This document shows, one piece after another, positions 1 through 64,000 of a stretch of 64,000 nt of DNA. This stretch comes from Caulobacteraceae bacterium PMMR1 (GTDB lineage: Bacteria; Pseudomonadota; Alphaproteobacteria; Caulobacterales; Caulobacteraceae), in the NCBI GenBank assembly GCA_000733915.1, contig JPOM01000001.1, positions 2,606,001 to 2,670,000 of the forward strand. The letters are read 5' to 3'. Below the pieces are notes generated by a model. That model made no database searches and was not told the DNA's origin. It saw only the letters and a program-made list of their open reading frames with translations. Within the stretch, counting starts at the first letter, position 1. Each line of letters starts with the position of its first letter. Position numbers and translations under genes: made by a program.

Positions 1-1
1 C

Positions 2-328
2 TTCCTGTGCCACTTCTTCGGCGATCCGGTCATGCCCGGCTGCCTGGGCCTGGACGCCATGTGGCAGCTGGTCGGCTTCTTCCTGGGCTGGTCGGGAGCG
101 CCGGGCCGCGGCCGGGCGTTGGGCGTGGGCGAAGTCAAGTTCACCGGCCAGGTCACCCCCAATATCCGCAAGGTCACCTATCTGATCGACATGAAGCGCG
201 TGATCCTGCGCAAGCTCGTCATGGGCATCGGCGACGGTGTGATGGAAGCCGACGGCAAGCCCATCTATGACGCGCGCGATCTGCGCGTCGGGCTGTTCGA
301 CGCCAAGGAGCTGGCCGCAGGCGGCTGA
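2..328 (+). CDS. fabA: 3-hydroxydecanoyl-ACP dehydratase/isomerase FabA, C-terminal part
   Basis: The window opens inside this gene; only the last 108 codons are present. FabA dehydrates 3-hydroxydecanoyl-ACP and isomerises trans-2- to cis-3-decenoyl-ACP, the branch point of anaerobic-type unsaturated fatty acid synthesis in the cytoplasm. The visible segment starts [13 protein letters not shown], the FabA hot-dog active-site loop with its catalytic histidine, followed by a helix with LDAMWQL and a strand containing [11 protein letters not shown]. It ends in the usual FabA C-terminus (residues [10 protein letters not shown]). FabB follows 25 bases downstream on the same strand, the classic fabA-fabB pair. 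The 5' end lies outside the window. Confidence 0.95.
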
Positions 329-353
329 GCTGAGACAGGAGAACGGGGTTTCC

Positions 354-1580
354 ATGCGTCGCGTCGCGGTCACCGGCATCGGCATCGTCTCCTCGATCGG
401 CAACAACGCCAACGAGGTGACGGCCTCCCTGCGCGAGGCTCGGTCCGGCATCACCGAAGCGCCCGCCTACAAGGAGCTGGGCTTCCGCTGCCAGGTGCAT
501 GCGCCGGTCAAGCTCGATTGGGAGAGCCAGGTCGACCGCCGCGCCGCCCGCTTCCTGGCCGAGGGCACGGCCTACGCCCACATCGCTCTTGAGCAGGCGA
601 TCGCGGACTCCGGCCTTGAGGAGCACGAGGTCCGCAGCGAGCGGACGGGCCTGATCGTCGGCTCCGGCGGCCCCTCGACGCGGGCGATCGTCGCCGCCGC
701 CGACGTCACCCGTGAGAAGGGCCCCAAGCGGGTCGGCCCCTTCGCCGTGCCCAAGGCGATGTGCTCGGGCCCCTCGGCGGTGCTCTCCACCTGGTTCAAG
801 ACCCGCGGGCTGAACTATTCGATCAGCTCCGCCTGCGCGACCTCGACCCACTGCATCGGCGCGGGCGCCGAGCAGATCGCCATGGGCAAGCAGGACGTCG
901 TCTTCGCCGGCGGGTGCGAAGAGCTGGACTGGACCCTCAGCGTGCTCTTCGACGCCATGGGCGCGATGTCGAGCGACTTCAACGACCGGCCCGAGGTCGC
1001 CTCGCGCGCCTATGACGCCAAGCGCGACGGCTTCGTCATCGCGGGCGGGGCCGGCATGCTCGTGCTGGAGGACCTGGAGCGCGCCCGCGCCCGCGGCGCC
1101 AAGATCTACGCCGAGATCGGCGGCTATGCGGCCAATGCGGACGCCCACGACATGGTCGCGCCCTCCGGCGAGGGGGCGGTGCGCTGCATGCGGATGGCGC
1201 TGGGCGGTTGGGGCGGGGTGAAGCCGCCGCCGGTGCAGTACCTGAACCCGCACGGCACCGGCACGCCCATCGGCGACGTCAAGGAGATGGACGCGGTGCG
1301 CGAGGTGTTCGGGCGCGACGCGCCCCTGATCTCCTCCACCAAGTCCCTGACCGGCCACAGCCTGGGCGCGGCCGGCGCGCAGGAGGCGATCTACTGCATC
1401 CTGATGATGCAGAACGGCTTTGCGGCCGAGAGCGCCCACATCGAGACCTTGGATCCCGCCTTCGCCGACCTGCCGATCCTGCGGGAACGCAAGGAGATCG
1501 CGCTGGAGTGCGTCATGTCGAACAGCTTCGGGTTCGGCGGGACGAACGGCTGCCTGGTGCTGAAGCGCGCCGAGTTCTGA
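354..1580 (+). CDS. fabB: Beta-ketoacyl-ACP synthase I FabB
   Basis: Condenses malonyl-ACP with acyl-ACP and, with FabA, elongates the cis-3-decenoyl intermediate to unsaturated fatty acids. The product is 408 residues, normal for FabB. The Cys-His-His triad is visible: Cys161 in SACATSTHC, His300 in NPHGTGTP and His335 in [10 protein letters not shown], close to the E. coli positions 163/298/333. The C-terminal [11 protein letters not shown] motif is intact. The ATG at 354 is chosen because the purine-rich GACAGGAGAA lies just upstream and because it begins the conserved [10 protein letters not shown] strand; an upstream in-frame start would run back into fabA. It forms an operon with fabA. 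Confidence 0.96.
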
Positions 1581-1582
1581 AC

Positions 1583-1626
1583 GGCAGGCGCGGGCCGGCC
1601 CGGGCCGCCCGGACATGGCGCCTGCC
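1583..1626. terminator. Inverted repeat between convergent fabB and pntB
   Basis: The 9-base arms GGCAGGCGC (1583-1591) and GCGCCTGCC (1618-1626) are perfect inverted repeats. The very GC-rich middle (GGGCCGGCCCGGGCC) is itself self-complementary. It sits in the 71-base gap between two convergent genes, the place for a shared terminator. No T-run follows on either strand, so the terminator role is inferred from position and structure only. Confidence 0.4.
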
Positions 1627-1651
1627 CCGCCCAGGGCAAGGGCAAGGGCGC

Positions 1652-3097
1652 TCACAGCGCCTTCACGATGCCCTCGACCATCTTCTTGGCGTCTCCGAAC
1701 AGCATCATGGTGTTGTCGCGGAAGAAGAGTTCGTTCTCCACGCCCGCATAGCCCGAGCCCATGCCGCGTTTCACGAACAGCACCGTGCGGGCCTTCTCGA
1801 CCTCGAGGATCGGCATGCCGAAGATCGGGCTCTTGGGGTCGGTCTTGGCGGCGGGGTTGGTCACGTCGTTCGCGCCGATGACGAAGGCCACGTCGGCGGT
1901 GGCGAACTCCGAGTTGATGTCCTCCAGCTCGAAGACCTCGTCATAGGGGACATTGGCCTCGGCCAGCAGCACGTTCATGTGGCCGGGCATCCGGCCTGCG
2001 ACGGGATGGATGGCGTATTTGATCTCCACGCCCTCCGTCTTGAGCGTGTCGGCCATCTCGCGCAGGGCGTGCTGGGCCTGGGCCACCGCCATGCCATAGC
2101 CCGGCACGATGATCACCTTGGACGCATTCTTCATGATGAAGGCGGCGTCGTCGGCGGAGCCCTGCTTCACGGGGCGCGTCTCGCGCGCTCCGCCCGCGGC
2201 CGCGGCGGCGTCCTCGCCGCCGAAGCCGCCCAGGATGACCGAGACGAAGCTGCGGTTCATGCCCTTGCACATGATGTAGCTCAGGATCGCGCCGGAGCTG
2301 CCCACCAGGGCGCCGGTGATGGTCAGGGTAATGTTGCCGAGCGTGAAGCCCATCGCCGCCGCCGCCCAGCCGGAGTAGCTGTTCAGCATGGAGACCACGA
2401 CGGGCATGTCGGCCCCGCCGATCGGGATGATCAGGGTCACGCCCGCGACCAGGGCTAGGACGAAGATCGCCCAGAAGGCCCAGAGCGCGCTTCCGCCGCT
2501 GAGGCACAGCAGCACGATCAGGACCACGACGAGGGCGGCGATGGCGAGGTTCAGGGCGTGGCGCGCGGGCAGCAGGATCGGCGCGCCGCTCATGTTGCCG
2601 TTCAGCTTGGCGAAGGCGATCAGCGAGCCCGTGAAGGTCACCGCGCCGATGGCGACGCCCACGGACAGCTCGATCAGGCTCTCCAGCTTGACGCCGTCCC
2701 CCTCCATGATGCCGTAGGCGGCCGGGGTGTAGATGGCGGCGACCGCGACGAGGCAGGCGGCGAGGCCGACCAGGCTGTGGAAGGCGGCGACCAGCTGAGG
2801 CATGGAGGTCATCTGCACCCGCCGCGCGATCACCGCGCCGAACGTGCCGCCGATGGCGACCCCGCCCAGGATCAGGCCCAGCGTCGTCGCGTCGAGCAGG
2901 TTGACCGTGCCGCCGGCCTTGGCGGCATCGGGGCTGAAGGCCAGCTGGGCCAGGACCGTGGCGACCGCGATCGCCATGCCGATCATGCCGAGCTGGTTGC
3001 CCCGCCGGCTGGTCTCCGGGCTCGACAGGCCCCGCAGCGCCAGAATGAACAGCACCCCGGAGACCAGATAGAGCAATGCCGCGAGATTGGCGTTCAT
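1652..3097 (-). CDS. pntB: NAD(P) transhydrogenase subunit beta PntB
   Basis: Membrane subunit carrying domain II helices and the NADP(H)-binding domain III of proton-translocating transhydrogenase, which reduces NADP+ with NADH using the proton gradient. The 481-residue length is typical. The first ~270 residues are a series of hydrophobic helices, and the C-terminal ~180 residues hold the NADP domain with GYGMAVAQAQ, HPVAGRMPGHMNV and GANDVTNPAA. It is the last gene of the minus-strand order pntA1-pntA2-mntA-hepT-pntB. Its ATG overlaps the hepT stop (ATGA at 3094-3097), so its translation is coupled to the toxin gene, which is unusual for pnt. Confidence 0.96.
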   Translation of the reverse strand: MNANLAALLYLVSGVLFILALRGLSSPETSRRGNQLGMIGMAIAVATVLAQLAFSPDAAKAGGTVNLLDATTLGLILGGVAIGGTFGAVIARRVQMTSMPQLVAAFHSLVGLAACLVAVAAIYTPAAYGIMEGDGVKLESLIELSVGVAIGAVTFTGSLIAFAKLNGNMSGAPILLPARHALNLAIAALVVVLIVLLCLSGGSALWAFWAIFVLALVAGVTLIIPIGGADMPVVVSMLNSYSGWAAAAMGFTLGNITLTITGALVGSSGAILSYIMCKGMNRSFVSVILGGFGGEDAAAAAGGARETRPVKQGSADDAAFIMKNASKVIIVPGYGMAVAQAQHALREMADTLKTEGVEIKYAIHPVAGRMPGHMNVLLAEANVPYDEVFELEDINSEFATADVAFVIGANDVTNPAAKTDPKSPIFGMPILEVEKARTVLFVKRGMGSGYAGVENELFFRDNTMMLFGDAKKMVEGIVKAL

Positions 3098-3435
3098 GGC
3101 GTGTCCCCCAAGAGCTTTTCCAGCTCGACGATCAGCGGCGGCAAGCGACGCTCGACGACGTCGAACAGCACCTCCATCCGGATTGCGCCATAGCCGTGTA
3201 CGAGATGATGCCTTAGGCCGGTGACCTGCGCCCAGGGCAAACCGCCGAGTGGCGGACGCTCCGCCTTGGGGATTTTGTAGGCCGCTTCGCCGACGACCTC
3301 GACGGCTTTAATCAGACCCTGCTGAAGTCCCCAATCGCCCATGACGCCGTCGCGACCGTGGCGCGCGAGGATGGCGCTCGCGCCGGTCGCATAGGACAGC
3401 ATATCCTCGAGGCGGATCCGGGTTTCGGGCGTCAT
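3094..3435 (-). CDS. hepT: HepT-like ribonuclease toxin (DUF86/HEPN family)
   Basis: HEPN-fold toxin of the HepT/MntA toxin-antitoxin family; characterised members are RNases neutralised when the partner nucleotidyltransferase AMPylates them. The 113-residue product carries the catalytic R-X4-H-X-Y motif in RHHLVHGYG and a conserved helix around VEVVGEAAYKI. The ATG at 3435 is chosen because it overlaps the antitoxin stop as ATGA; an upstream in-frame start adds 12 unlikely residues. Its stop in turn overlaps the pntB ATG. The family assignment is firm. The position between pntA2 and pntB is the odd part: toxin, antitoxin and an energy-coupling enzyme would share one transcript. Confidence 0.9.
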   Translation of the reverse strand: MTPETRIRLEDMLSYATGASAILARHGRDGVMGDWGLQQGLIKAVEVVGEAAYKIPKAERPPLGGLPWAQVTGLRHHLVHGYGAIRMEVLFDVVERRLPPLIVELEKLLGDTP

Positions 3436-3734
3436 TCCACCCGCACCAGATCGCGCGCCATGTAGGCCCACCGCTCGGGCCGCATCATCTGCCGGTCGAC
3501 CAGATCAACGCGCCGGCCGAACGTCTCCATCAAGTCGGTGATGAGCCCCCCGAGGCCCCAATAGTCCAAGCCGGATAGGGCCTCGAAGACAACATCCACG
3601 TCGCTGTCCGGCCGGTCCTCCCCCCGGGCAAGGGAGCCCACCACGCCCACGAGTTCGATACCGATGGCCCGGGCCTCAGATTGCTTTTCGCGCAGCACCC
3701 GCAGCACATCTTCGAGCGTCGCCGGCTCAGCCAC
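3432..3734 (-). CDS. mntA: MntA-like minimal nucleotidyltransferase antitoxin
   Basis: Minimal nucleotidyltransferase of 100 residues with the family motif G-S-X10-D-X-D at GSLARGEDRPDSDVD. In studied homologues it transfers AMP units to a tyrosine of HepT and so inactivates the toxin. The start is a GTG at 3734, 57 bases downstream of pntA2. The stop overlaps the hepT start by four bases (ATGA). Antitoxin first and toxin second is the normal order for this family. Translation from within the pnt transcript is inferred from strand and spacing; a separate promoter in the 57-base gap cannot be excluded. Confidence 0.88.
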   Translation of the reverse strand: MAEPATLEDVLRVLREKQSEARAIGIELVGVVGSLARGEDRPDSDVDVVFEALSGLDYWGLGGLITDLMETFGRRVDLVDRQMMRPERWAYMARDLVRVE

Positions 3735-3791
3735 GGCTCAGAACACCCGGAGCTCGGTCTTGCCGGCCAGGCCGTGCGAGCCTACGCCGCA

Positions 3792-4112
3792 TCACTTGGC
3801 CTTCTTGCGGTACATGGCCAGCATGCGCTGGGTGACCAGGAAGCCGCCGAAGATGTTGACGGCCGCCAGGCCCGCAGCGACCGCGCCTGCGCCCTTGGAG
3901 ACCCAGACCGTCCCGGACGCTGCTTCGCCGCCGACGCCGTGCGCCGCGGCCGCCAGCAGGGCGCCCACGATGATCACCGAGGAGATGGCGTTGGTCACCG
4001 CCATCAGCGGCGTGTGCAGCGCAGGCGTGACGCTCCAGACGACGTAGTAGCCGACGAAGATCGCCAGCACGAAGATCGCCAGGCGGAACACGGTGGGGTC
4101 GACGGCTTCCAT
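3792..4112 (-). CDS. pntAB: NAD(P) transhydrogenase subunit alpha-2 (membrane part) PntA2
   Basis: Short membrane part of the split alpha subunit found in Rhodobacter-like alphaproteobacteria, 106 residues. It shows three to four hydrophobic segments (around residues 12-30, 38-60 and 75-95) and the conserved [17 protein letters not shown] stretch of domain II. It follows pntA1 by 12 bases and precedes the mntA/hepT pair and then pntB, with which it forms the proton channel. Confidence 0.93.
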
Positions 4113-4124
4113 GGTCGGGTCCTC

Positions 4125-5261
4125 TCAGTTCGCCTTCAGCCCCGGGTGCACGATCTCGCCGCCGCGCGTGATCAGGGCGGCCTGCAGGATCTCGTCGTCC
4201 CACTGCGGCGCGAAGGCCTTGTCCTTGTCGACGAACAGGGCGGCGAGGTTGACGAGGTTGCGCGCGTAGAGGGCGGAGGCGTCGGTCGCCACCCGCCCTG
4301 GCAGGTTGGCCCAGCTGACGATCTTCACCCCGGCGACCTCGACCACCTCGCCGGCCTTGGCCCCCTCCACATTGCCGCCCTGCTCCACCGCGAGGTCCAC
4401 CAGCACGCTGCCCGGCCGCATGGAGGCGAGGTGGGCGGCGGTGACCAGGCGAGGGGCGGGCCGCCCCGGGATCAGGGCGGTGGTGATGACGATGTCCTGC
4501 TTCTTGATGTGCTCTGCGGTGAGGGCGGCCTGCTTGGCCTGGTAGGCCGGGCTCATCTCCTTGGCGTAGCCGCCGGCGGTCTGGGCGGACTTGAACTCTT
4601 CGTCCTCCACCGCGAGGAACTTGGCGCCGAGGCTCTCCACCTGCTCCTTGGTGGCGGGGCGGACGTCGGTGGCGGTGACCACCGCGCCAAGGCGCCGCGC
4701 AGTGGCGATGGCCTGCAGCCCCGCCACGCCCACGCCCATGACGAAGACCTTGGCCGCCGCGATCGTGCCCGCCGCCGTCATCATCATCGGCAGCGCCCGG
4801 CCATAGGCCTCCGCCGCCTCGATCACCGCGCGATAGCCGGCGAGGTTGGCTTGCGAGCTGAGGGCGTCCATCGACTGGGCGCGCGTGATGCGGGGGATGA
4901 ACTCCATGGCGATGGCGCTCGCGCCCGCCTCGGCCAGGGCTTGGACCCGGTCGCGCTCGCCGTAGGCGTTGAGCATCGCCACCACCAGAGCGCCGCGCTT
5001 CAGGGCCGCGATCTCGTCCGGCTCGGGCCCGCGCACCTTGAACAGCACGTCCGCGCCGGCGATCGCTTCGGGCGCGCTGTCGGCGAGGCGGGCTCCCGCG
5101 GCCTCGTAGTCGGCGTCAGGGTAGGCCGAGGCCGAGCCGGCGCCGCGCTCGACCGCCACCTCAAAGCCCAGGGCCGCCAGCTTCTTCACGCTCTCCGGCG
5201 TCGCGGCCGTGCGGGTCTCGCCCGGGCGGCGTTCGCGCGTGACGGCGATCGTGGCGGCCAT
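4125..5261 (-). CDS. pntAA: NAD(P) transhydrogenase subunit alpha-1 (NAD-binding) PntA1
   Basis: Soluble NAD(H)-binding domain I of the transhydrogenase, 378 residues, the usual size of the split alpha-1 form. Recognisable landmarks are RRPGETRTAATPESV near the N-terminus, the MEFIPRITRAQSMDALSSQ motif, the Rossmann GVGVAGLQAIATARRLGA at about residues 170-190, and VLVDLAVEQGGN. It is the first gene of the operon. Only 63 bases separate its ATG from the end of an IS481-type element, so the native promoter may have been displaced or replaced. Confidence 0.95.
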   Translation of the reverse strand: MAATIAVTRERRPGETRTAATPESVKKLAALGFEVAVERGAGSASAYPDADYEAAGARLADSAPEAIAGADVLFKVRGPEPDEIAALKRGALVVAMLNAYGERDRVQALAEAGASAIAMEFIPRITRAQSMDALSSQANLAGYRAVIEAAEAYGRALPMMMTAAGTIAAAKVFVMGVGVAGLQAIATARRLGAVVTATDVRPATKEQVESLGAKFLAVEDEEFKSAQTAGGYAKEMSPAYQAKQAALTAEHIKKQDIVITTALIPGRPAPRLVTAAHLASMRPGSVLVDLAVEQGGNVEGAKAGEVVEVAGVKIVSWANLPGRVATDASALYARNLVNLAALFVDKDKAFAPQWDDEILQAALITRGGEIVHPGLKAN

Positions 5262-5324
5262 GACGTCTCCTGAAACCCCGGATCAGGCGACGTTAGGAAG
5301 CTTCTCGCCCTGCTGTCCAGTCCC

Positions 5325-6440
5325 TGTCCGGGGTCAGCCCATGTGAGACGGCGGGGTCTCTTTGGCCTGGAGCTGGGCGAGGTCGCGGGCTGGGGTGAGG
5401 CCGTCCAGGGCGCCGTGGGGCCGGTGGTGGTTGTAGCGGTGCTGGAAGGCGTCCAGCAGCGGGTTCAGCTTCTCGACTGACCTCGGCAGGTCGTAGACGC
5501 CGTAGACCTCATAGCGCCAGGCGCCGTTGCAGCGCTCCACCGCGCCGTTGAGCTGGGGCCGCTTTGGCGGGAGCTCGTAGAGGATCAGGCCTTTGTCATG
5601 GCAGGCCTGCTCGAACTTAAGCCTTGAACTCCGAACCGCCGTCGACCTGGATGGCCTGCACCGGGAAGGGCATCTCGGCGATGACCTTGTCGAGGAACAG
5701 GCTGGCGGCGTGGGCCGTGGCGCGGTTGACCGCCTTGGCGACGGTCCACTTGGCGACGGGATCGTAGGCGGTGAAGTGTTTGATGGCCTTGCCCGGAGCC
5801 AGGGTGACGAACACCGTGTCGATCTGCACCACCCCGCCTGGCCGGTCGGGCCTCAGCCCCTTGGGCAGGCGCACGGCATGGCGGCGCCGGGCCGTCCAGC
5901 GGTGCGAACGCGGCCGGCGACGCAGCGTCGCAACAGGCTGCACCACGCCGCGGTCCACCAGGCTCCTGATGATCCGCCCTAAAGTGGCGTTCGACACGGA
6001 GAAGCCCTGCTCCCGCAACAAAGGGCCGAGCTTGGCGCGGCCCCACATGGGGTAGTCGTCCCGCAGATCCTGGACCGCCCGCACCAGCTTGGGGGTCCAG
6101 CTCTTCAGCCTCACCCGCAGCGGCCGGCGGCTCCTGGGCTCCAGCCGCTTGGACCAACGGTGCAGCGTGGCGCGGCTGACGCCCACCGCCTTGGCCGCCT
6201 GCTCGGCGGTGAGCCCGCCTTGCCGGGCCAATCGGAACCGGCGGAGCCCGTCTCGCCTGGCCGCTCCGATGTCTGTGGTCTGCGCAGCCAGGCGAGACGA
6301 CAGCCTCGCGCCGCGATATGCTGCGCTCTGTAGGCCAAAAACCTGCACGGGGGTCTCCTTCGGTCTTGAGTCGGCAAACCCAAGCCTCAGGGACCCCCAC
6401 CCAGGGTCAAGCCCGTCTCAAATCTGTCTGAGCCCGATCA
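5325..6440 (-). mobile_element. IS481-type insertion sequence, 1116 bp, with broken transposase
   Basis: Imperfect terminal inverted repeats bracket the element. The left end at 5325-5351 begins TGTCCGGGGTCAG and ends TGTGAGACGG. The right end at 6413-6440, read inward on the minus strand, begins TGATCGGGCTCAG and ends TTTGAGACGG. Apart from a one-base gap the two match at about four fifths of positions. Length and TG-initiated ends fit the IS481 group. No convincing target duplication is seen. It lies between the ABC ATPase gene and pntA1, reading toward pntA1. Confidence 0.75.
5334..6348 (-). pseudogene. IS481-type DDE transposase, frameshifted
   Basis: The N-terminal helix-turn-helix (LTAEQAAKAVGVSRATLHRW) and the first two acidic residues of the rve catalytic core (VQIDTVF and VDGGSEF) are in one frame, which stops at 5617. 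The rest continues from about 5612 in another frame as FEQACHDKGLILYELPPK, then LNGAVERCNG with the third catalytic Glu, and the C-terminal NHHRPHGALDGL. One extra base (or two missing) near 5612-5620 accounts for the shift. The transposase is therefore inactive unless the ribosome slips; this group does not normally frameshift at this point. Confidence 0.82.
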
Positions 6441-6453
6441 CGCGCGTGCGGCG

Positions 6454-7419
6454 TCAGTCGCGCGTCGGGTCGCCCTGGGCCGGGTCGCTGTAGGTCAGGG
6501 CCAGGAAGACGTCCTCCAAGTCGGGGTCTTCGGTGGCGAGGTCGCGGATCTGCACGCCGGCGGCGCGCACCGCGGACAGCACGGCCTCCACCGAGGCGGC
6601 TTCCGACTTGAAGCTGATCGCCAGGCGGCCGTCGGGCCGGAGCTTGCCCTCAAAGCCGTCCAGCGCCGGGGCGTGCTCCAGGGGCTCCTGCGGCGTGATC
6701 ACCACCGCCCGGGTGTCCAGGCGGCGGAGCAGGGCGGCCGTAGGCTCGCTCGCCACCACCTCGCCGCGGTTGATGATGGCGATGCGGTCGCAGAGCGCCT
6801 GCGCCTCCTCCAGGTAGTGGGTGGTCAGCACGATGGTGACGCCGGCGTTGTTCAGGGCCTGAACGTAGCTCCAGAGCTGGCGGCGGAGCTCCACGTCCAC
6901 CCCCGCGGTCGGCTCGTCCAGGATCAGGATCGGCGGGTTGTGCACCATGGCCTTGGCGACCATCAGGCGGCGCTTCATGCCCCCCGACAGCTGGCGGACA
7001 TAGGCGTCGGCCTTGTCGCCCAGCCCCAAGGCGTTCAGCACTTCCATGGTGCGCCGCTCGCCCTTGGGCACGCCGTAGAGGCCCGCCTGCAGCTCCAGGC
7101 TCTCCCGCGGGGTGAAGAAGACGTCCGCCGCCAGCTCCTGAGGCACGACGCCGATGGCGGCGCGGGCCGAGCGCGGGTGCTGGTCGATGTCGATGCCCCA
7201 GAGCCTGACCTCGCCGGCGCTCTTGCGGGTCAGGCCGGCCAGGATGTTGATGAAGGTCGACTTGCCCGCGCCGTTCGGGCCCAGGAGGCCGAAGATCGAG
7301 CCTCGCGGCACGACGAGGTCGACGCGGTTCAGCGCCGTCTTGGCCGGCGTCGTCTTGGACGCCGGATAGATCTTGACGAGGCCCTTAGCCTCGATGGCGA
7401 AGTCGGGGAGCGCGGTCAT
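6454..7419 (-). CDS. ABC-2 type transporter ATP-binding protein
   Basis: Cytoplasmic ATPase of an ABC-2 exporter (YadG/CcmA-like), 321 residues. Walker A is GLLGPNGAGKS (about residues 44-54), the signature is QLSGGMKRRL, Walker B is ILILDEPTAGVD and the switch histidine is in LTTHYLEEA. A C-terminal ~90-residue domain follows, as in NodI/YadG-type proteins. The expected permease partner is not next to it: downstream lies the IS481 element at once (14 bases after the stop) and upstream a divergent gene. The substrate cannot be read from the sequence. Confidence 0.9.
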   Translation of the reverse strand: MTALPDFAIEAKGLVKIYPASKTTPAKTALNRVDLVVPRGSIFGLLGPNGAGKSTFINILAGLTRKSAGEVRLWGIDIDQHPRSARAAIGVVPQELAADVFFTPRESLELQAGLYGVPKGERRTMEVLNALGLGDKADAYVRQLSGGMKRRLMVAKAMVHNPPILILDEPTAGVDVELRRQLWSYVQALNNAGVTIVLTTHYLEEAQALCDRIAIINRGEVVASEPTAALLRRLDTRAVVITPQEPLEHAPALDGFEGKLRPDGRLAISFKSEAASVEAVLSAVRAAGVQIRDLATEDPDLEDVFLALTYSDPAQGDPTRD

Positions 7420-7574
7420 GGGCGAGCAGCCTGAGCGGTCGGGTGCGGGAGGCGGGAGCAGGAGCGTGGCGAGCGCGACCGGATCGGCGTTTCGCCGTTT
7501 GACGTCCGCAGGCCCGCTCCTCTACCTAGGCCCCCGACCGATCCTTGCCAAGCCGAGCCCCGAAAGCCCGTCGC

Positions 7575-7844
7575 ATGCGCCCCGCCCCGCCTGAAGAGTC
7601 CAAGACGGCGGCCTCGACCGCCCTGCCGCCCGGACCGCCGGAGGTGATCGTGGTGGACAGCCACCGCGTGTGGTGCGACGGCGGCGGCGGCGCGCTGGGC
7701 CATCCGCGCGTCTATATGGAGATGGGCGACAGCCACGCCGTGGAGTGCGGCTATTGCGACCGCCGCTTCGTGCTGCGCGGGTTCGAGCGCCCGGAGGACG
7801 AGGAGACCGCGCCCGGCGCCTGGGACGGCGCCGCCGGCCGATAA
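7575..7844 (+). CDS. Small zf-CHCC domain protein
   Basis: 89-residue protein with a C-H-C-C zinc-binding pattern: Cys in RVWCDGG, His in LGHPRV, and a Cys pair in VECGYCDRRF. This matches the zf-CHCC domain of NDUFS6-like proteins common in alphaproteobacteria, where it occurs as a stand-alone small protein. The N-terminal ~25 residues are proline-rich and probably disordered. The ATG at 7575 is preferred over one ten codons upstream, which adds only basic residues. Its function is not established. It is divergent from the ABC ATPase across 155 bases. Confidence 0.8.
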   Translation: MRPAPPEESKTAASTALPPGPPEVIVVDSHRVWCDGGGGALGHPRVYMEMGDSHAVECGYCDRRFVLRGFERPEDEETAPGAWDGAAGR

Positions 7845-7894
7845 GCCCGCATGCGCAAGCCCGCACGCGCAAGCTCTTCCGCCCGTCCGCGGCC

Positions 7895-8122
7895 TCAGGC
7901 GATGATGTCGGGGGTGAGGCGGTCCTCGATGAGCACGATCTCGTCGCGGAGCTGAAGCTTGCGCCGCTTCAGGCGCATGATGCGCAGCTGGTCGGGGGGC
8001 GCGACGGCCTGCTCGATCTCGCGCACCTCGGCGTCGATCTCGGCGTGCTCCTTTTTGAGCACGGCCAGGCGCAGGCGCAGGGCGGCCTCGTCGAAGTCGA
8101 CCTCGTCGGGGTCGTCGGTCAT
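7895..8122 (-). CDS. YdcH/DUF465-like small coiled-coil protein
   Basis: 75-residue acidic protein dominated by one amphipathic helix pair: a heptad-like stretch from ALRLRLAVLKKEHAEIDAE, then the LRIMRLKRRKLQLRDEI segment typical of YdcH (DUF465) proteins. The ATG at 8122 begins MTDDPDEVDFDE; the longer open frame upstream has no coding character. The second YdcH-like gene is divergent to it, 186 bases away. Function is unknown. Confidence 0.78.
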   Translation of the reverse strand: MTDDPDEVDFDEAALRLRLAVLKKEHAEIDAEVREIEQAVAPPDQLRIMRLKRRKLQLRDEIVLIEDRLTPDIIA

Positions 8123-8308
8123 GCGCCGGTCCGTCTCGCAGCGCCCGGGCGCCGGGTCCGGGCGCCTGGAACGGCGGCGTTCCTGACCCATGAGGGGCGC
8201 CGCGTAAAGCCGAGCCCCCGCGCGACCCGCCTCACGCCCCCGTGACCTGACATCGCGGCCGAGCGGTGGTCTATTGCGTCCGTGTCGGTTCCAACAGGAG
8301 GTTCGACC

Positions 8309-8482
8309 ATGGCCATCGAAGCGCGGATCCGCGAACTCGGTTTGAAGCACCAGCATCTGGACCGGGCCATTTCGGAGGAACTCGCCAGACCCGCCTGCGA
8401 CGCCGTGCGATTGACGACCCTGAAGCGCCAGAAGTTGAAGCTTAAGGAACAGATCGAGGCCCTGCGGCGCGCCGCCCACTGA
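8309..8482 (+). CDS. YdcH/DUF465-like small protein
   Basis: 57-residue basic helical protein. Its core, RIRELGLKHQHLDRAI, then LTTLKRQKLKLKEQIEAL, is the DUF465/YdcH pattern. A strong ribosome-binding site ACAGGAGG lies at 8294-8301, eight bases before the ATG at 8309, which settles the start. It is paralogous in architecture to the neighbouring 75-residue protein on the other strand. Function is unknown. Confidence 0.85.
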   Translation: MAIEARIRELGLKHQHLDRAISEELARPACDAVRLTTLKRQKLKLKEQIEALRRAAH

Positions 8483-8503
8483 GCTTTGCGGGCGGGGGCG
8501 GGC

Positions 8504-9169
8504 TCAGGCCTCCTCGTCCGCGTAGGCCGCCTCGTCGAGCTCGGCTCCAGCAGGTTCGCCCCCAGAGGGATCGGCGACGGTTTCCGACGCCGGCCGCAGG
8601 GTCGCGCCGTCCGCCGGGGCGGGGCTCTTGGCGGCGTCTTTGGCGCGCTTCTCCGCGGCGCGGCGGACGATCTCGTCCAGCTGCAGCTGGCCCACGAGCC
8701 CGAGGCTGACCGGGTCCACAGGGGCGATGTTGGCGGAGTCCCAGTGCGTCCGGTTGCGCACTGCGTCGATGGTGGCCTTGGTGGTGCCGAGCAGCTTGGC
8801 GATCTGGCTGTCGGGCACTTCCGGGTGGTTGCGCACGAACCAGGCGATGGCCTTCGGGCGATCGCCGCGGCGAGAGACGGGCGTGTAGTGCGGGCCGGAC
8901 TTGGCGGGCTTCAGCAGCTCCTCGTGCCGGTGCTTCAGCCGCTGCATGCGGTAGTTCGGGTCGCCCTGGGCGCGGTCGAGCTCCTCGCGGGAGAGCTGGC
9001 CGTTGGCGATGGGATCGGCGCCGCGGATGTCGCGCGCGACCTCCCCGTCGGCGATGCCCTGCACCTCCAGCGGATGCAGGCCGCAGAACGCGGCGATCTG
9101 CTCGAAGGTGAGCGAGGTGTTGTCGACCAGCCAGACGGCGGTCGCCTTGGGCATCAGGATGTCGGTCAT
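8504..9169 (-). CDS. trcR: DUF1013 family protein, TrcR-like RNA-polymerase-associated regulator
   Basis: 221-residue protein with the alphaproteobacterial DUF1013 sequence: KATAVWLVDNTSLTFEQIA at the start, a second HTH-like segment VPDSQIAKLLGTTKATIDAVRNRTHW at about residues 125-150, and a low-complexity acidic tail rich in Ala, Glu and Asp. The Caulobacter member, TrcR, is described as tracking with RNA polymerase and affecting cell-cycle transcription. The ATG at 9169 is chosen; a TTG six bases upstream is an alternative. The 5' leader carries a strong GAAA-capped hairpin. Confidence 0.85.
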   Translation of the reverse strand: MTDILMPKATAVWLVDNTSLTFEQIAAFCGLHPLEVQGIADGEVARDIRGADPIANGQLSREELDRAQGDPNYRMQRLKHRHEELLKPAKSGPHYTPVSRRGDRPKAIAWFVRNHPEVPDSQIAKLLGTTKATIDAVRNRTHWDSANIAPVDPVSLGLVGQLQLDEIVRRAAEKRAKDAAKSPAPADGATLRPASETVADPSGGEPAGAELDEAAYADEEA

Positions 9170-9191
9170 GTCCAAGCTCTGGAAACGAAGG

Positions 9192-9213
9192 CGCCCGGCC
9201 TTTCGGCCGGGCG
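9192..9213 (-). promoter_or_regulatory. GC-rich GAAA-tetraloop hairpin in the leader of trcR
   Basis: A perfect 9-bp stem: CGCCCGGCC (9192-9200), loop TTTC, then GGCCGGGCG (9205-9213). On the minus strand the loop is GAAA, a GNRA tetraloop. It lies 23 bases upstream of the trcR ATG in a divergent intergenic region, so a terminator of an upstream gene is unlikely. It could be a leader structure or attenuator; that role is inferred. Confidence 0.45.
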
Positions 9214-9416
9214 GTTGATCTTCCCATATAGGCGGGTTTCGTCAGGCTGCGAAGGATTTTCCGCACCCTTGGTCCTGCGGCGTCACGTCGTGGCGGCCCA
9301 AGAGCGCGCCGAGAGCGAGCAGAGAGTGGGGCCGAGCAGGGGCGCGGGCCCACAAGGGGCTTGGGCGCGCCCGCGCCTGCGCTATAGGTGCGACACCCTC
9401 ACCCCCCGGAGTGCGC

Positions 9417-11114
9417 ATGTCCGCCCGTTGTCTGTTCGCCGCCGTCTCCCGGCCAGCTCTCGCCGCCATGGCCGTGTCCGCCGTCACGTTCCCTGCGCTC
9501 GCCCAGTCCGGGGCGCCGCCCAAGACTCCGGTCGATCCCGCGCGGCTCTCCGCCCATGACAAGGTGCTGGCCTCCGACGCCTTCGAGGGGCGCGGCCCCG
9601 CGACCCCGGGCGAGGAGAAGGCGACGGGCTACATCATCGCGCAGTTCAAGAAGCTCGGCGTGCCCGGCGGGGCCAAGGACGGCGGCTATGTCCAGCCGGT
9701 GCCGCTGGGGCGCTTCGAGATCGTCGGCGAGCCTGAGACGACCGTGCGCGCCGGCGACCAGACCTTCACCTGGACGCAGGGCGAGGACATCGCCATTCGC
9801 GCCGCCCAGCTGCCGGTCAAGCAGGTGGAGGTGAAGGACGCCCCCATCGTCTTCGTCGGTTACGGCGTCACGGCGCCCGAGGTCGGGTGGGACGACTTCA
9901 AGGGCCAGGACGTCCGCGGCAAGATGATCGTGGTCCTGATCAACGACCCGGACTTCGAGGCCAAGCCGGGAGAGGCCGTCTTCGGCCGCTTTGGCGGCAA
10001 GGCCATGACCTACTACGGCCGCTGGACCTACAAGTACGAGGAGGCGGCGCGGCGCGGCGCGGCGGGCGTGCTGATCGTGCACGAGACGGCGCCGGCCTCC
10101 TACGGCTGGGCCACGGTGAAGAACTCCAACACGAACACCCAGTTCGACGTGGTCCGCACCGACCCCGCCAAGGTCCACACGCCGGTGGAGGCATGGATTC
10201 AGCGCGACGCGGCGGCGGCGCTGTTCAAGGCCGCCGGGCTCGACTTCGACCAGCTGAAGGCCAAGGCGCGCCAGCCCGACTTTAAACCCGTGACCCTGCC
10301 CGGCGCGAGCTTCTCTACGCGCTTCCGCAACGACGCCTCCCAGATCACGTCGAAGAACATCGTGGCGCGCATCGCGGGCCGCACCCACCCGGACGAGACG
10401 GTGATCTTTACCGCCCACTGGGACCACCTGGGCGTCGGCCTGCCGGACGCTAAGGGCGATCGCATCTACAACGGCGCCGTGGACAATGCGGACGGCATCG
10501 CCGCCCTGCTCGAGCTCGCGCGCCTCTACGCCAAGGGGCCCAAGCCGCAGCGCTCGCTCGTGTTCCTGGCGGTGACCGCCGAGGAGAAGGGCCTGTTAGG
10601 CTCGGAGTACTACGCCGAGCACCCGATCTATGACCCGGCCAAGACGGTGGCGGACCTGAACATGGACGCCTTCATGCTGACGGGCCCGGCGCAGGACATG
10701 ACCACCTCCGGCTCGGGCAAGACCGACCTGGAGGACCTCCTGAAGGCGGAGCTGAAGGCCGAGGGGCGCAGCTTCACCCCCGATCCCCTGCCGGAGGCCG
10801 GGCACTTCTTCCGCTCCGACCACTTCCCCATGGCCAAGCGCGGCATCCCGGCGATTTCGGTCGGGTCGGGCATTGACCTCTACAAGGGCGGGCGCGAGGC
10901 GGGGGAGGCGGCCGAGCGCGACTACACCGCCAACCGCTATCACCAACCCAGCGACGAGTGGACGCCCCAGCTCGACTTCTCGGGCGAGGCGGTGGACGTG
11001 GGCACGGTCTACAAGCTCGGCCTGAAGCTGGCCAACAGCCGGATCTGGCCGGGCTGGAACCCGGGCACGGAGTTCAAGGCCGAGCGCGACCGCACCGCGT
11101 CCGAGCGCAAATGA
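9417..11114 (+). CDS. Secreted M28 family zinc metallopeptidase with PA domain
   Basis: A 565-residue exported peptidase. The N-terminus (CLFAAVSRPALAAMAVSAV, cleavage after ALA-Q near residue 30) is a signal peptide. A protease-associated insert (about residues 140-250) precedes the M28 catalytic core, in which the zinc ligands and catalytic residues are visible: His in TAHWDHLG, Asp in GAVDNADG, the Glu pair in TAEEKGLLG, Asp in NMDAFM and His in RYHQPSDEW. GGAG at 9408-9411 favours the ATG at 9417 over the GTG at 9411. It probably acts as a periplasmic aminopeptidase; the substrate is unknown. Confidence 0.92.
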   Translation: MSARCLFAAVSRPALAAMAVSAVTFPALAQSGAPPKTPVDPARLSAHDKVLASDAFEGRGPATPGEEKATGYIIAQFKKLGVPGGAKDGGYVQPVPLGRFEIVGEPETTVRAGDQTFTWTQGEDIAIRAAQLPVKQVEVKDAPIVFVGYGVTAPEVGWDDFKGQDVRGKMIVVLINDPDFEAKPGEAVFGRFGGKAMTYYGRWTYKYEEAARRGAAGVLIVHETAPASYGWATVKNSNTNTQFDVVRTDPAKVHTPVEAWIQRDAAAALFKAAGLDFDQLKAKARQPDFKPVTLPGASFSTRFRNDASQITSKNIVARIAGRTHPDETVIFTAHWDHLGVGLPDAKGDRIYNGAVDNADGIAALLELARLYAKGPKPQRSLVFLAVTAEEKGLLGSEYYAEHPIYDPAKTVADLNMDAFMLTGPAQDMTTSGSGKTDLEDLLKAELKAEGRSFTPDPLPEAGHFFRSDHFPMAKRGIPAISVGSGIDLYKGGREAGEAAERDYTANRYHQPSDEWTPQLDFSGEAVDVGTVYKLGLKLANSRIWPGWNPGTEFKAERDRTASERK

Positions 11115-11198
11115 CGGGAGCCTGACGCCGTGACCGGCTGAAGCGCGGGGCCCCTGCTGGCGACGCCTCCGCGGTGACGCGCTGTTGGTGACGCGTTC

Positions 11199-12138
11199 AT
11201 GGTGACGCTGGAGTGGACGCTTGCGCTCCTGGCCGCCGCGGTGCTGCTGGCCGCGCTCGCCCGGCGCCTGGGCGCGCCCCATCCGGTGTTCCTGGCGGTG
11301 AGCGGGGCGGCGCTGGCCTCCACGCCCTTTGCGCCCCGCCCGGCGCTGGAGCCCGACCTGGCGCTGACCCTGTTCGTGGCGCCAGTCCTGCTTGGATGCA
11401 GGCTACGACGCCTCGCCGCGGGACCTGCGCGACAACTGTTGGGCGGTGTTCGGCCTCACGGTGTTCGCCGTCAGCGTCTCCACCCTCGCCGTCGCCATCT
11501 TCGCCCGCATCATGGAGCCGCGGCTGCCCTGGGCCGCGGCGGTGGCGCTGGGCAGCCATCGTCTCGCCGCCGGACGCCGCGGCCGCCACCTCGATCCTGC
11601 GCGTGGTGCGCCCGCCGCACCGGGTCAGCGTGATCCTGGACGGCGAGAGCCTGCTGAACGACGCTTCCGCGCTGCTGATCTACAAGCTGGCGCTGGTCGC
11701 CATGGCGGCGGGCGGGACGCTGAATGTCGCGCAGATCGCGCCGACCATGCTCTTCGTGCTGGCGGGCAGCGTGCTCCTGGCCTTCGGGCTGGCCGAGATT
11801 GCGCGCAGGCTGCTCCCCCGCTTCCGGGACCCGCCCTCGGCCATCGTCATGCAGTTCGTGGCGACCTTCGGCGTCTACATCCTGGCGGACCGGCTAGGGC
11901 CGTCCTGGGCACGCTCCTCCTCCAGGGCCTGACGCTGAGGCCGCTGCTGCTCCGGCTGAAGCTGAGCGACGACGACCCCGTCGACCGCGAGGCCGTCGAG
12001 GCGCGGGTCCAGGCGCTGAAGGCGGCGCTAGAGGCGATCGCGGACGCCGAGGGCGACGACGCCTATCACCGGGTGGAGGAGGATTTGGACTGGGCCGAGC
12101 TTAGCGCCGATCCGCAGAGCCTATGGAGCCCAGGGTGA
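11199..12138 (+). pseudogene. CPA1-type Na+/H+ antiporter, decayed
   Basis: Pieces of one antiporter appear in successive frames. The N-terminal helices run from 11199 (MVTLEWTLALLAAAV, then FVAPVLL). From ~11392 another frame gives DAGYDASPRDLRDN, and from ~11560 a third gives AIVSPPDAAAATS and GESLLNDASALLIYKLAL. After ILADRLG (about 11895) a fourth frame gives VLGTLLLQGLTLRPLL and a short hydrophilic tail. The first two breaks look like single inserted bases. The last coincides with loss of roughly 150 residues normally found between these motifs, so this is real decay and not only sequencing error. Confidence 0.85.
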
Positions 12139-12209
12139 AGGGCCGGTCGCGCGGGCCGGTAAATCGTCAGGGTTAACGGGCCCGAACGCGGGCGAAACGA
12201 ATCAGGACC

Positions 12210-12232
12210 GAATCGGCGACTCCCGCCGATTC
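12210..12232. repeat. Perfect 9-bp inverted repeat upstream of greA
   Basis: GAATCGGCG (12210-12218), loop ACTCC, CGCCGATTC (12224-12232). It lies in the 300-base region between the broken antiporter and greA. No T-run follows, so it is not a classical terminator; it could be an operator or a leader structure. Nothing else is recognised in 12139-12438, although it presumably contains the greA promoter. Confidence 0.45.
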
Positions 12233-12438
12233 AGCGTCTGTTCCCTACGACATATGGTGGGCTGCTTCGGGGCCGCACACAAGCCGCCTTAGCGCGCGCG
12301 CCCTCGGGCGCGAGACCTGAGCCTGCGACACTCCGTCTTGAAATCCGTCGCCGTCTTCACTAGTCTTCCTACCCGGCCGCGCCGCCCTCGGCCGGACACC
12401 GATCGTCTCACCAGGGCGCGTAAAGACCTACATCCGAC

Positions 12439-12912
12439 ATGGAAAAAGTGCCGATGACCGGCGAGGGCTACCGGGCTCTCGACGAGGAACTGAAGCGTTT
12501 GAAGTCCGTGGAACGGCCGAGCGTGATCGCCGCGATCGCGGAGGCGCGCAGCCACGGCGATCTCTCCGAAAACGCCGAGTACCACGCGGCCAAAGAACGC
12601 CAGGGGTGGATCGAAGGCCGCATCGCCGAGATCGAGGACAAGATCAGCCGCGCCCAGGTCATCGACGTCTCCAAGCTGTCGGGCAAGCAGGTCAAGTTTG
12701 GCGCCACCGTCACCGTCGTGGACGAGGACACCGAGGAACAGGCCCGCTACCAGATCGTGGGCGAGCACGAGGCGGACGTGAAGCAGGGCCGGGTCTCGCT
12801 GAGCTCGCCCATCGCCCGCGGCCTGATCGGCAAGGAACCCGGGGAGACGGTCGAGGTGACCACGCCCTCCGGCGTGAAAGCCTACGAGATCCTGAAGGTC
12901 GAGTGGATTTGA
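12439..12912 (+). CDS. greA: Transcription elongation factor GreA
   Basis: Rescues backtracked RNA polymerase by stimulating cleavage of the nascent RNA through the secondary channel. At 157 residues it is standard length. The N-terminal coiled-coil hairpin carries the acidic tip [20 protein letters not shown], with the Asp and Glu that act at the polymerase active site. The C-terminal FKBP-like domain ends [18 protein letters not shown]. The following ELM1-family gene overlaps its 3' end by a few bases. Confidence 0.97.
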
Positions 12913-13901
12913 CACCCCGACGGCCGCTCACGATCTGGGCGGTCAGCGACGGGCGCTCAGGCATCGAGAACCAGGCGCTGGGCCTCGCCGAGGCGGTCGC
13001 CCGGCAGGCCCCCGGAAGAATCGCGATCAAGCGCGTGACCTGGCCGGCGCCCATTCGCCGGACGCCCTCCCGCGCTCTGCCCGCCGACCTCCTGCGTCGG
13101 CTCAGCCGGGGCGGCGAGACGCTCTGCCCGCCCTGGCCGGACCTCTGGATCGGCAACGGCCGCGCATCCGTCCCTTTCTCGATCGCGGTCAGGCGCTGGT
13201 CGGGCGGACGGACCTTCGTGGTGCAACTGCAGGACCCGCTCCGGCGCCCGACGCGCTTCGACCTGGTGATCCCGCCGAGGCACGACGAGCTTTCGGGCCC
13301 GAACGTCCTCCCGATCACCGGAACGCCGCACCGGATCACGCCGGAGCGCCTGGCCGAGGCCGCCGCGGCGTTCGAGAGCCGGCTTTCGCCCTTGCCCCGA
13401 CCGCGGCTGGCGGTGCTGATCGGCGGCCGCTCGCGGGCCTTCGACCTGCCCCCGCAACGCGCGCGGACCCTGGCGGAGGAGATCGCGGCGGCGGCTCAGG
13501 CTGTGGGGGGCTCGGTGCTGGCGACCTTCTCCCGACGCACGCCGCCAAAGGCCGAGGCCGCCATGCGCCCGGTGCTGGAGCGCCTGCCGGGGTGGGTCTG
13601 GGACGGTACGGGAGAGAACCCCTACTTCGGCTTCCTGGGCGCAGCCGACGCCGTGCTGGTCACCGAGGACAGCGCCAACATGCCCGCCGAGGCCGCCGCC
13701 ACGGGGCGTCCCGTCTATCTGCTGCGCATGGAAGGGGCGCAGGCCCGCAAGCAGCGTTTCCACGCCGACCTCTTCGCCCGGGGGATCGCCCGGCCTTTCG
13801 AGGGGCGGATCGAGACCTGGACCTACGACCCGCTGCGCGAGACCGAGCGCGCCGCCGCCGAGGTGCTCCGGCGGATGGCGGCCAAGACGGCGCTCACCTA
13901 G
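12903..13901 (+). CDS. Mitochondrial-fission ELM1 family protein
   Basis: 332-residue protein of the ELM1/DUF1022 family, widespread in alphaproteobacteria and resembling a GT-B glycosyltransferase fold. Landmarks are [20 protein letters not shown] at the start, [17 protein letters not shown], the central [10 protein letters not shown], and the sugar-donor-site-like [22 protein letters not shown]. The coding frame overlaps the end of greA; the likely start is the GTG at 12903, with a TTG at 12909 (TTGA overlap) as the alternative. Its biochemical role in bacteria is not established. Confidence 0.85.
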
Positions 13902-16900
13902 CCGGCGACCTTGGTCAGATTGTCCTCGGAGTTGCGGTCGATCAGCACGTTATAGGGGTCGATGCCTGCGAACGCCGGCTTGCGAGCCACCGTCAGGGTG
14001 ACCTGCGTCGTCCCGGTCTTCACGGTCATGGGCCGCAGCCAGATCACGTCGCCCGCCTTGAACCCGGGCTTGCCGGGCTCCCGCGAGAAGAGGCCGACCT
14101 GCACCGTCTCGTCCATGGGCGCGGGATGCTCTCCGCCCCCGCCGTCGGCGTAGAGCTTTGCGGCCGAAAGGGTCAGCGTCACGTCCCAGCGCCCGTCCGC
14201 GCGTCTGCGGGCCTGGGCCGCCTTGGCCTTCAGGTCGTAGAGCGTGATCTTCTCGAACAGGTCGGTGATCAGCTGCTGGCGGCGCGGGTCGGGCCCCGCC
14301 TCCTGGCGGAAGAGGTCGACCAGCGCCTTGGAGGTCGCGTAGGGCGCGCCCCTGAGGTGGTGCGCCGCCAGGAAGCGCTGCAGGGCCCGGTTCACCGCCG
14401 CCTCGCCGATTTCCTGGCGGAGGCGCCACATGACCAGCGAGCCCTTCTGGTAGTGGATGTAGGGCTGGTCCTCCACGCGCTCGAGGGGCAGCTCCTGCAC
14501 CGGATCGGCGCCGCGACCGCGCAGGTAGCGGTCCAGCTCATACTTCAGGAAGCGCCGGATCTGGTCGGGGCCATAGAGCCGCTCCATCAGCAAGAGCGCG
14601 CTGTACTGGGCCAGGCTCTCGGTCACCATGGCCGCGCCCTGCATGTCGGCCGGCGCCTCCTGATGCGCCCACCACTGGTGCGCCAGTTCGTGGGCGGTGA
14701 CATAGGCCGCAAGGTCGGTCTTGGAGCGGTCGCGCAGGTCGGCGGTGAAGCCGACGTCTTCCGAGAAGGGGATCGTGTTGGGGAAGCTCTCGGCGAAGGT
14801 GGCGTAGCCCGGGAACTCCAGGATGCGGAACTGGCGGAACTGGTAGGGATCGAAGACCTGCGGATAGAGCGTCAGGCCCGCGCGGGCGACGTCCAGCATG
14901 CGCCGCACGTTCCAGGCGTGGGGCGGGTGGTGCAGCACCGCCAGGTCCACGTCGCCCACCCGCGCCTGCGCCACGGCGTAGCGTTCGGACTGGACCGAGA
15001 TCAGGCTCAGCATCGGCGCGTCCGAGCGGTAGCGGATGGTGCGCCGGCCGCCCGAGGTCGTGTCCGCCACCTTGTAGCCCGGGGCGACCGGCAGCTGGTC
15101 CGCGTCGGTGGAGACCGTGATGTCGGTGTTCGCAAAGCCGTTCGAGGGCCCGAGCCCATTGACCTGCGTCGCCCAGGCGGCGTCCTCGAGCCTCGGCGGG
15201 CGAATGTCGCCGGGCAGGCCGTAGCGGCGGCGCTTGCTGCGGTCGCGCAGCAGCGAAGAGCGGTCCATGCCAAGCGTCGGGCCGATCTGGCCGTCGTCTA
15301 GGAAGCTGCCGTTGCCGACCACGATGGCCGCGTCGGTGGAGGCGAGCTCGGGGTAGCTGTTGCGGAACCCCCGGTCGCCGCGCTCGGTGGACCAGCTCAG
15401 GCGCGCCTGGGCGCCGGGCGCCAGAGGCGTGTCGAAGGCGAAGATGCGGTAGTTGAACGCCTCAAAGGTGCGCGCCGGACGCGCGCCCTCCACCGACAGC
15501 CCCCGGACGCGGACGTCGCGGGCGAAACGCACGTGCAGCTCGCGCATCGGCTGTCCGGTCTGGTTCTGGAAAACATAGAGCCCGTGGGCGGCCACCCGTC
15601 GCTCACGAGGGTAGAGGTCCACCGTCATCTGCAGGTCGGTCAGCACCGGCGGGCGGATCGCGGCGTAGCGATAGAGCGTCTTCTCGTAGTCGGCGAGCCA
15701 GCGCTCGTTGTCCTTGCCCGTGCGGTAGGGGTTCCAGACATGGGTGTTGACGTAGCACCAGGCGCCCAGGCCGAAGCTGAGCGCCAGGGCCGCCGCGGCC
15801 AGGGCTCCCGCTCCGCCCCGCAGCTTGCGCGGCAACCGGACGAGGCGAGGCCTGAGCCGCACGTCCGCTCCCCGCCGCCAGAGCCCGTAGGCCAGTACGG
15901 CCAGCAGGAGGGCGACGGCGCTCCAGTAGGCGCGGAACGACCAGCGCGCGATCCCGAAAATCCCCAGGCCGTTGATGTCCGACAGGGGCACGTCCGGCCC
16001 TGAGCCATACTGGTAGAGATTGTCCTCCAGCCCCATGCCGTTCAGCGTGAGCTGAGCGACCAGGACCAGCAGCATCAGGCCCCAGCCGACATATTTGTGC
16101 GGCGCGATCGCCTGCAGGAACACGGCCAGGACCGCGATCAGGATCACGTCCACGCCCTCGGGCACGATCCACCAGCCGAGGTACTTCCCGAGCTCGAAGG
16201 CGGTGTAGCCCTTGCTCGCCTGGACCACGATGGCGAGCAGCGCGGCCGAGGCCTGAAGCGCGATCAGCACGAGCGACACCGCGGCGATCTTGGGCGCGAC
16301 ATAGACCCAGTCCGGGATCGGGGTGGCGTCGATGATCTCCTCGGTCCTGCGGTCGCGCTCGCGCCAGACCAGCTCGCCGGCGTAGTAGACCGCCACGATC
16401 AGCGGGATGATCGAAAACGTCTGGCGCAGCACGCCGATCATCGCCCGGGTGGTGGGATAGGCCGCTCCGCCGAACGGGGTGGGTTGGAACCAGAGCTGGC
16501 TGCCGCTGAGCAGCAGCCCCAGGGCCAGCAGCACGAAGAAGGCCGGGCTCTTGAACACCTGCGCCATGTCGAGCCGGGTGCGCGCCCAGGCCTGGGCCAG
16601 GGCGGTGGTGCGGTCGAAGCTCGGACGGCCAGGGCAGGCCAAGACGAGGCTGGCCGGCCGAACCCCAACAGCAGAAGGGGGCGCGATCTCCGCCTTGGCG
16701 GCGGCACGTTCGCCCCGACGGGCCTTGCGGCCGCGCTGCTCGACCCGGAACAGGGGATAGGCGAGGGCCAGGGCCGCCGCCCCAAGCGCGGTCCACAGCA
16801 GCCGGTTTTCAAGCAGCGGCCCGGTGAGCGGGGGCAGCAGGGTGTTGCGGTCCGCCGCGGTCCAGTAGCGAACGGCCTCGTCGAACGCGCCCAGGCCGAA

Positions 16901-17530
16901 GGGATCCAGGACCGCGGCGGTGGTGCGATACTCCAGCAGGCTCAGCACCGCCCGGGACGTGAAGTAGAGAACCAGAATCGCGACTAGCCCGACATAGCTC
17001 GCCATCATGGAGCGGGTCACGGTGGCCAGCACGAACAGGATCGCGGCGCTGAAGAACAGGCCCGGCAGCACCAGCACGACGTAGACATAGGCGTAGGCGC
17101 CGAGGCGGAACGGGCCGAGCGTCTGGGGATCGAGCCAGGGCAGGGCCGACCCGATCGCCAGTGCGAGCGGGATCAGCAGGAACGCCAGGGCCGCGGCGAT
17201 GAAGGCGCCTGCGAACCGTCCGTAGAGGTAGGCGAACTTCGACACGGGGGTCGCGCGCACGATGGGGCCGAAGCCTGTCTCGTCGTCGCGGATCACGACA
17301 TTGGCCACGAACGCCGTCGAGACGAAGGTGAAGAAGATGGAGAACACTAGGCAGGTGATGGCGATCGCAAAGGGCGAGTTGGCGTGGGTGTTGCCTCGCC
17401 CGCCGATCTGGAAGTTGTCCGGCAGGGCCATGGTGGCGAAGGCGAACAGGAAGAAGAGCACGCCGGAGACCCAGAAGACGGGGCTCTTCAGCTGGTAGCG
17501 CAGCTCGAAGCTGGCGATCCTGGCGAGCAT
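13898..17530 (-). CDS. ABC permease / M1-type aminopeptidase fusion
   Basis: 1210-residue two-part protein. The N-terminal ~580 residues contain two sets of membrane helices of ABC-2 permease type (first helix VFWVSGVLFFLFAFA). The C-terminal half is an M1 (gluzincin) peptidase domain with zinc motif HELAHQWWAHQ and a downstream glutamate in TESLAQYSALLL. The ATG at 17530 is chosen because GGCGGAGG lies just upstream. The stop shares bases with the convergent ELM1 gene. The ATP-binding protein 14 bases upstream is the obvious partner. Such fusions are known in proteobacteria, but their substrate is not. Confidence 0.9.
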   Translation of the reverse strand: MLARIASFELRYQLKSPVFWVSGVLFFLFAFATMALPDNFQIGGRGNTHANSPFAIAITCLVFSIFFTFVSTAFVANVVIRDDETGFGPIVRATPVSKFAYLYGRFAGAFIAAALAFLLIPLALAIGSALPWLDPQTLGPFRLGAYAYVYVVLVLPGLFFSAAILFVLATVTRSMMASYVGLVAILVLYFTSRAVLSLLEYRTTAAVLDPFGLGAFDEAVRYWTAADRNTLLPPLTGPLLENRLLWTALGAAALALAYPLFRVEQRGRKARRGERAAAKAEIAPPSAVGVRPASLVLACPGRPSFDRTTALAQAWARTRLDMAQVFKSPAFFVLLALGLLLSGSQLWFQPTPFGGAAYPTTRAMIGVLRQTFSIIPLIVAVYYAGELVWRERDRRTEEIIDATPIPDWVYVAPKIAAVSLVLIALQASAALLAIVVQASKGYTAFELGKYLGWWIVPEGVDVILIAVLAVFLQAIAPHKYVGWGLMLLVLVAQLTLNGMGLEDNLYQYGSGPDVPLSDINGLGIFGIARWSFRAYWSAVALLLAVLAYGLWRRGADVRLRPRLVRLPRKLRGGAGALAAAALALSFGLGAWCYVNTHVWNPYRTGKDNERWLADYEKTLYRYAAIRPPVLTDLQMTVDLYPRERRVAAHGLYVFQNQTGQPMRELHVRFARDVRVRGLSVEGARPARTFEAFNYRIFAFDTPLAPGAQARLSWSTERGDRGFRNSYPELASTDAAIVVGNGSFLDDGQIGPTLGMDRSSLLRDRSKRRRYGLPGDIRPPRLEDAAWATQVNGLGPSNGFANTDITVSTDADQLPVAPGYKVADTTSGGRRTIRYRSDAPMLSLISVQSERYAVAQARVGDVDLAVLHHPPHAWNVRRMLDVARAGLTLYPQVFDPYQFRQFRILEFPGYATFAESFPNTIPFSEDVGFTADLRDRSKTDLAAYVTAHELAHQWWAHQEAPADMQGAAMVTESLAQYSALLLMERLYGPDQIRRFLKYELDRYLRGRGADPVQELPLERVEDQPYIHYQKGSLVMWRLRQEIGEAAVNRALQRFLAAHHLRGAPYATSKALVDLFRQEAGPDPRRQQLITDLFEKITLYDLKAKAAQARRRADGRWDVTLTLSAAKLYADGGGGEHPAPMDETVQVGLFSREPGKPGFKAGDVIWLRPMTVKTGTTQVTLTVARKPAFAGIDPYNVLIDRNSEDNLTKVAG

Positions 17531-17544
17531 GCGCGACCTCCGCC

Positions 17545-18420
17545 TCAAGCCGCGCGGGCGTCGTGCAGGGCGCAGAAGTAGACGTCCTCCAGCGTGCCGG
17601 CGAAGGGCTCAAAGCCGTCGCCCGGATCGGCGTCCGACAGGACGTGCACGACGGTGCGCCCCCCGCTCAGGCGGGTGGAGATGACGGTGCGCTCAGCGCG
17701 AAGCGCCGCCAGCTCGGACTTGCCGATGGTCTTGATCCAGATCCGGCCCGCCAGGGACTGCATGAGCGATTGCGGCGCGCCCTGCTGCACGATGCGGCCC
17801 TCGGCGATGATCGCCATCGCCTGGCACAGGTCCGCCACGTCCTCCACGATGTGAGTGGATAGGAGGACCACCCGGTCTTCGCCGACCTCGGCCAGCAGGT
17901 TGAGGAAGCGGTTGCGCTCTTCCGGGTCCAGGCCGGCCGTGGGCTCGTCCACGATGATCAGGCCGGGGTCGCCCAGCAGCGCCTGGGCGATCCCGAAGCG
18001 TTGGCGCATGCCGCCCGAGAAGCCGGCCAGCGCCTTCTTGCGCACGGCCCAGAGGTTCACCTGCTCCAGCAGGCGCTCCACCTCCGCCTTGCGGGCGCGA
18101 CCGTCGCTGAAGCCCTTCAGCACCGCCATGTGGTCCAGCATGTCGTAGGCGCTGACCCTCGGGTAGACGCCGAAGTCCTGGGGCAGGTAGCCGAGGGTGC
18201 GGCGGAGCGCCTGCGGCTCGGCCAGGACATCGATGTCGTCGAAGCGGATGTGGCCGGCGGTGGGGGTCTGCAGCGTCGCGCAGCAGCGCATCAGCGTCGA
18301 CTTGCCCGCACCGTTCGGGCCCAGAAGGCCGAACAGCCCCTTGCCGATCCGAAGCGTCACGCCGTCCAGCGCGCGCTGCCCGTTCGGATAGACGTGGGTC
18401 AGGTCGTCGATCTGCAACAT
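17545..18420 (-). CDS. ABC transporter ATP-binding protein partner of the permease-peptidase
   Basis: 291-residue ATPase with Walker A GLLGPNGAGKS, Q-loop LPQDFGVYP, signature FSGGMRQRFGIAQ, Walker B LIIVDEPTAGLD and switch His in STHIVEDV. The C-terminal ~70 residues form an extra domain. It is the first gene of a two-gene minus-strand operon, with the permease-aminopeptidase fusion 14 bases downstream. The 120 bases to the divergent DUF72 gene must hold both promoters. Confidence 0.93.
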   Translation of the reverse strand: MLQIDDLTHVYPNGQRALDGVTLRIGKGLFGLLGPNGAGKSTLMRCCATLQTPTAGHIRFDDIDVLAEPQALRRTLGYLPQDFGVYPRVSAYDMLDHMAVLKGFSDGRARKAEVERLLEQVNLWAVRKKALAGFSGGMRQRFGIAQALLGDPGLIIVDEPTAGLDPEERNRFLNLLAEVGEDRVVLLSTHIVEDVADLCQAMAIIAEGRIVQQGAPQSLMQSLAGRIWIKTIGKSELAALRAERTVISTRLSGGRTVVHVLSDADPGDGFEPFAGTLEDVYFCALHDARAA

Positions 18421-18540
18421 GCTCAGGCTCAGCTCTCCCCGGCCGCGCGGCCAACCTGACCGCATGCCCCTTGTGCCGCAAGTGAAACTCTGGACAGGCT
18501 GGGCGCGGCGGGCAGGCGCGGACGGCGAGGGGCGCGACAG

Positions 18541-19329
18541 GTGATCCGGGTCGGAATCGGAGGCTGGACGTTCGAGCCGTGGCGCGACGGCGTCTTCTTC
18601 CCGCCCAAGTGGCCGAAGTCCCGCGAGCTGGAGTACGCCTCGCGCCGGCTGACCAGCATCGAGATCAACGGCACCTACTACTCGGGCTTCAAGCCGGAGA
18701 CCTTCGCCAAGTGGCGGGACGAGACGCCGGACGGCTTCGTCTTCGCGGTCAAGGCCAGCCGCTTCTGCACCAACCGCAAGGTGCTGGCCGACGCCGGCGA
18801 GAGCGTCGCGCGCTTCTTCGCCCAAGGCATCGAGGCGCTCGGGCCCAAGCTCGGCCCCATCCTGTGGCAGTTCATGGCCACCAAGCGGTTCGACGCGGCC
18901 GACTTCGGGCCCTTCCTGGACCTATTGCCGCGCGAGCTGTCCGGCCGGGCGCTGCGCCACGCGGTGGAGGTGCGCCACGAGAGCTTCCGCGACCCGGCCT
19001 TCATCGAGATGGCGCGGGCCCGCAACGTCGCGGTCGCGTTCGCCGACTCCGCCAAGTACCCCGGCATCGCCGACGTCACCGCCGACTTCGTCTACGCCCG
19101 GTTGGAGGACGCCAAGGCCGAGATCGCAACGGGCTACTCCGAGGCGGAGCTCGACCGCTGGGCGGAGATCGCACTTGGCTGGGCGGCGGGGCGCGTCCCG
19201 GCGGGCCTCGACTACGTCCTGCCGGACCAGGCCCCGCCGGCCCGGCCGCGGGAGGTGTTCGTCTTCATGATCAACGGCGCAAAGGAACGCGCGCCCGCCG
19301 CCGCCCAGGCCCTGATCGCCAGGCTGTGA
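18541..19329 (+). CDS. DUF72 family protein
   Basis: 262 residues with the DUF72 (YecE-like) TIM-barrel pattern: VGIGGWTFEPWR at the start, the EINGTYYSGFKPETFAKW stretch, FAVKASRF, and VEVRHESFRDPAF in the middle. The start is a GTG at 18541 preceded by a GAGGGG-type ribosome-binding site. No reaction is established for the family. It is divergent from the ABC operon and convergent with the NUDIX gene. Confidence 0.9.
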   Translation: MIRVGIGGWTFEPWRDGVFFPPKWPKSRELEYASRRLTSIEINGTYYSGFKPETFAKWRDETPDGFVFAVKASRFCTNRKVLADAGESVARFFAQGIEALGPKLGPILWQFMATKRFDAADFGPFLDLLPRELSGRALRHAVEVRHESFRDPAFIEMARARNVAVAFADSAKYPGIADVTADFVYARLEDAKAEIATGYSEAELDRWAEIALGWAAGRVPAGLDYVLPDQAPPARPREVFVFMINGAKERAPAAAQALIARL

Positions 19330-19349
19330 TCATCAGGCTGGCGTGAGGG

Positions 19350-19829
19350 TCAGGCGAGGAACGGGTCGGCAAGGGCGCGGGCGGCGGCGATGATGCGCCG
19401 CGTCTCCGACCAGAGCTCCAGCTCGCCCAAGCGGTCCAGCGGCACGAACTCGGCATGGGCGGCGTCGTCGCCCGCCCGGGGCTCGCCCGAGCGCCATACC
19501 GCCGCGAAGTCCACCAGCACATAATGGCGGGTTGGCTCGCCCGTGGTCCGGCGGGTGAAGATGGCGTCCACGACGTCGACGAGGCCCACGAGCTCGGCCT
19601 CCACGCCCGTCTCCTCGCGGAGCTCGCGCAGCGCCGCCTCGCGCACGCCTTCGCCGAACTCGACGCGCCCGCCCGGCAGGCTCCAGGCGCCCTTAAGCGG
19701 CGGCTGGCCGCGCCGGATCAGCAGCACCGCCTCCCCGCGGAAGCACACGACCCCGGTCGCGGGCGCCGGCCGAAGCGAGGGGCCTTGCCCTTCCTGCGCG
19801 TCCGCAGACGGAGTGAGCCGCCCGGTCAA
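19350..19829 (-). CDS. NUDIX hydrolase
   Basis: 159-residue protein with a complete Nudix box G-X5-E-X7-REUXEEXGU: GGRVEFGEGVREAALREL followed by REETGVEAEL. The glutamates of the REEXG core that bind divalent metal are present. The most likely start is a TTG at 19829 that overlaps the ribF stop as TTGA, implying coupling to ribF; no ATG exists before the conserved domain. Substrate is unknown; a housecleaning or ADP-ribose-type activity is typical of the family. Confidence 0.88.
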   Translation of the reverse strand: MTGRLTPSADAQEGQGPSLRPAPATGVVCFRGEAVLLIRRGQPPLKGAWSLPGGRVEFGEGVREAALRELREETGVEAELVGLVDVVDAIFTRRTTGEPTRHYVLVDFAAVWRSGEPRAGDDAAHAEFVPLDRLGELELWSETRRIIAAARALADPFLA

Positions 19830-20767
19830 AGCGGCGGCAGGAGGCGGGCGCGGGCGGCGGCGCAGTCTGCGTTCATCTGGGCGACCATGGCCTCGAGGCT
19901 GTCGAACTTGCGGTCGCCGCGAATCTGGGCGACCAGGTCGGTCTCCAGGGTCTGGCCGTAGAGGTCCTCGTCGAAGTCGAAGAGGTTGACCTCGAAGCGC
20001 TCGTCCACGCCGTTCACGGTGGGCCGGCGGCCGCAATAGGCGACGCCCGCCACCTCGCGCCCGTCGGGCAGGCGCGTACGCGTCGCATAGATGCCGGCGG
20101 CCGGGCGCACATAGTCGCCGAGCTCCATGTTGGCCGTCGGAAAGCCGATCGTGCGCCCGAGCTTGTCCCCGTGCACGACGACGCCCTCGATGGCGAAGGG
20201 GCGGCCGAGCAGGCGGGCGGCGTCCTCGACCCGGCCCTCCGCGATCAGGGCGCGGATGCGGCTGGAAGATTGCTTGCGTCCGTCTGCGTCCAGCACAGGC
20301 TCGACAACCGTGACGCCATAGCCGCCCTCGCCGGCCAGCGCGCGCAGGGTCTGCGGCCCCCCGCTCCGCCCCTGGCCGAACGCGAAGTCGAAGCCCACGG
20401 CCGCGTGCGCCACGCCCAGGCCCTCGCAAAGCACGCGGCGCACGAAGGCCTCCGCCGGCAGGGCGGCCAGGTCGGCGTCGAAGGGCAGCACATAGAGCCG
20501 CTCCACCCCGAGGCCGGCCAGGGCGCGCGCCTTCTGATCCGGGGTCTGCAGTCGGAAGGGCGCGGCGTCGGGATGGAACCAGCGCCGGGGATGGGGCTCG
20601 AAGGTGATGACGCCCAGGGGCGCGCCCTTGACGCGAGCGGCCTCGGCCGCGGCGGCGATCACGCGCCTGTGCCCGGTGTGGACGCCGTCGAAGAAGCCCA
20701 GCGCCACCGCCGCGCCGCGGTCCGCGTCGTCCAGCCCCCGCCAGTCGTGCAGCACCTTGAGGCTCAA
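19826..20767 (-). CDS. ribF: Bifunctional riboflavin kinase / FAD synthetase RibF
   Basis: Converts riboflavin to FMN and FMN to FAD. 313 residues, typical length. The N-terminal adenylyltransferase domain has GFFDGVHTGHRRVI, and the C-terminal kinase domain has LGRTIGFPTANMEL and VAYCGRRPTVNG. The start is taken as TTG at 20767, just after the MaoC stop and with a G-rich ribosome-binding site (GGGGCGGG) upstream; a GTG four codons later is possible. It sits in a minus-strand run HAD-MaoC-ribF-NUDIX. Confidence 0.95.
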   Translation of the reverse strand: MSLKVLHDWRGLDDADRGAAVALGFFDGVHTGHRRVIAAAAEAARVKGAPLGVITFEPHPRRWFHPDAAPFRLQTPDQKARALAGLGVERLYVLPFDADLAALPAEAFVRRVLCEGLGVAHAAVGFDFAFGQGRSGGPQTLRALAGEGGYGVTVVEPVLDADGRKQSSSRIRALIAEGRVEDAARLLGRPFAIEGVVVHGDKLGRTIGFPTANMELGDYVRPAAGIYATRTRLPDGREVAGVAYCGRRPTVNGVDERFEVNLFDFDEDLYGQTLETDLVAQIRGDRKFDSLEAMVAQMNADCAAARARLLPPL

Positions 20768-20768
20768 A

Positions 20769-21194
20769 TCAGCCCGCCCCCCGCCGGGGCGCCATGACCA
20801 CCGCTTCGCCCTCCACCACCGCCTTGCCGTTCACGCTGCAGACGGCGGCCAAGGTGACCCGGCCGCGGTCCGCGTCGATGTCGGTGACGGCGACCCGGGT
20901 CACCACCTCGTCGCCGATGCGCACCGGCCGCTTGAAGCTCAGCGTCTGGGACAGATAGATCGCGCCGGGCCCGGGCAGATCGTTGCCGAGCACCGCGGAG
21001 ATGTAGGCGGCCGACAGCATGCCGTGGGCGATCCGGCCCTTGAAGGCGGTCTGGGCGGCGAAGGCCTCGTCCAGGTGCACCGGGTTGCGGTCTCCGGAGA
21101 CCTCCGCAAAGGCCTGGACCACCTCTTCGGTGACGTGGTCGCGCCGCTCGGCCGACTGCCCCACGCTGAGGTCCTCCAGGTGCATGCCGGCCAT
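20769..21194 (-). CDS. MaoC-like (R)-specific enoyl-CoA hydratase / dehydratase
   Basis: 141-residue single hot-dog protein with the hydratase-2 motif FAEVSGDRNPVHLDEAFA holding the catalytic Asp and His, and the GRIAHGMLSA helix. It probably hydrates enoyl-CoA, possibly feeding beta-oxidation intermediates to PHA, but no phaC is nearby. The ATG at 21194 follows a GGAGGGCGGAGA purine stretch. The ribF start follows directly. Confidence 0.9.
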   Translation of the reverse strand: MAGMHLEDLSVGQSAERRDHVTEEVVQAFAEVSGDRNPVHLDEAFAAQTAFKGRIAHGMLSAAYISAVLGNDLPGPGAIYLSQTLSFKRPVRIGDEVVTRVAVTDIDADRGRVTLAAVCSVNGKAVVEGEAVVMAPRRGAG

Positions 21195-21259
21195 TCTCCG
21201 CCCTCCCTCGCCTGCGGTCGCGGGCCAGACATAGCGTCCCGCGGCCGGCGGCCCAACCG

Positions 21260-21318
21260 TGCTCAGGCCCGCCCTCTTCAGGCCCGCCATCCTCAGGCCA
21301 AACGTCTTCAGGCCAGGC
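21260..21318. repeat. Short imperfect tandem repeat between HAD and MaoC genes
   Basis: Four to five copies of a CAGGCC-centred unit (for example CAGGCCCGCC followed by CTTCAGGCC or CCTCAGGCC), about 15 bases apart, run from the end of the HAD gene into the gap before the MaoC gene. It probably arose by slippage. No function is suggested. Confidence 0.5.
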
Positions 21319-22174
21319 CCGCCATGACATAGGCCGCGTGGGCGCCCTCGCGGGTCAGGAAGGCCTCGGCGCGGGCGGGGTCGACCGCGCCGTCCGCTCC
21401 CAGCACCGCCTCGGCATGGATGCCGGCGGCGATGAACAGGCAATCCAGGCCCTGCGCATTGGCGCCCAGCACGTCGGTGGGCGCGCCGTCGCCGATGGCC
21501 AGCACCCGCGCGGGCTCGACCGTGCGGCCCAGCCGGCGCGACACCCTCTCCAGCGCCAGGACGTAGATCGGCGCATAGGGCTTGCCGACCATGGTCACCC
21601 GCCCGCCGAGCTCGGCATAGAGATCCGCCAGGGCCCCGGCGCAGTAGATCATGCGCTCGCCGCGCTGGACCACCCGGTCGGGGTTGGCGCACACCATCTC
21701 CAGCCGGCGCTCGGCGCAGGTGCGCAGCCGCCCTTCGTAGTCGGCGGGAGTCTCGGTCTCGTCGTCGAAGAGCCCCGTGGCGCAGACAAACGCGCTCTCC
21801 TCCGGGGTCTCCACCAGCTCGAGGGGCAGCCCCTCGAACAGGGCGGCGTCGCGCACCGGGCCGATGGCCCAGCAGGGGCCGGGCGCCCGCCTGAGCAGTT
21901 CCGCGCGGGTGGCGTCGCCCGAGGTGACGAACTCTGCGTAGGCCTCTTCGCCCACGCCCATCTGGTCGAGCTGAGGGCGGACGGCGTCGGAGGGGCGCGG
22001 CGCATTGGAGATCAGGGCGACGGGTCCCCGCGCCGCCTGGAACCGGGCCAGGGCCGCGCGCGCGGCGGGATAGGCGGCCACGCCGTTGTGCACGACGCCC
22101 CAGACGTCGCACAGGATCGCGTCATAGCGGTCGGCGATCTCGTCCAGGCTGCGGATCAGGTTGGGCGCGGTCAT
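21308..22174 (-). CDS. HAD-superfamily hydrolase, TIGR01459-type (class IIA)
   Basis: 288 residues. The first HAD motif is ILCDVWGVVHNG (nucleophile Asp), motif II is LISNAPRPSD, and the C-terminal motif is AIGDGAPTDVLGANAQGLD. The length and the DVWGVVHNG form fit the TIGR01459 group of NagD-like phosphatases seen mainly in alphaproteobacteria. Substrate is unknown. The extreme 3' end runs into a small tandem repeat. Confidence 0.9.
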   Translation of the reverse strand: MTAPNLIRSLDEIADRYDAILCDVWGVVHNGVAAYPAARAALARFQAARGPVALISNAPRPSDAVRPQLDQMGVGEEAYAEFVTSGDATRAELLRRAPGPCWAIGPVRDAALFEGLPLELVETPEESAFVCATGLFDDETETPADYEGRLRTCAERRLEMVCANPDRVVQRGERMIYCAGALADLYAELGGRVTMVGKPYAPIYVLALERVSRRLGRTVEPARVLAIGDGAPTDVLGANAQGLDCLFIAAGIHAEAVLGADGAVDPARAEAFLTREGAHAAYVMAGLA

Positions 22175-22189
22175 GGGGCGGGCCTAGAC

Positions 22190-22205
22190 GGCGGCGCGCG
22201 CCGCC
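22190..22205. repeat. 16-base perfect GC palindrome
   Basis: GGCGGCGCGCGCCGCC is its own reverse complement. It lies 16 bases upstream of the HAD start codon and downstream of the outer-membrane barrel gene. It may be part of the termination region of that gene or a regulatory site; the sequence alone does not decide. Confidence 0.4.
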
Positions 22206-22230
22206 GCAACCCGGACCGGGCGCGCTCAGC

Positions 22231-22247
22231 GCCGGGCCAAGCCCGGC
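22231..22247 (-). terminator. Terminator-like hairpin after the outer-membrane barrel gene
   Basis: A 7-bp perfect stem GCCGGGC-CAA-GCCCGGC, 14 bases downstream of the stop codon of the minus-strand barrel gene. There is no T-run, but the position and stability fit a terminator. Confidence 0.4.
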
Positions 22248-22261
22248 TGGCGGCCGGCGGC

Positions 22262-23173
22262 TCAGAACCGGCGCGACACGCCGAGGTAGACGTTCGCCCC
22301 CGGGGTGGTGCGGTTCAGGCCGAGATTGACCCCGGCGTCGAGCTGCAGGTCCTGGCCGATCAGCTTGGAGACAGCGAAGTCCAGCGACGCCTGCCGGGTC
22401 GTGCCGGCGGGGTCGAAGTTCCAGTCGCCCCAGAGCTCGCCGTAGAGCGTCCAGTCGTGCGGCAGGCTGTAGGCGACGTTGACGGCCTGGGCGGTGTTCA
22501 GGTGCCGGCCCGAGCCGCTGGCGTCCGAGAGGGCGTCGGCCTCAGGCGCGAAGCCGATCGCCCACTTGGCGTCCAGCTTGATGTTGACGGGCGCAATCAG
22601 GCCCGCCTCCACCGCGCGGTCGCCGATCCCCCGCCGCGCGGTGGGCAGCTTCACGTAGGGGAAGAGCCCGACCTGGGCGTTCCCGTCGCGGCTGTTCCAG
22701 GCGGCCCATTTCAGGCGCAGGTAGAGATCGCCGATCCCCTCCAGCGTCTGGGTCCCCGACGCGCTGCGGGTGCGCACGCTTTCGTACAAGGCGAGGTTCG
22801 CCTCCACGTCGAGGTTCTTGGCCAGGCCGTACTTCAGGGTCGGATTGGGCGCCAGCCAGACGTCGGTGGTCACCCCGCCCAGGCGCTGGAAGGCGCCGTT
22901 GGCGAGATCGGTCTCCAGCTGCCAGCGGCCCGCATCCACGGCGCAGGCGTTGGACGACTTGGTCGGTCGGTCCGCGCAGATCGGACCCGTCCCGCTGTCC
23001 TGCGGCGGCGCACTCTGGGCGCAGGCGCCGCCGACCCAGGCGCCGGTCGCGAGCGCGAGGACGCCCGCCGCCATCCAGCGCGCGAACGTGGCGGACCTCG
23101 GCCGATAATGACCACAGGCAAGGAGGCGCCTGCTCGGCGCGATCACTCGTTTCACATCTTGCCCAGTGGACAT
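22262..23173 (-). CDS. Outer-membrane beta-barrel protein, MetA/transporter family
   Basis: 303-residue protein with a signal peptide (hydrophobic WMAAGVLALATGAWVGGACA, cleavage after CAQ near residue 53) and then alternating beta-strands. It ends VYLGVSRRF, with the terminal Phe typical of outer-membrane barrels. Strands such as LYLRLKWAAW and WTLYGELWGDWNF match the 'putative MetA-pathway of phenol degradation' barrel family. The start at 23173 leaves 33 residues before the hydrophobic core; the ATG at 23074 would give a short signal peptide and may be the true start. Substrate is unknown. Confidence 0.75.
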   Translation of the reverse strand: MSTGQDVKRVIAPSRRLLACGHYRPRSATFARWMAAGVLALATGAWVGGACAQSAPPQDSGTGPICADRPTKSSNACAVDAGRWQLETDLANGAFQRLGGVTTDVWLAPNPTLKYGLAKNLDVEANLALYESVRTRSASGTQTLEGIGDLYLRLKWAAWNSRDGNAQVGLFPYVKLPTARRGIGDRAVEAGLIAPVNIKLDAKWAIGFAPEADALSDASGSGRHLNTAQAVNVAYSLPHDWTLYGELWGDWNFDPAGTTRQASLDFAVSKLIGQDLQLDAGVNLGLNRTTPGANVYLGVSRRF

Positions 23174-23205
23174 CGAAACTGCGACGTCCTCACTTGTTAA
23201 GTAAT

Positions 23206-23229
23206 TGCGTCGGCCTTTGTGCCGACGCA
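23206..23229. promoter_or_regulatory. Hairpin in the 305-base gap upstream of the barrel gene
   Basis: TGCGTCGGC (23206-23214), loop CTTTGT, GCCGACGCA (23221-23229): a perfect 9-bp stem, 33 bases upstream of the barrel start. It may be a terminator of the DUF2827 operon (about 250 bases past its stop) or a leader element. Otherwise 23174-23478 shows no gene. Confidence 0.4.
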
Positions 23230-23478
23230 GTTGTTGAGGCGGCCGAGGGGCTGCCCGACAGCGCCGCCAAGGTCAATCCGACTGCCGCCGCAAGCTTATC
23301 TAACGAACGCAAGCGCGTCGACGCCCCAGCCTCCCTGGTTTGCCGCAACTTACGGTAACCTCAGTCCAACACAAGTCGTGGGTCGCGTCCCCGTGGGTGG
23401 TGAGCGGAGCCGCTCGCGACGCGCGGCTTCTGATCGGGTGCGCCCCCGGACACTGCGCGCGAGGCCGCCACAGCGCGC

Positions 23479-24603
23479 CTATGCGGTCCGCAGAAGCTCG
23501 CGGTAGCGGTGCTGGACCTGCAGGGATTGTGGATCGACGCTCGCCAGTTGGGCGGCCGCCTTTTCGCGGTAGAGGCTGAGGGCGTCGTCGTGGCCGGCGT
23601 AGGCTTCGAGCAAGGCCCTGCCGCCATCTGCGGCGTCGAAGTCGGCGTAGCGATAACCGGCGTCGCCCAGCATGTCTGAATTATGCACCAGGGGATAACC
23701 GCCGTAGAGCGCCTCCCAATAGAGATAGTTCAGCGCGTTCATCCACTGGTGCGTCACCACCGCCTCGCAGTGGTCGGCCAGGAACTGGGCGCCGATGAAT
23801 CGCGGCTCGACAGTCATGATCCTCGCCTTCACCGCCGAGAGCGAGCCTGCGAAGCTGGCGAAATGCGCGTCGTCCTTGAGCCTTAGGGCGTTGGTCACGT
23901 AGATCGCCTCGAAGGCGTCGGGCTTCTGGCGAAACGCCGCCTCGGCCGCCAGCATCGGCATGTGGCTGGTCTTCATCACCGTAATGTTCGGGTCTAAGAT
24001 GCCAACCCTCCAGCGGGGGCGGCCGCGCCGATAGCCGAATCCCGACGGGGCGAAGGCTTGGACGAACCGCGGGCTCCAGGTCTGCGGCGCGATCTGGACG
24101 GGGCAGCGGTAGATCGCCTCACACCAGCCGCGGTAGGTGGCCGCGTGCTGGGGCGTCAGCCACACCGCATCGTAGCAGTCGGCATCGAAATAGCGCTCGC
24201 CGTCGACCCGGGTTTGATAGCCGACCACGGCCTCCATGGAGATCACCGCGCCGTTTCCGCCCTTGAACGCAATGGTGCGCACGCCGCGATCCCGCGCGCG
24301 GCGAAGCTCGGCGGGGGCCAGCGCCGCCCCCGCGTTGATGAGATAGTCCAGCCCCTCGGGCAGCGTTTCCGCCGTAACGATATCGCGGGGATCGACGCCG
24401 ACGACAGCGGGATCCTCGCGAACCGGGCCGTCGCCGGCGTTGATGAGCCTAACGCCCGCGCACTCAGGCATCGCGCGAAACAGGTGGTAGAGGAAAACGA
24501 CGTTCTGCCTCAGCCCGTTCTCGAAGAACCCGAACGACCCGTCCGCATTGACGAACATGCTGAGGCCGACGCGAAAGCCGGTCCGCTGGCGAACCGTGGT
24601 CAG
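23479..24603 (-). CDS. DUF2827 family protein, glycosyltransferase-like (downstream copy)
   Basis: About 374 residues if started at the CTG at 24603 (359 from the first ATG at 24558). DUF2827 proteins are glycosyltransferase-like and often sit in surface-glycan or adhesin loci. Recognisable segments are ENGLRQNVVFLYHLFRA, LTPQHAATYRGW, the AIAPQTWSP-like QIAPQTWSP, LDPNITVMKTSHMPMLAAE, VVTHQWMNALNYLYWEALYGGYPLVHNS and YRYADFDAADGG. The family's first strand (FRVGLSM) lies just upstream of the first ATG. An AAAAGGAG ribosome-binding site is well spaced for the CTG, which overlaps the stop of the upstream gene (CTGA). It is paralogous to the gene at 25172. Confidence 0.82.
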   Translation of the reverse strand: MTTVRQRTGFRVGLSMFVNADGSFGFFENGLRQNVVFLYHLFRAMPECAGVRLINAGDGPVREDPAVVGVDPRDIVTAETLPEGLDYLINAGAALAPAELRRARDRGVRTIAFKGGNGAVISMEAVVGYQTRVDGERYFDADCYDAVWLTPQHAATYRGWCEAIYRCPVQIAPQTWSPRFVQAFAPSGFGYRRGRPRWRVGILDPNITVMKTSHMPMLAAEAAFRQKPDAFEAIYVTNALRLKDDAHFASFAGSLSAVKARIMTVEPRFIGAQFLADHCEAVVTHQWMNALNYLYWEALYGGYPLVHNSDMLGDAGYRYADFDAADGGRALLEAYAGHDDALSLYREKAAAQLASVDPQSLQVQHRYRELLRTA

Positions 24604-25172
24604 TGAAACATCTCCTTTTTGACGGAGACGCAGCCGTTGCCCGCCGGCATCAGATAGACCTGGACGGCGGCGTTCAGCTCGCTGACGTCCACCGCCTTCA
24701 ACAGCTTGTGGCTCGCCGAAAAGCCCGAGAACACCGTGCGCTTCAAGACATCGCAGGGTTCAGCCCAGCTGATGGTCTGGGTGTAAAATCCTGGGCACCC
24801 GATACCGGGGGCTGCGACGAGGGTGGCCAGGCGGGTGCGCCCCATCGTCAGGTGCGCGCTCTCGATGGTGATGACCGTCGGCCAGCGGTTCGCATCCGGA
24901 CCGAGGGGCTGGACCACGAAGTTGGCCTCGCCGTCTTGGAACAGGAACTTGGCCGCGCGCTCCACCGCCGGCGCGCACAGCGTCATGCCCACCTGTTGCA
25001 GGGCGGCGTCCAACCGTTCGAGGGGGCTGGGACCGGGGGCGCCCATGGCCCCGGCGACGCCCGATGGCGGCGCGGGGGCCGTCGCTCCGGCCTGGTCGGG
25101 CTTAGGCCGCCTTGGCGGGGCCGCCGAGGCCGGACCGGCGAGCGCGACGGCTGCGCCGGCGAGAACCACCAT
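24600..25172 (-). CDS. Small secreted protein of unknown function
   Basis: 190 residues. A signal peptide (VVLAGAAVALAGPASA, then PPRRPKP) is followed by a Pro/Ala-rich linker and a domain of ~140 residues with three or four cysteines (TLCAPAVE, GIGCPGFY, AEPCDVL, NGCVSV), which could form two periplasmic disulfides. I recognise no family. It is sandwiched between two DUF2827 genes: its ATG overlaps the upstream stop (TGATG) and its stop overlaps the proposed CTG start of the next gene, so the three are translated as one unit. A periplasmic or surface partner of the adhesin is inferred from context only. Confidence 0.7.
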   Translation of the reverse strand: MVVLAGAAVALAGPASAAPPRRPKPDQAGATAPAPPSGVAGAMGAPGPSPLERLDAALQQVGMTLCAPAVERAAKFLFQDGEANFVVQPLGPDANRWPTVITIESAHLTMGRTRLATLVAAPGIGCPGFYTQTISWAEPCDVLKRTVFSGFSASHKLLKAVDVSELNAAVQVYLMPAGNGCVSVKKEMFH

Positions 25173-26281
25173 CAGGCGGCGTCCATCACCGAGGCCAGGA
25201 GCTCCGCATAGCGGGCCTGAACGCCGGGATTGTCGATGTGATAAGCCCATACGGTCTCCATGGCGCAGCGGCGCTCGTGCTCCGGATCGGCGCCGTGGCG
25301 GGCGACCGCGTCCAGGATGGCGCGCCCGCCGTCGGCCGGGTCGAAATCCCTATAGCTGTATCCGCAAGCGCCAAGGTGCGGCGAATTATGAACGATCGGA
25401 TAGCCCGCGAACAGAACATCCCAATAAAGGTAGTTAAGGCTGTTCTCCCACTGATGCGTCACGACGAGATCGATGTGCAAGCCCAAGAGGTGCGCAAGGG
25501 GAAAGCGGCTTTCGGCGAACAGCCGGCCGTGGCGCATCAGATCGGTCGCGGCGCAGAACTCCTCGAAGTGAGCATTGCCCTTCAGATGGGCGGCGCTGAA
25601 CATCAGCACGCGATCGATCGCCTCGGTCCGCTGGCGAAACGCCATGTCGGCGGCGAGCAGCGGGATGTGGAAGGTCTTCAGCACATTCACATTGGGGTCG
25701 AAGATGCCGATGCGCACCGGCGCGCCAGGCGGCCTTCGCTTCCAGAACAGCGGCTGGCCGGCGGAGGCGGCCGATTGTTCCAGCAGGACCGGCGACCAGA
25801 TATGCGGCGCGATCTCCACCCGCGGCGAGCGCGTCATCGCCGCGTAGCTGGCGTTCATCCGCCAGTGCTGGGGGGTGATCCAGACGGCGTCGAACGGCGC
25901 CTCGGCCATGATCTCCCCATGGGGAACGGCGCAGGCGACGGCTTCGAAGTTCATGGCGAGCGCATTCCCGGCCAGGTAGGACACGATCCTGCCCCCGGCC
26001 CGGCGAAAGGCGTCCATGGCCGCCGTGGCCCCCCGCGCGCCGAGCTCGACCAGCACGTCGAGCCGCCCGGCGACCTCGTCCTCTCCCACGACCGGAAGGC
26101 CGAGGCGCGCGCCGAGGGGGTGCGACGTGCCCGCGGGGCAGGCGACCACCGCCGCCAACTCCACGTCCGGCAGACGGCCAAGGAGCATCAGGAGGAACGC
26201 GACGTTCTGGACGATCCCGCTCGACCACAGCGCAGGTTCCAGGGCCGGTTCCCCGCCCTTGACCGTCACGCCGACCCTCAA
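25172..26281 (-). CDS. DUF2827 family protein, glycosyltransferase-like (upstream copy)
   Basis: 369 residues from a TTG at 26281 that begins LRVGVTVKGG, where the family starts; a longer frame back to 26365 would overlap the adhesin end. Conserved segments shared with the paralogue at 23479 are WSSGIVQNVAFLLMLLGRL, WITPQHWRMNASY, IAPHIWSPVL, FDPNVNVLKTFHIPLLAAD, VVTHQWENSLNYLYWDVLFAGYPIVHNS and YRDFDPADGGRA. It lies 37 bases downstream of the trimeric autotransporter and is probably co-transcribed with it. Modification of that adhesin is an inference. Confidence 0.82.
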   Translation of the reverse strand: MRVGVTVKGGEPALEPALWSSGIVQNVAFLLMLLGRLPDVELAAVVACPAGTSHPLGARLGLPVVGEDEVAGRLDVLVELGARGATAAMDAFRRAGGRIVSYLAGNALAMNFEAVACAVPHGEIMAEAPFDAVWITPQHWRMNASYAAMTRSPRVEIAPHIWSPVLLEQSAASAGQPLFWKRRPPGAPVRIGIFDPNVNVLKTFHIPLLAADMAFRQRTEAIDRVLMFSAAHLKGNAHFEEFCAATDLMRHGRLFAESRFPLAHLLGLHIDLVVTHQWENSLNYLYWDVLFAGYPIVHNSPHLGACGYSYRDFDPADGGRAILDAVARHGADPEHERRCAMETVWAYHIDNPGVQARYAELLASVMDAA

Positions 26282-27109
26282 CCCCAAACGCCGCCCGCCC
26301 CCTCGGCCGACGCGGCCGCTAGAACTTGAAGCCCACGCCGGCGGAGGCGGCCACCGGCGACCCATGGGTCAGACCCAGGCCGAGGCCCACGCTGACCGTC
26401 ACCTTGGGCGCGGGCTGGCCGAAATAGCGGAAGCCCACCGCGGTCTTGCCCTCGAACGTCGCAACGCCGCCCGTCATGCCCTGTTCGCCGGCGTTGAGGG
26501 CCAGGGGGACCGCGTCCATGGCCATGCTCATGGCGACGCCGGCATAGGCGATGCCCACGCGCCGGTCGGCGGCGTAGAGCGCGCTGTTGATGTTGCTTGA
26601 GAGCCGGCCCAGCTGGCCGACCGTGGCGGCGTCCGTCGGGTTGACGCCGTCGGCGACATTGGTGATCCGCCGCTCCGACCCGGCGGCGCCCACCGAGACG
26701 GTGTTCGGCTCGCTCGCCACGGAGTTGGCGCCGATCGCCACGGAGTTGGACGCCCCCGCCGCGACGCGGGCATTGTAGCCAAGAGCGATGGCGTTGGGCG
26801 CATTCGCGCCGACCGAGGCGTTGGCGCCGACCGCCACGGAATTGGGCGAGCTGGCCGCAATGTTCGCGTTATAGCCCACCGCGGTGCTGTAGTCGGCATT
26901 GGTCCGCGCGCCGGCGCCGACGGCGATATCGCCCGGCCCGGCGGCATAGGCGTTGTAGCCCGTCGCATAAGAGTTGGCGCCGTTCGCGGTCGCACCTGTG
27001 CCCAACGCCGTGGAGGTGCCGGTTTGCGCGCTCGATCCACTCCCGAAGGTCAAGCCGCCGCCGGGGTTCGTCGGCAGGCCGAGGTTGGCGAAGCGGGTAT
27101 CCACCGAGC

Positions 27110-28297
27110 TCGACAGGGTCGAAAGACCCTGAGCCAGCCCCGTCACCGAAGTCGAGACGCCGGCGAGGTTGGCGTTGGTGGTCGACAGCGACGAGCTCAG
27201 CCCCGTCACCGAGGTCGAGACGCCGGCCAGGTTGGCGTTGGTGGTCGACAGGGACGAGCTCACGCCCGTCACCGAGGTCGAGACGCCGGCCAGGTTGGAG
27301 TTGGTGGTCGACAGCGACGAGCTCAGCCCCGTCACCGAAGTTGAGAAGCCCGCGAGGTTGGCGTTGGTGGTCGACAGGGATGACGCTAGCGTCGTCACCG
27401 AAGCGCTGACGCCGCCGAGCGAGGTCGAGACGCTGGCGAGGTTGGAGTTGGTGGTCGACAGCGACGAGCTCAGCCCCGTCACCGAGGTCGAGACGCTCGC
27501 GAGATTGGAGTTGGTGGTCGACAGCGACGAGCTCAGCCCCGTCACCGAGGTCGAGACGCCGGCGAGGTTGGAGTTGGTGGTCGACAGCGACGAGCTCAGC
27601 CCCGTCACCGAGGTCGAGACGCTGGCCAGGTTGGAGTTGGTGGTCGACAGCGACGAGCTCAGCCCCGTCACCGAGGTCGAGACGCTGGCCAGGTTGGAGT
27701 TGGTGGTCGACAGCGACGAGCTCAGCCCCGTCACCGAGGTCGAGACGCTGGCCAGGTTGGAATTGGTGGTCGACAGCGACGAGCTCAGCCCCGTCACCGA
27801 GGTCGAGACGCTGGCCAGGTTGGAATTGGTGGTCGACAGCGACGAGCTCAGCCCGTCACCGAGGTCGAGACGCTGGCCAGGTTGGAGTTGGTGGTCGACA
27901 GCGACGAGCTCAGCCCCGTCACCGAGGTGACGACAGCTAGCGCCAGGTTCGCGAGGTTGGAATTGGTGGTCGACAGCGACGAACTCAGCCCCGTCACCGA
28001 GGTCGAGACGCTCGCGAGATTGGAGTTGGTGGTCGACAGCGACGAGCTCAGCCCCGTCACCGAGGTCGAGACGCTCGCGAGATTGGAGTTGTGGCCGACA
28101 GCGACGAGCTCAGCCCCGTCACCGAGGTCGAGACGCCGGCGAGATTGGAGTTGGTGGTCGACAGCGACGAGCTCAGCCCCGTCACCGAGGTCGAGACGCT
28201 CGCGAGATTGGAGTTGGTGGCCGACAGCGACGAGCTCAGCCCCGTCACCGAGGTCGAGACGCTCGCGAGGTTGGAGTTGGTGGTCGACAGCTGGCTG
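27110..28297 (-). repeat. 63-bp tandem repeat array encoding the adhesin stalk
   Basis: About 17 copies of a 63-base unit encode a 21-residue, three-heptad repeat. Most copies differ by a few bases (Ser/Gly and Ser/Ala swaps). One copy (near 27385-27420) is longer by seven residues, and one near 27930-27965 carries a 12-base in-frame insertion. Two copies lack one base each. The open frame on the opposite strand here is a by-product of the repeat. Confidence 0.9.
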
Positions 28298-28529
28298 AAG
28301 TTGACCGCGTCGGTCGCCTGCGTTCCGGCCGCGACGTTGATGATCTGGCGGGCCTGGGAGCCGGAGCCCACCGAGACCACATTGGATCGTCCGCCGTCGG
28401 AAGATCCTGCACCGAGGGCCACCGAATTGACGCCCGTCGCGCTGGCGCCCAAGCCGATCGCCACGTCGCCCGACAGGCCTGCGACGGCCGAGCTGCCGAT
28501 CGCGATGGTGTTGTCGCCCACGACCGACT

Positions 28530-29850
28530 GACCGGCGTTCTGGCCTATGGCGATATTGCCGGAGCCCGTGACGGACTGGCCGGCCCGATAGCCGGAGGCC
28601 TGGTTGTAGTTGCCCGTGACATTCAGGCCGGCGCCAGTGCCGGAGGCCTGGTTGTAGGCGCCGTTGACGGTCTGGCCGGCGTAATAGCCCGACGCCTGGT
28701 TGTAGAAGCCGGTGACGGACTGGCCGGCGTAAGCGCCGGAGGCCTGGTTGTAGGAGCCATTGACGTTCTGGCCGGCCAAGGAGCCGGAGGCCTGGTTGTA
28801 GCCGCCCGTGACGGACCGGCCGGCGCCATAGCCCGACGCCTGGTTGTAGGAGCCGGTGACAAAGTTGCCGGCTGCATTGCCGGACGCCTGGTTGAAGTCG
28901 CCCGTGACGGACTGGCCCGCGTAAGCGCCGGAGGCCTGGTTGGAGTTGCCCGTGACGTTCTGGCCGGCCTGATAGCCGGACGCCTGGTTGTAGGAGCCGG
29001 TGACAAAGTCGCCGGCTGTATTGCCGGCCGCCTGGTTGGAGTCGCCGCTGACGTTCTGGCCGGCCTGATAGCCGGAGGCCTGGTTGTAGGAGCCGGTGAC
29101 AAAGTTGCCGGCTGTATTGCCGGAGGCCTGGTTGTTGTCGCCCGTGACGATCTGGCCGGCGTAAGCGCCGGAGGCCTGGTTGAAGGAGCCGTTGACGGTC
29201 TGGCCGGCCTGATAGCCGGAGGCCTGGTTGTAGCCGCCCGTGACGAACCGGCCGGCGGCAGCGCCCGAAGCCTGGTTGTAGTTGCCGCTGACGGACTGGC
29301 CGGCGAGATAGCCCGACGCCTGGTTGTTGTCGCCCGTGACGCTCTGGCCGGCCTGATAGCCGGAGGCCTGGTTGTAGTTGCCCGTGACATTCAGGCCGGC
29401 GCCATAGCCCGACGCCTAGTTGTAGGAGCCGTTGACGGACAGGCCGGCCAGATAGCCCGACGCCTGGTTGTAGGAGCCGTTGACGTTTAAGCCAGCCTGA
29501 ACGCCGAAGGCCTGGTTGGAGTTGCCGTTGACGTTTAAGCCAGCCTGAACGCCGAAGGCCTGGTTGTAGTCGCCGATGACGGCTCGGCCGGCCTGACGGC
29601 CGGAGGCCTGGTTGTTGTTGCCCGTGACGTTATAGCCGGCCTGATAGCCCGAAGCCTGGTTGTAGGAGCCGTTGACGGTCTGGCCCGCGAAAGCGCCGGA
29701 GGCCTGGTTGGCGTTGCCCGTGACGTTATAGCCGGCGTAATAGCCGGAGGCCTGGTTGTAGTCGCCCGTGACGGACCGGCCGGCGCTATCGCCTACGGCG
29801 GTGTTGCCGGATCCGGTGACGCCCACGCCGGCGTTGGCGCCCACGGCGGT
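28530..29850 (-). repeat. 48-bp tandem repeat array encoding the adhesin head
   Basis: Roughly 25 copies of a 48-base unit encode a 16-residue motif, N-Q-A-S-G-Y/A-x-A-G-x-x-V-x-G-x-x. The Asn-Gln-Ala-Ser-Gly core is nearly invariant at DNA level (GCCTGGTT on the plus strand recurs every 48 bases). This is longer than the 14-residue YadA head repeat but keeps the same Gly/Ala turns, so a beta-roll is likely. The amber codon at 29416-29418 is a C-to-T change in one Gln codon of this array. Confidence 0.9.
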
Positions 29851-30192
29851 GTTGCTCTGGGCCGAGGCCGGCGGCGGCGCGGACAGCGCGGCCATGAGGC
29901 TGATCGTCGATATGCCGGCCAACCACGCGGCCGCCCGTGAATGCTTGGACATAAAGCCTTCCCCCGCCGCAGATCCCCAAAGCTCGGGCGGGAGCAGCCC
30001 GACCGAGCCCCCGACCGCCAGCCCCTCGGCCGGCGCGCCGCGTGGCCGTAGCTTAACATTAGATTGACGGCAAGGAAAAGATTTAGGGTGGAAGCGGTCG
30101 CGCAGTCTTCGGGGCGCTCGCGCCGCCCTTGCGGTGAGAGAAGGCGAGGGAGGCGTTGCGTCGGCTTTTCGGCTTTACACCCTCAGTCTTGC

Positions 30193-31695
30193 TCAACCCA
30201 GGGCGCGGGCGACGTCCTCGATCACCGGGCCCCAGCGGTGCGCCCGCGCTTGTCGGAAGGTGCGGACGGCGGGGTACCAGAGGCTGTCCGCCCGCTCCAC
30301 GCCCCAGCGCCAGTCGGCGTTGCGCCACAGCAGCACCCAGGTCGGCTTGCCCATCGCCCCCGCCAGGTGCGCCACCGCCGTGTCCACCGTGATGACCAGG
30401 TCGAGGTTGGCGATGGCGGCCGCCGTGTCGGCGAAGTCGGTGATGAAGGGCGAAAGGTCCACCAGCGGCAGGCGGGGGATGTCGGCCAGCATCTCCGCAT
30501 TGCTGCGGTCGTGCAGGGCGAACCAGCGCACCGCGCCGACGTCGGCCAGCGGCTCCAACTCCGCGGGCGGCACGGACTTGCGCAGGCCGTTGGACAGGCC
30601 GTCGTCGCTGAACCGCGGCAGGCGCGCGCCGCCCACCAGCCCCACCCGCCGCTCGCCCCTGCGCGGCGGGGCCAGGGCCTCCAGGCGCGCCTTCCACCGC
30701 GCGACCTCATGGGGCGGCGGCTTCAGATAGGCGACCGGGGCCGGCGGGCCGTGGCGCATCGCCAGCGCCCCCAGGCTCCCCATCGGCGCTTGCCCGTCCA
30801 GCGGTCCGCACACCGCCAGGAAGGGCTGGGGTTGCGGCGGCGCGGGCCCCGCCACCGTGACGCTGGGCCACACCCTGGCTTTGGGGAAGCTCTCGGCGAA
30901 CAGCCGGGTCAGGGACGGGGCCTGGGCGAGGTTCACCTGCACGCCGGCCTCGAGCAGCCCTGGCACGGCGGCGGCGAACATCATCATGTCGCCCAGCCCC
31001 TGCTCTCGATGCAGCAGGAGCCTGAGGCCGGGTTTCGCCTCGCCCGACCAGGCCGGCAGGCCATAGTCGTGGATCGCCAGCCCCGCGTGGCCATAGACCG
31101 GCAGCCGCGCCTCGTACTGGGCGAAGCCCTCGGCGAAGTCCTCCAGGAGCAGGGTCAGCATGGAGTGCTCGAAGGTCACGCGCGGGTCGTCGGGCGTCGC
31201 GGCCGCCGCCTTGCGGAACCAGGCGAGGGCGTCGGCGTAGCGGCGCGTGTCGAGCGCCAGCTTGGCCAGCCGCAGCTCCTGGCCCGCCGCGCCGCCGCCG
31301 CCGCTCAGATAGCGCTGCATCAGCTCCCAGCCCTCCTCGGGCCGGCCGCGGCGGCGCAAGAGGTCGGACAGGTTGTTGAGCGCCCCGAGGTGGTTGGGAT
31401 CCAGCGCCAGGGCCTGGCCATAGCGCATCACCGCCGCCTCGAGCGCCCCTGCAGCCTCGGCCGCGACGCCGAGGTTGAAGTGCGCCTGCGCATCGCCGGG
31501 GGCCAGGCGCACCGCGCGTTCGAGCAAGGCGGGCGCGGCCGGGTCTCCGCCCAGGCGGGTCAGGGCCACCGACCAGGCCTGCAGCGCTATGGGATCGTCG
31601 GCCGTGTCGGGCGCCTGGCGAAGCACGGCGATCGCATCGACAGGGCGGCCTGCGTTCAGGGCGTCGAGGGCCAGGGCCACGCTCTCGGCGCTCAT
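30193..31695 (-). CDS. TPR-repeat glycosyltransferase (OGT/GT9-like), second of pair
   Basis: 500 residues. TPR units fill the first ~190 residues (PGDAQAHFNLGVAAEAAGALEAA and DPNHLGALNNLSDLLRRRGR). The C-terminal half is a GT-B-like domain with HREQGLGDMMMFAA and the donor-site stretch TVDTAVAHLAGAMGKPTWVLL, then YPAVRTFRQ. This architecture is common in alphaproteobacteria next to large secreted proteins. The ATG at 31695 overlaps the upstream stop (ATGA). The adhesin gene follows 240 bases downstream on the same strand. Protein glycosylation is the likely role; the acceptor is inferred to be the adhesin. Confidence 0.85.
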   Translation of the reverse strand: MSAESVALALDALNAGRPVDAIAVLRQAPDTADDPIALQAWSVALTRLGGDPAAPALLERAVRLAPGDAQAHFNLGVAAEAAGALEAAVMRYGQALALDPNHLGALNNLSDLLRRRGRPEEGWELMQRYLSGGGGAAGQELRLAKLALDTRRYADALAWFRKAAAATPDDPRVTFEHSMLTLLLEDFAEGFAQYEARLPVYGHAGLAIHDYGLPAWSGEAKPGLRLLLHREQGLGDMMMFAAAVPGLLEAGVQVNLAQAPSLTRLFAESFPKARVWPSVTVAGPAPPQPQPFLAVCGPLDGQAPMGSLGALAMRHGPPAPVAYLKPPPHEVARWKARLEALAPPRRGERRVGLVGGARLPRFSDDGLSNGLRKSVPPAELEPLADVGAVRWFALHDRSNAEMLADIPRLPLVDLSPFITDFADTAAAIANLDLVITVDTAVAHLAGAMGKPTWVLLWRNADWRWGVERADSLWYPAVRTFRQARAHRWGPVIEDVARALG

Positions 31696-33269
31696 GCGGC
31701 CAGCCTTGCCTCGAGCGCCTTCGCCACCTCAGCGACCACCCCGCCCCAGTCGCCCGGCGCCTGCTGCCGGAACAGGCGCACGTCCGGGTACCAATAGCTC
31801 CGGTCCGCGGCGAGCTCCCATCGGCAGTCGGGAAAGTCGTGGAGCAGGAGCCAGGTCTCCTTGCCGAGCGCCCCGGCGAGGTGCGCCGCGGCGGTGTCCA
31901 CCGTGATGACGAGATCGAGCCGCTCGATCAGCGCCGCGGTGTCGTCGAGGCTGGCCAGCCGCGCGTGGAGGTCGAGGAGGCGGCCGTTGAACGCCTTGGC
32001 TTCCGGCGGCAGCGGCCAGTTGAGCACGCTGACGAGGCTCAGACCGGCGATCTTGGCCAGCGGGGCCAGGGTTTCGACCGGCATGCTCTTTCGGGTCGCG
32101 CGCCGGGCGCTGTCCATGCGGAACAGGGCCGGGTTGGAGGCCCAGCACAGCCCCGCCTTCAGCCCCTGGCCGGCGTCGACCCCCGCCCAGCGCGCCCTCG
32201 CCGCCTCCGAGGGCCGAAGATAGGGCTTGGGATCGGCGAAGCTCGCCTCGGTCCGACGCAGCACCGCCATCAGCGAGCCGATCGGCGCCTGGAAGTCGGC
32301 CGGCGGCAGGCGCTTCAGCCACGGCGGCTCGGGATGGTCGCCGGCGAAACGGCCGTAGAGCGCGGGCAGGACCGTCGCCTTGGGAAAGGAGGCGGCGAAG
32401 AGATCGCAGAGCGGCGGGGCGGCCACCACGATCGTCTCGCCGGCCGCATCCACCACCTCCTGCAGGGCGCAGGCGAACATCAGCTGATCGCCGAGGCCCT
32501 GCTCGTTGTGGACGATGATCCGCTTGCCCGCCAGGGGCTCGCCGCGCCAGAGGGGCTGAGGGAAGGGATAGGCGAAGACCCCGTTCAGATGGCCGACGGC
32601 GAAGCGGTGCTCGAACGCGTCCCAGGCCTCGGCGAACCGCTTCTGGAACAGGAGCATGGCAAAGCGCTCCCACGCGATGATGTCCCGCTCCGGCGCGAGT
32701 CGCCGGGCGACGTCGGAGGCGGCCTCGGCCTCCTGCCACCGCCGCAGGTGGAACAGGCAGACCGAACGATTGAGGTGCGCGGACCAATCCTGCGGCGCGA
32801 GCAGGAGCCGGCGATCCGCCCACGCCAGGGCCTCCTCGAAGAACTCCAGCCGCCTGAGAAGCTCCGCCCCGTTGCCGAGGGCGTTCAGGTGCGTGGGGTC
32901 GACCGCTACGGCGCGGCGGTAGGCCTCGATGGCGGCGGGAAGCGCGCCACGCTCGGCCTCCAAGACGCCGAGGTTGTACCAGCCGTTCGGATCGGCCGGG
33001 TCGGCGAAGGCGGCGGCCTCGACCAGGGCGAGGGCGGCCGGTGCATCTTCGGGCGGACGGATGAGACCGCTGAGCAGTTGCGCCCGGGCGTCGCCGGGAT
33101 TGAGCTGCAGGATCCGGCCGAGCGCCTCGGCGGCCCGCGCCCTGTCCTTGGCCTGGTAGGCGCGGAACGCTTCGCTGTGCAGGGCGGGCAAAAGCCCGAC
33201 ATCCCGCTCGGCCGGCGGCAAGATCAGCCCGGAACCCGAAGGCAGGTCACGCGCACCACCAGGCGCCAC
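31692..33269 (-). CDS. TPR-repeat glycosyltransferase (OGT/GT9-like), first of pair
   Basis: 525 residues, paralogous to the next gene. TPRs run from about residue 30 (LHSEAFRAYQAKDRARAAEAL) to ~200 (DPNGWYNLGVLEAERGALPAA). The catalytic half has HNEQGLGDQLMFACAL, PIGSLMAVLRR and TVDTAAAHLAGALGKETWLLL, ending YPDVRLFRQQ. The GTG at 33269 overlaps the preceding secreted-protein gene by 46 bases; a TTG near the upstream stop is an alternative start, and the conserved part begins after both. The stop overlaps the next ATG, so the pair is translationally coupled. Confidence 0.85.
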   Translation of the reverse strand: MAPGGARDLPSGSGLILPPAERDVGLLPALHSEAFRAYQAKDRARAAEALGRILQLNPGDARAQLLSGLIRPPEDAPAALALVEAAAFADPADPNGWYNLGVLEAERGALPAAIEAYRRAVAVDPTHLNALGNGAELLRRLEFFEEALAWADRRLLLAPQDWSAHLNRSVCLFHLRRWQEAEAASDVARRLAPERDIIAWERFAMLLFQKRFAEAWDAFEHRFAVGHLNGVFAYPFPQPLWRGEPLAGKRIIVHNEQGLGDQLMFACALQEVVDAAGETIVVAAPPLCDLFAASFPKATVLPALYGRFAGDHPEPPWLKRLPPADFQAPIGSLMAVLRRTEASFADPKPYLRPSEAARARWAGVDAGQGLKAGLCWASNPALFRMDSARRATRKSMPVETLAPLAKIAGLSLVSVLNWPLPPEAKAFNGRLLDLHARLASLDDTAALIERLDLVITVDTAAAHLAGALGKETWLLLHDFPDCRWELAADRSYWYPDVRLFRQQAPGDWGGVVAEVAKALEARLAA

Positions 33270-33652
33270 GGCCGCTGCGCCCTGGCGGCGTCGGGCGCGC
33301 TCGCCTCGACCTGCCAGCCGCCCCCGGTGGAATCGGGGATCGAGCGCACCCCGTCGACGCCGACCGGCGCGAGCGCCGGGGCTCCGTTAGCGCCAGGAAC
33401 CGTCATCACCCCCGTGTAGCCTGCGCCAAGCGCCCGGTGCGTCGCCGGGCACAGCACGGTCAGCTGCTGGCGGACGGCGGCGTCTTCCGTGTGCGAGCCT
33501 TCGACCACCACATAGGTCGGGGCCGGTCGCTGCGCCGGCGCGGGCTGGGCGCCTCGCGCCGCCGCCGGAACAACCGCCGCGGGCGCCCGCGAGGGCTGCC
33601 CGTAGACAGACGAAGACATCGCCAAGCAGGCGATCAGGATTGGCGTACGCAC
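33224..33652 (-). CDS. Small secreted protein of unknown function
   Basis: 142 residues from a GTG at 33652 with GAGGGGGA upstream. The signal peptide (RTPILIACLAMSSSVYG, cleavage near GQP) is followed by an Ala/Pro-rich linker and a ~90-residue domain with two cysteines (LTVLCPATH and VRVTCLRV) probably paired in the periplasm. I know no family for it. It overlaps the start of the first TPR-glycosyltransferase, so it is probably the first gene of that operon. Confidence 0.65.
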   Translation of the reverse strand: MRTPILIACLAMSSSVYGQPSRAPAAVVPAAARGAQPAPAQRPAPTYVVVEGSHTEDAAVRQQLTVLCPATHRALGAGYTGVMTVPGANGAPALAPVGVDGVRSIPDSTGGGWQVEASAPDAARAQRPWRLVVRVTCLRVPG

Positions 33653-33920
33653 GAGCTCCCCCTCGATAAACCGCCCGCTGTTATAGATCGGGCGATCCGG
33701 AAGGCAATCCGGCGCGCGCTCGCCGGGACGGCTCGCCGAGCTCACCGTGGAGCCGTGTAAGATCCGCGCCCACTCGGGGACCGTCCGTGGCGGAGAGGGA
33801 GACCGCCGAACTCCCGTCGTGAGCTGTCCAGAACTTTCGGCAAAAAGGCCCACTATCTGAACGGCTTGCGGATCCTTTGTCCGCGAGGGTTCGAGGCTGT
33901 AGGCTCGCAGCCGAGCCAAA

Positions 33921-33944
33921 AGGTGGGACCCAAGGTGGGACCCG
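33921..33944 (+). repeat. Direct repeat at the left boundary of the integrase island
   Basis: AGGTGGGACCC occurs twice, 12 bases apart (33921-33931 and 33933-33943), ending 22 bases before the integrase ATG. Short direct repeats of this kind are often recombinase arm sites or part of an attachment region. I see no tRNA gene next to it; the rest of 33653-33965 holds only the promoter region of the divergent secreted-protein gene. Confidence 0.4.
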
Positions 33945-33965
33945 AAACGTGAACGAGCCCAGAAC

Positions 33966-34637
33966 ATGGCCGGTAGGACGCTTCATCGCCCAACCTCGCG
34001 CGAAGTGGAGACGCTCGGCCCCGGGCGGCACGCTGACGGCGCTGGGCTTTACCTGGTCAATGACGACGCTGGCCGCCGCCGGTGGGTGTTCATGTGCAAG
34101 CGCGACGGCAAGCGCCGGGAGATGGGGCTCGGACGGGCCGGTATGGGCGGCGTCTCACTCGCGACAGCGCGAAAGGCTGCCGCCAAGGCCCGGGATGCGC
34201 TTGAGCATGGCAAGAACCCGACTGTGGAGCGCGACGCCGAGCGCGCGCCCGCGGTGGTCGCCCCCACCTTTGGGGAGGTCGCCGACGAGTTCGTCGAGGG
34301 CCAGGGGCTGCAGTGGCGCAATGAGAAGCACCGGGCGCAATGGTCCATGACGCTCAAGGTGTATGCCAAGCCCCTTCGCGAGTTGCCGGTGGATCAGATC
34401 GACACCGCCGCCGCCGTGCTGGGCACGCTGAAGCCCATTTGGACCAAGAAGCCCGAAACCGCCTCGCGGGTGCGCGGCAGGATCGAGCGCGTCCTGGATG
34501 CGGCTAAGGCCAAGGGCTTCCGCAGTGGGGAGAACCCCGCCCGCTGGCGCGGCCACCTCGACCACGGCTTGGGACACGATCTTAAGCTCGTGCTCAGGCT
34601 GCGACACCTTTGCAGCAATTTGGGAGTTTCAGAATGA
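33966..34637 (+). pseudogene. Tyrosine recombinase/integrase, N-terminal half only
   Basis: 223 residues. A DUF4102-type arm-binding domain (RHADGAGLYLV, KRREMGLGRAG, VSLATARKAAAKARD) and the core-binding helices (TFGEVADEFVE, LPVDQIDTAAAVLGTL, NPARWRGHLDH) are intact. Homology ends at about 34570, before the catalytic domain with its Arg, His and Tyr. The reading frame then runs through ~20 unrelated residues and stops in an ATGA overlap with cas3. It is a catalytically dead remnant marking an integration event; it may still be translated and couple to cas3. Confidence 0.85.
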
Positions 34638-37399
34638 GCGATGAGGAGGCGCAGTTTCAGCAATTCTTCCACGCTGCAACCGGCTTTCCGCCATATGCGT
34701 GGCAAATCAAGGCGGCTGTCGAGGGGCTTCCTCAGATACTCCCAATCCCGACAGGGTTGGGAAAGACTGAGGGAAGCGCGCTGGCATGGGCTTGGCGGCG
34801 CTTTACGGGTAAGGACGACGAACCGCTTCACCTTGTCTATTGCCTGCCGATGCGGAGCCTTGTCCGCCAAACGGTCGAACGCCTGCGATCCTGCTTCTCT
34901 GCACTCAAGTCGTGGAATGGCGCGATAGACATCCCGGTTTTCCAGCTCATCGGCGGTGACGTCGGGGACGGGTGGGATGCGCTTCCAGACCGCCCATGGG
35001 TGCTGGTCGGAACGCAGGACATGCTGCTGTCGCGAGCTTTGAATCGCGGCTACGGCATGAGCCGCTTCGACTGGCCCATGCATTTCGGCCTGCTCAATCA
35101 GGACTGCCTCTGGATCGTCGACGAAGTGCAACTCATGGGGCCTGGCCTTTGGACCACGGCCCAACTGGACTGGATGCGGCGCCATCGCTTCCCAGGCGTC
35201 AAGCCCTGCCGCACGACTTGGATGAGCGCGACGCTTGGCGTCCAGTTTCTTCAGACGACGGATCGAAAGAAAGACGAATGCGATGGCGTCGAGCCTTTCG
35301 ACGCGGGCCTTGAAAGCGACTCGAACGCGGCTTTCAAGCTGCTGCGGGCCGCATGGCGTCGGACAACACTCCACCAGCCCGCAACGGGAGCGAGAGCAAA
35401 GCCGCGCGTCGAGCAGATCGCGTCTGAAGCCAAAAGCGCTCACGCTTCCGGCACGCTGACGCTGATCGTCTGTAACACGGTAAAGACTGCCCGGGACATC
35501 TTCCAGAAGCTCGGGGCGGATAGCGCGCCAAAGATTCTGCTCACATCACGATTTCGCGCCGGTGAACGCACCGAATACGAAAAGACGCTCCAGATTTTCG
35601 AGCAGCGTCGGAAAATGAGTCAGTCCGGGCGCGTTGGAGGCTGTGATCCGGGGTTGATCTGCGTCAGCACGCAGGTCATTGAAGCGGGCCTCGACATCTC
35701 GGCGCATCGATTGTGGACGGAGCATGCGCCATGGCCTTCGCTGGTGCAGCGCCTGGGCCGCCTCAACCGCGACGGCAAGGACAATGAAGCTCGAGCGGTC
35801 GTCTGGAAGCTCGAATCCGAAGAGAAGCGCAAGCACGAAGGCGAGGACTGGATCGGGCCCTATCGGAAAGCCGCGCTGGACCAAGCGTCATCGTTGCTCA
35901 AGGCGTTTGCACCGCTATCGGAGCAGATGTCGGCCCAGGAAGCGCTCGCGAAGCTTCAAGAGAAGATGCCGAAAGAACTTGAAGAGGCGCTCGTGATCCC
36001 GCCCGAACCTTATCCGCGCGCGCTCGACGTTCACGGACTTTTCTCCACGGAGCCTGACGTCTTTGGCGGCTTCACGGATGTGAGCCGGTTCGTGCGGAAC
36101 GCCGATCCGGATGCAGACGTCATCGTGTTCTGGCGGGATTGGCAGGGCCGCGAGCCGCCGCGAGGCGACGCCCTCGACGGGCCGCTGCTCGACCCGGATC
36201 GTGAGACTTGCTCTGTGGCGCTGCAGCGATTGCAGGGCTTGCTGAAGAACGTCAAAGCGCCTGCGTGGTTCTGGGATGATCGCGCGGAGCGCTGGGCTCG
36301 AATACGCGCCTCGGACTTGAAGGCCGGCATGACTGTGATGCTGCACGGCGATGTCGGCGGCTATGACAGAGACCTCGGATGGACAGGCGACAAAAGCCAT
36401 CGATTGAAGGACTTGCCGCCGCCAGGACCCGGGCGCACCTTGCGTGACGACTGGCGCGCTGAGGCGGGCTATTGGTCCGGCCTGACGTCGCACCTCTTGG
36501 ACGCGCGCCGCGAGGCGGAGAAGATTTGCGACGGATTGGCTCTGCAAGACCCAATCCGACGAGCTGTCGTCGAGGCCTCCGGCCTCCATGATCTCGGCAA
36601 GGCTCATCCGTGTTGGCGCAAAGCCATACCGACGGGCGGCCCGCTTGACGACGAGGTCCTGGCGAAGTTCCCGAAAGTGCTTCGGGTCAAAGTTCTGAGT
36701 CGCGACGCCGAAAGCGTGAGAGCGGCGGTCCAGCCGAAACTCGCGAACGCAAGCGCACTTTCCGATGAAGGCCCAAACGATGACGGAGTTGTCCGGCTTC
36801 ATTGGGCGCTGGAGTGCAAACTCGACAGGAAGGCGCTCGAGGAAATCCGAGCGCTTCCGAATGTGAGTGGGGCGGCGCACAAAGCATTCCGCCCCGGTCT
36901 GCGCCACGAGGCGGCGTCCGCCCTGGCGATGTGGCGGCGATATAAGGACTCGGAAGAGACGCCGCCCTATCCCGCGCTCGCCGTCTATCTCGCCGCCGCT
37001 CATCACGGGAAGGCGCGCACCGTTCTGCGCGCGATCTCAGACGAAGGTTCAGACGAAGGTGGAGATGTTTTTGGCGTCAGCCGATCTTCCGAAGCTTTGC
37101 AGTTAGATGGCCAGGAATGGCCGATGGATTTCTCGATTGCCCTGGACGGCGCCGATGGTGATTGGACCAACAATGGTTTCGCGCTGAACGGTCCGGGTTG
37201 GACTGCCCTTGTCGCCGACATTCTCGGACCCTGGCGCGGTGAGGCGGACGGAGCGTGGACCGGCGCAGTCCCCAAGGATGAGCCGCGCGCGCTCGGGCCG
37301 TTTGCGCTCGCCTGGCTCGAAGCACTTGTTCGAGTCGCCGACTGGCGCGCGAGCGAGCGCCCGTCCCAGCGCGTTGCGCCGGGAGGCGCCTCCATATGA
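34634..37399 (+). CDS. cas3: Cas3 helicase-nuclease, type I-G (I-U) with C-terminal HD domain
   Basis: 921 residues. The superfamily 2 helicase comes first: Walker A PTGLGKTEG (about residues 39-47), DEVQ in WIVDEVQLMG, MSATLG, and motif VI QRLGRLNRDG. The HD nuclease is at the C-terminal side: GLHDLGKAHPCWR near residue 655 and a later AAHHGKAR. Helicase before HD is characteristic of the type I-G (formerly I-U) Cas3. It unwinds and degrades DNA bound by Cascade. It is the first gene of cas3-csx17-csb1-csb2; its ATG overlaps the stop of the truncated integrase and its stop overlaps the csx17 ATG. Confidence 0.93.
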   Translation: MSDEEAQFQQFFHAATGFPPYAWQIKAAVEGLPQILPIPTGLGKTEGSALAWAWRRFTGKDDEPLHLVYCLPMRSLVRQTVERLRSCFSALKSWNGAIDIPVFQLIGGDVGDGWDALPDRPWVLVGTQDMLLSRALNRGYGMSRFDWPMHFGLLNQDCLWIVDEVQLMGPGLWTTAQLDWMRRHRFPGVKPCRTTWMSATLGVQFLQTTDRKKDECDGVEPFDAGLESDSNAAFKLLRAAWRRTTLHQPATGARAKPRVEQIASEAKSAHASGTLTLIVCNTVKTARDIFQKLGADSAPKILLTSRFRAGERTEYEKTLQIFEQRRKMSQSGRVGGCDPGLICVSTQVIEAGLDISAHRLWTEHAPWPSLVQRLGRLNRDGKDNEARAVVWKLESEEKRKHEGEDWIGPYRKAALDQASSLLKAFAPLSEQMSAQEALAKLQEKMPKELEEALVIPPEPYPRALDVHGLFSTEPDVFGGFTDVSRFVRNADPDADVIVFWRDWQGREPPRGDALDGPLLDPDRETCSVALQRLQGLLKNVKAPAWFWDDRAERWARIRASDLKAGMTVMLHGDVGGYDRDLGWTGDKSHRLKDLPPPGPGRTLRDDWRAEAGYWSGLTSHLLDARREAEKICDGLALQDPIRRAVVEASGLHDLGKAHPCWRKAIPTGGPLDDEVLAKFPKVLRVKVLSRDAESVRAAVQPKLANASALSDEGPNDDGVVRLHWALECKLDRKALEEIRALPNVSGAAHKAFRPGLRHEAASALAMWRRYKDSEETPPYPALAVYLAAAHHGKARTVLRAISDEGSDEGGDVFGVSRSSEALQLDGQEWPMDFSIALDGADGDWTNNGFALNGPGWTALVADILGPWRGEADGAWTGAVPKDEPRALGPFALAWLEALVRVADWRASERPSQRVAPGGASI

Positions 37400-39561
37400 G
37401 CACGAACCGCGCCGTTCTGTCGGTCATTCCCGTTCCGGGGCTTAATCCGACTAGCCTCGGCGCTTACCTCGCAGCGCTCGGTCTGTTGAAGGTTTTGTCG
37501 CGCCGCTGGCCCGACGTGCGCGCAGCCTGGCGCGACGGCGTACTGCATGTTGTCGGTGGCCCGACCGACCGCGATACGCTGGCGGACGCCTTGATGAGCA
37601 TTGCGGATCAAGGAGCGTGGACGCCCTATCTGCGACAATGGAAAAAGGATCAGGAACTAAGCACTAAGCGTAAGGTCAATTATCCATTGCTGCTTTGGCA
37701 GGCCAATGCTGACGAAATTTTACTTGAGACCTTCGCTGCGCACATAGCTCCCGCGGGTCGTGGTCGGTTTAATCCATTGCTGGGAAACGGCGGGAGTATC
37801 GGCAATCGTGACTTTTCAGATGGTTGGAAAAGAGCAACGGATGCACTCAAAGCACCGGCGTCACCGAAGAAATCAAAGAACGCAACGAACGCGGATAATC
37901 GGCGTGAGGCGCTGACTGCCTTTCTCCAAGGAGAGACGCTGGAATGGCAAGCTGAGAAGCTCAACGCCGCCTCATGGTTCAGCGACGCCAACAAGCTCTA
38001 TAACAGCGGCCAGGGTGCGTATAGCGAAGGCGCGATCTCGCCATGGGCCATGGCGCTCGCCTGCGAGGGGCTTGCCTTCTTCGCCGGCGGCGCATCACGC
38101 CGGCTCGGCGCGCGAACCAGGCCCGTCGGCGCTTTTCCCTTTGTCATCGAGAGCGCCGCTCCCGAAACGTCCGGCGAAGCGGGACGCGACCGAGGTGAAG
38201 TCTGGGCGCCGGTTTGGAACCGTCCAATGACCACGTCCGAAGTCGCCGCTCTTTTTGCGCGAGGACGGGCCGAGATCGGTGGCCGCGGCGCTACCACACC
38301 TGCTGCTTTCGCCGTAGCTGTCACGCGGCGCGGCATCGATGCCGGTGTCAGCGAATTCCGGCGGTTTGCGCTTGGCGGAACGACCAGCAAACAAACTTTC
38401 GAGCCGCGCTATCTCGGCTTCGTGCGGGATCCGACCGCCGCCGGCGACGACGCCGCCGCCGCCGCCGCCGCACGATCCGAAGCGTTCAAGCGTGCGCTCA
38501 ACCTGATCGAGAAACTGCCTTCCGACAAGAAGGTGGGGCAGCGTTGGCGCTTCGTCGGTCTGCGCGGCCCGATCGAGAGCGCGCTCGTTCGCGCAGCCGG
38601 CGCGCCGGCTGATTCCGAAGCGGCAGTGGCCCTGCTTGACGCAACGGTGGTGTCGCTGGACCGCGTGGACGTCAATCGGTCGTTTCGTGAGCAGAGCGTC
38701 GCCTGGCGGCCGCTGCCGCTCGCTTGGCTGGCGGGTCTGTTCGGAGGCGACGTGCCCGACGTGGAGGCGCGCCTCGCCTTGTCGCTGGCGTCCGCCTTTC
38801 CCGCCGACTATCCGTTTGCGCTCTATCGATTTGGCATCGAGTGGCGGGACCACAATCGAGACGGACGGCCCGCCTACATCCACTCGAAGACTCCGCCGGC
38901 GCGCTGGGTTTGGCGCGCAGGTCCGTTGACGCGAAATCTCGGTGCGGTACTTCAGCGCCGCCTGCTCGACTGGGAAAATGAGCATGAGCGGGGCGCGCCG
39001 CCGGCCTTCGCACGGATCACGGCGCGCCTGTCGGACATCGAAGCCTGGCTCGACGAAAACGTGGACGAGGCGCTGCTCGCGCGATGGCTCTCACGTTTTG
39101 CGCTGTTCGACTGGTCCTTCGACTGGTCCTTCGATCGCAATGACGCCAGGGCGCTCCTGACTCGCGACAACAAGTGGAGCCCGCCGACCCCTGTTGGGCC
39201 AGCGCTGGCGCTCTACGGCCTTCTTTCCCCGCTGTTTGATCTGAGGCCCGTGCGAGAAAGCGGCCAGCGAGACGGACGCGATCTTCTGGCGCCCGATACC
39301 GGCGCACGCACGCCTGCGGCGGCGCGCAAAATTACTGCGCTGATCCGCGGAGGCGATGTCGAGCGGGCCGTTGACGTCGCAAGGTCGCGCTACGCCATGG
39401 CCAACGCGCCCCTGATGAGCACCGACGCACCCTGCGCCGTCAACGATCCGGAGCGCCTGCTGACCGCCCTCCTGTTCCCCGTTTCCAGCGCAGATCGCGC
39501 CGCACTTGTGCGTCGTTGGCTGCGCCCGCAACGCCAATCCGATGAGGTGACACATGCCTGA
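37396..39561 (+). CDS. csx17: Csx17, large subunit (Cas8-like) of type I-G CRISPR effector
   Basis: 721 residues. The N-terminus PGLNPTSLGAYLAALGLLKVL is the hallmark of Csx17, together with FNPLLGNGGSIGNRDFSDGW in the middle and the C-terminal LRPQRQ end. It takes the place of Cas8 in recognising the PAM and holding the Cascade complex. Small internal slippage marks are present: a perfect 12-base duplication giving DWSFDWSFD (39109-39132) and a GCC run giving seven alanines near 38455. Its start overlaps the cas3 stop (ATGA) and its end overlaps the csb1 start by eight bases. Confidence 0.92.
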   Translation: MSTNRAVLSVIPVPGLNPTSLGAYLAALGLLKVLSRRWPDVRAAWRDGVLHVVGGPTDRDTLADALMSIADQGAWTPYLRQWKKDQELSTKRKVNYPLLLWQANADEILLETFAAHIAPAGRGRFNPLLGNGGSIGNRDFSDGWKRATDALKAPASPKKSKNATNADNRREALTAFLQGETLEWQAEKLNAASWFSDANKLYNSGQGAYSEGAISPWAMALACEGLAFFAGGASRRLGARTRPVGAFPFVIESAAPETSGEAGRDRGEVWAPVWNRPMTTSEVAALFARGRAEIGGRGATTPAAFAVAVTRRGIDAGVSEFRRFALGGTTSKQTFEPRYLGFVRDPTAAGDDAAAAAAARSEAFKRALNLIEKLPSDKKVGQRWRFVGLRGPIESALVRAAGAPADSEAAVALLDATVVSLDRVDVNRSFREQSVAWRPLPLAWLAGLFGGDVPDVEARLALSLASAFPADYPFALYRFGIEWRDHNRDGRPAYIHSKTPPARWVWRAGPLTRNLGAVLQRRLLDWENEHERGAPPAFARITARLSDIEAWLDENVDEALLARWLSRFALFDWSFDWSFDRNDARALLTRDNKWSPPTPVGPALALYGLLSPLFDLRPVRESGQRDGRDLLAPDTGARTPAAARKITALIRGGDVERAVDVARSRYAMANAPLMSTDAPCAVNDPERLLTALLFPVSSADRAALVRRWLRPQRQSDEVTHA

Positions 39562-40702
39562 AGATCAAACCCAGCCGAACGTGCTGACGCCTGAAAGCGT
39601 TCTGAAAGGCGCTTCGCCCATAGTGCTGACCGCGACGCTCAAACCTGTCGGCGGCCTCGATCGCTTCCAACCTGCAGGCTTCCCCGAGATCGGGCACGTC
39701 ATCTACAAGGCGCCGCGCAGCGACGGCCGTGTCGAGAACGTCAATATCGTCGACAGCCCGGCCAGCATGGCCAATCATCTCGAATCCGTGTGCCTGTGCG
39801 GGCCGCACGATCTGGAATTGCACGAAGATCTGGCAGGCATGCCCTACTTGCGTTGCGTCACCGGCGCTTTGACCGATGGGAAGCTATCGCCAGAGAAACG
39901 CGAACTTGTCGTGACGAGCCTGACGGAGGGTCATCGTATAGCTTCGACGTACTTTCTTGCGGGCAGAGCCCTCCGCTTGGACGGTGCGTGTGGTACAGAA
40001 TTATTCTCAAAGACTCTTGAGAATGAATTTGGCATCAAGCTCCCCGGTAGCAAGAAGGCGCACCCGCCAGCGGAAAAATGGTGGGATGTCTTCGGAACGA
40101 TCTTTAAATACGACCCCAACGCGCTCGTGCACGGCGTTCTCTTTCCGCAATATCAGATCAAGATCGCGCGCTTTCTGACGGCGCATCTGGAGGCGTTCGG
40201 CGCAGCACGCGTCGACCGCTCCGGTGTCAAGTTCGATCGGCTTGGCAAAACAACGTCCGGCCAACCCATCTTCGCCGTTGATGACGCGACCGCCTCTGAA
40301 ATCCGAGCGACTTTCGTTCTCGACGTGGCGCTTCTACGCTCCTTCGGTCGCGCCGATGCAAACGGCAATGTGCGCGGCCTTTCCGAGAAGCAGAAGGAAT
40401 TCCTTGTCGCCCTCGCACTCTGGAAGATCGATCGTCTGCTGCGCGAGCCATTCCGCTACCGCTCCGGCTGTCACCTCGAACGCATCAGCCTAAGGAGTGG
40501 CGAGCGGGACATTGTGCTGGCCGCGAACATCGGGGAATCGATAAAAGCCGCCGCCTTTAGAAGCCAAAACGATCAGGCACCGATCGTCACCGACATTTAC
40601 TGGCCGCACGACGAACTTTACCGCGTAGACGAGGACAACGCGTCCAGTTCTCCGAGCGACGACGCTGCTGAGTCCGAGGGCGACGACGGCGAGAACCTCT
40701 GA
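39554..40702 (+). CDS. csb1: Csb1 (GSU0053 family), Cas7-like backbone subunit
   Basis: 382 residues. The family signature is seen in LKPVGGLDRFQPAGFPEIGH, VDSPASMANHLE, LTEGHRIASTYFL and FRYRSGCHLE. It is the Cas7 homologue that coats the crRNA in type I-G Cascade. The Ser/Asp/Glu-rich C-terminal tail is likely disordered. It overlaps csx17 by eight bases and is followed by csb2 after three bases. Confidence 0.92.
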   Translation: MPEDQTQPNVLTPESVLKGASPIVLTATLKPVGGLDRFQPAGFPEIGHVIYKAPRSDGRVENVNIVDSPASMANHLESVCLCGPHDLELHEDLAGMPYLRCVTGALTDGKLSPEKRELVVTSLTEGHRIASTYFLAGRALRLDGACGTELFSKTLENEFGIKLPGSKKAHPPAEKWWDVFGTIFKYDPNALVHGVLFPQYQIKIARFLTAHLEAFGAARVDRSGVKFDRLGKTTSGQPIFAVDDATASEIRATFVLDVALLRSFGRADANGNVRGLSEKQKEFLVALALWKIDRLLREPFRYRSGCHLERISLRSGERDIVLAANIGESIKAAAFRSQNDQAPIVTDIYWPHDELYRVDEDNASSSPSDDAAESEGDDGENL

Positions 40703-40705
40703 GCC

Positions 40706-42256
40706 ATGCGGCTGGTTCTGCAGCAATCGTTCCCGCTCGGGCGCTTCCACGCGACGCAATGGAAGGCCAATCCCTTCGATAAGGAACTCGCCGGCGAATG
40801 GCCGCCGAGCCCCTGGCGGCTGGTCCGCGCCATCGTCGCCCGCTGGTACCAATGGCGTCGCGAGATGCTGGGAACCTGGCCAGAGGACGAACTGAACAAG
40901 CTCGTTAGCGCGCTCTGCAGCAGCGACTACAGCTTCTATCTGCCGGAGCAAGCCCGCCAGTCTGTGAGTCTCCGCCAGTATCAGCCGGTTGAGTTCGGAT
41001 GGAATCCACCCAATAAGAAAGCGGCCGCCACAAAGTCGTATGGGACGAGCCTCACGCAAGACAACGCCTGGTGCGTTCCGCCGGATGTGGGCTTGTTCTG
41101 GTTCATCGAGGGTGACGGTTGGACGTCGGAGCTTGTCGCGATTCTCGATCGATGCCTTGAGCGGATTGTCTATTTCGGACGAGCTGAAGCGCTGACGAGC
41201 CTAAGCCGCATTGACGAGTCGCCGGCATTGCCGAATGTCACGCTGGCCAAAAGCAAAACCTCGGGCGATCTCGCCCCGGTGCTGGTTCCGGCACCTGAAG
41301 CCACGCGAGCCGATATCGAGCGCCCGACGCACGACCCGCTGGCCGCGCGCAACATCCCTCAAGGCGCGCGCTTTCTGTACGCCCGAAGGCCGCCGCGTCC
41401 GCCAGCCCGTGAAATCCCGCGCCGTGCGCCACGGCGACCGGACACACATCTTGTTCAGTTCGCCCTCGGTTGGGCGGTGGCGCCGAAGCAGCGCGCCACG
41501 GTGCGCCTGACCGCCCGCTTTCGCTCGGCGGTGCTGCGCAATCTCATCCGCTCAAAGACAAGTGGCGCCGCGAGCAAATGGGCGGACGCACCCGAAGATG
41601 TCCGCGACGCGATTGCCGGAATGACCGGTAAAACTTCCCAAGGCGAGCCCCTGCGGGGTCCAAGAGCGCACGCCGAGTTTCTGATCTGGTGGGACGGCGC
41701 CGCGCCGACGCGCCTTCTCGTCTGGAGGGGCGCACGGCCCTTTGGTGAAGACGAGCAAGAGGCAATCCTGCAAGCTGCCGCGCAGGAATTGTCATGGGCG
41801 AACGCCGGGCCAGATGCCGAAGCTTGGAAGATCAAGCTAATTCCTCTCGATACGGCGGTCGCGCCGCCGCCGGGATTTGATGGGGCTCCCGCCAAGGTTT
41901 GGCGATCACTTACGCCCTATGTGCCGCCCCGGCATCACCTGCGGGGCGGCAAGGTTCGGGAATCGGAAACAATCGAGAACCAAGTCCGCCGCGAATTTAT
42001 GGCGCGCGGCTATGCGCCGGGTGCTGAGCTTCTCTCCGTAGAAGAGATCGAATCCGAGACCGAGCGTTCAAGATGGGTGGCCGTTCATGTGACAAGACGC
42101 GAAGTGGAGCGCCGTTCGTTCATCGGGGGCCGACGCGGCTACATGCTTCGCCTTTCCTTCGCAACGCCAGTTTCCGGTCCTCTGAGACTAGGGCATTCAA
42201 GCAGTTTCGGGCTGGGTTTGTTTGTTCCGGACCCCGGAGGTTTGACTTTCCTGTGA
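40706..42256 (+). CDS. csb2: Csb2 (GSU0054 family), Cas5-Cas6 fusion
   Basis: 516 residues. The N-terminal Cas5-like RAMP (FPLGRFHATQWKANPFDKEL, EWPPSPWRLVRAI) is followed by a Cas6-like part whose Gly-rich loop is visible at the end (LRLGHSSSFGLGLF). In type I-G this protein both caps the crRNA 5' end and processes pre-crRNA. A perfect hairpin starts immediately after its stop. Downstream, where cas4-cas1 and cas2 are usually found, there is only an insertion sequence. Confidence 0.9.
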   Translation: MRLVLQQSFPLGRFHATQWKANPFDKELAGEWPPSPWRLVRAIVARWYQWRREMLGTWPEDELNKLVSALCSSDYSFYLPEQARQSVSLRQYQPVEFGWNPPNKKAAATKSYGTSLTQDNAWCVPPDVGLFWFIEGDGWTSELVAILDRCLERIVYFGRAEALTSLSRIDESPALPNVTLAKSKTSGDLAPVLVPAPEATRADIERPTHDPLAARNIPQGARFLYARRPPRPPAREIPRRAPRRPDTHLVQFALGWAVAPKQRATVRLTARFRSAVLRNLIRSKTSGAASKWADAPEDVRDAIAGMTGKTSQGEPLRGPRAHAEFLIWWDGAAPTRLLVWRGARPFGEDEQEAILQAAAQELSWANAGPDAEAWKIKLIPLDTAVAPPPGFDGAPAKVWRSLTPYVPPRHHLRGGKVRESETIENQVRREFMARGYAPGAELLSVEEIESETERSRWVAVHVTRREVERRSFIGGRRGYMLRLSFATPVSGPLRLGHSSSFGLGLFVPDPGGLTFL

Positions 42257-42291
42257 GCCAATAACCTCCAGCTTTGCTCGAGGTTATTGGC
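42257..42291 (+). terminator. Perfect 12-bp hairpin directly after csb2
   Basis: GCCAATAACCTC (42257-42268), 11-base loop, GAGGTTATTGGC (42280-42291). It begins at the base after the csb2 stop. A terminator for the cas operon is the simplest reading although no T-run follows. I looked for second copies as would be expected of a CRISPR repeat and saw none in the window. Confidence 0.55.
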
Positions 42292-42383
42292 AGCGCACAA
42301 TCAGGACAATTTGGAGGGTCTCATAGTGTTATGGCGAAAACGTAGCTCTCATCATCGCCAACGGCGGCGCGCCAACCTCCTTA

Positions 42384-43227
42384 GGCTCCAAACCCAATCA
42401 CGCGCTTGAGGCCGGTGGGCAAATCATGATTCCGGCGCCCTGAGCGGCGTTGGAGGGGGGCATGGGCCTGTTCTGGTTGTCGGACGAGCAGTGGGCGGCG
42501 ATCGAGCCGCACCTGCCGCAGAACCAGCCCGGCGCCAGGCGGGTGGACGACCGGCGGGTGATCTCGGGCATCCTCCACGTGCTGAAGGTGGGTTGCCGCT
42601 GGCAGGACTGCCCCGGCGACTACGGCCCGCACACGACGGTCTACAACCGGTTCAACCGATGGTCTCGCCGACGGTTCTGGATCCAGCTGCTGGAAGCGCT
42701 CGCCGCCTCCGGCGCGGTGACGAAAAGCACCGCGGTGGACAGCACTTACGTCAAGGCGCAGCGCTCGGCCTTCGGGGGAAAAGGGGGGCGCGGGCGCAGG
42801 CGATCGGCCCCTCGCGCGGCGGTCAGACCACCAAAGTTCATGTCCTCACCGACACCGTCGGGCGCCCCTTCGCGCTGACGCTGACCCCGGGCAACGTCTC
42901 CGACATTACTGTCGCGCCGGCCCTGCTCGCCCGCGCCCAAGGCGCCCGCTACGTGCTGGCCGACAAGGGATACGACGCCGACGCGCTCCGCCGGATGCTG
43001 CGGCAGTCCGGAGCCGTGCCGGTCATCCCAGGCCGAAGCACCCGCAAACGCCGCATCGCCTACGATCAAGACCGCTACCGAGAGCGCCGCCGGATCGAGA
43101 ACGCCTTCTGCAGGCTCAAGGACTTCCGCCGCGTGGCCACCCGCTACGACAAGCTCGCGGCCAACTTCCTCTCCGCCGTCGCCCTTGCAGCGCTACTGTC
43201 CTTCCGGCTGTGAATGAGTCTTGAGCC
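42384..43227 (+). mobile_element. IS5/IS427-type insertion sequence, copy A (844 bp)
   Basis: The ends are GGCTCCAAAC on the left and, read inward, GGCTCAAGAC on the right, flanked on both sides by TA (42382-42383 and 43228-43229), the target duplication of the IS427 group. The sequence is nearly identical to copy B at 57534-58377; I count four base differences (near 42776, 43091, 43134 and 43206). Both copies have the same orientation. It separates the cas operon from the lipoprotein and protease genes. Confidence 0.9.
42462..43213 (+). CDS. IS5-family transposase, two overlapping frames (programmed frameshift), copy A
   Basis: The first frame starts at ATG 42462 after GGAGGGGGG and encodes LSDEQWAAIEPHLP, DDRRVISGILHVL and the first catalytic Asp in VDSTYVKAQRSAFGG. 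The second frame carries TTKVHVLTD, LADKGYDAD with the second Asp, and RIENAFCRLKDFRRVATRYDKLA with the catalytic Glu, ending at 43213. The crossover lies at an A4G6 run (about 42780-42788), a typical slippery site; IS427-group elements make transposase by such frameshifting. The complete protein would be about 250 residues. Confidence 0.85.
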
Positions 43228-43232
43228 TAAGG

Positions 43233-43439
43233 CTATTTGGGAGGACGACCCATCTTCCTATAACTGTCTAGTACTCTCTGATCCTGGGGCGAATACGTTG
43301 TGCCGACGCAATCACCGCCCGTGGACGAAGGACACAGCGGGATTCCTGAAGCCGCTTCCGAAGGGGCCGGAACATACCTTGCATGACACCCGGAGATGGC
43401 GACGGAAGTCACTAGCAAAATTAGTGAAAATGTTCTCAT
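43233..43439 (-). CDS. Small lipoprotein
   Basis: 68 residues with a lipoprotein signal: hydrophobic FSLILLVTSVAIS followed by Gly-Cys (lipobox AISGC at residues 14-18). The mature part is ~50 polar residues ending in MGRPPK. AAAGGAA lies upstream of the ATG at 43439. The stop is five bases from the end of IS copy A, so the gene has just escaped disruption. No family is recognised. The protease gene ends 24 bases upstream on the same strand, so the two may be co-transcribed. Confidence 0.65.
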   Translation of the reverse strand: MRTFSLILLVTSVAISGCHARYVPAPSEAASGIPLCPSSTGGDCVGTTYSPQDQRVLDSYRKMGRPPK

Positions 43440-43463
43440 CGGCTTATTCCTTTGCGCGCGACC

Positions 43464-44663
43464 TCAGTAGTAATCCGAAAGCACGATGGTCCGCGTCGAA
43501 CCATCAGCCATGGTCAGCTTAACGCTGGTTCCGGCAGGTCCATCTCCCCAATACCTTCGGGCACCACCGTAAATTTGCACAGCGGACATCCCATCAATTT
43601 TGCTGATGACCTCTCCGGAACGGAAATGTGCAATGTCCGCAGGGCTTCCAGGCGCCACATGCAAGATTTTCACGGCTTCACCAACAACAGCAGCTGCTAT
43701 ACCAGACCTATTTCGGTCGAAGGGGGCGGAAACGGCGACGCCATCGACACCCAGCCACATACGATCGGAGGAGTAATAAAGCGAAATTGACGAAAATCGG
43801 CTGAGGATTGGCGCACCAATGTTAACAGGTGTTTCTGGCAGTAACCATTGAGATACGGCATCAAAAGGCACGTGTCTAAATTGTACTCCGGCGAGAGAGA
43901 TCTCTGTCACCGAGGCAACCTTATACGTGGTGATCCCATCGACGCCTGCGGCTATCCATGTAGAAACCGGCCGCCCGGTTAAAAAGCCTCCATGAGCGGC
44001 ATACGCCTCCGATATACTTAGCGCAGAGTCATTGCCGAGGTCCAGTACACCCCAGGCCGGAGGATGGCCTTCGATTGAGATCTCGACTCGGCGCAGACCC
44101 GAGCTAGTCGGAAGCAGCGCGACAGAAACGGAATGATCCGGAGCTTTGAAGCGTGATTTCGATTCAATTGCTAGCCTGCTTGAGGGATAGGAAATCGACA
44201 CCACGCCAGCCTCAAAAATTGGCCGACCTAGAACAAGATCAAATATTCCACCAGCTTGCCGGATCGCAGTCATATCGACAACCGCAACGGACGGAACTCT
44301 CAGAACCAAATTTCCTACCGAAAGTGCAATCGGCCCCGCCACTTGAGAATTGGTGGCTCCGGCCAAACCTTGCGTGATGAATTGACCAGTAGGGCGAAGC
44401 CCTAGCCGATGCGCTAGTCCGGTATCGATAACTATCTCGTTGGCGCCACTATCCAGCACTATGCCCACTGGAAAACCATTAGCTTCGCCGGCAAATGTGA
44501 TGCGGTCTTGGGTGTGATTAAACGCCACCCATCCACTCTCACTCCCAGAGACTGAAACTGGGGTGGAAGGTGGTGCGGCCTCGCCGAAGACCGCACGGGG
44601 CGCGAGGGCTGCGGCTCCGCTAAAGAGGAGTGTCCGTCGATCAATCATATAGTGCTTATCCAT
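43464..44663 (-). CDS. Exported retropepsin-like aspartic protease with PDZ domain
   Basis: About 399 residues. The N-terminus IDRRTLLFSGAAALAPRAVFG looks like a Tat or Sec signal. A retropepsin-type domain follows with catalytic GIVLDSGANEIVIDT and the FDLVLGRPIF motif. A second, similar domain has LDLGNDSALSIS in place of DTG, so the second aspartate site is altered. A C-terminal PDZ domain (VKILHVAPGSPADIAHF, then EVISKIDG) completes it. The ATG at 44663 is chosen (ATG 44648 possible). The open frame continues upstream into an M16 fragment, so a fused transcript could exist. Base composition is visibly AT-richer than neighbours, suggesting transfer. Confidence 0.75.
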   Translation of the reverse strand: MDKHYMIDRRTLLFSGAAALAPRAVFGEAAPPSTPVSVSGSESGWVAFNHTQDRITFAGEANGFPVGIVLDSGANEIVIDTGLAHRLGLRPTGQFITQGLAGATNSQVAGPIALSVGNLVLRVPSVAVVDMTAIRQAGGIFDLVLGRPIFEAGVVSISYPSSRLAIESKSRFKAPDHSVSVALLPTSSGLRRVEISIEGHPPAWGVLDLGNDSALSISEAYAAHGGFLTGRPVSTWIAAGVDGITTYKVASVTEISLAGVQFRHVPFDAVSQWLLPETPVNIGAPILSRFSSISLYYSSDRMWLGVDGVAVSAPFDRNRSGIAAAVVGEAVKILHVAPGSPADIAHFRSGEVISKIDGMSAVQIYGGARRYWGDGPAGTSVKLTMADGSTRTIVLSDYY

Positions 44664-44726
44664 TCCGTCGAGTCCGTTCGACTGAAGGAATGAGAGGGGC
44701 GGCGGGTTAATTGTCCGCCGCCCCGC

Positions 44727-44976
44727 GGCGCCGAAGGCGAGGCCCTTGCGCTGAAGGATCTTCACCATCTCGTCCTGGCCGACGTGGGCCGAGCCCTTGA
44801 ACGCCATGTGCTCTAGGAAGTGCGCCAACCCACGCTGGTCCTCAGCCTCCTCCAGCGCGCCTGCGCCGATGCACAGCCGCAGCGACGCCTGCTTGCTCGG
44901 CGTGGCGTTGTGCATGATCGCATACCGCATGCCCCGTTGGCGAGCGTGCCAAAGCGCACGTCCTGCTCGGGCTCTA
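44727..44976 (-). pseudogene. M16 zinc peptidase fragment
   Basis: Remnant of the N-terminal catalytic region of an M16 (pitrilysin-like) peptidase: EQDVRFGTLANG, then MRYAIMHNATPSKQASLRLCI and the inverted zinc motif HFLEH, ending LQRKGLAFGA. A two-base surplus at the NG-MRY junction (GGGG where GG is expected) breaks the frame near 44932. Both ends are cut: one side by the protease-gene region, the other by the IS481 remnant. Confidence 0.8.
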
Positions 44977-44978
44977 GA

Positions 44979-45897
44979 TGTCGAAGCTATGAAGGTTATT
45001 CACCCGGGATCGGGCTGAGAGAGTGGGGGTGCGAAGCTCCAACCTCTAGCCGGGAGACCCCGGATGAACATGCATAAGAATGCCCGGCTGACGCCGTCTG
45101 GTCGAGCCTTGTTGGCCGGTCGTGTTCAGTCTGGCTGGACGGTGAAGGCGGCGGCTTTGGCTGGCGGTGTATCGTTGCGGACGGCCTATAAGTGGCTGGG
45201 CCGGTGTCGTCGGGAGCCGAGCGAAGACTTCAAGGATCGCAGCTCGGCGCCCCGACGATGTCCGCGCCGGATTTCGCCGCAGCGCTTGGCCGAGATCGAG
45301 CGGCTGCGACGCCAGCGCATGAGCGGCGTGGCGATCGCCCGCCAGCTGGACATGCCGCGCTCGACGGTGGGCGCGATCCTGCGGCGGCTCGGCCTGGGCA
45401 AGCTCTCGGCGCTGCAGCCGCGCGAGCCGGTGATCCGCTACGAGCGGGAGCGGCCCGGCGAGCTGCTGCACCTGGACATCAAGAGCCTCGGCAAGATCGA
45501 CGGCGTCGGCCACCGCATCACCGGGGATCGCGCCGGTCAGAGCCGCAAGCGCGGCATCGGCTGGGACCACCTGCACGTCGCCATCGATGACGCCTCGCGG
45601 CTGGCCTACACGGAAGTCCTGCCCGGCCTGACCGGCGAAGACGCCGCCGGCTTCCTGGACCGTGCGCTCGCCTGGTACGCCCGCCTGGGCGTAAAGGTGG
45701 AGCGGGTGATGACCGACAACGGCTCGGCCTACGTCTCAAGGCGCTTCGCCCAGACCCTGACGGCCGCCGGCGTGCGGCACGTCCGAACCCGGCCCTTCCG
45801 GCCGCGCACCAACGGCAAGGCCGAGCGCTTCATCCAGACCAGCTTGCGCGAATGGGCCTAGCACGGCCCTATGTCTCATCAGACCAACGCGCCGCCG
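44979..45897 (+). mobile_element. IS481-family element remnant, right end missing
   Basis: The left end appears to be at TGTCGAAGC (44979). It holds the transposase gene at 45064. Element-like coding continues past the transposase stop in another frame (ARPY then SSDQRAAAI) to about 45897, where the sequence switches to an AGE-epimerase gene on the other strand. The terminal ~60 codons and the right inverted repeat are absent. It differs from the IS481-type element at 5325. Confidence 0.7.
45064..45861 (+). pseudogene. IS481-family transposase, C-terminally truncated
   Basis: 265 residues: HTH with VKAAALAGGVSLRTAYKWL, basic linker, and the rve core with LLHLDIKSLGKI (Asp), VMTDNGSAYVS (Asp) and TNGKAERFIQT (Glu). 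All three catalytic residues are present, but a TAG follows REWA where family members continue with a tyrosine and a ~60-residue tail. A one-base shift would restore part of that tail before the element is cut. Activity is unlikely without its right end. Confidence 0.82.
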
Positions 45898-46042
45898 CCA
45901 TCGGCCGGCCCTCGTCATCGAGGCTGTCATAGAAACCGCCGCCGGCGCGGTCCGCCCCCACCTCCCACCACAGCGGCAGGGCGCGGTCGAAGAGCCAGCG
46001 GTGCAGCTCACTATGCAAGGCGCCGACCGTCCGGCTCGTCAT
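45898..46042 (-). pseudogene. AGE-family (N-acylglucosamine 2-epimerase-like) gene fragment, 5' end only
   Basis: From ATG 46042 the minus strand reads MTSRTVGALHSELHRWLFD, then LPLWWEVGADRAGG and GFYDSLDDEGRP, the N-terminal (alpha/alpha)6 start of AGE or mannose-isomerase-like proteins. It stops matching at ~45898, where the IS481 remnant begins. About 48 codons remain of an expected ~400. 46043-46188 is intergenic between this divergent fragment and the aminotransferase gene. Confidence 0.75.
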
Positions 46043-46188
46043 GTTCAGAGTTCCCCGCCGCTCGAATACACAGAGATGAGGGGTGCAGTAGCCGCGTGCG
46101 TCAATGGCAACAACCGCTTACAGCTTTTGTATTGTCAGTTGCGACCAACCGCGCTATCCGCGCCGCATTCGATGAGAGTTTTCTGTCC

Positions 46189-47343
46189 ATGGCGATCGCG
46201 TCCATAGACCTTGCCGCCCAGCAGCGCCGGATCAAGCCCGCCATCGACGCGGCGATCGCCGCCGTCATGGCGCATGGCGGCTATGTGATGGGCCCGGAGG
46301 TCCGCGAATTCGAAGCCCGCCTCGCCGAATTCGGCCACGCGAAGCGCGCCCTCTCCTGCGGCAACGGCACCGACGCCATCGCGCTGCCGCTGATGGCGTG
46401 GGGCATAGGGCCCGGCGATGCGGTGTTCTGCCCGAGCTTCACCTTCGCCGCGACGCCGGAGGTGATCCCCTGGACCGGCGCGACGCCGGTGTTCGTGGAT
46501 GTCCTGCCGGATACCTACAACCTCGACCCGGCGAAGCTCGAAGCCGCCATCGCCGCGACCCTCGCCGAGGGCAAGCTTGCGCCCAAGGCCATCATCGCGG
46601 TCGATCTGTTCGGCCAGCCCGCCGACTACCCGAAGATCGCCGAGATCGCGCGCCGGCACGGGCTGAAGCTGATCGCCGACAGCGCGCAGGGCTTCGGCTG
46701 TACCCTGCATGGCCAGCACCCGATCCACTGAGCGGACGTAACCACCACCAGCTTCTTCCCCGCCAAGCCGCTCGGCTGCTACGGCGATGGCGGCGCGGTC
46801 TTGACCGACGACGACGATCTCTGGGAGGTGATGGACAGCCTCCGCGTCCATGGCAAGGCGGTGGGGCGCGACCTCGTCGGCTGGTCGCCCGAGCACGATC
46901 CCAAGTACCTCAACGCCCGCATCGGCATGAACTCGCGCCTCGATACGCTCCAGGCGGCGATCCTTATCGAGAAGCTGAAGGTGTTCGCCGACGAGATCGA
47001 CGCCCGCCAGACCGTGGCCGCGCGCTACGCCGAGGGCCTTTCCGGCGTCGCCAAGGTCCCGACCGTGATCGAGGGAGGGCTATCGGTGTGGGCCCAGTAC
47101 ACCATCGAGCACGATGACCGCGACGGCCTCGCCGCTCACCTGAAGGACCAAGGGGTGCCGACCGCCGCCTACTATCCCGTGCCCATGCACATGCTGGCGC
47201 CCTATCGCCACTTCCCCCAGCCCGGCGGCCTGCCGGTCTCGGAAGCGGCGGCGGGACGCGTCCTCGCCCTTCCCATGCACGCCTACCTCGACGCTGAGAC
47301 GCAGCAAGGGATCGTTCAAGCGATCAGAGGGTTTAAAGGCTAA
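46189..47343 (+). pseudogene. DegT/DnrJ/EryC1-type sugar aminotransferase with in-frame TGA
   Basis: PLP-dependent aminotransferase for nucleotide-sugar biosynthesis (WbpE/VioA-like), 384 residues if read through. The N-terminal part has ALSCGNGTDAIALPLMAWGIG and VDLFGQPADYPKI. After GQHPIH there is a TGA at 46729-46731, and the same frame continues ADVTTTSFFPAKPLGCYGDGGA with the catalytic PLP lysine. TGG to TGA is the simplest change. The truncated product lacks the lysine and would be inactive. It is the first gene of the polysaccharide cluster. Confidence 0.85.
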
Positions 47344-47423
47344 GCCTTCCCGCTGTGCCTGCAATCATACACCGGCGCGGCCACGCAGGCTGAAGGTATC
47401 CTCATTTACTTGGACGGACTACT

Positions 47424-48491
47424 TTGGCCCCCCTGACACCCAACGCATCTCCGAACGAACCCGAACAGGACCCTTCCTCGGCCCCTTCGCTGGAACAGCA
47501 ATCCGGCCACGCGGGCACGCCGGAAGTTGTCGATCAGGTGGCGAGGACGATAGCAAGCAATCACGAACCCTGGCTTGTGGGGCACGAGCAATGGCTTATC
47601 GCACACGATGCGACGCTGACAGCGACCAAGGTGAAGATCAATAAAGTCGATCTCCGCGCCCGACATCAAATCGGCGGGGTTCAGCAACAACTCAACGCCA
47701 TCGTGAAGATGTTGAGAGACCTTGACGGGGAAGGGCAGCTCAAGGCGGAGTTTGACTCTCTTGAGGCGATGCAACGCAGGTTACTCTCAGAAGGTGCGCT
47801 CGCCGCGGGCGAGATCGGTCACTGCCGCGGGATCAGAGTCCACCGGGGGGAGCGTCCCATCACCACCGTAATCTTCGGCGGCCTGAACGACATCTTCAAC
47901 TTGATGGGGCGTTTCGAGCGCTACGGCGTGAGTGTGATCTACCTCTGCGATACAGAGGAGAGATGGTACCTCGACGGCTGCGACGGCGCAAAGAGCGAGC
48001 GGGATATGCTCCGTCTCATCAAGAGCCAACTCGCTGACATGCCGCATGACCGACTGTTGGTTTTCGGTCAGAGCATGGGCGGCTATGCGGCGTTGAAATA
48101 TGGCTCCGAACTCGGGGCGGATATGATGGCGGCGATGAGTCCACAGACCCGCTACATCGCCGAGCCCGCTCCTCCCGGCGCCCGGCGGATGAACCCGCCG
48201 AAAGAGGTCACCGACGTCCGTCCCAAGGTCAAGAAGTCCGGGATTCCGACGCACATCTTCCTCAGCGCGAGCGAAGAGGCCAACCCCCCATCAAGCTATT
48301 TCTGGGACGACCACGCCCACATCCGAGGTCTACGCGACGCACCGAACGTCAGTGTTCACACTGTCGGTTCGAACGATCACGAAACGATTACAAGCCTGAC
48401 TGACGCAGGTAAGCTTGACCTTGTGTTCCAAAGCCTGTTCGAACTCCTCTATGGTCGAGAACCTCTCATCGACCTCGACCGACTGCCCTGA
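47424..48491 (+). CDS. Alpha/beta-hydrolase fold protein, possibly a polysaccharide esterase
   Basis: 355 residues from a TTG at 47424; no ATG exists before conserved sequence. The N-terminal ~110 residues are Pro/Gln-rich and then helical. The hydrolase core has the nucleophile elbow VFGQSMGGYAALKYG (Gly-Gln-Ser-Met-Gly, near residue 216) and a late NDHETIT that can supply the catalytic His. I do not recognise a named family. In this cluster it might remove or add acyl groups on the glycan; that is inference. The next gene overlaps its stop (TGATG). Confidence 0.7.
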   Translation: MAPLTPNASPNEPEQDPSSAPSLEQQSGHAGTPEVVDQVARTIASNHEPWLVGHEQWLIAHDATLTATKVKINKVDLRARHQIGGVQQQLNAIVKMLRDLDGEGQLKAEFDSLEAMQRRLLSEGALAAGEIGHCRGIRVHRGERPITTVIFGGLNDIFNLMGRFERYGVSVIYLCDTEERWYLDGCDGAKSERDMLRLIKSQLADMPHDRLLVFGQSMGGYAALKYGSELGADMMAAMSPQTRYIAEPAPPGARRMNPPKEVTDVRPKVKKSGIPTHIFLSASEEANPPSSYFWDDHAHIRGLRDAPNVSVHTVGSNDHETITSLTDAGKLDLVFQSLFELLYGREPLIDLDRLP

Positions 48492-49429
48492 TGGTATCCC
48501 CCGCGAAAATTGTGCTGATCGGCCCAAGCGGCTGGGTCGGCTCCGCCTTTCTGGCGCGCCTTGCGCACTGGTTTCCCATGGCGGAGCCGCCAGAGCTTTC
48601 GATCTTCGGCTCTCACGCGCGGACGGTATCGACCCCGTTTGGCGATCGTGCCGTGGAGCCGCTCGAAGCGCTGACGCCTGCGCGCGTGGAGAACGCCCAC
48701 GTCTTTCACTTCGCCTTCCTGGGCAAGGAGCGGCTGGATGACCTCAGCCCCTCGGACTACTTCGCCGGGAACCAGCGTATCGACAGCCAGGTGGCGGCAG
48801 CCGTGCGGCAGAGCGAGGCGGCCTCATTGTTCGTGTCGTCCTCGGGGGCGGCGGCCGACGCTCTAAAAGATGGCGCGAGAAACCTCTATGGGCTCTGCAA
48901 GCTCATGCAGGAGGACCTGTTCGGCGCCATCCCGCTCCGAGGCCCGGTCGTGATCGGCCGGATATTCAACCTTGGCGGTCCGCACATCAATAAGCTGCAA
49001 GCCTACGCCCTTTCGTCATTCCTGCTTCAGGCGGCGGATACGGGCAAGGTGGTCATCAAAGCGGATCGCCCCGTCTATCGCGCTTTTCTGCACGTCTATG
49101 ACGCCATCGATCTCGCCCTCGGTTCCGGCCTTCGGCTCGCTGGGCCGCAGACTCGCCGCCTGGACCTCTGCGGGGCTGAAGTGCTTGAGATGGGACAGAT
49201 CGCCGAACGCGTATTGTCAGTGTTCGGATTAGGGCCTGATCGGGTGGAGCGGCCTGTATTCGCCAGCTTCACGCCGAACGCTTATCTGGGCGACCCAACC
49301 GAAACCCACAGCCTCGCGCTAGAGCTCGGTCTCCGGCTTCGACCGTTTCAAGAACAAGTGCTCGATACCTACCACGACATGTTGACCCGCCGGGCTGAGG
49401 CTGCGATGGAGCGCCAGGGATCGAATTAG
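48491..49429 (+). CDS. NAD(P)-dependent nucleotide-sugar epimerase/dehydratase
   Basis: 312-residue extended-SDR protein. The Rossmann start IVLIGPSGWVGSAFLARL, a serine-rich strand VSSSGAAAD and the active-site pattern NLYGLCKLMQED (Tyr-X3-Lys) are present, followed by GRIFNLGGPHINK. It could be the ketoreductase acting on the CDP-4-keto sugar made in this cluster; the exact reaction is not determined. It overlaps the hydrolase gene by one base. Confidence 0.8.
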   Translation: MVSPAKIVLIGPSGWVGSAFLARLAHWFPMAEPPELSIFGSHARTVSTPFGDRAVEPLEALTPARVENAHVFHFAFLGKERLDDLSPSDYFAGNQRIDSQVAAAVRQSEAASLFVSSSGAAADALKDGARNLYGLCKLMQEDLFGAIPLRGPVVIGRIFNLGGPHINKLQAYALSSFLLQAADTGKVVIKADRPVYRAFLHVYDAIDLALGSGLRLAGPQTRRLDLCGAEVLEMGQIAERVLSVFGLGPDRVERPVFASFTPNAYLGDPTETHSLALELGLRLRPFQEQVLDTYHDMLTRRAEAAMERQGSN

Positions 49430-49466
49430 CCTTGTTTGGGGGCGCTGCCGGTGGGCGGTGTGACGG

Positions 49467-50261
49467 ATGACGCAAACCTTCAAGCCCGGTGATCTTTCCG
49501 CCGTGATCCTCGCGGGCGGTCTCGGATCGAGACTCTCCGAAGAGACGGGCCTCAGGCCCAAACCTCTGGTTGAGATCGGACACAGGCCGATCCTTTGGCA
49601 TATTATGAAGATTTACAGCCATTTCGGTGTAAATCACTTCATCATTTGCCTCGGCTACAAAGGTCATCAGATCAAGGAGTACTTCGCGAACTACTATCTT
49701 CACCAGTCGGATGTCACGATCCAGATGGGTGGAGAGCCGGTTTACCACTCGGTGCAGGCCGAGCCCTGGAAGGTAACCCTGATCGACACCGGCGAGGGTA
49801 GCATGACGGGCGGGCGCATCCGCCGCATACGACCCTACCTGCCGCAAGACCGGCCGTTTTTCCTGACCTATGGCGACGGCGTCGCTGACATCGACATCGA
49901 CGCGCTTCTCCAATTCCACCAGGCAGGGACAGCACGGGCGACCGTCACGGCGGTTCGGCCGCTGGCGCGCTTCGGGGCGCTGGATCTGGACGGCGATCAC
50001 GTTCGGGGTTTCAAGGAAAAACCTGTCACAGAAGGGGGCTACATCAACGGGGGCTTCTTCGTCCTGGCTCCGTCCGTGATCGATCTTATCGATGGGGATG
50101 ACACGGTATGGGAGCAGGGGCCGATGGAGCGTCTTGCGGCCTCTGGAGATCTAAGGGCGTACGTCCACGACACCTTCTGGCAGCCGATGGACACGCTTCG
50201 CGACAAAAGAATGCTGGAGGAGCTCTGGGAGAGCGGGTCGGCGCCCTGGCGGTTCGGCTGA
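49467..50261 (+). CDS. rfbF: Glucose-1-phosphate cytidylyltransferase RfbF
   Basis: Makes CDP-glucose from glucose-1-phosphate and CTP, the first step to CDP-3,6-dideoxyhexoses. 264 residues, normal length. The nucleotidyltransferase motif VILAGGLGSRLSEETGLRPKPLVEIG is at the N-terminus. FLTYGDGVADIDID holds the metal-binding aspartates, and GYINGGFFVLAP and FWQPMDTLRDKRMLE are typical of RfbF/DdhA. CDP-glucose 4,6-dehydratase (rfbG), its usual neighbour, is not in this window. Confidence 0.93.
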   Translation: MTQTFKPGDLSAVILAGGLGSRLSEETGLRPKPLVEIGHRPILWHIMKIYSHFGVNHFIICLGYKGHQIKEYFANYYLHQSDVTIQMGGEPVYHSVQAEPWKVTLIDTGEGSMTGGRIRRIRPYLPQDRPFFLTYGDGVADIDIDALLQFHQAGTARATVTAVRPLARFGALDLDGDHVRGFKEKPVTEGGYINGGFFVLAPSVIDLIDGDDTVWEQGPMERLAASGDLRAYVHDTFWQPMDTLRDKRMLEELWESGSAPWRFG

Positions 50262-50383
50262 GGGCTTGACGGGGCGCGCCTTATATAGATTCACCGCGCT
50301 ACATAAGTTAGCGCCAGTTTCCATGATGTCGCCTATTGACCGTTCGGCGGGCGGGTCGAGTAGGTGTTTGAAGGGTTGAGGTA

Positions 50384-51505
50384 ATGACGAGCGATCTTTT
50401 CGAAAACCTATTCGTTCTGGAGCTTGCGAACAATCATTGGGGCAAGCTGGAGCGCGGATTGAAGATCATCCGCGATTTTGGTCAGGTCGTTCGCTTCAAT
50501 GGCGTTCGTGCAAGCATCAAGCTTCAATTCCGGGACGTGGATAGCTTCATCCACAAGGACTTCCGTCACCGGACGGATATCCGCTACATCGGCAAGACGC
50601 TCGCGACGCAACTGCCGTGGGATAGCCTTCGCACCATGGTCGAAGAGGTTCGCCGGAGCGGCATGATCACCATGGTCACGCCTTTCGATGAAGTGTCCGT
50701 CGACAAATGCGTCGAGTTCGGCGTCGAATATCTGAAGATCGCCAGCTCCGATATCAAGGACTGGTTCCTGATCGAGAAGATCGCCTCGACGCGCAAGCCT
50801 GTGATCGCTTCTTCCGGTGGTTCCTCGCTTGAGGATATCGACAACCTGGTGAAGTTCTTCGCGAACCGGAACATTCCGTTCGCGCTCAACCACTGCGTTT
50901 CGCTCTATCCATCCGAAGACAGCGACCTCGAGCTCAACCAGATCGACTTCCTCAAGCGCCGCTATCCTAACCTGACCATTGGATTCTCGACGCACGAGTA
51001 CCATGACTGGTCCAGCTCGGTGATGATGGCCTACGCGAAGGGCGCGCGCACTTTCGAGCGTCACATCGATATCGACTACGAAGGCGTTCCGGTCAGCTCC
51101 TACTGCACGCTGCCTGAGCAAGCCGACACCTGGTTCAAGGCCTTCAAGAAGGCCCAGGAAATGTGCGGCGGCGGCGCCAGCGAAAAGCGCGTTCCGCCCG
51201 AGCGCGAGGTGGAGTACCTCGACGCCCTCGTTCGCGGCGTGTACGCGAAGCGCGACTTGCCGGCGGGTCATAAGCTCACCGACGACGACGTCTACCTCGC
51301 GGTTCCGCTCCAGAAGGGCCAGATTTCATGCCGCGAATTCATGCGGGGTGAGTCGCTCAAGGCGCCGGTGAAGGCGGACGCGCCGGTGCGCTTCCTCGAG
51401 ATCGACAGCCCTTACAGCGAAAACTCCCAGCTTGGGCGGATGATCGCCAATCGGGGCCTCGACCCGACCCCGCCGCAGGCCCCCGCCGCGCGGCTGGTGG
51501 GCTAG
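50384..51505 (+). CDS. NeuB-like N-acetylneuraminate synthase family protein with SAF domain
   Basis: 373 residues. The TIM-barrel has LELANNHWGKLERGL, SIKLQFRDVDSF, VTPFDEVSVDKC, LKIASSDIKDW and GFSTHEYHDWSS, the NeuB pattern for condensing PEP with a sugar. The C-terminal SAF (antifreeze-like) domain begins RGVYAKRDLPAGHKL. It may make a nonulosonic acid, but neuC, neuA or pse/leg genes are not seen, so the substrate is open. The 122-base AT-rich gap upstream could contain a promoter. Confidence 0.85.
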   Translation: MTSDLFENLFVLELANNHWGKLERGLKIIRDFGQVVRFNGVRASIKLQFRDVDSFIHKDFRHRTDIRYIGKTLATQLPWDSLRTMVEEVRRSGMITMVTPFDEVSVDKCVEFGVEYLKIASSDIKDWFLIEKIASTRKPVIASSGGSSLEDIDNLVKFFANRNIPFALNHCVSLYPSEDSDLELNQIDFLKRRYPNLTIGFSTHEYHDWSSSVMMAYAKGARTFERHIDIDYEGVPVSSYCTLPEQADTWFKAFKKAQEMCGGGASEKRVPPEREVEYLDALVRGVYAKRDLPAGHKLTDDDVYLAVPLQKGQISCREFMRGESLKAPVKADAPVRFLEIDSPYSENSQLGRMIANRGLDPTPPQAPAARLVG

Positions 51506-51567
51506 CCTGACCGGTCCGGGTTCGGCGGCGTCTCTCGGCCGCCTCGCGTTGCAAGCTGGAGATATGG

Positions 51568-53415
51568 ATGCCGGTAAGGCTGGCGGATTACGTCGCGCAG
51601 AAGCTGTACGAGGCAGGCATTCGCCACGTCTTCATGCTTACGGGCGGCGGGGCGATGCACCTCAACGACGCTTTCGGGCGCTACCCCGGGTTGGAGTATG
51701 TCTGCTGCCATAACGAGCAGTCGCTCAGCATGGCGGCGGAAGCCTACACCCGTTTGTCGAACCGGCTCGCCTGCCTCAACACCACGACGGGGCCTGGAAG
51801 TATTAACGCGCTTAATGGGGTGTTCGGAGCCTATACGGACTCCATCGGCATGGTGTGCATCTCCGGCCAGGTGAAGCGCGAGACGCTGCGCCAGAACAGC
51901 GGCCTGGCGCTACGCCAGCTCGGCGACCAGGAAGCCGACGTGATCGCGATGGTTCGGCCGATCACCAAGTTCGCCGAGCTGGTCACCAATCCGGACGAGA
52001 TCCGCTACCTGATCGAGAAGGCGATTTACCTCGCCGGCCATGGTCGCCCTGGTCCCACCTGGCTCGATATTCCCATCGACCTCCAGGCCCGCCCCATCGA
52101 ACCCGAACGGCTGAGGGGCTTCGACCCCATGGCCGAAGGCTATGGCAAGGCGTTCGACATTCCTTCTGAATACGGACCGCTGGCCGGGGCCGATCTGGCG
52201 GCCGCCGCGCGTGATGTCGTGGAGCGGCTAAGGTCCGCGAAGCGTCCCGTCCTCATGCCTGGCACTGGGGTGCGGATCAGCGGCATGTACGACGTGTTCC
52301 ACGAGATCGTGGATCGTCTGAGCATTCCGGTCGCGCCGGGCTGGAACGCCCAGGACGTGATCCATAACGATCACCCCTGTTACGTCGGTCGACCGGGAAC
52401 GGTGGGCGACCGGGCCGGTAATTTCGTCGTGCAAAACTCTGACTTCCTTCTCGTCCTGGGTTGTCGTCTCAATGTCCGTCAGATCAGCTTCAACTTCTCG
52501 TCTTTCGCCCGGGCCGCGCACAAGGTGATGGTCGACGTGGACCGCGCCGAACTCTTGAAGCCGACGCTGAAGATCGAGCAGCCGCTGCACGCCGATCTGG
52601 CGCAATTCCTGCCCGCGATGCTCGAAGCGCTCGATGGCTATGAGCCTCAGCCGGCGCACCGGGAGTATCTGGATTGGGGGCTGCAGCGCCGCCGGCGCTA
52701 TCCAACCGTTCTCGACGATTACTGGAGCGCGGACGGCGTCATCAACCCCTATTGCTTCTCCAAGGTGTTGTTCGAAGAGCTGGCTGAGGACGAAGTGGTC
52801 GTCATGGCCGACGCGACCGCCGCCGTGGTGACCTGTCAGGTCGCCGACATCAAGAAGAACCAGCGCCTGTTCTCCAACTCGGGCAGCGCTTCGATGGGAT
52901 ATGACCTGCCCGCGACGATCGGCGCTTGGCATGCGCATAAGGGCGAGCGGATCGTCTGCATCGCCGGCGATGGCAGCATCATGCAAAATCTACAGGAGTT
53001 GCAGACGATCGTCGGGCAAAGGATTCCGGCGAAGATCTTCCTCTACAACAACTCGGGTTATCACTCGATCCGCCAGTCGCAGACGGCGCACTTCGCCGGC
53101 CATGCGGTGGGCTGTGGCCCGGAGTCCGGCGTCACCTTCCCCGATTTCGGCAAGGTCGCGACCGCGTTCGGCTTCGATTTCGTGCGTACCTCAAGCCATG
53201 ACGACATGCGGGAAGCCATCCGGGCGACGCTCGATGCGCCAGGCGCCGCAATCTGCGAAGTCATGATCGACACGCGCCAGAGCTTCGAGCCCAAGCTGTC
53301 GTCGCGCCGTCTGGAGGACGGAACCATGGTGACCGCGCCGCTGGAGGACCTGGCTCCCTTCCTGCCGCGGGACGAGCTGCGGGAAAACATGCTGATCCCG
53401 TTGATGCCGCAATGA
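51568..53415 (+). CDS. Thiamine-diphosphate-dependent enzyme, acetolactate-synthase-like
   Basis: 615 residues. The PYR domain has the catalytic glutamate in CCHNEQSLSMAAEAY, the middle domain has PVLMPGTGVRIS, and the PP domain has the ThDP-Mg motif GDGSIMQNLQELQ followed by YNNSGYHS. Such enzymes occur in O-antigen clusters; the Yersinia relative YerE transfers a two-carbon unit to a CDP-3,6-dideoxy-4-keto sugar to make branched yersiniose. With rfbF and rfbH in the same cluster, a similar branching step is a reasonable inference, not proven. Confidence 0.85.
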   Translation: MPVRLADYVAQKLYEAGIRHVFMLTGGGAMHLNDAFGRYPGLEYVCCHNEQSLSMAAEAYTRLSNRLACLNTTTGPGSINALNGVFGAYTDSIGMVCISGQVKRETLRQNSGLALRQLGDQEADVIAMVRPITKFAELVTNPDEIRYLIEKAIYLAGHGRPGPTWLDIPIDLQARPIEPERLRGFDPMAEGYGKAFDIPSEYGPLAGADLAAAARDVVERLRSAKRPVLMPGTGVRISGMYDVFHEIVDRLSIPVAPGWNAQDVIHNDHPCYVGRPGTVGDRAGNFVVQNSDFLLVLGCRLNVRQISFNFSSFARAAHKVMVDVDRAELLKPTLKIEQPLHADLAQFLPAMLEALDGYEPQPAHREYLDWGLQRRRRYPTVLDDYWSADGVINPYCFSKVLFEELAEDEVVVMADATAAVVTCQVADIKKNQRLFSNSGSASMGYDLPATIGAWHAHKGERIVCIAGDGSIMQNLQELQTIVGQRIPAKIFLYNNSGYHSIRQSQTAHFAGHAVGCGPESGVTFPDFGKVATAFGFDFVRTSSHDDMREAIRATLDAPGAAICEVMIDTRQSFEPKLSSRRLEDGTMVTAPLEDLAPFLPRDELRENMLIPLMPQ

Positions 53416-53428
53416 TCGGTGCGGGCGC

Positions 53429-54121
53429 GTGAACGTTCGATCTGGCGCGCCTGCCGTCTTGTTCGATCTCGACGGTACTCTGGTCGATACCGCGGTTTCG
53501 ATCGCCGCTGCGCTCGGTGATCTGGCGGCTGAACGGGGCGGTTATCCACCCTCGGTGAGCGACGTTCGCCAGTGGGTGAGTCTCGGCGCTCCTGAGCTGG
53601 TCGGCCGCGCTTTAGCCGGGGCGGCGGGCGATCCGGTCGCCGACGTGGCCGCTTTTCGCGAGCGGTTGAAGGCTCGCGCCGCTTCACCAGCCGACGTCTT
53701 CCCGGGCGTGATCTCGTGCCTTGAGGCCCTCAAAGCGCGAGGATTCGGTCTTGGCGTCGTCACCAATAAAGTTGAGGCGATCGCCGCCCGTGTCCTAGGC
53801 GAGGCCGGGCTCAACCGGTTCTTCGAGGTCTTGATCGGTGGAGACACTCTGCCGGTCGCGAAGCCCGACCCCGCGCCCCTCCGCGAAGCGCTGCACAGGC
53901 TCGGCTCACCAGAGCGCGCGGCGTTCGTGGGCGACAGCATCGTAGACGCCACGGCCTGCGAACGGGCGAGCCTCCCGTTCTATCTGTTCTCAGGCGGCTA
54001 TGGGGCGGCCGAATGTGCTGGATCGCCTGTCCGCATACGCTTCGCCACCTATGAAGCGCTGACCTCTGCGATAGTAGGGGACTTCGGTCTCGCAACGATC
54101 GCCCTGGCCGCGGTGGAGTAG
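53429..54121 (+). CDS. HAD-family phosphatase (phosphoglycolate-phosphatase-like)
   Basis: 230 residues from a GTG at 53429. HAD motifs are all present: VLFDLDGTLVDT, VVTNKVEAI, AKPDPAPL and FVGDSIVDATACE. The cap type and size resemble Gph/PGMB-like enzymes. In this cluster it could dephosphorylate a sugar phosphate, for example a NeuB product. It is 13 bases from the ThDP enzyme and seven bases from the next gene, so probably in one operon. Confidence 0.87.
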   Translation: MNVRSGAPAVLFDLDGTLVDTAVSIAAALGDLAAERGGYPPSVSDVRQWVSLGAPELVGRALAGAAGDPVADVAAFRERLKARAASPADVFPGVISCLEALKARGFGLGVVTNKVEAIAARVLGEAGLNRFFEVLIGGDTLPVAKPDPAPLREALHRLGSPERAAFVGDSIVDATACERASLPFYLFSGGYGAAECAGSPVRIRFATYEALTSAIVGDFGLATIALAAVE

Positions 54122-54127
54122 CGTGAG

Positions 54128-56956
54128 ATGAGCGCCTCCATTGCGAGTCCCACGGGCCGAAGCGGGCCCACCGTCGTGCTGGTGTCCGGAATGGAGCGCA
54201 GCGGGACCTCCGCCCTGACAGCCGCGCTTGGCATTCTCGGGTGCGGTTTGCCGAGCGATCTTATGGCGGGGACGGAGTTCAACCCGAAGGGGTATTTCGA
54301 GTCCACGACGCTGGCGAACTTCCTGGACGACGTGCTTGCGCTCGCCGGTACGCGGGAGCGCGGCTGGACCTCGGTGCCAGCGGATTGGCAGGTGTCGGAG
54401 GAAACGGAGGGGCTCGCCGAGCGCGGGGCCGCACTGATCCGTTCAGTTCACGCGGATCAATCGCTCTTTGCGCTGAAGAATCCCAGATTCTCCAAGCTCA
54501 TGCCGTTTACCCTGCGCATGTTGGCGTTGCTCGACGCCGACGTGCGGGTCGTTTCGCCGTTCCGGCGCCCCGAGGCCGTGGCTGCGTCCGAGGCCCGGCA
54601 CCGTGCGCTGGGGCCGGCCGAAGCCAGCCTGATGTGGCTGCGATACCATCTGGACGGCGAGTTCGGATCGCGCGGGCTTCCACGTGGCTTTGTGGAGTAC
54701 GACGCTTTTCTCGCCGACTGGCGCGGTGAATTAGTCAGGCTCGAACGTCAACTCGGACTGACGCTCCCGGATCGCACGCCGGCGCGTGAGGACGAGGTCG
54801 ACCGGTTTCTCGACTCCAGTCTACGGCATCACCCGGCCGAGTTGGGGGGCGGCCCGCTCGCGGCGTTTGCGGCGCGATGGACGGAGCCGGTTTTTGAGGC
54901 GCTCAGGCAGCTTCGCCTGACGCCAAACGATACAGTGGCGTGCTCAGCGCTCGATGCCGCGAGGTCGGCGCTGGACAACAGCGAACCAATTTTCTCCTCA
55001 TTAATCCGCGAATTGGAGGCGAAAGTGGCTGAACCAGCGGATCAAGCCGGGGTGGACGCCAGCCTCGAAAAACTGTCGAACAGGCTGGAGGTCATTTCGC
55101 GGGAGCGCGACACGCTCGTGCAAGCGGGGCAGCGCGCGGCGTCTGAGCGGACCGCTCTTGCGGCGACGTTCGCGAACGAAAAGGCGGAGCTCGGCCAACG
55201 GCTCGCCGTGTGCGAGGCGGAGCTTTCAGCAACGCGAGCTAAGGTCGTAGACCTGCAACGCGAGGTCGAGACCGCGACGATGCGCGAGGTGGAGAGCCGA
55301 TCGACCCTGAAGGCGGAGCAGGCGGCCCTCGCGCGTGCACTCGCCTTGATGCAAAGCAACGCTGAGCATCTTGGACGGCTGAAGGAAGAGCGGGCCACCC
55401 TATCCGCTAACCTCAAGGCGCAAGAGGCCGAGCTTGCACGCCTCCGCAAGGAGCTCGCCCGACAAGAGGCCGCACTGGATCGCGAAAAGGCCGAGGCGAA
55501 GCTCGCCGCCGAGCTTTTGAACCGACACAAGGTCCAGCTTGCGGACAACGCGGCGAAGATCGCGAAGCTCGAAGAGGGCGCGGCGAAAGCGAAGACTGCA
55601 GAGGTCGCTTTGCGCTCGGAGCTGGAGCAGGAACGCAAAAGGCCGCGTTTGCGGACAGGCTTAAACCCGGCCGCCGCTCCCGGCGGTCTTCAGCCCATCA
55701 AGAACAACGGGCGCGTGGCGGTTCTGATCTGCTGCTACTCCGGCGAGCCGTTCTTCGAAGAAACCCTGGCCTCGGTCGTCGCCCAGACCTTCCGCAACGT
55801 CCATATCGTGATCCACGATAACGGCTGCACCGAGAGCTACCGACAGAAGATCGACGAGGCCGCAAAACGCACGGGCGCGACAGTCTACCGATCCGACGTG
55901 AACCGGTATGGCGAAGGCCTGCGCTATGACGTCTTGCCTCACATTGTCGATGAATATTGCGCCGTCATCCACGACGACGACCGCTATCTGGAAAACAAGC
56001 TCGCTGTCTCGATGGACCGGATGGTCTCGGGTAAGCTCGATTATGTCTTCACCGACCGTTCGTTCATCGACGATCGGGGGCAGCCTTTCCATGGCAACGC
56101 CGAGACCCTGAACTCGAAGGCGTTCGAACCACACGAGTTCCCGCACGCGCTGGCGGCGGAGATGTTCCACACCGGCCTGCGGCTCCACTTCTCGACGCTG
56201 GTCATGCGGACGGAACTGGTAAGGCGGAATTTCCTCGGCGACCCCTATGTGCCGCGCATCGCTGATGCCCTGTTCTTCGCTCAGACCGTCCTGGATAAGG
56301 AACTCAAGGGTGAATACCTCGGGGAACGCCTGACCGAGGTCCGAATTCACGGCAGCAATGACTTCCTGTACGGGAAGATGGACGAGCTGAAGCAAAAGGT
56401 GCAACTGTCACATCTCAACCTTGCCGAATATTTCTCGTTCCAGGATCTAGTTCGCCACCTCGACGATGAGGACCTGTTCAAGTTATTCAGTCATTTCCCA
56501 GGCATACCCATCGTACCAGAGGATACGCGCGTCACTGCCCTCATAAAGACGGCGCTTTGGCTGCGGCCTTGGTTCCGTAGCAAGAAGCTAATGGCCGTGT
56601 TCTGCATCCACGAAGCCTTCAAGCTCGATCCGCTCACCACCATGGTCAAGGTTCGTGAACTGATTGGCGGCGTCGGCGGCCAGGATGCCAACGAGACCAT
56701 GGTCAAGCTTTATGACGACTACGTCCGGGGTGAGATGACTTTCCTGCGGCTGGATGAAACGGAACGAGCGATCGCGTTCGCCAGCGAAAGCCAGCTCCGA
56801 ACCGCCCTGGACGAGATCATGGCGTCTTCCTCCTGGCGGATCACCGCTCCGATCCGCAAAGCGGGCAGGCTGGCCAAGAGGGCGGGGCTGTTGCCAAGGC
56901 GCAATGCCGTGCTCGCCAGCGCCCTTAAGGGGCCGTCCGATGGAGCTTCGGATTGA
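54128..56956 (+). CDS. Sulfotransferase - coiled coil - GT2 glycosyltransferase fusion
   Basis: 942 residues in three parts. Residues 1-270 are a sulfotransferase-like P-loop domain (VSGMERSGTSALTAAL; later LKNPRFSKLMPF and RRPEAVAASEARH). Residues ~290-510 are a long Ala/Glu/Arg-rich coiled coil (LARLRKELARQEAALDREK). From ~530 there is a GT-A family 2 glycosyltransferase with VAVLICCYSGEPFFEETL and a metal-binding DDDR in IHDDDRYLENK. About 200 helical residues follow. The coiled coil may set oligomer size or measure chain length as in WbdD-like proteins; that is inference. Confidence 0.82.
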   Translation: MSASIASPTGRSGPTVVLVSGMERSGTSALTAALGILGCGLPSDLMAGTEFNPKGYFESTTLANFLDDVLALAGTRERGWTSVPADWQVSEETEGLAERGAALIRSVHADQSLFALKNPRFSKLMPFTLRMLALLDADVRVVSPFRRPEAVAASEARHRALGPAEASLMWLRYHLDGEFGSRGLPRGFVEYDAFLADWRGELVRLERQLGLTLPDRTPAREDEVDRFLDSSLRHHPAELGGGPLAAFAARWTEPVFEALRQLRLTPNDTVACSALDAARSALDNSEPIFSSLIRELEAKVAEPADQAGVDASLEKLSNRLEVISRERDTLVQAGQRAASERTALAATFANEKAELGQRLAVCEAELSATRAKVVDLQREVETATMREVESRSTLKAEQAALARALALMQSNAEHLGRLKEERATLSANLKAQEAELARLRKELARQEAALDREKAEAKLAAELLNRHKVQLADNAAKIAKLEEGAAKAKTAEVALRSELEQERKRPRLRTGLNPAAAPGGLQPIKNNGRVAVLICCYSGEPFFEETLASVVAQTFRNVHIVIHDNGCTESYRQKIDEAAKRTGATVYRSDVNRYGEGLRYDVLPHIVDEYCAVIHDDDRYLENKLAVSMDRMVSGKLDYVFTDRSFIDDRGQPFHGNAETLNSKAFEPHEFPHALAAEMFHTGLRLHFSTLVMRTELVRRNFLGDPYVPRIADALFFAQTVLDKELKGEYLGERLTEVRIHGSNDFLYGKMDELKQKVQLSHLNLAEYFSFQDLVRHLDDEDLFKLFSHFPGIPIVPEDTRVTALIKTALWLRPWFRSKKLMAVFCIHEAFKLDPLTTMVKVRELIGGVGGQDANETMVKLYDDYVRGEMTFLRLDETERAIAFASESQLRTALDEIMASSSWRITAPIRKAGRLAKRAGLLPRRNAVLASALKGPSDGASD

Positions 56957-57533
56957 GCTTCAAGAAATGGTCGCGTAGGAGCGATATGACGCCTCCGGAC
57001 TGTCGGGGCGGGTCTGCTGAAACCAGGGAACGGGTTGGAGTGCTGATGTTCGACGCGTTGGGCCAATGGGCGGCCGAAACATGAGTGCTCTAACGGGTCC
57101 CCAAGATATCTCCGCGTCCTTGACGAGTTGGCGTCTCTGGGCGTTCCTCGGTTGGAAGGACATCCGCGGGCGTTACAGAGGGTCGGTGCTCGGTCCGATA
57201 TGGATCGCGGGTGGTCTTCTCGTAGTGACGCTCGGCGCGGGCGTGCTCTTTGCTGACATCCTGAAGAGTAAGGTCGACTTCTTCATTCCCTACCTTTGTC
57301 TGGGGCTTACGGTCTGGACCTTGATAAGCGCCTCGATCGTCGAGGGCTCGACGGCTTTCCTCGGCGCCGGTCTTCTGATCAAGAACAGCACCCTGCCGAT
57401 CTTCATGCAGGTGCTTCGCACCATCTGGCGCAACCTGATCGTCTTCGCGCACAATATCCCCGTAGCCGCGGCGGTCTGTATCTACTTCAGGTTGCCCGTG
57501 CAGCCGACGTTGTTGCTGGCTATACCTGGTCTA

Positions 57534-58377
57534 GGCTCCAAACCCAATCACGCGCTTGAGGCCGGTGGGCAAATCATGATTCCGGCGCCCTGAGCGGCGT
57601 TGGAGGGGGGCATGGGCCTGTTCTGGTTGTCGGACGAGCAGTGGGCGGCGATCGAGCCGCACCTGCCGCAGAACCAGCCCGGCGCCAGGCGGGTGGACGA
57701 CCGGCGGGTGATCTCGGGCATCCTCCACGTGCTGAAGGTGGGTTGCCGCTGGCAGGACTGCCCCGGCGACTACGGCCCGCACACGACGGTCTACAACCGG
57801 TTCAACCGATGGTCTCGCCGACGGTTCTGGATCCAGCTGCTGGAAGCGCTCGCCGCCTCCGGCGCGGTGACGAAAAGCACCGCGGTGGACAGCACTTACG
57901 TCAAGGCGCAGCGCTCGGCCTTCGGCGGAAAAGGGGGGCGCGGGCGCAGGCGATCGGCCCCTCGCGCGGCGGTCAGACCACCAAAGTTCATGTCCTCACC
58001 GACACCGTCGGGCGCCCCTTCGCGCTGACGCTGACCCCGGGCAACGTCTCCGACATTACTGTCGCGCCGGCCCTGCTCGCCCGCGCCCAAGGCGCCCGCT
58101 ACGTGCTGGCCGACAAGGGATACGACGCCGACGCGCTCCGCCGGATGCTGCGGCAGTCCGGAGCCGTGCCGGTCATCCCAGGCCGAAGCACCCGCAAACG
58201 CCGCATCGCCTACGATCAAGACCGCTACCGAGAGCGCCACCGGATCGAGAACGCCTTCTGCAGGCTCAAGGACTTCCGCCGCGTCGCCACCCGCTACGAC
58301 AAGCTCGCGGCCAACTTCCTCTCCGCCGTCGCCCTTGCAGCGCTACTGTCCTTCTGGCTGTGAATGAGTCTTGAGCC
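57534..58377 (+). mobile_element. IS5/IS427-type insertion sequence, copy B (844 bp), inside wzm
   Basis: Same ends, length and orientation as copy A, with TA duplications at 57532-57533 and 58378-58379. The clean TA duplication and perfect restoration of wzm on removal show a simple recent insertion. Together with copy A it brackets 14.3 kb in direct orientation, so recombination between the copies could delete the whole segment. Confidence 0.93.
57612..58363 (+). CDS. IS5-family transposase, two overlapping frames, copy B
   Basis: Identical organisation to copy A: first frame from ATG 57612 (LSDEQWAAIEPHLP), slippery A4G6 run near 57930, second frame with LADKGYDAD and RIENAFCRLKDF to 58363. 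Amino-acid differences from copy A are few (Gly to Arg before KRGAR, Arg to His before RIENAF, Arg to Trp next to the last residue). Both copies look potentially active. Confidence 0.85.
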
Positions 58378-58717
58378 TAGCCATCGTGACGTTGAACCTG
58401 GTGTGGGTCGTCTATCTGTGCGCCCTTATGGCCGCACGATATCGCGACTTCATCCAGATCATCACCTACGTGATCCAGTTCGCCATCTTCGTGACGCCCG
58501 TCTTCTGGATCGCCGACGCTCTTTCCGCGAAGGGCAAGACTCTCATCACGATCAATCCGCTTTACCAGATGATCGAGGTCGTGCGCGGTCCCATCATCGG
58601 TCGGGTTCCGCCGCCCCAGGTGTGGGTGACGACGATCCTCATGGCGGTCATAGGGCTGGCGGTCGCCTACGTCTGCCACATCCGGCTTCGGTCGAAGATC
58701 GTTCACTGGCTTTAGAT

Positions 58718-59464
58718 ATGACCATTCTCGAAGTCACCAATCTGACGCTCGACCTTCCGATCCTGAGCTGGGACTCCCGGTCGTTGCGCCGGACCTTTGT
58801 CGGCCTGTCGCTCGGCGGCCAGGCCTTCAAGACCCGGAGCAACAAGGTTTCGATCCGGGCGCTGGACAATATCAGCTTCACGCTCATGGAAGGCGAGCGG
58901 GTCGGACTCGTCGGCCACAACGGGTCAGGAAAGAGCAGCCTGCTGCGCGTGCTCGCCGGCATCTACACGCCGAGCGCGGGAAGCGTCCGTATGGATGGCC
59001 GTCCCACCGCGACTCTCGATCCCGCCACAGGCATGGATCTCGAGGCTCCGGGTATCGAGAACATCTTCATCCTCGGCCGCATTCAGGGCCGCACGCGCGA
59101 GCAGATCGCGAGCGTGCTGGACTGGATCGGCGAATTCACGGGCCTCGGGCCCTTCCTGGACGCGCCGGTCAAGACCTACTCCGCGGGCATGACGGCGCGA
59201 CTGGCCTTCGCCGTGGCGACAGCCTTCGATCCTGACATCCTGCTCATGGACGAGTGGATCGCCACAGGTGACGAGGCCTTCATCGGCAAGGCCCAGGACA
59301 AGCTCAACGATTTCGTCTCCCGTTCGCGCGCCCTGGTGCTCGCCACGCACAACAAGGAGATCATTCGCCGGGTCTGCAACAAGGCGATGCTACTGGACAA
59401 GGGCCGCGTAGTGGCGTTCGGCCCGGTTGAAGAGGTGTTCGAGGCGCAAGCGCAGGTGGGTTAA
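58718..59464 (+). CDS. wzt: Polysaccharide export ABC ATPase Wzt (short form)
   Basis: 248 residues. Walker A is GLVGHNGSGKSSLL, the signature is YSAGMTARLAF, Walker B is DILLMDEWIATGD and the switch His is in LATHNKEI. There is no C-terminal carbohydrate-binding domain, so this is the short Wzt/KpsT-like form whose export does not depend on recognising a terminal sugar modification. The ATG at 58718 is two bases after the wzm stop. It is intact, but its permease partner is disrupted. Confidence 0.92.
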   Translation: MTILEVTNLTLDLPILSWDSRSLRRTFVGLSLGGQAFKTRSNKVSIRALDNISFTLMEGERVGLVGHNGSGKSSLLRVLAGIYTPSAGSVRMDGRPTATLDPATGMDLEAPGIENIFILGRIQGRTREQIASVLDWIGEFTGLGPFLDAPVKTYSAGMTARLAFAVATAFDPDILLMDEWIATGDEAFIGKAQDKLNDFVSRSRALVLATHNKEIIRRVCNKAMLLDKGRVVAFGPVEEVFEAQAQVG

Positions 59465-59527
59465 CCCGGCCGGGCGTCGGCTGGACCGCGAGCGCCTATT
59501 CATTGGCGGAATTTGGAGAGGGAAGTC

Positions 59528-60865
59528 ATGGCTTGGGAAGGCGCTGGTTCGGCCGCCGAGATCAGGGAAGAAATCCTGAAGCTCGGCCAACGCTACCTCG
59601 ATGCGAAGGGCGTCGCGCCGTTCGTTCCTGGGGAGACGTACATCCCGTGCGCGGGCAAGGTGATCGAGGGCGAGGAGCTGCGCCTTCTGCTCGACGCGTC
59701 GCTCGACCTTTGGCTTACCGCGGGCCGGTACGCCGAACAGTTCGAGCGCGAGTTGCCCAAACGCTTCGGTCTCGCCGAGTCGCGGCTGACGGTGTCCGGC
59801 TCGGCCGCCAACCTCCTGGCGTTCACGGCGCTGACCTCGTGGAAGCTTCGTAACAAGGCGATCGCACCGGGTTCCGAGGTGCTGACGGTCGCCGCCGGTT
59901 TCCCGACAACGGTCGCGCCGATCGTGCAGAACAACTGCGTGCCGGTCTTCGTCGACGTGGATCTGGAGACGTTCAACGTCGATGCGTCGCGGCTCGAAGC
60001 GGCGGTGACGGACAAGACCCGGGCCGTGATGATTGCGCATACGCTCGGCAACCCGTTCGACCTCGGCGCGGTCACCGAGCTTTGCAAGAAACACAATCTC
60101 TACCTGGTCGAGGACTGCTGCGACGCGTTCGGCGCCACCTATGACGGCAAGCCGGTGGGCTCTTTCGGAGACCTTGCGACCCTCAGCTTCTATCCCGCGC
60201 ACCACATCACCATGGGCGAAGGCGGCGCGATCATGAGCAATCGGGCGTCGCTGATGAAGCTGGTGGAGTCCTATCGTGATTGGGGCCGCGATTGCTGGTG
60301 CGCCCCGGGCATGGCCGACACCTGCGGAAAGCGGTTCCAGCATAAGCTCGGAGACCTGCCCTACGGTTACGACCACAAGTTCACCTTCTCCCATCTCGGC
60401 TACAACATGAAGGCGACCGACATGCAGGCGGCGGTTGGCATCGCCCAGCTGGACAAGGTCGACTTCTTCATCCAGCGCCGCCGGGAGAACTTCGCGCGCC
60501 TGACCGAGGACTTCATCCGCGAGGGTCTCGATGAATACTTCATCCTGCCCAAGGCGACGCCGCGCTCCGAACCCAGCTGGTTCGGCTATCTGTTGACCCT
60601 CAAGGACGGTCTGAAGTTCACGCGTCGCGACGCGGTGGATTACCTCGACCAGCACAAGGTCGGAACCCGCCAACTCTTCGCCGGCAATCTGATCCGGCAG
60701 CCGGCGTTCAAGGGCGTCAACTATCGTGTGGTCGGCGACTTGACCAACACAGACAAGATTATGAACGACAGCTTCTGGATCGGCGTGTGGCCGGGGATCG
60801 ACGACGAGCGCCGCGCCTACATGGTGCAGACGTTCAAGACGATGATCGCCGAGCTCAACCGCTGA
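59528..60865 (+). CDS. rfbH: CDP-4-keto-6-deoxy-D-glucose 3-dehydratase RfbH
   Basis: E1 enzyme that removes the 3-hydroxyl of CDP-4-keto-6-deoxyglucose using PMP and a [2Fe-2S] cluster. 445 residues. In the DegT fold the usual PLP lysine is replaced by histidine in FYPAHHITMGEGG, which defines this dehydratase group, and the cluster cysteines are visible in DCWCAPGMADTCGKRF. The ATG at 59528 follows GGAGAGGGAAG. It needs a reductase (E3, RfbI/AscD-like), not seen in this window. With rfbF it shows that a CDP-3,6-dideoxyhexose pathway is encoded. Confidence 0.94.
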   Translation: MAWEGAGSAAEIREEILKLGQRYLDAKGVAPFVPGETYIPCAGKVIEGEELRLLLDASLDLWLTAGRYAEQFERELPKRFGLAESRLTVSGSAANLLAFTALTSWKLRNKAIAPGSEVLTVAAGFPTTVAPIVQNNCVPVFVDVDLETFNVDASRLEAAVTDKTRAVMIAHTLGNPFDLGAVTELCKKHNLYLVEDCCDAFGATYDGKPVGSFGDLATLSFYPAHHITMGEGGAIMSNRASLMKLVESYRDWGRDCWCAPGMADTCGKRFQHKLGDLPYGYDHKFTFSHLGYNMKATDMQAAVGIAQLDKVDFFIQRRRENFARLTEDFIREGLDEYFILPKATPRSEPSWFGYLLTLKDGLKFTRRDAVDYLDQHKVGTRQLFAGNLIRQPAFKGVNYRVVGDLTNTDKIMNDSFWIGVWPGIDDERRAYMVQTFKTMIAELNR

Positions 60866-60885
60866 GCCGACAGGGAACAGGTAAC

Positions 60886-61928
60886 ATGCGACTGCTCATC
60901 ACCGGTAATACCGGCTTCATCGGCCCGATCATGACGCGCCTGGCGAAAAGCCAGGGCCACGAGGTGGTCGGCCTCGATGTCGGCTATTTCAGCGACTGCA
61001 TTCCCGAGGGGATGTCCGATATCCCGCCGGATCGTCAGATCTGGCGCGACATCCGCGACGTGACGGCGGGCGATCTCGACGGCATCGACGCCATCATCCA
61101 TCTCGCGGGCCTGTCCAATGACCCGATGGGAGCCCTCAACGCCCAGCTTACCTACGACATCAACCTGGACTCGACCGTGCGTCTGGGCGAGCTGGCGAAG
61201 TCTGCAGGTATACAGCGCTTCGTCTTCGCCTCTTCGTGCTCGATCTATGGCGCCGCAGGCGACTCCGACGCCGCGCTCGACGAGACCGCGCCGTTCAACC
61301 CCGTGTCAGCGTACGCGGTGTCCAAGGTTCGGTCGGAGGAGGGGCTTTCCGCCCTGGCCGACGAGCGATTCTCCCCCGTCTTCATGCGGAACGCCACGGC
61401 ATACGGCGTCAGCCCCGTACGCGCTTCGACCTCGTGGTAAACAACCTCGCTGGCTGGGCCTACACGACCGGCAACATCCGCGTGATGTCGGACGGCACGC
61501 CCTGGCGGCCGCTCGTTCACATCGAAGACATCAGCGCCGCCGCGCTCGCCGCCGCCGCCGCCCCGCGCGAACTTGTGCATAACCAAGCCTTCAACATTGG
61601 CCGCAACGATGCGAACTACCAAGTTCGCGACATCGCCGAGGCCGTCCACGCCGCCTTCCCGTCCGCAACACTGGAGATCACCGGTGAGACCGGAGGCGAC
61701 ACGCGGTCCTACAAGGTCAACTTCAGCAAGGCGCTGGAGACCCTCCCTGGCTTTGAGCCGAAGTGGACGCTGGAAAAGGGTGTCGACGAAATCGCCCGCT
61801 TCCTGCGCGAAAATGGCCTCCGCGACCGCAACTTCGACGATCGTCTGTTCATCCGTCTGAAGCAGCTTCAGCATGGCATAGATACCGGCCGCCTCGATGG
61901 CGATCTTCGCGTGGTGCGCGCGGCCTGA
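60886..61928 (+). pseudogene. Nucleotide-sugar epimerase/dehydratase, frameshifted
   Basis: Extended SDR of 347 residues in two frames. The first frame gives MRLLITGNTGFIGPIMTRL, IIHLAGLSNDPMG, SSCSIYGAAG and the Tyr-X3-Lys motif AYAVSKVRSEE, then NATAYGVSP. At a C4 run (61413-61416) one C is missing; the next frame continues RTRFDLVVNNLAGWAYTTG, PWRPLVHIEDIS and FNIGRNDANYQV to the end. All catalytic residues precede the break, but the C-terminal substrate domain is lost. Homopolymer loss leaves phase variation or assembly error possible. Confidence 0.85.
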
Positions 61929-61951
61929 TTATCGGAGGCGCGGGCGCTGAG

Positions 61952-63045
61952 GTGACGGATGCGATCACCGGGGAGCGGCTACTCGGCCGCTCCAAGCGCC
62001 GCCCGTACTACATCCGCGCCCCCCGCTACGATCGGCGCTCGGCTGGGAGCCTCACGCTTTACAGTCTGTGCCACGCGTTGAACCGGCTAGGTGAAGACGC
62101 CTTTATGGTTCTGACGACTCCGGGTTACGCTGGCTCCGGTCCAAGCCATCTGAATGCGCCCTTTCTCACCCGTGAGGTCGCCGACCTGCACTTCGAGCAG
62201 GGGCGTGTTCCGATCATCGTTTCGCCGGAGGCCATCGCTTTCGGAGACGATTCAGGTCTCCGCGTCCTCTACGCGCTCAACTATCCCGGGTTTGCCGGCG
62301 GCGCCCGCGCCGTTCCGGCCAGCGCGGACGTGGTGGTCGCCTACGCCGCCAATATCGCCAAGGCGCTTGAGCGCTGCGACGGCGTGCTCTTTCTTCCAGT
62401 GTCTGAGCCGGATTACTGGACGCCCGCGCCTGTCGAAGCGCCGCGGAACGGCGACTGCGCCTACCTCGGCAAGCGCCTGTCGCTGCACAAGACAGGCCTC
62501 CCGGACGGGCTCGAAGTGGAGCGGGTCATTACGCGCGAAACCGCTCGGCCGGAGGTGTTGCGTATCCTGAGGGTCAGCCGGGTGCTCCACGTGTTCGAGA
62601 ACACGGCGCTGGCGGCGGAGGCCCTGCTGTGCGGATGCCCGGTGGCCTGCCACTTCAACGAAACCTTCCCCAACCTCATCGCCGAGCAGGAACTCGGCCT
62701 TGACGGGGTGGTGCTAGACCCTACGGACCTCAACAGCGTTACGCAGGCCGAGGCGACGGTGGGTCGCTTTCGCGCGCGCTACCTTTCCTCCATCGCGACT
62801 GTCCCCGACCAGGTGCGCAACTTCATCGCGATGACGCAAGGGGCCGTTCCACGCTACAAGCCGAGCGCCCATTCAAGGTGCCGGAGCTACCGGGAGAGGC
62901 CGCGATCAATCGCTGGTCCCAATGGATCCTCAAGCTGAACGCCGGCTGGCATGAACAGGGGCCGGCGCAGATGATGACCTTGGCGCTTCGCAGAAGACTG
63001 CGCCGCGGCGTCAGCACGGACAAGGATCGAGGCAGGCATGGATAG
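61952..63045 (+). pseudogene. Glycosyltransferase-like protein, frameshifted near its C-terminus
   Basis: About 360 residues. The start is probably GTG 61952 after GGAGG. Recognisable parts are YYIRAPRYDRRSAGSLTLYSLCHALNRLGEDAF, CDGVLFLPVSEPDYW and a GT-B donor-site-like segment LHVFENTALAAEALLCGCPVACHFNETF. Near 62863 one base (probably a G) is missing: the upstream frame ends at 62938 in an unlikely tail, while another frame continues FKVPELPGEAAINRWSQWI to the TAG at 63043-63045. The core is intact, so the shortened product may still fold. I cannot name its sugar. Confidence 0.7.
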
Positions 63046-63082
63046 CGTCGATTGCATCGTTATAGGCGCTGGCGTCGTGGGG
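63038..63082 (+). pseudogene. FAD-dependent oxidoreductase, first 15 codons only
   Basis: ATG 63038 overlaps the glycosyltransferase end and reads MDSVDCIVIGAGVVG, the dinucleotide-binding start typical of L-2-hydroxyglutarate oxidase-like flavoproteins. After codon 15 the sequence changes abruptly to unrelated DNA. This marks the left boundary of a mobile segment. The following 63083-63276 has no gene I recognise; it contains GGTGGGATTCGAAC, which resembles the end of a tRNA gene read backwards but does not fold as one. Confidence 0.6.
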
Positions 63083-63276
63083 CGGGTGGGATTCGAACTT
63101 CTGCTGCTCAGCTCGGCACGGCTCACACCGAGCGGACCGCCCTGAAAGCCGACTTTACGGTCAGACCGTCGCATTCGGCACAACGTTTCTCTTTCCACTT
63201 CGCCGGCCAGCGGCACCTTTATTCGGGCCGCGCGAGCGCGCCTCCTGACCGTGACGAACAGGCGTAGGAGGTGAAG

Positions 63277-63506
63277 GTGAGTGATCGAAAGTTCCTGACG
63301 GCAGACGAGGTCGCCGAGCGGTATCACGGAGAGGTCAGTGTTGGCACACTGCGCAACTGGCGCTCGGCCGAGTCGGGCCAGGATTCGTCAAGATCGGCAA
63401 GGCTATCTTGTACCCTCTCGATCAGCTCGAGGCATGCGATAACAAGAACCTCGTTGCCTGTCGTGCCTCACGAGGCGTATCGATGAGAGATGATGACGGC
63501 CGATGA
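63277..63506 (+). pseudogene. AlpA/excisionase-like HTH protein, frameshifted
   Basis: Begins at GTG 63277 after a strong TAGGAGG. It reads RKFLTADEVAERYHGEVSVGTLRNWRSAESG, the winged HTH of AlpA/MerR-type excisionases. One G is missing in the G run at 63375-63377; the other frame continues GFVKIGKAILYPLDQLEA, exactly the expected second half, and ends at 63506. It is probably part of an integrated element, with no intact integrase nearby. Confidence 0.7.
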
Positions 63507-63855
63507 TGATCACGGATACGCACGGCAAACCGATCCCAATGACCGCACCTCTACCAAGCCATTCGTGCGACAAAGCCAAGCAACATCAAAATGTTAGCTG
63601 GTCATGCGGGTTGACGCACAACCACCCGAGCGAAGGCTCAGATCAACCCAGGACTCTCGTTATGGCTGGATGAGAAACGGGGGCCACGTCGGAAGCATCG
63701 TCGCTGGGGCCGACCATCTCGACCTGACTTTCGTTCCGGTTCAGCCTTATGCCGGGTTCGGCTCACACGCGAGCTTCGCTTCCAAGCCTTAGCAGCCTTT
63801 CGCTTTCGGTAGCACAGCAGCCTCAATTGAATTTGGACTGATTCAAAGGCTCTTC
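63507..63855. other. Gene-free stretch before the IS66 end
   Basis: 349 bases with no open frame that I can support and no recognised RNA or repeat. Short open frames on both strands lack ribosome-binding sites and family resemblance. It is probably debris of the mobile segment. Confidence 0.5.
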
Positions 63856-64000
63856 GTAAGCGCTGTGCCCGCCCCACCTAGCGCCGGGGCCGTGGCGGCC
63901 TGAGTCTGAGCCGATGATCCGCGGCCGGGCTTGGTGCGAGCACAATTATGACGATGTCACACCTACCGGCGAGGTGCGCCGGATCGAGGTGTTCACCGGG
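63856..64000 (+). mobile_element. IS66-family element, left end (continues past window)
   Basis: The terminal repeat GTAAGCGCTGTGCCCGCC starts at 63856; GTAAGCG is the characteristic IS66 end. The first accessory gene begins 58 bases inside. The preceding eight bases, GGCTCTTC, would be the target duplication if repeated at the right end, which lies outside the window. Confidence 0.7.
63914..64000 (+). CDS. tnpA: IS66 OrfA/TnpA accessory protein, N-terminal part
   Basis: From ATG 63914 the frame reads through DVTPTGEVRRIEVFTG to the window end, the usual N-terminus of IS66 TnpA ahead of its helix-turn-helix. Only 29 codons are visible. The assignment rests on this motif and the IS66 terminal repeat just upstream. 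Confidence 0.65.
   Translation, partial: MIRGRAWCEHNYDDVTPTGEVRRIEVFTG

Follow-up and report, generated by a model that had tools for sequence, protein, structure and literature searches.

A probable dedicated O-glycosylation cassette with DUF2827 proteins for a trimeric autotransporter with a Ser/Thr-rich stalk

The Ser-rich repeat adhesins of Gram-positive bacteria are modified by paired cytoplasmic GT-B enzymes (GtfA/GtfB; SdgA/SdgB), which are encoded with the adhesin and act on it. Glycosyltransferase-like genes of the BAHT family (Aah, TibC) adjoin their autotransporters, according to the available parts of PMC4358343 and PMC6439308, and the latter also reports that BimC, a glycosyltransferase-like protein encoded beside the trimeric autotransporter adhesin (TAA) BimA, binds BimA without glycosyltransferase activity. 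FlmG of Caulobacter, as the available part of PMC7591256 describes it, is a TPR and GT-B protein which binds flagellins via its TPR arm. Among Burkholderia TAAs, SLST repeats are carried by BoaA and BoaB (PMC2955633, available part) and by BCAM2418, whose Ser/Thr-rich repeats led to the suggestion of O-glycosylation, with no enzyme named in the available part of PMC7142374.

The locus described here lies in a window of 64,000 nucleotides from Caulobacteraceae bacterium PMMR1, and is probably a dedicated O-glycosylation cassette for a TAA with a Ser/Thr-rich stalk. It resembles the Ser-rich repeat systems in combining paired GT-B enzymes with a Ser-rich surface protein; however, the adhesin here is a Gram-negative TAA with a coiled-coil stalk, and no sequence relation to DUF2827 was detected, as the DUF2827 alignment profile searched against PDB sequences returned one designed TIM barrel only. 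As with BAHT and BimC, an autotransporter has its own glycosyltransferase-like neighbours, and the TPR-glycosyltransferases (TPR-GTs) match generic GT9 and heptosyltransferase models of Pfam and NCBIfam, although DUF2827 is a different family, the TPR-GTs bear TPR arms, and BimC is the one reported inactive. Both TPR-GTs, with Pfam TPR at the N-terminus and Glyco_transf_9 at the C-terminus, are likened to FlmG by this domain order, but they are placed at an adhesin. With BoaA, BoaB and BCAM2418 the TAA shares Ser/Thr-rich repeats, whereas DUF2827 as the candidate enzyme comes from the present analysis. Among titles and abstracts retrieved on TAA glycosylation and glycosyltransferases, including those on Burkholderia, none links DUF2827 to TAAs; the main text of a paper on the B. 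cenocepacia TAA cluster (PMC3404963) does not contain the word 'glycosyltransferase', and DUF2827 itself is mentioned in one paper among those searched, on a cysteine database.

Locus layout and the interrupted adhesin gene

Every gene named in the initial annotation as lying on one strand was confirmed (Table 1); the adhesin, however, lacks a single continuous reading frame. Starting at 29952, it runs into an in-frame stop at 29418-29416, is then open again in the same frame to 28057, and goes on in two further frames, since two of the stalk units measure 62 rather than 63 bases. These breaks in the assembly, one stop and two units one base short, may reflect either decay or an assembly error within the repeat. 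The head and stalk repeats are nevertheless recognised by Pfam (YadA_head at 54.2 bits, besides YadA_stalk), while the fragment 29416..29952 has no Pfam match of its own. Although the anchor scores below the PF03895 (YadA_anchor) cut-off of 22.7 bits and this profile gave zero matches at E 0.001 across the whole window genome, the C-terminus can be aligned to the TAA at locus L007 with E 3e-17. Each stalk unit encodes 21 residues, that is three heptads; in the peak stretch of 150 residues Ser+Thr amounts to 0.55 and the hydrophobic spacing is 3, 4 or 7 at all steps.

Table 1. Features of the locus, in window coordinates
Feature	Position	Strand	Basis and remarks
Secreted protein, family without assignment	33224..33967	-	Signal peptide by eye; start probably well inside ORF
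TPRGT2, TPR + GT9-like glycosyltransferase	31692..33269	-	Pfam TPR; Glyco_transf_9 22.5 bits (cut-off 22); alignment A4
TPRGT1, TPR + GT9-like glycosyltransferase	30193..31695	-	Glyco_transf_9 26 bits (cut-off 22); 39% to TPRGT2
Trimeric autotransporter adhesin gene, frame interrupted	26319..29952	-	YadA_head and YadA_stalk; frames, repeat lengths
Adhesin part up to the in-frame stop; signal region and initial head repeats judged by eye	29416..29952	-	
Adhesin head repeats, neck, first stalk units	28057..29415	-	YadA_stalk 42.5 bits
Ser/Thr-rich stalk of 63-base units, candidate glycan acceptor	27159..28260	-	Unit starts 28260 to 27221
Divergent YadA-type membrane anchor	26319..26489	-	PF03895 15.9 bits, below cut-off; aligns with L007 TAA
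DUF2827 paralogue b	25172..26365	-	PF10933 E 1.1e-86; true start probably near 26285; tree
Secreted protein, four conserved Cys	24600..25172	-	Alignment A2; profile match
DUF2827 paralogue a	23479..24558	-	PF10933 E 6.4e-92; AF2 model

The broken frame means that the cassette may be idle in the sequenced strain. That the adhesin is a pseudogene here and the enzymes are leftovers, with nothing modified in this strain, is a real possibility, though short of an even one: the stop and the two short units speak for it, whereas the enzyme genes are open and near-identical tandem repeats are where assemblies tend to make indel errors. Such decay in this strain would be compatible with a glycosylation cassette in the relatives.

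The overlapping starts and stops that had been proposed hold in part. Read in the DNA, the TPRGT2 and TPRGT1 genes overlap as ATGA and those of DUF2827b and the Cys-containing secreted protein as TGATG, but the overlap of the adhesin with DUF2827b (26319-26365) exists only with the annotated start of the latter and is doubtful because this start appears over-long, most homologues starting ~25 residues downstream. The true start of DUF2827a is unsure, since the upstream frame is open with no ATG, GTG or TTG in the stretch read. No CRISPR-like direct repeat (at least 24 bases, spacing within 150) was found at 33900-64000.

TPR-glycosyltransferases and secreted proteins

Both enzyme pairs had been proposed to modify the adhesin. 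The link to TAAs is supported for DUF2827 by co-occurrence, neighbourhood, predicted GT-B fold and stalk composition (see below), and is weaker for the TPR-GTs. It is conceivable, though unlikely, that DUF2827 acts on the adhesin and that the two TPR-GT9-like enzymes, mere neighbours, act on flagellin in the manner of FlmG. Three flagellin matches were found in the window genome, one being weak, and a search with TPRGT2 at E 0.001 yielded no TPR-GT gene there besides these two, so that nothing else found in the genome is obviously FlmG-like; given the flagellin-holding TPR arm of FlmG, this favours a flagellar target, as does the failure to find a TPR-GT at 15 of the 22 DUF2827 clusters, some of which are cut by contig ends. 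However, the TPR-GT genes immediately precede the adhesin gene, with the two stronger flagellin matches ~0.6 Mb away and the weak one at a distance of ~80 kb, and similar TPR-GTs recur at the other 7 of 22 clusters but at none of the 20 control TAA loci.

The Cys-containing secreted protein has relatives at five other loci, one (L039) detected by BLAST and the family of L003-L006 by profile match, with four invariant Cys in alignment A2. Its model (pLDDT 75.1) matched nothing in the PDB at E 0.001, and the function is therefore put no further than exported. A protein of L044 was considered as a member of this family and rejected, the profile comparison being unsupportive (probability 1.8%, E 0.028). 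For the second secreted protein (33224-33967), zero matches were found in the loci compared and none in Pfam or NCBIfam at E 0.01.

DUF2827, stalk composition and fold

The two DUF2827 proteins match PF10933 over nearly the full profile (308.6 and 291.4 bits; curated cut-off 25 bits) and are the only ones that a search found in the window genome. The family is rare, occurring in 6 of 398 genomes of a phylum sample and 4 of 60 relatives (window genome counted in each), and at class level in the window genome alone among 385. Clusters are also present on Burkholderia plasmids; among 18 plasmid records carrying DUF2827, 6 were examined.

The predicted co-occurrence of DUF2827 with YadA-type genes was borne out. 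With the window genome set aside, YadA_stalk was found in 5/5 DUF2827 genomes of the phylum sample versus 35/392 others (Fisher p 8e-6, an optimistic value because the sampled genomes are related). At the level of neighbourhood, 18 of the 22 clusters have enough flanking DNA to be judged and, excluding the window, 15 of these 18 have a TAA in view. The calls at L003 (anchor at 16.9 bits, below the cut-off) and L008 (repeats only, at a contig end) are weak and lean partly on the Ser/Thr repeats, while the anchors of L005, L006, L039 and L048 pass the PF03895 cut-off. Genome G008 gave no YadA_stalk match at E 0.001, yet head and anchor matches of its TAA (L039) exceed their cut-offs. Three clusters (L033, L043, L049) have no TAA nearby in ~7.5-10.7 kb on each side, and for L049 YadA_stalk is absent from the whole record of 1.3 Mb.

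The TAAs linked to DUF2827 are distinct in composition. Peak Ser+Thr ranges from 0.39 to 0.68 for the 19 TAAs at DUF2827 loci or at contig ends of DUF2827 genomes and from 0.21 to 0.31 in 20 control TAAs, with no overlap; charged residues in the peak stretches have a median of 0.013 versus 0.087, although these ranges do overlap (0-0.107 versus 0.027-0.153). The controls were 20 of the 35 TAA genomes lacking DUF2827, taken from the best-scoring part before composition was known; three stretches (L060, L066, L074) are shortened by contig ends, and long TAAs leave flanks down to ~4 kb. For L007 and L037, the TAA pieces were split at runs of N ahead of counting. Since it was the repeats that first identified L003, L005, L006 and L008 as TAAs, their use in this test is circular, and L058 and L059 sit at contig ends of DUF2827 genomes with neighbour status unproven; removal of all six leaves 13 TAAs with Ser+Thr of 0.43-0.68. 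A stalk probe, with only 9 candidates scored per genome, matched 4 of 398 genomes, each DUF2827-positive, and missed G405 and the window genome, both of which have DUF2827 beside Ser/Thr-rich stalks. In G225 no TAA lies beside the DUF2827 genes; of its other TAAs, 4 of the 6 examined are Ser/Thr-rich.

Ser/Thr/Asn-rich repeats of head and stalk had been put forward as acceptors; the stalk is indeed Ser/Thr-rich and the candidate acceptor is better placed there than in the head. N-linked glycosylation at NxS/T was considered as a general rule, some stalks reading NVS or NVT, and dropped because the common stalk unit of the window lacks it.

The AF2 model of DUF2827 (pLDDT 81.9) gives a GT-B glycosyltransferase fold (GT4-like) with two Rossmann domains, the VIA Z scores being 23.1 with BshA (the highest against GT-B enzymes, over 316 residues), 22.3 with TarM and 20.3 with SdgB. 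The best five Foldseek matches listed are GT-B enzymes or a pseudo-enzyme, and include the protein glycosyltransferases GtfA (E 6e-8) and SdgB (E 4e-7). GT4 enzymes have an E-x7-E catalytic/donor motif, which the DUF2827 alignment A1 does not strictly preserve; by eye, the second acidic residue of this region stays D/E and the first position is N or D.

DUF2827 could also have kept the GT fold to serve as a non-catalytic helper, a cytoplasmic chaperone or localisation factor for TAA stalks. The binding of BimA by inactive BimC sets a precedent, and by eye one paralogue each in L007 and L008, the b copy, looks degenerate with motif residues lost. We consider this improbable, however: 12 of the 14 A1 sequences retain the core motifs (by eye), the paralogues come as sets, often of two or three, the window and L003-L008 preserving a and b as a matching pair in the tree, and DUF2827 follows Ser/Thr-rich stalks more closely than TAAs generally, which fits an enzyme acting on Ser/Thr better than a helper. 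Least probable is that DUF2827 makes a piece of LPS or capsule and travels on genomic islands which also carry adhesins; the GT-B fold is common to many polysaccharide and small-molecule glycosyltransferases, and the plasmid-borne clusters and the three without a TAA in view would suit this, but the four annotated records L044-L047 list no polysaccharide gene beside the cluster, and stalk composition tracks DUF2827 even when unlinked, as in G225.

Proposed mechanism and significance

On the best reading, two or three DUF2827 enzymes work as a set that O-glycosylates the Ser/Thr-rich stalk of a TAA prior to its export. We infer from the above a route that covers the modification of the protein as such, with its catalysis, sugar, linkage and order, as well as export and effect. 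The adhesin monomer would be synthesised in the cytoplasm, where DUF2827 GT-B enzymes would put sugars on those Ser/Thr that occupy outer positions in the repeats of the coiled-coil stalk, the paralogues probably adding or extending different sugars. The two TPR-GT9-like enzymes may grip the acceptor by the TPR arm, in the way that FlmG binds flagellins, and attach either the initial sugar or a later one. The modified chain would then be exported by Sec and BAM, perhaps with the four-Cys secreted protein as a periplasmic helper, and the glycans would render the nearly uncharged stalk soluble and stiff.

More tentatively, and with somewhat less than even confidence, DUF2827 may be a horizontally moving family of protein O-glycosyltransferases, whose two or three paralogues build a short glycan stepwise on a distinct class of TAA, one in which the coiled-coil stalk has exchanged charged residues for Ser/Thr and depends on a sugar coat for folding, solubility and outward reach; the logic of the Gram-positive Ser-rich repeat systems would in that case be an independent invention on a trimeric coiled coil.

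The analysis provides a testable function for DUF2827, a Pfam family previously without an assigned role, and puts forward candidate enzymes for Ser/Thr-rich (SLST) TAA stalks in Burkholderia and elsewhere. If true, the sugar coating of TAA stalks would form a coherent system that can be recognised from sequence, and work in which such adhesins are expressed without the DUF2827 set would deal with unmodified protein.

Ser/Thr-rich adhesin stalks as the probable partner of DUF2827

The initial annotation had proposed the co-occurrence of DUF2827 (PF10933) with genes for YadA-type trimeric autotransporter adhesins (TAAs) as a check on a role of the locus in adhesin glycosylation, and such co-occurrence was indeed found among 398 genomes sampled evenly from the phylum. 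DUF2827 was detected in six of these genomes and YadA_stalk in 41, and all six DUF2827 genomes were also positive for YadA_stalk; with the window's genome excluded, the figures are 5/5 DUF2827 genomes against 35/392 others (Fisher p 8e-6, kinship uncorrected). Besides the window's own cluster, the neighbourhoods of 22 DUF2827 clusters were examined; a TAA was in view at 15, recognised from a YadA_stalk match (comparison loci L034, L035, L036/L037, L047 and L048), an anchor or head above cut-off (L005, L006, L039 and L048), the term 'YadA-like' in the record annotation (L044-L046), BLAST similarity to the window's TAA (L007 and L038, the latter also with a type V extended signal peptide), an anchor below cut-off (L003) or repeats only (L008, which is cut by the contig end). 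No TAA was in view within about 7.5-10.7 kb on each side of the clusters at L033, L043 and L049, and at L004, L040, L041 and L042 the view is limited by a contig end. In the genomes G020 and G033 a TAA runs off the contig end, as expected if the repeat broke the assembly, its linkage to DUF2827 being unproven. Genome G008 gave no match to YadA_stalk at E 0.001, yet head and anchor matches were obtained for the TAA of its locus L039.

For this link, it is the stalk of the TAA that is informative. Scored by the Ser+Thr fraction of the richest 150 residues, 17 TAA pieces beside DUF2827 together with the two contig-end TAAs gave 0.39-0.68 (median 0.57), as against 0.21-0.31 (median 0.27) for 20 TAAs of DUF2827-less genomes, with no overlap between the ranges. 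A stricter set, without the four loci first spotted by repeats and the two contig-end TAAs, leaves 13 TAAs with values of 0.43-0.68. Charged residues in the peak stretches have medians of 0.013 (DUF2827-linked) and 0.087 (DUF2827-less), with overlapping ranges. The common unit of the window stalk is 21 residues long, or three heptads, with hydrophobic residues spaced 3-4 apart, the other positions being taken by Ser, Thr, Asn, Gly or Ala.

Eighteen more TAAs of DUF2827 genomes do not adjoin DUF2827 in the fetched stretches; 13 of them score 0.23-0.34 and five score 0.66-0.67; of these five, four belong to genome G225 (out of six there) and one to G372 (out of four). A role of DUF2827 in trans would be natural in G225, because no TAA neighbours its DUF2827 cluster. 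Of the four Ser/Thr-rich TAAs of G225 (L084, L086), three lie within one 19 kb stretch and the fourth elsewhere in the chromosome, all away from that cluster.

In the reverse direction, a 150-residue stalk segment from the B. cenocepacia locus L048, searched against the 398 genomes at E 1e-10, matched four genomes, all with DUF2827 (Fisher p 5e-9 when the window genome is left out). DUF2827-positive G405 and the window genome gave no match to this probe; both have Ser/Thr-rich stalks, but of a different sequence. DUF2827 is tied to a recognisable class of TAA stalk. Earlier articles describe SLST repeats in BoaA and BoaB (PMC2955633) and in BCAM2418, where O-glycosylation of Ser/Thr-rich repeats is proposed (PMC7142374); the titles and abstracts searched held no link between DUF2827 and such repeats.

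The window locus and its interrupted adhesin gene

The window's genome (2.67 Mb, one contig, 99.9% complete) carries the cluster listed below. The layout described in the initial annotation was confirmed in part, with the secreted proteins, the pair of TPR and GT9-like proteins (TPR-GTs), the adhesin gene and the DUF2827 pair all on one strand, and two overlaps of starts and stops were read in the DNA, as ATGA within the TPR-GT pair and TGATG between DUF2827 b and the Cys4 protein, overlaps which suggest translational coupling in each case. A search of the same genome gave no DUF2827 beyond copies a and b, and only TPRGT1 as a homologue of TPRGT2 at E 0.001.

Features of the locus and its flanks, in window positions (cluster genes in transcription order)
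Feature	Positions	Strand	Remarks
Gene cluster	33967 to 23479	-	seven genes
Secreted protein		-	
TPRGT2	31692..33269	-	TPR + GT9-like
TPRGT1	30193..31695	-	TPR + GT9-like
YadA-type adhesin gene	26319..29952	-	
DUF2827 b	25172..26365	-	
Cys4 secreted protein	24600..25172	-	
DUF2827 a	23479..24558	-	
Phenol_MetA_deg family gene	22262-23173	-	directly downstream of cluster
Integrase-like ORF	33966-34637	+	223 aa (by eye); between adhesin cluster and cas genes; possibly a mobile-element remnant
Type I-G Cas3	34610-37399	+	TIGR02621, 609.7 bits
Three tightly packed ORFs	37396-42256	+	after Cas3; look like remainder of type I-G set

The adhesin gene is interrupted: its frame closes at an in-frame stop (29418-29416), reopens in the same frame to 28057, and the stalk then shifts into two further frames, since two of its units, with starts at 28134 and 27871, have 62 bases and not 63. 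The lesions may reflect gene decay or an error of assembly, and the window's own adhesin may not be produced at all. Its anchor is divergent, the PF03895 score lying below cut-off, but the C-terminal end can be aligned to the TAA of L007. The remaining cluster genes are open in frame, the start of DUF2827 a being unsure. Between 24558 and 24600 there is no ATG, GTG or TTG just upstream that would cover the first strand, which homologues have, and the 5' end may reflect an atypical start or an error in the sequence.

As to the flanks, L033 has a weak homologue of the Phenol_MetA_deg gene (26%, E 8e-7) some 4 kb away from its DUF2827 genes, and a scan of 33900-64000 revealed no direct repeat resembling a CRISPR array.

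Predicted fold and paralogue sets of DUF2827

AlphaFold2, run on 14 DUF2827 sequences taken from the window and from six public loci, gave a model (pLDDT 81.9, pTM 0.82) for which Foldseek placed GtfA and SdgB, which glycosylate proteins, within the first five of 50 matches listed. All 50 are, judging by their titles, GT-B type glycosyltransferases or pseudo-enzymes with a GT-B fold. VIA-align gave Z values of 23.1 for BshA, 22.3 for TarM and 20.3 for SdgB over 316-319 residues. DUF2827 is, by this model, a GT-B protein; its acceptor is not fixed by the shared fold. The E-x7-E pattern of GT4 enzymes is not strictly conserved in the alignment of 14 sequences.

In a midpoint-rooted tree of 53 DUF2827 domains, the window's a and b copies each sit with their counterpart from L003-L008; the pair thus appears to predate the divergence of these loci, and its two members seem to have been retained together. 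A second large group holds several subfamilies, often adjacent in clusters of two or three (e.g. L039, L042, L044). The copies of G008, G020 and G033, genomes of the window's own family, belong to this second group and side with Burkholderia plasmid copies, which suggests horizontal movement and an acquisition separate from that in the window. The kept paralogue sets fit, and do not prove, a division of labour such as the addition of successive sugars; the b copies of L007 and L008 look degenerate in the alignment, reminiscent of active/inactive pairs.

Accompanying proteins and the putative cassette

TPR-GT homologues occur at seven of the 22 DUF2827 clusters (L034, L035, L040, L042, L044, L045 and L048, with L034 and L048 aligning mostly over the GT part), while at 20 TAA loci of DUF2827-less genomes neither TPR-GTs nor DUF2827 were found, which makes TPR-GTs an optional partner. 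Restricted to the clusters where a TAA is in view, the count is 5/15 against 0/20 control loci (p 0.009). The annotated TPR proteins of L046 and L047 do not match the window's TPR-GTs. The TPR-GTs may instead act on flagellin, because FlmG, which combines TPR and GT-B parts, uses its TPR arm to bind flagellins (PMC7591256) and the window's genome has flagellin matches.

BLAST (L039) and profile comparison (L003-L006; hhalign probability 97%, E 1e-10) revealed relatives of the Cys4 protein at five further loci, and the family alignment shows four invariant Cys; the model of the protein (pLDDT 75.1) matched nothing in the PDB at E 0.001. A similar-looking protein of L044 was rejected, since profile comparison gives it no support. 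L003-L006 encode an additional exported protein within the same gene run, and the two scanned, from L003 and L005, match the Omp85 barrel family. At the Burkholderiales loci L003, L005 and L006 the TAA extends about 35-65 residues (by eye) past the last anchor strand, which is unusual for a YadA-type anchor.

The GT-like BimC adjoins the TAA BimA and is reported to be without GT activity (PMC6439308), which is a caution against deducing activity from gene position. The locus, with an enzyme family to which the literature searched assigns no role, is a putative self-contained adhesin glycosylation cassette, in which a part for the TPR-GTs is less probable and the DUF2827 proteins are, rather probably, the enzymes that glycosylate Ser/Thr-rich TAA stalks.
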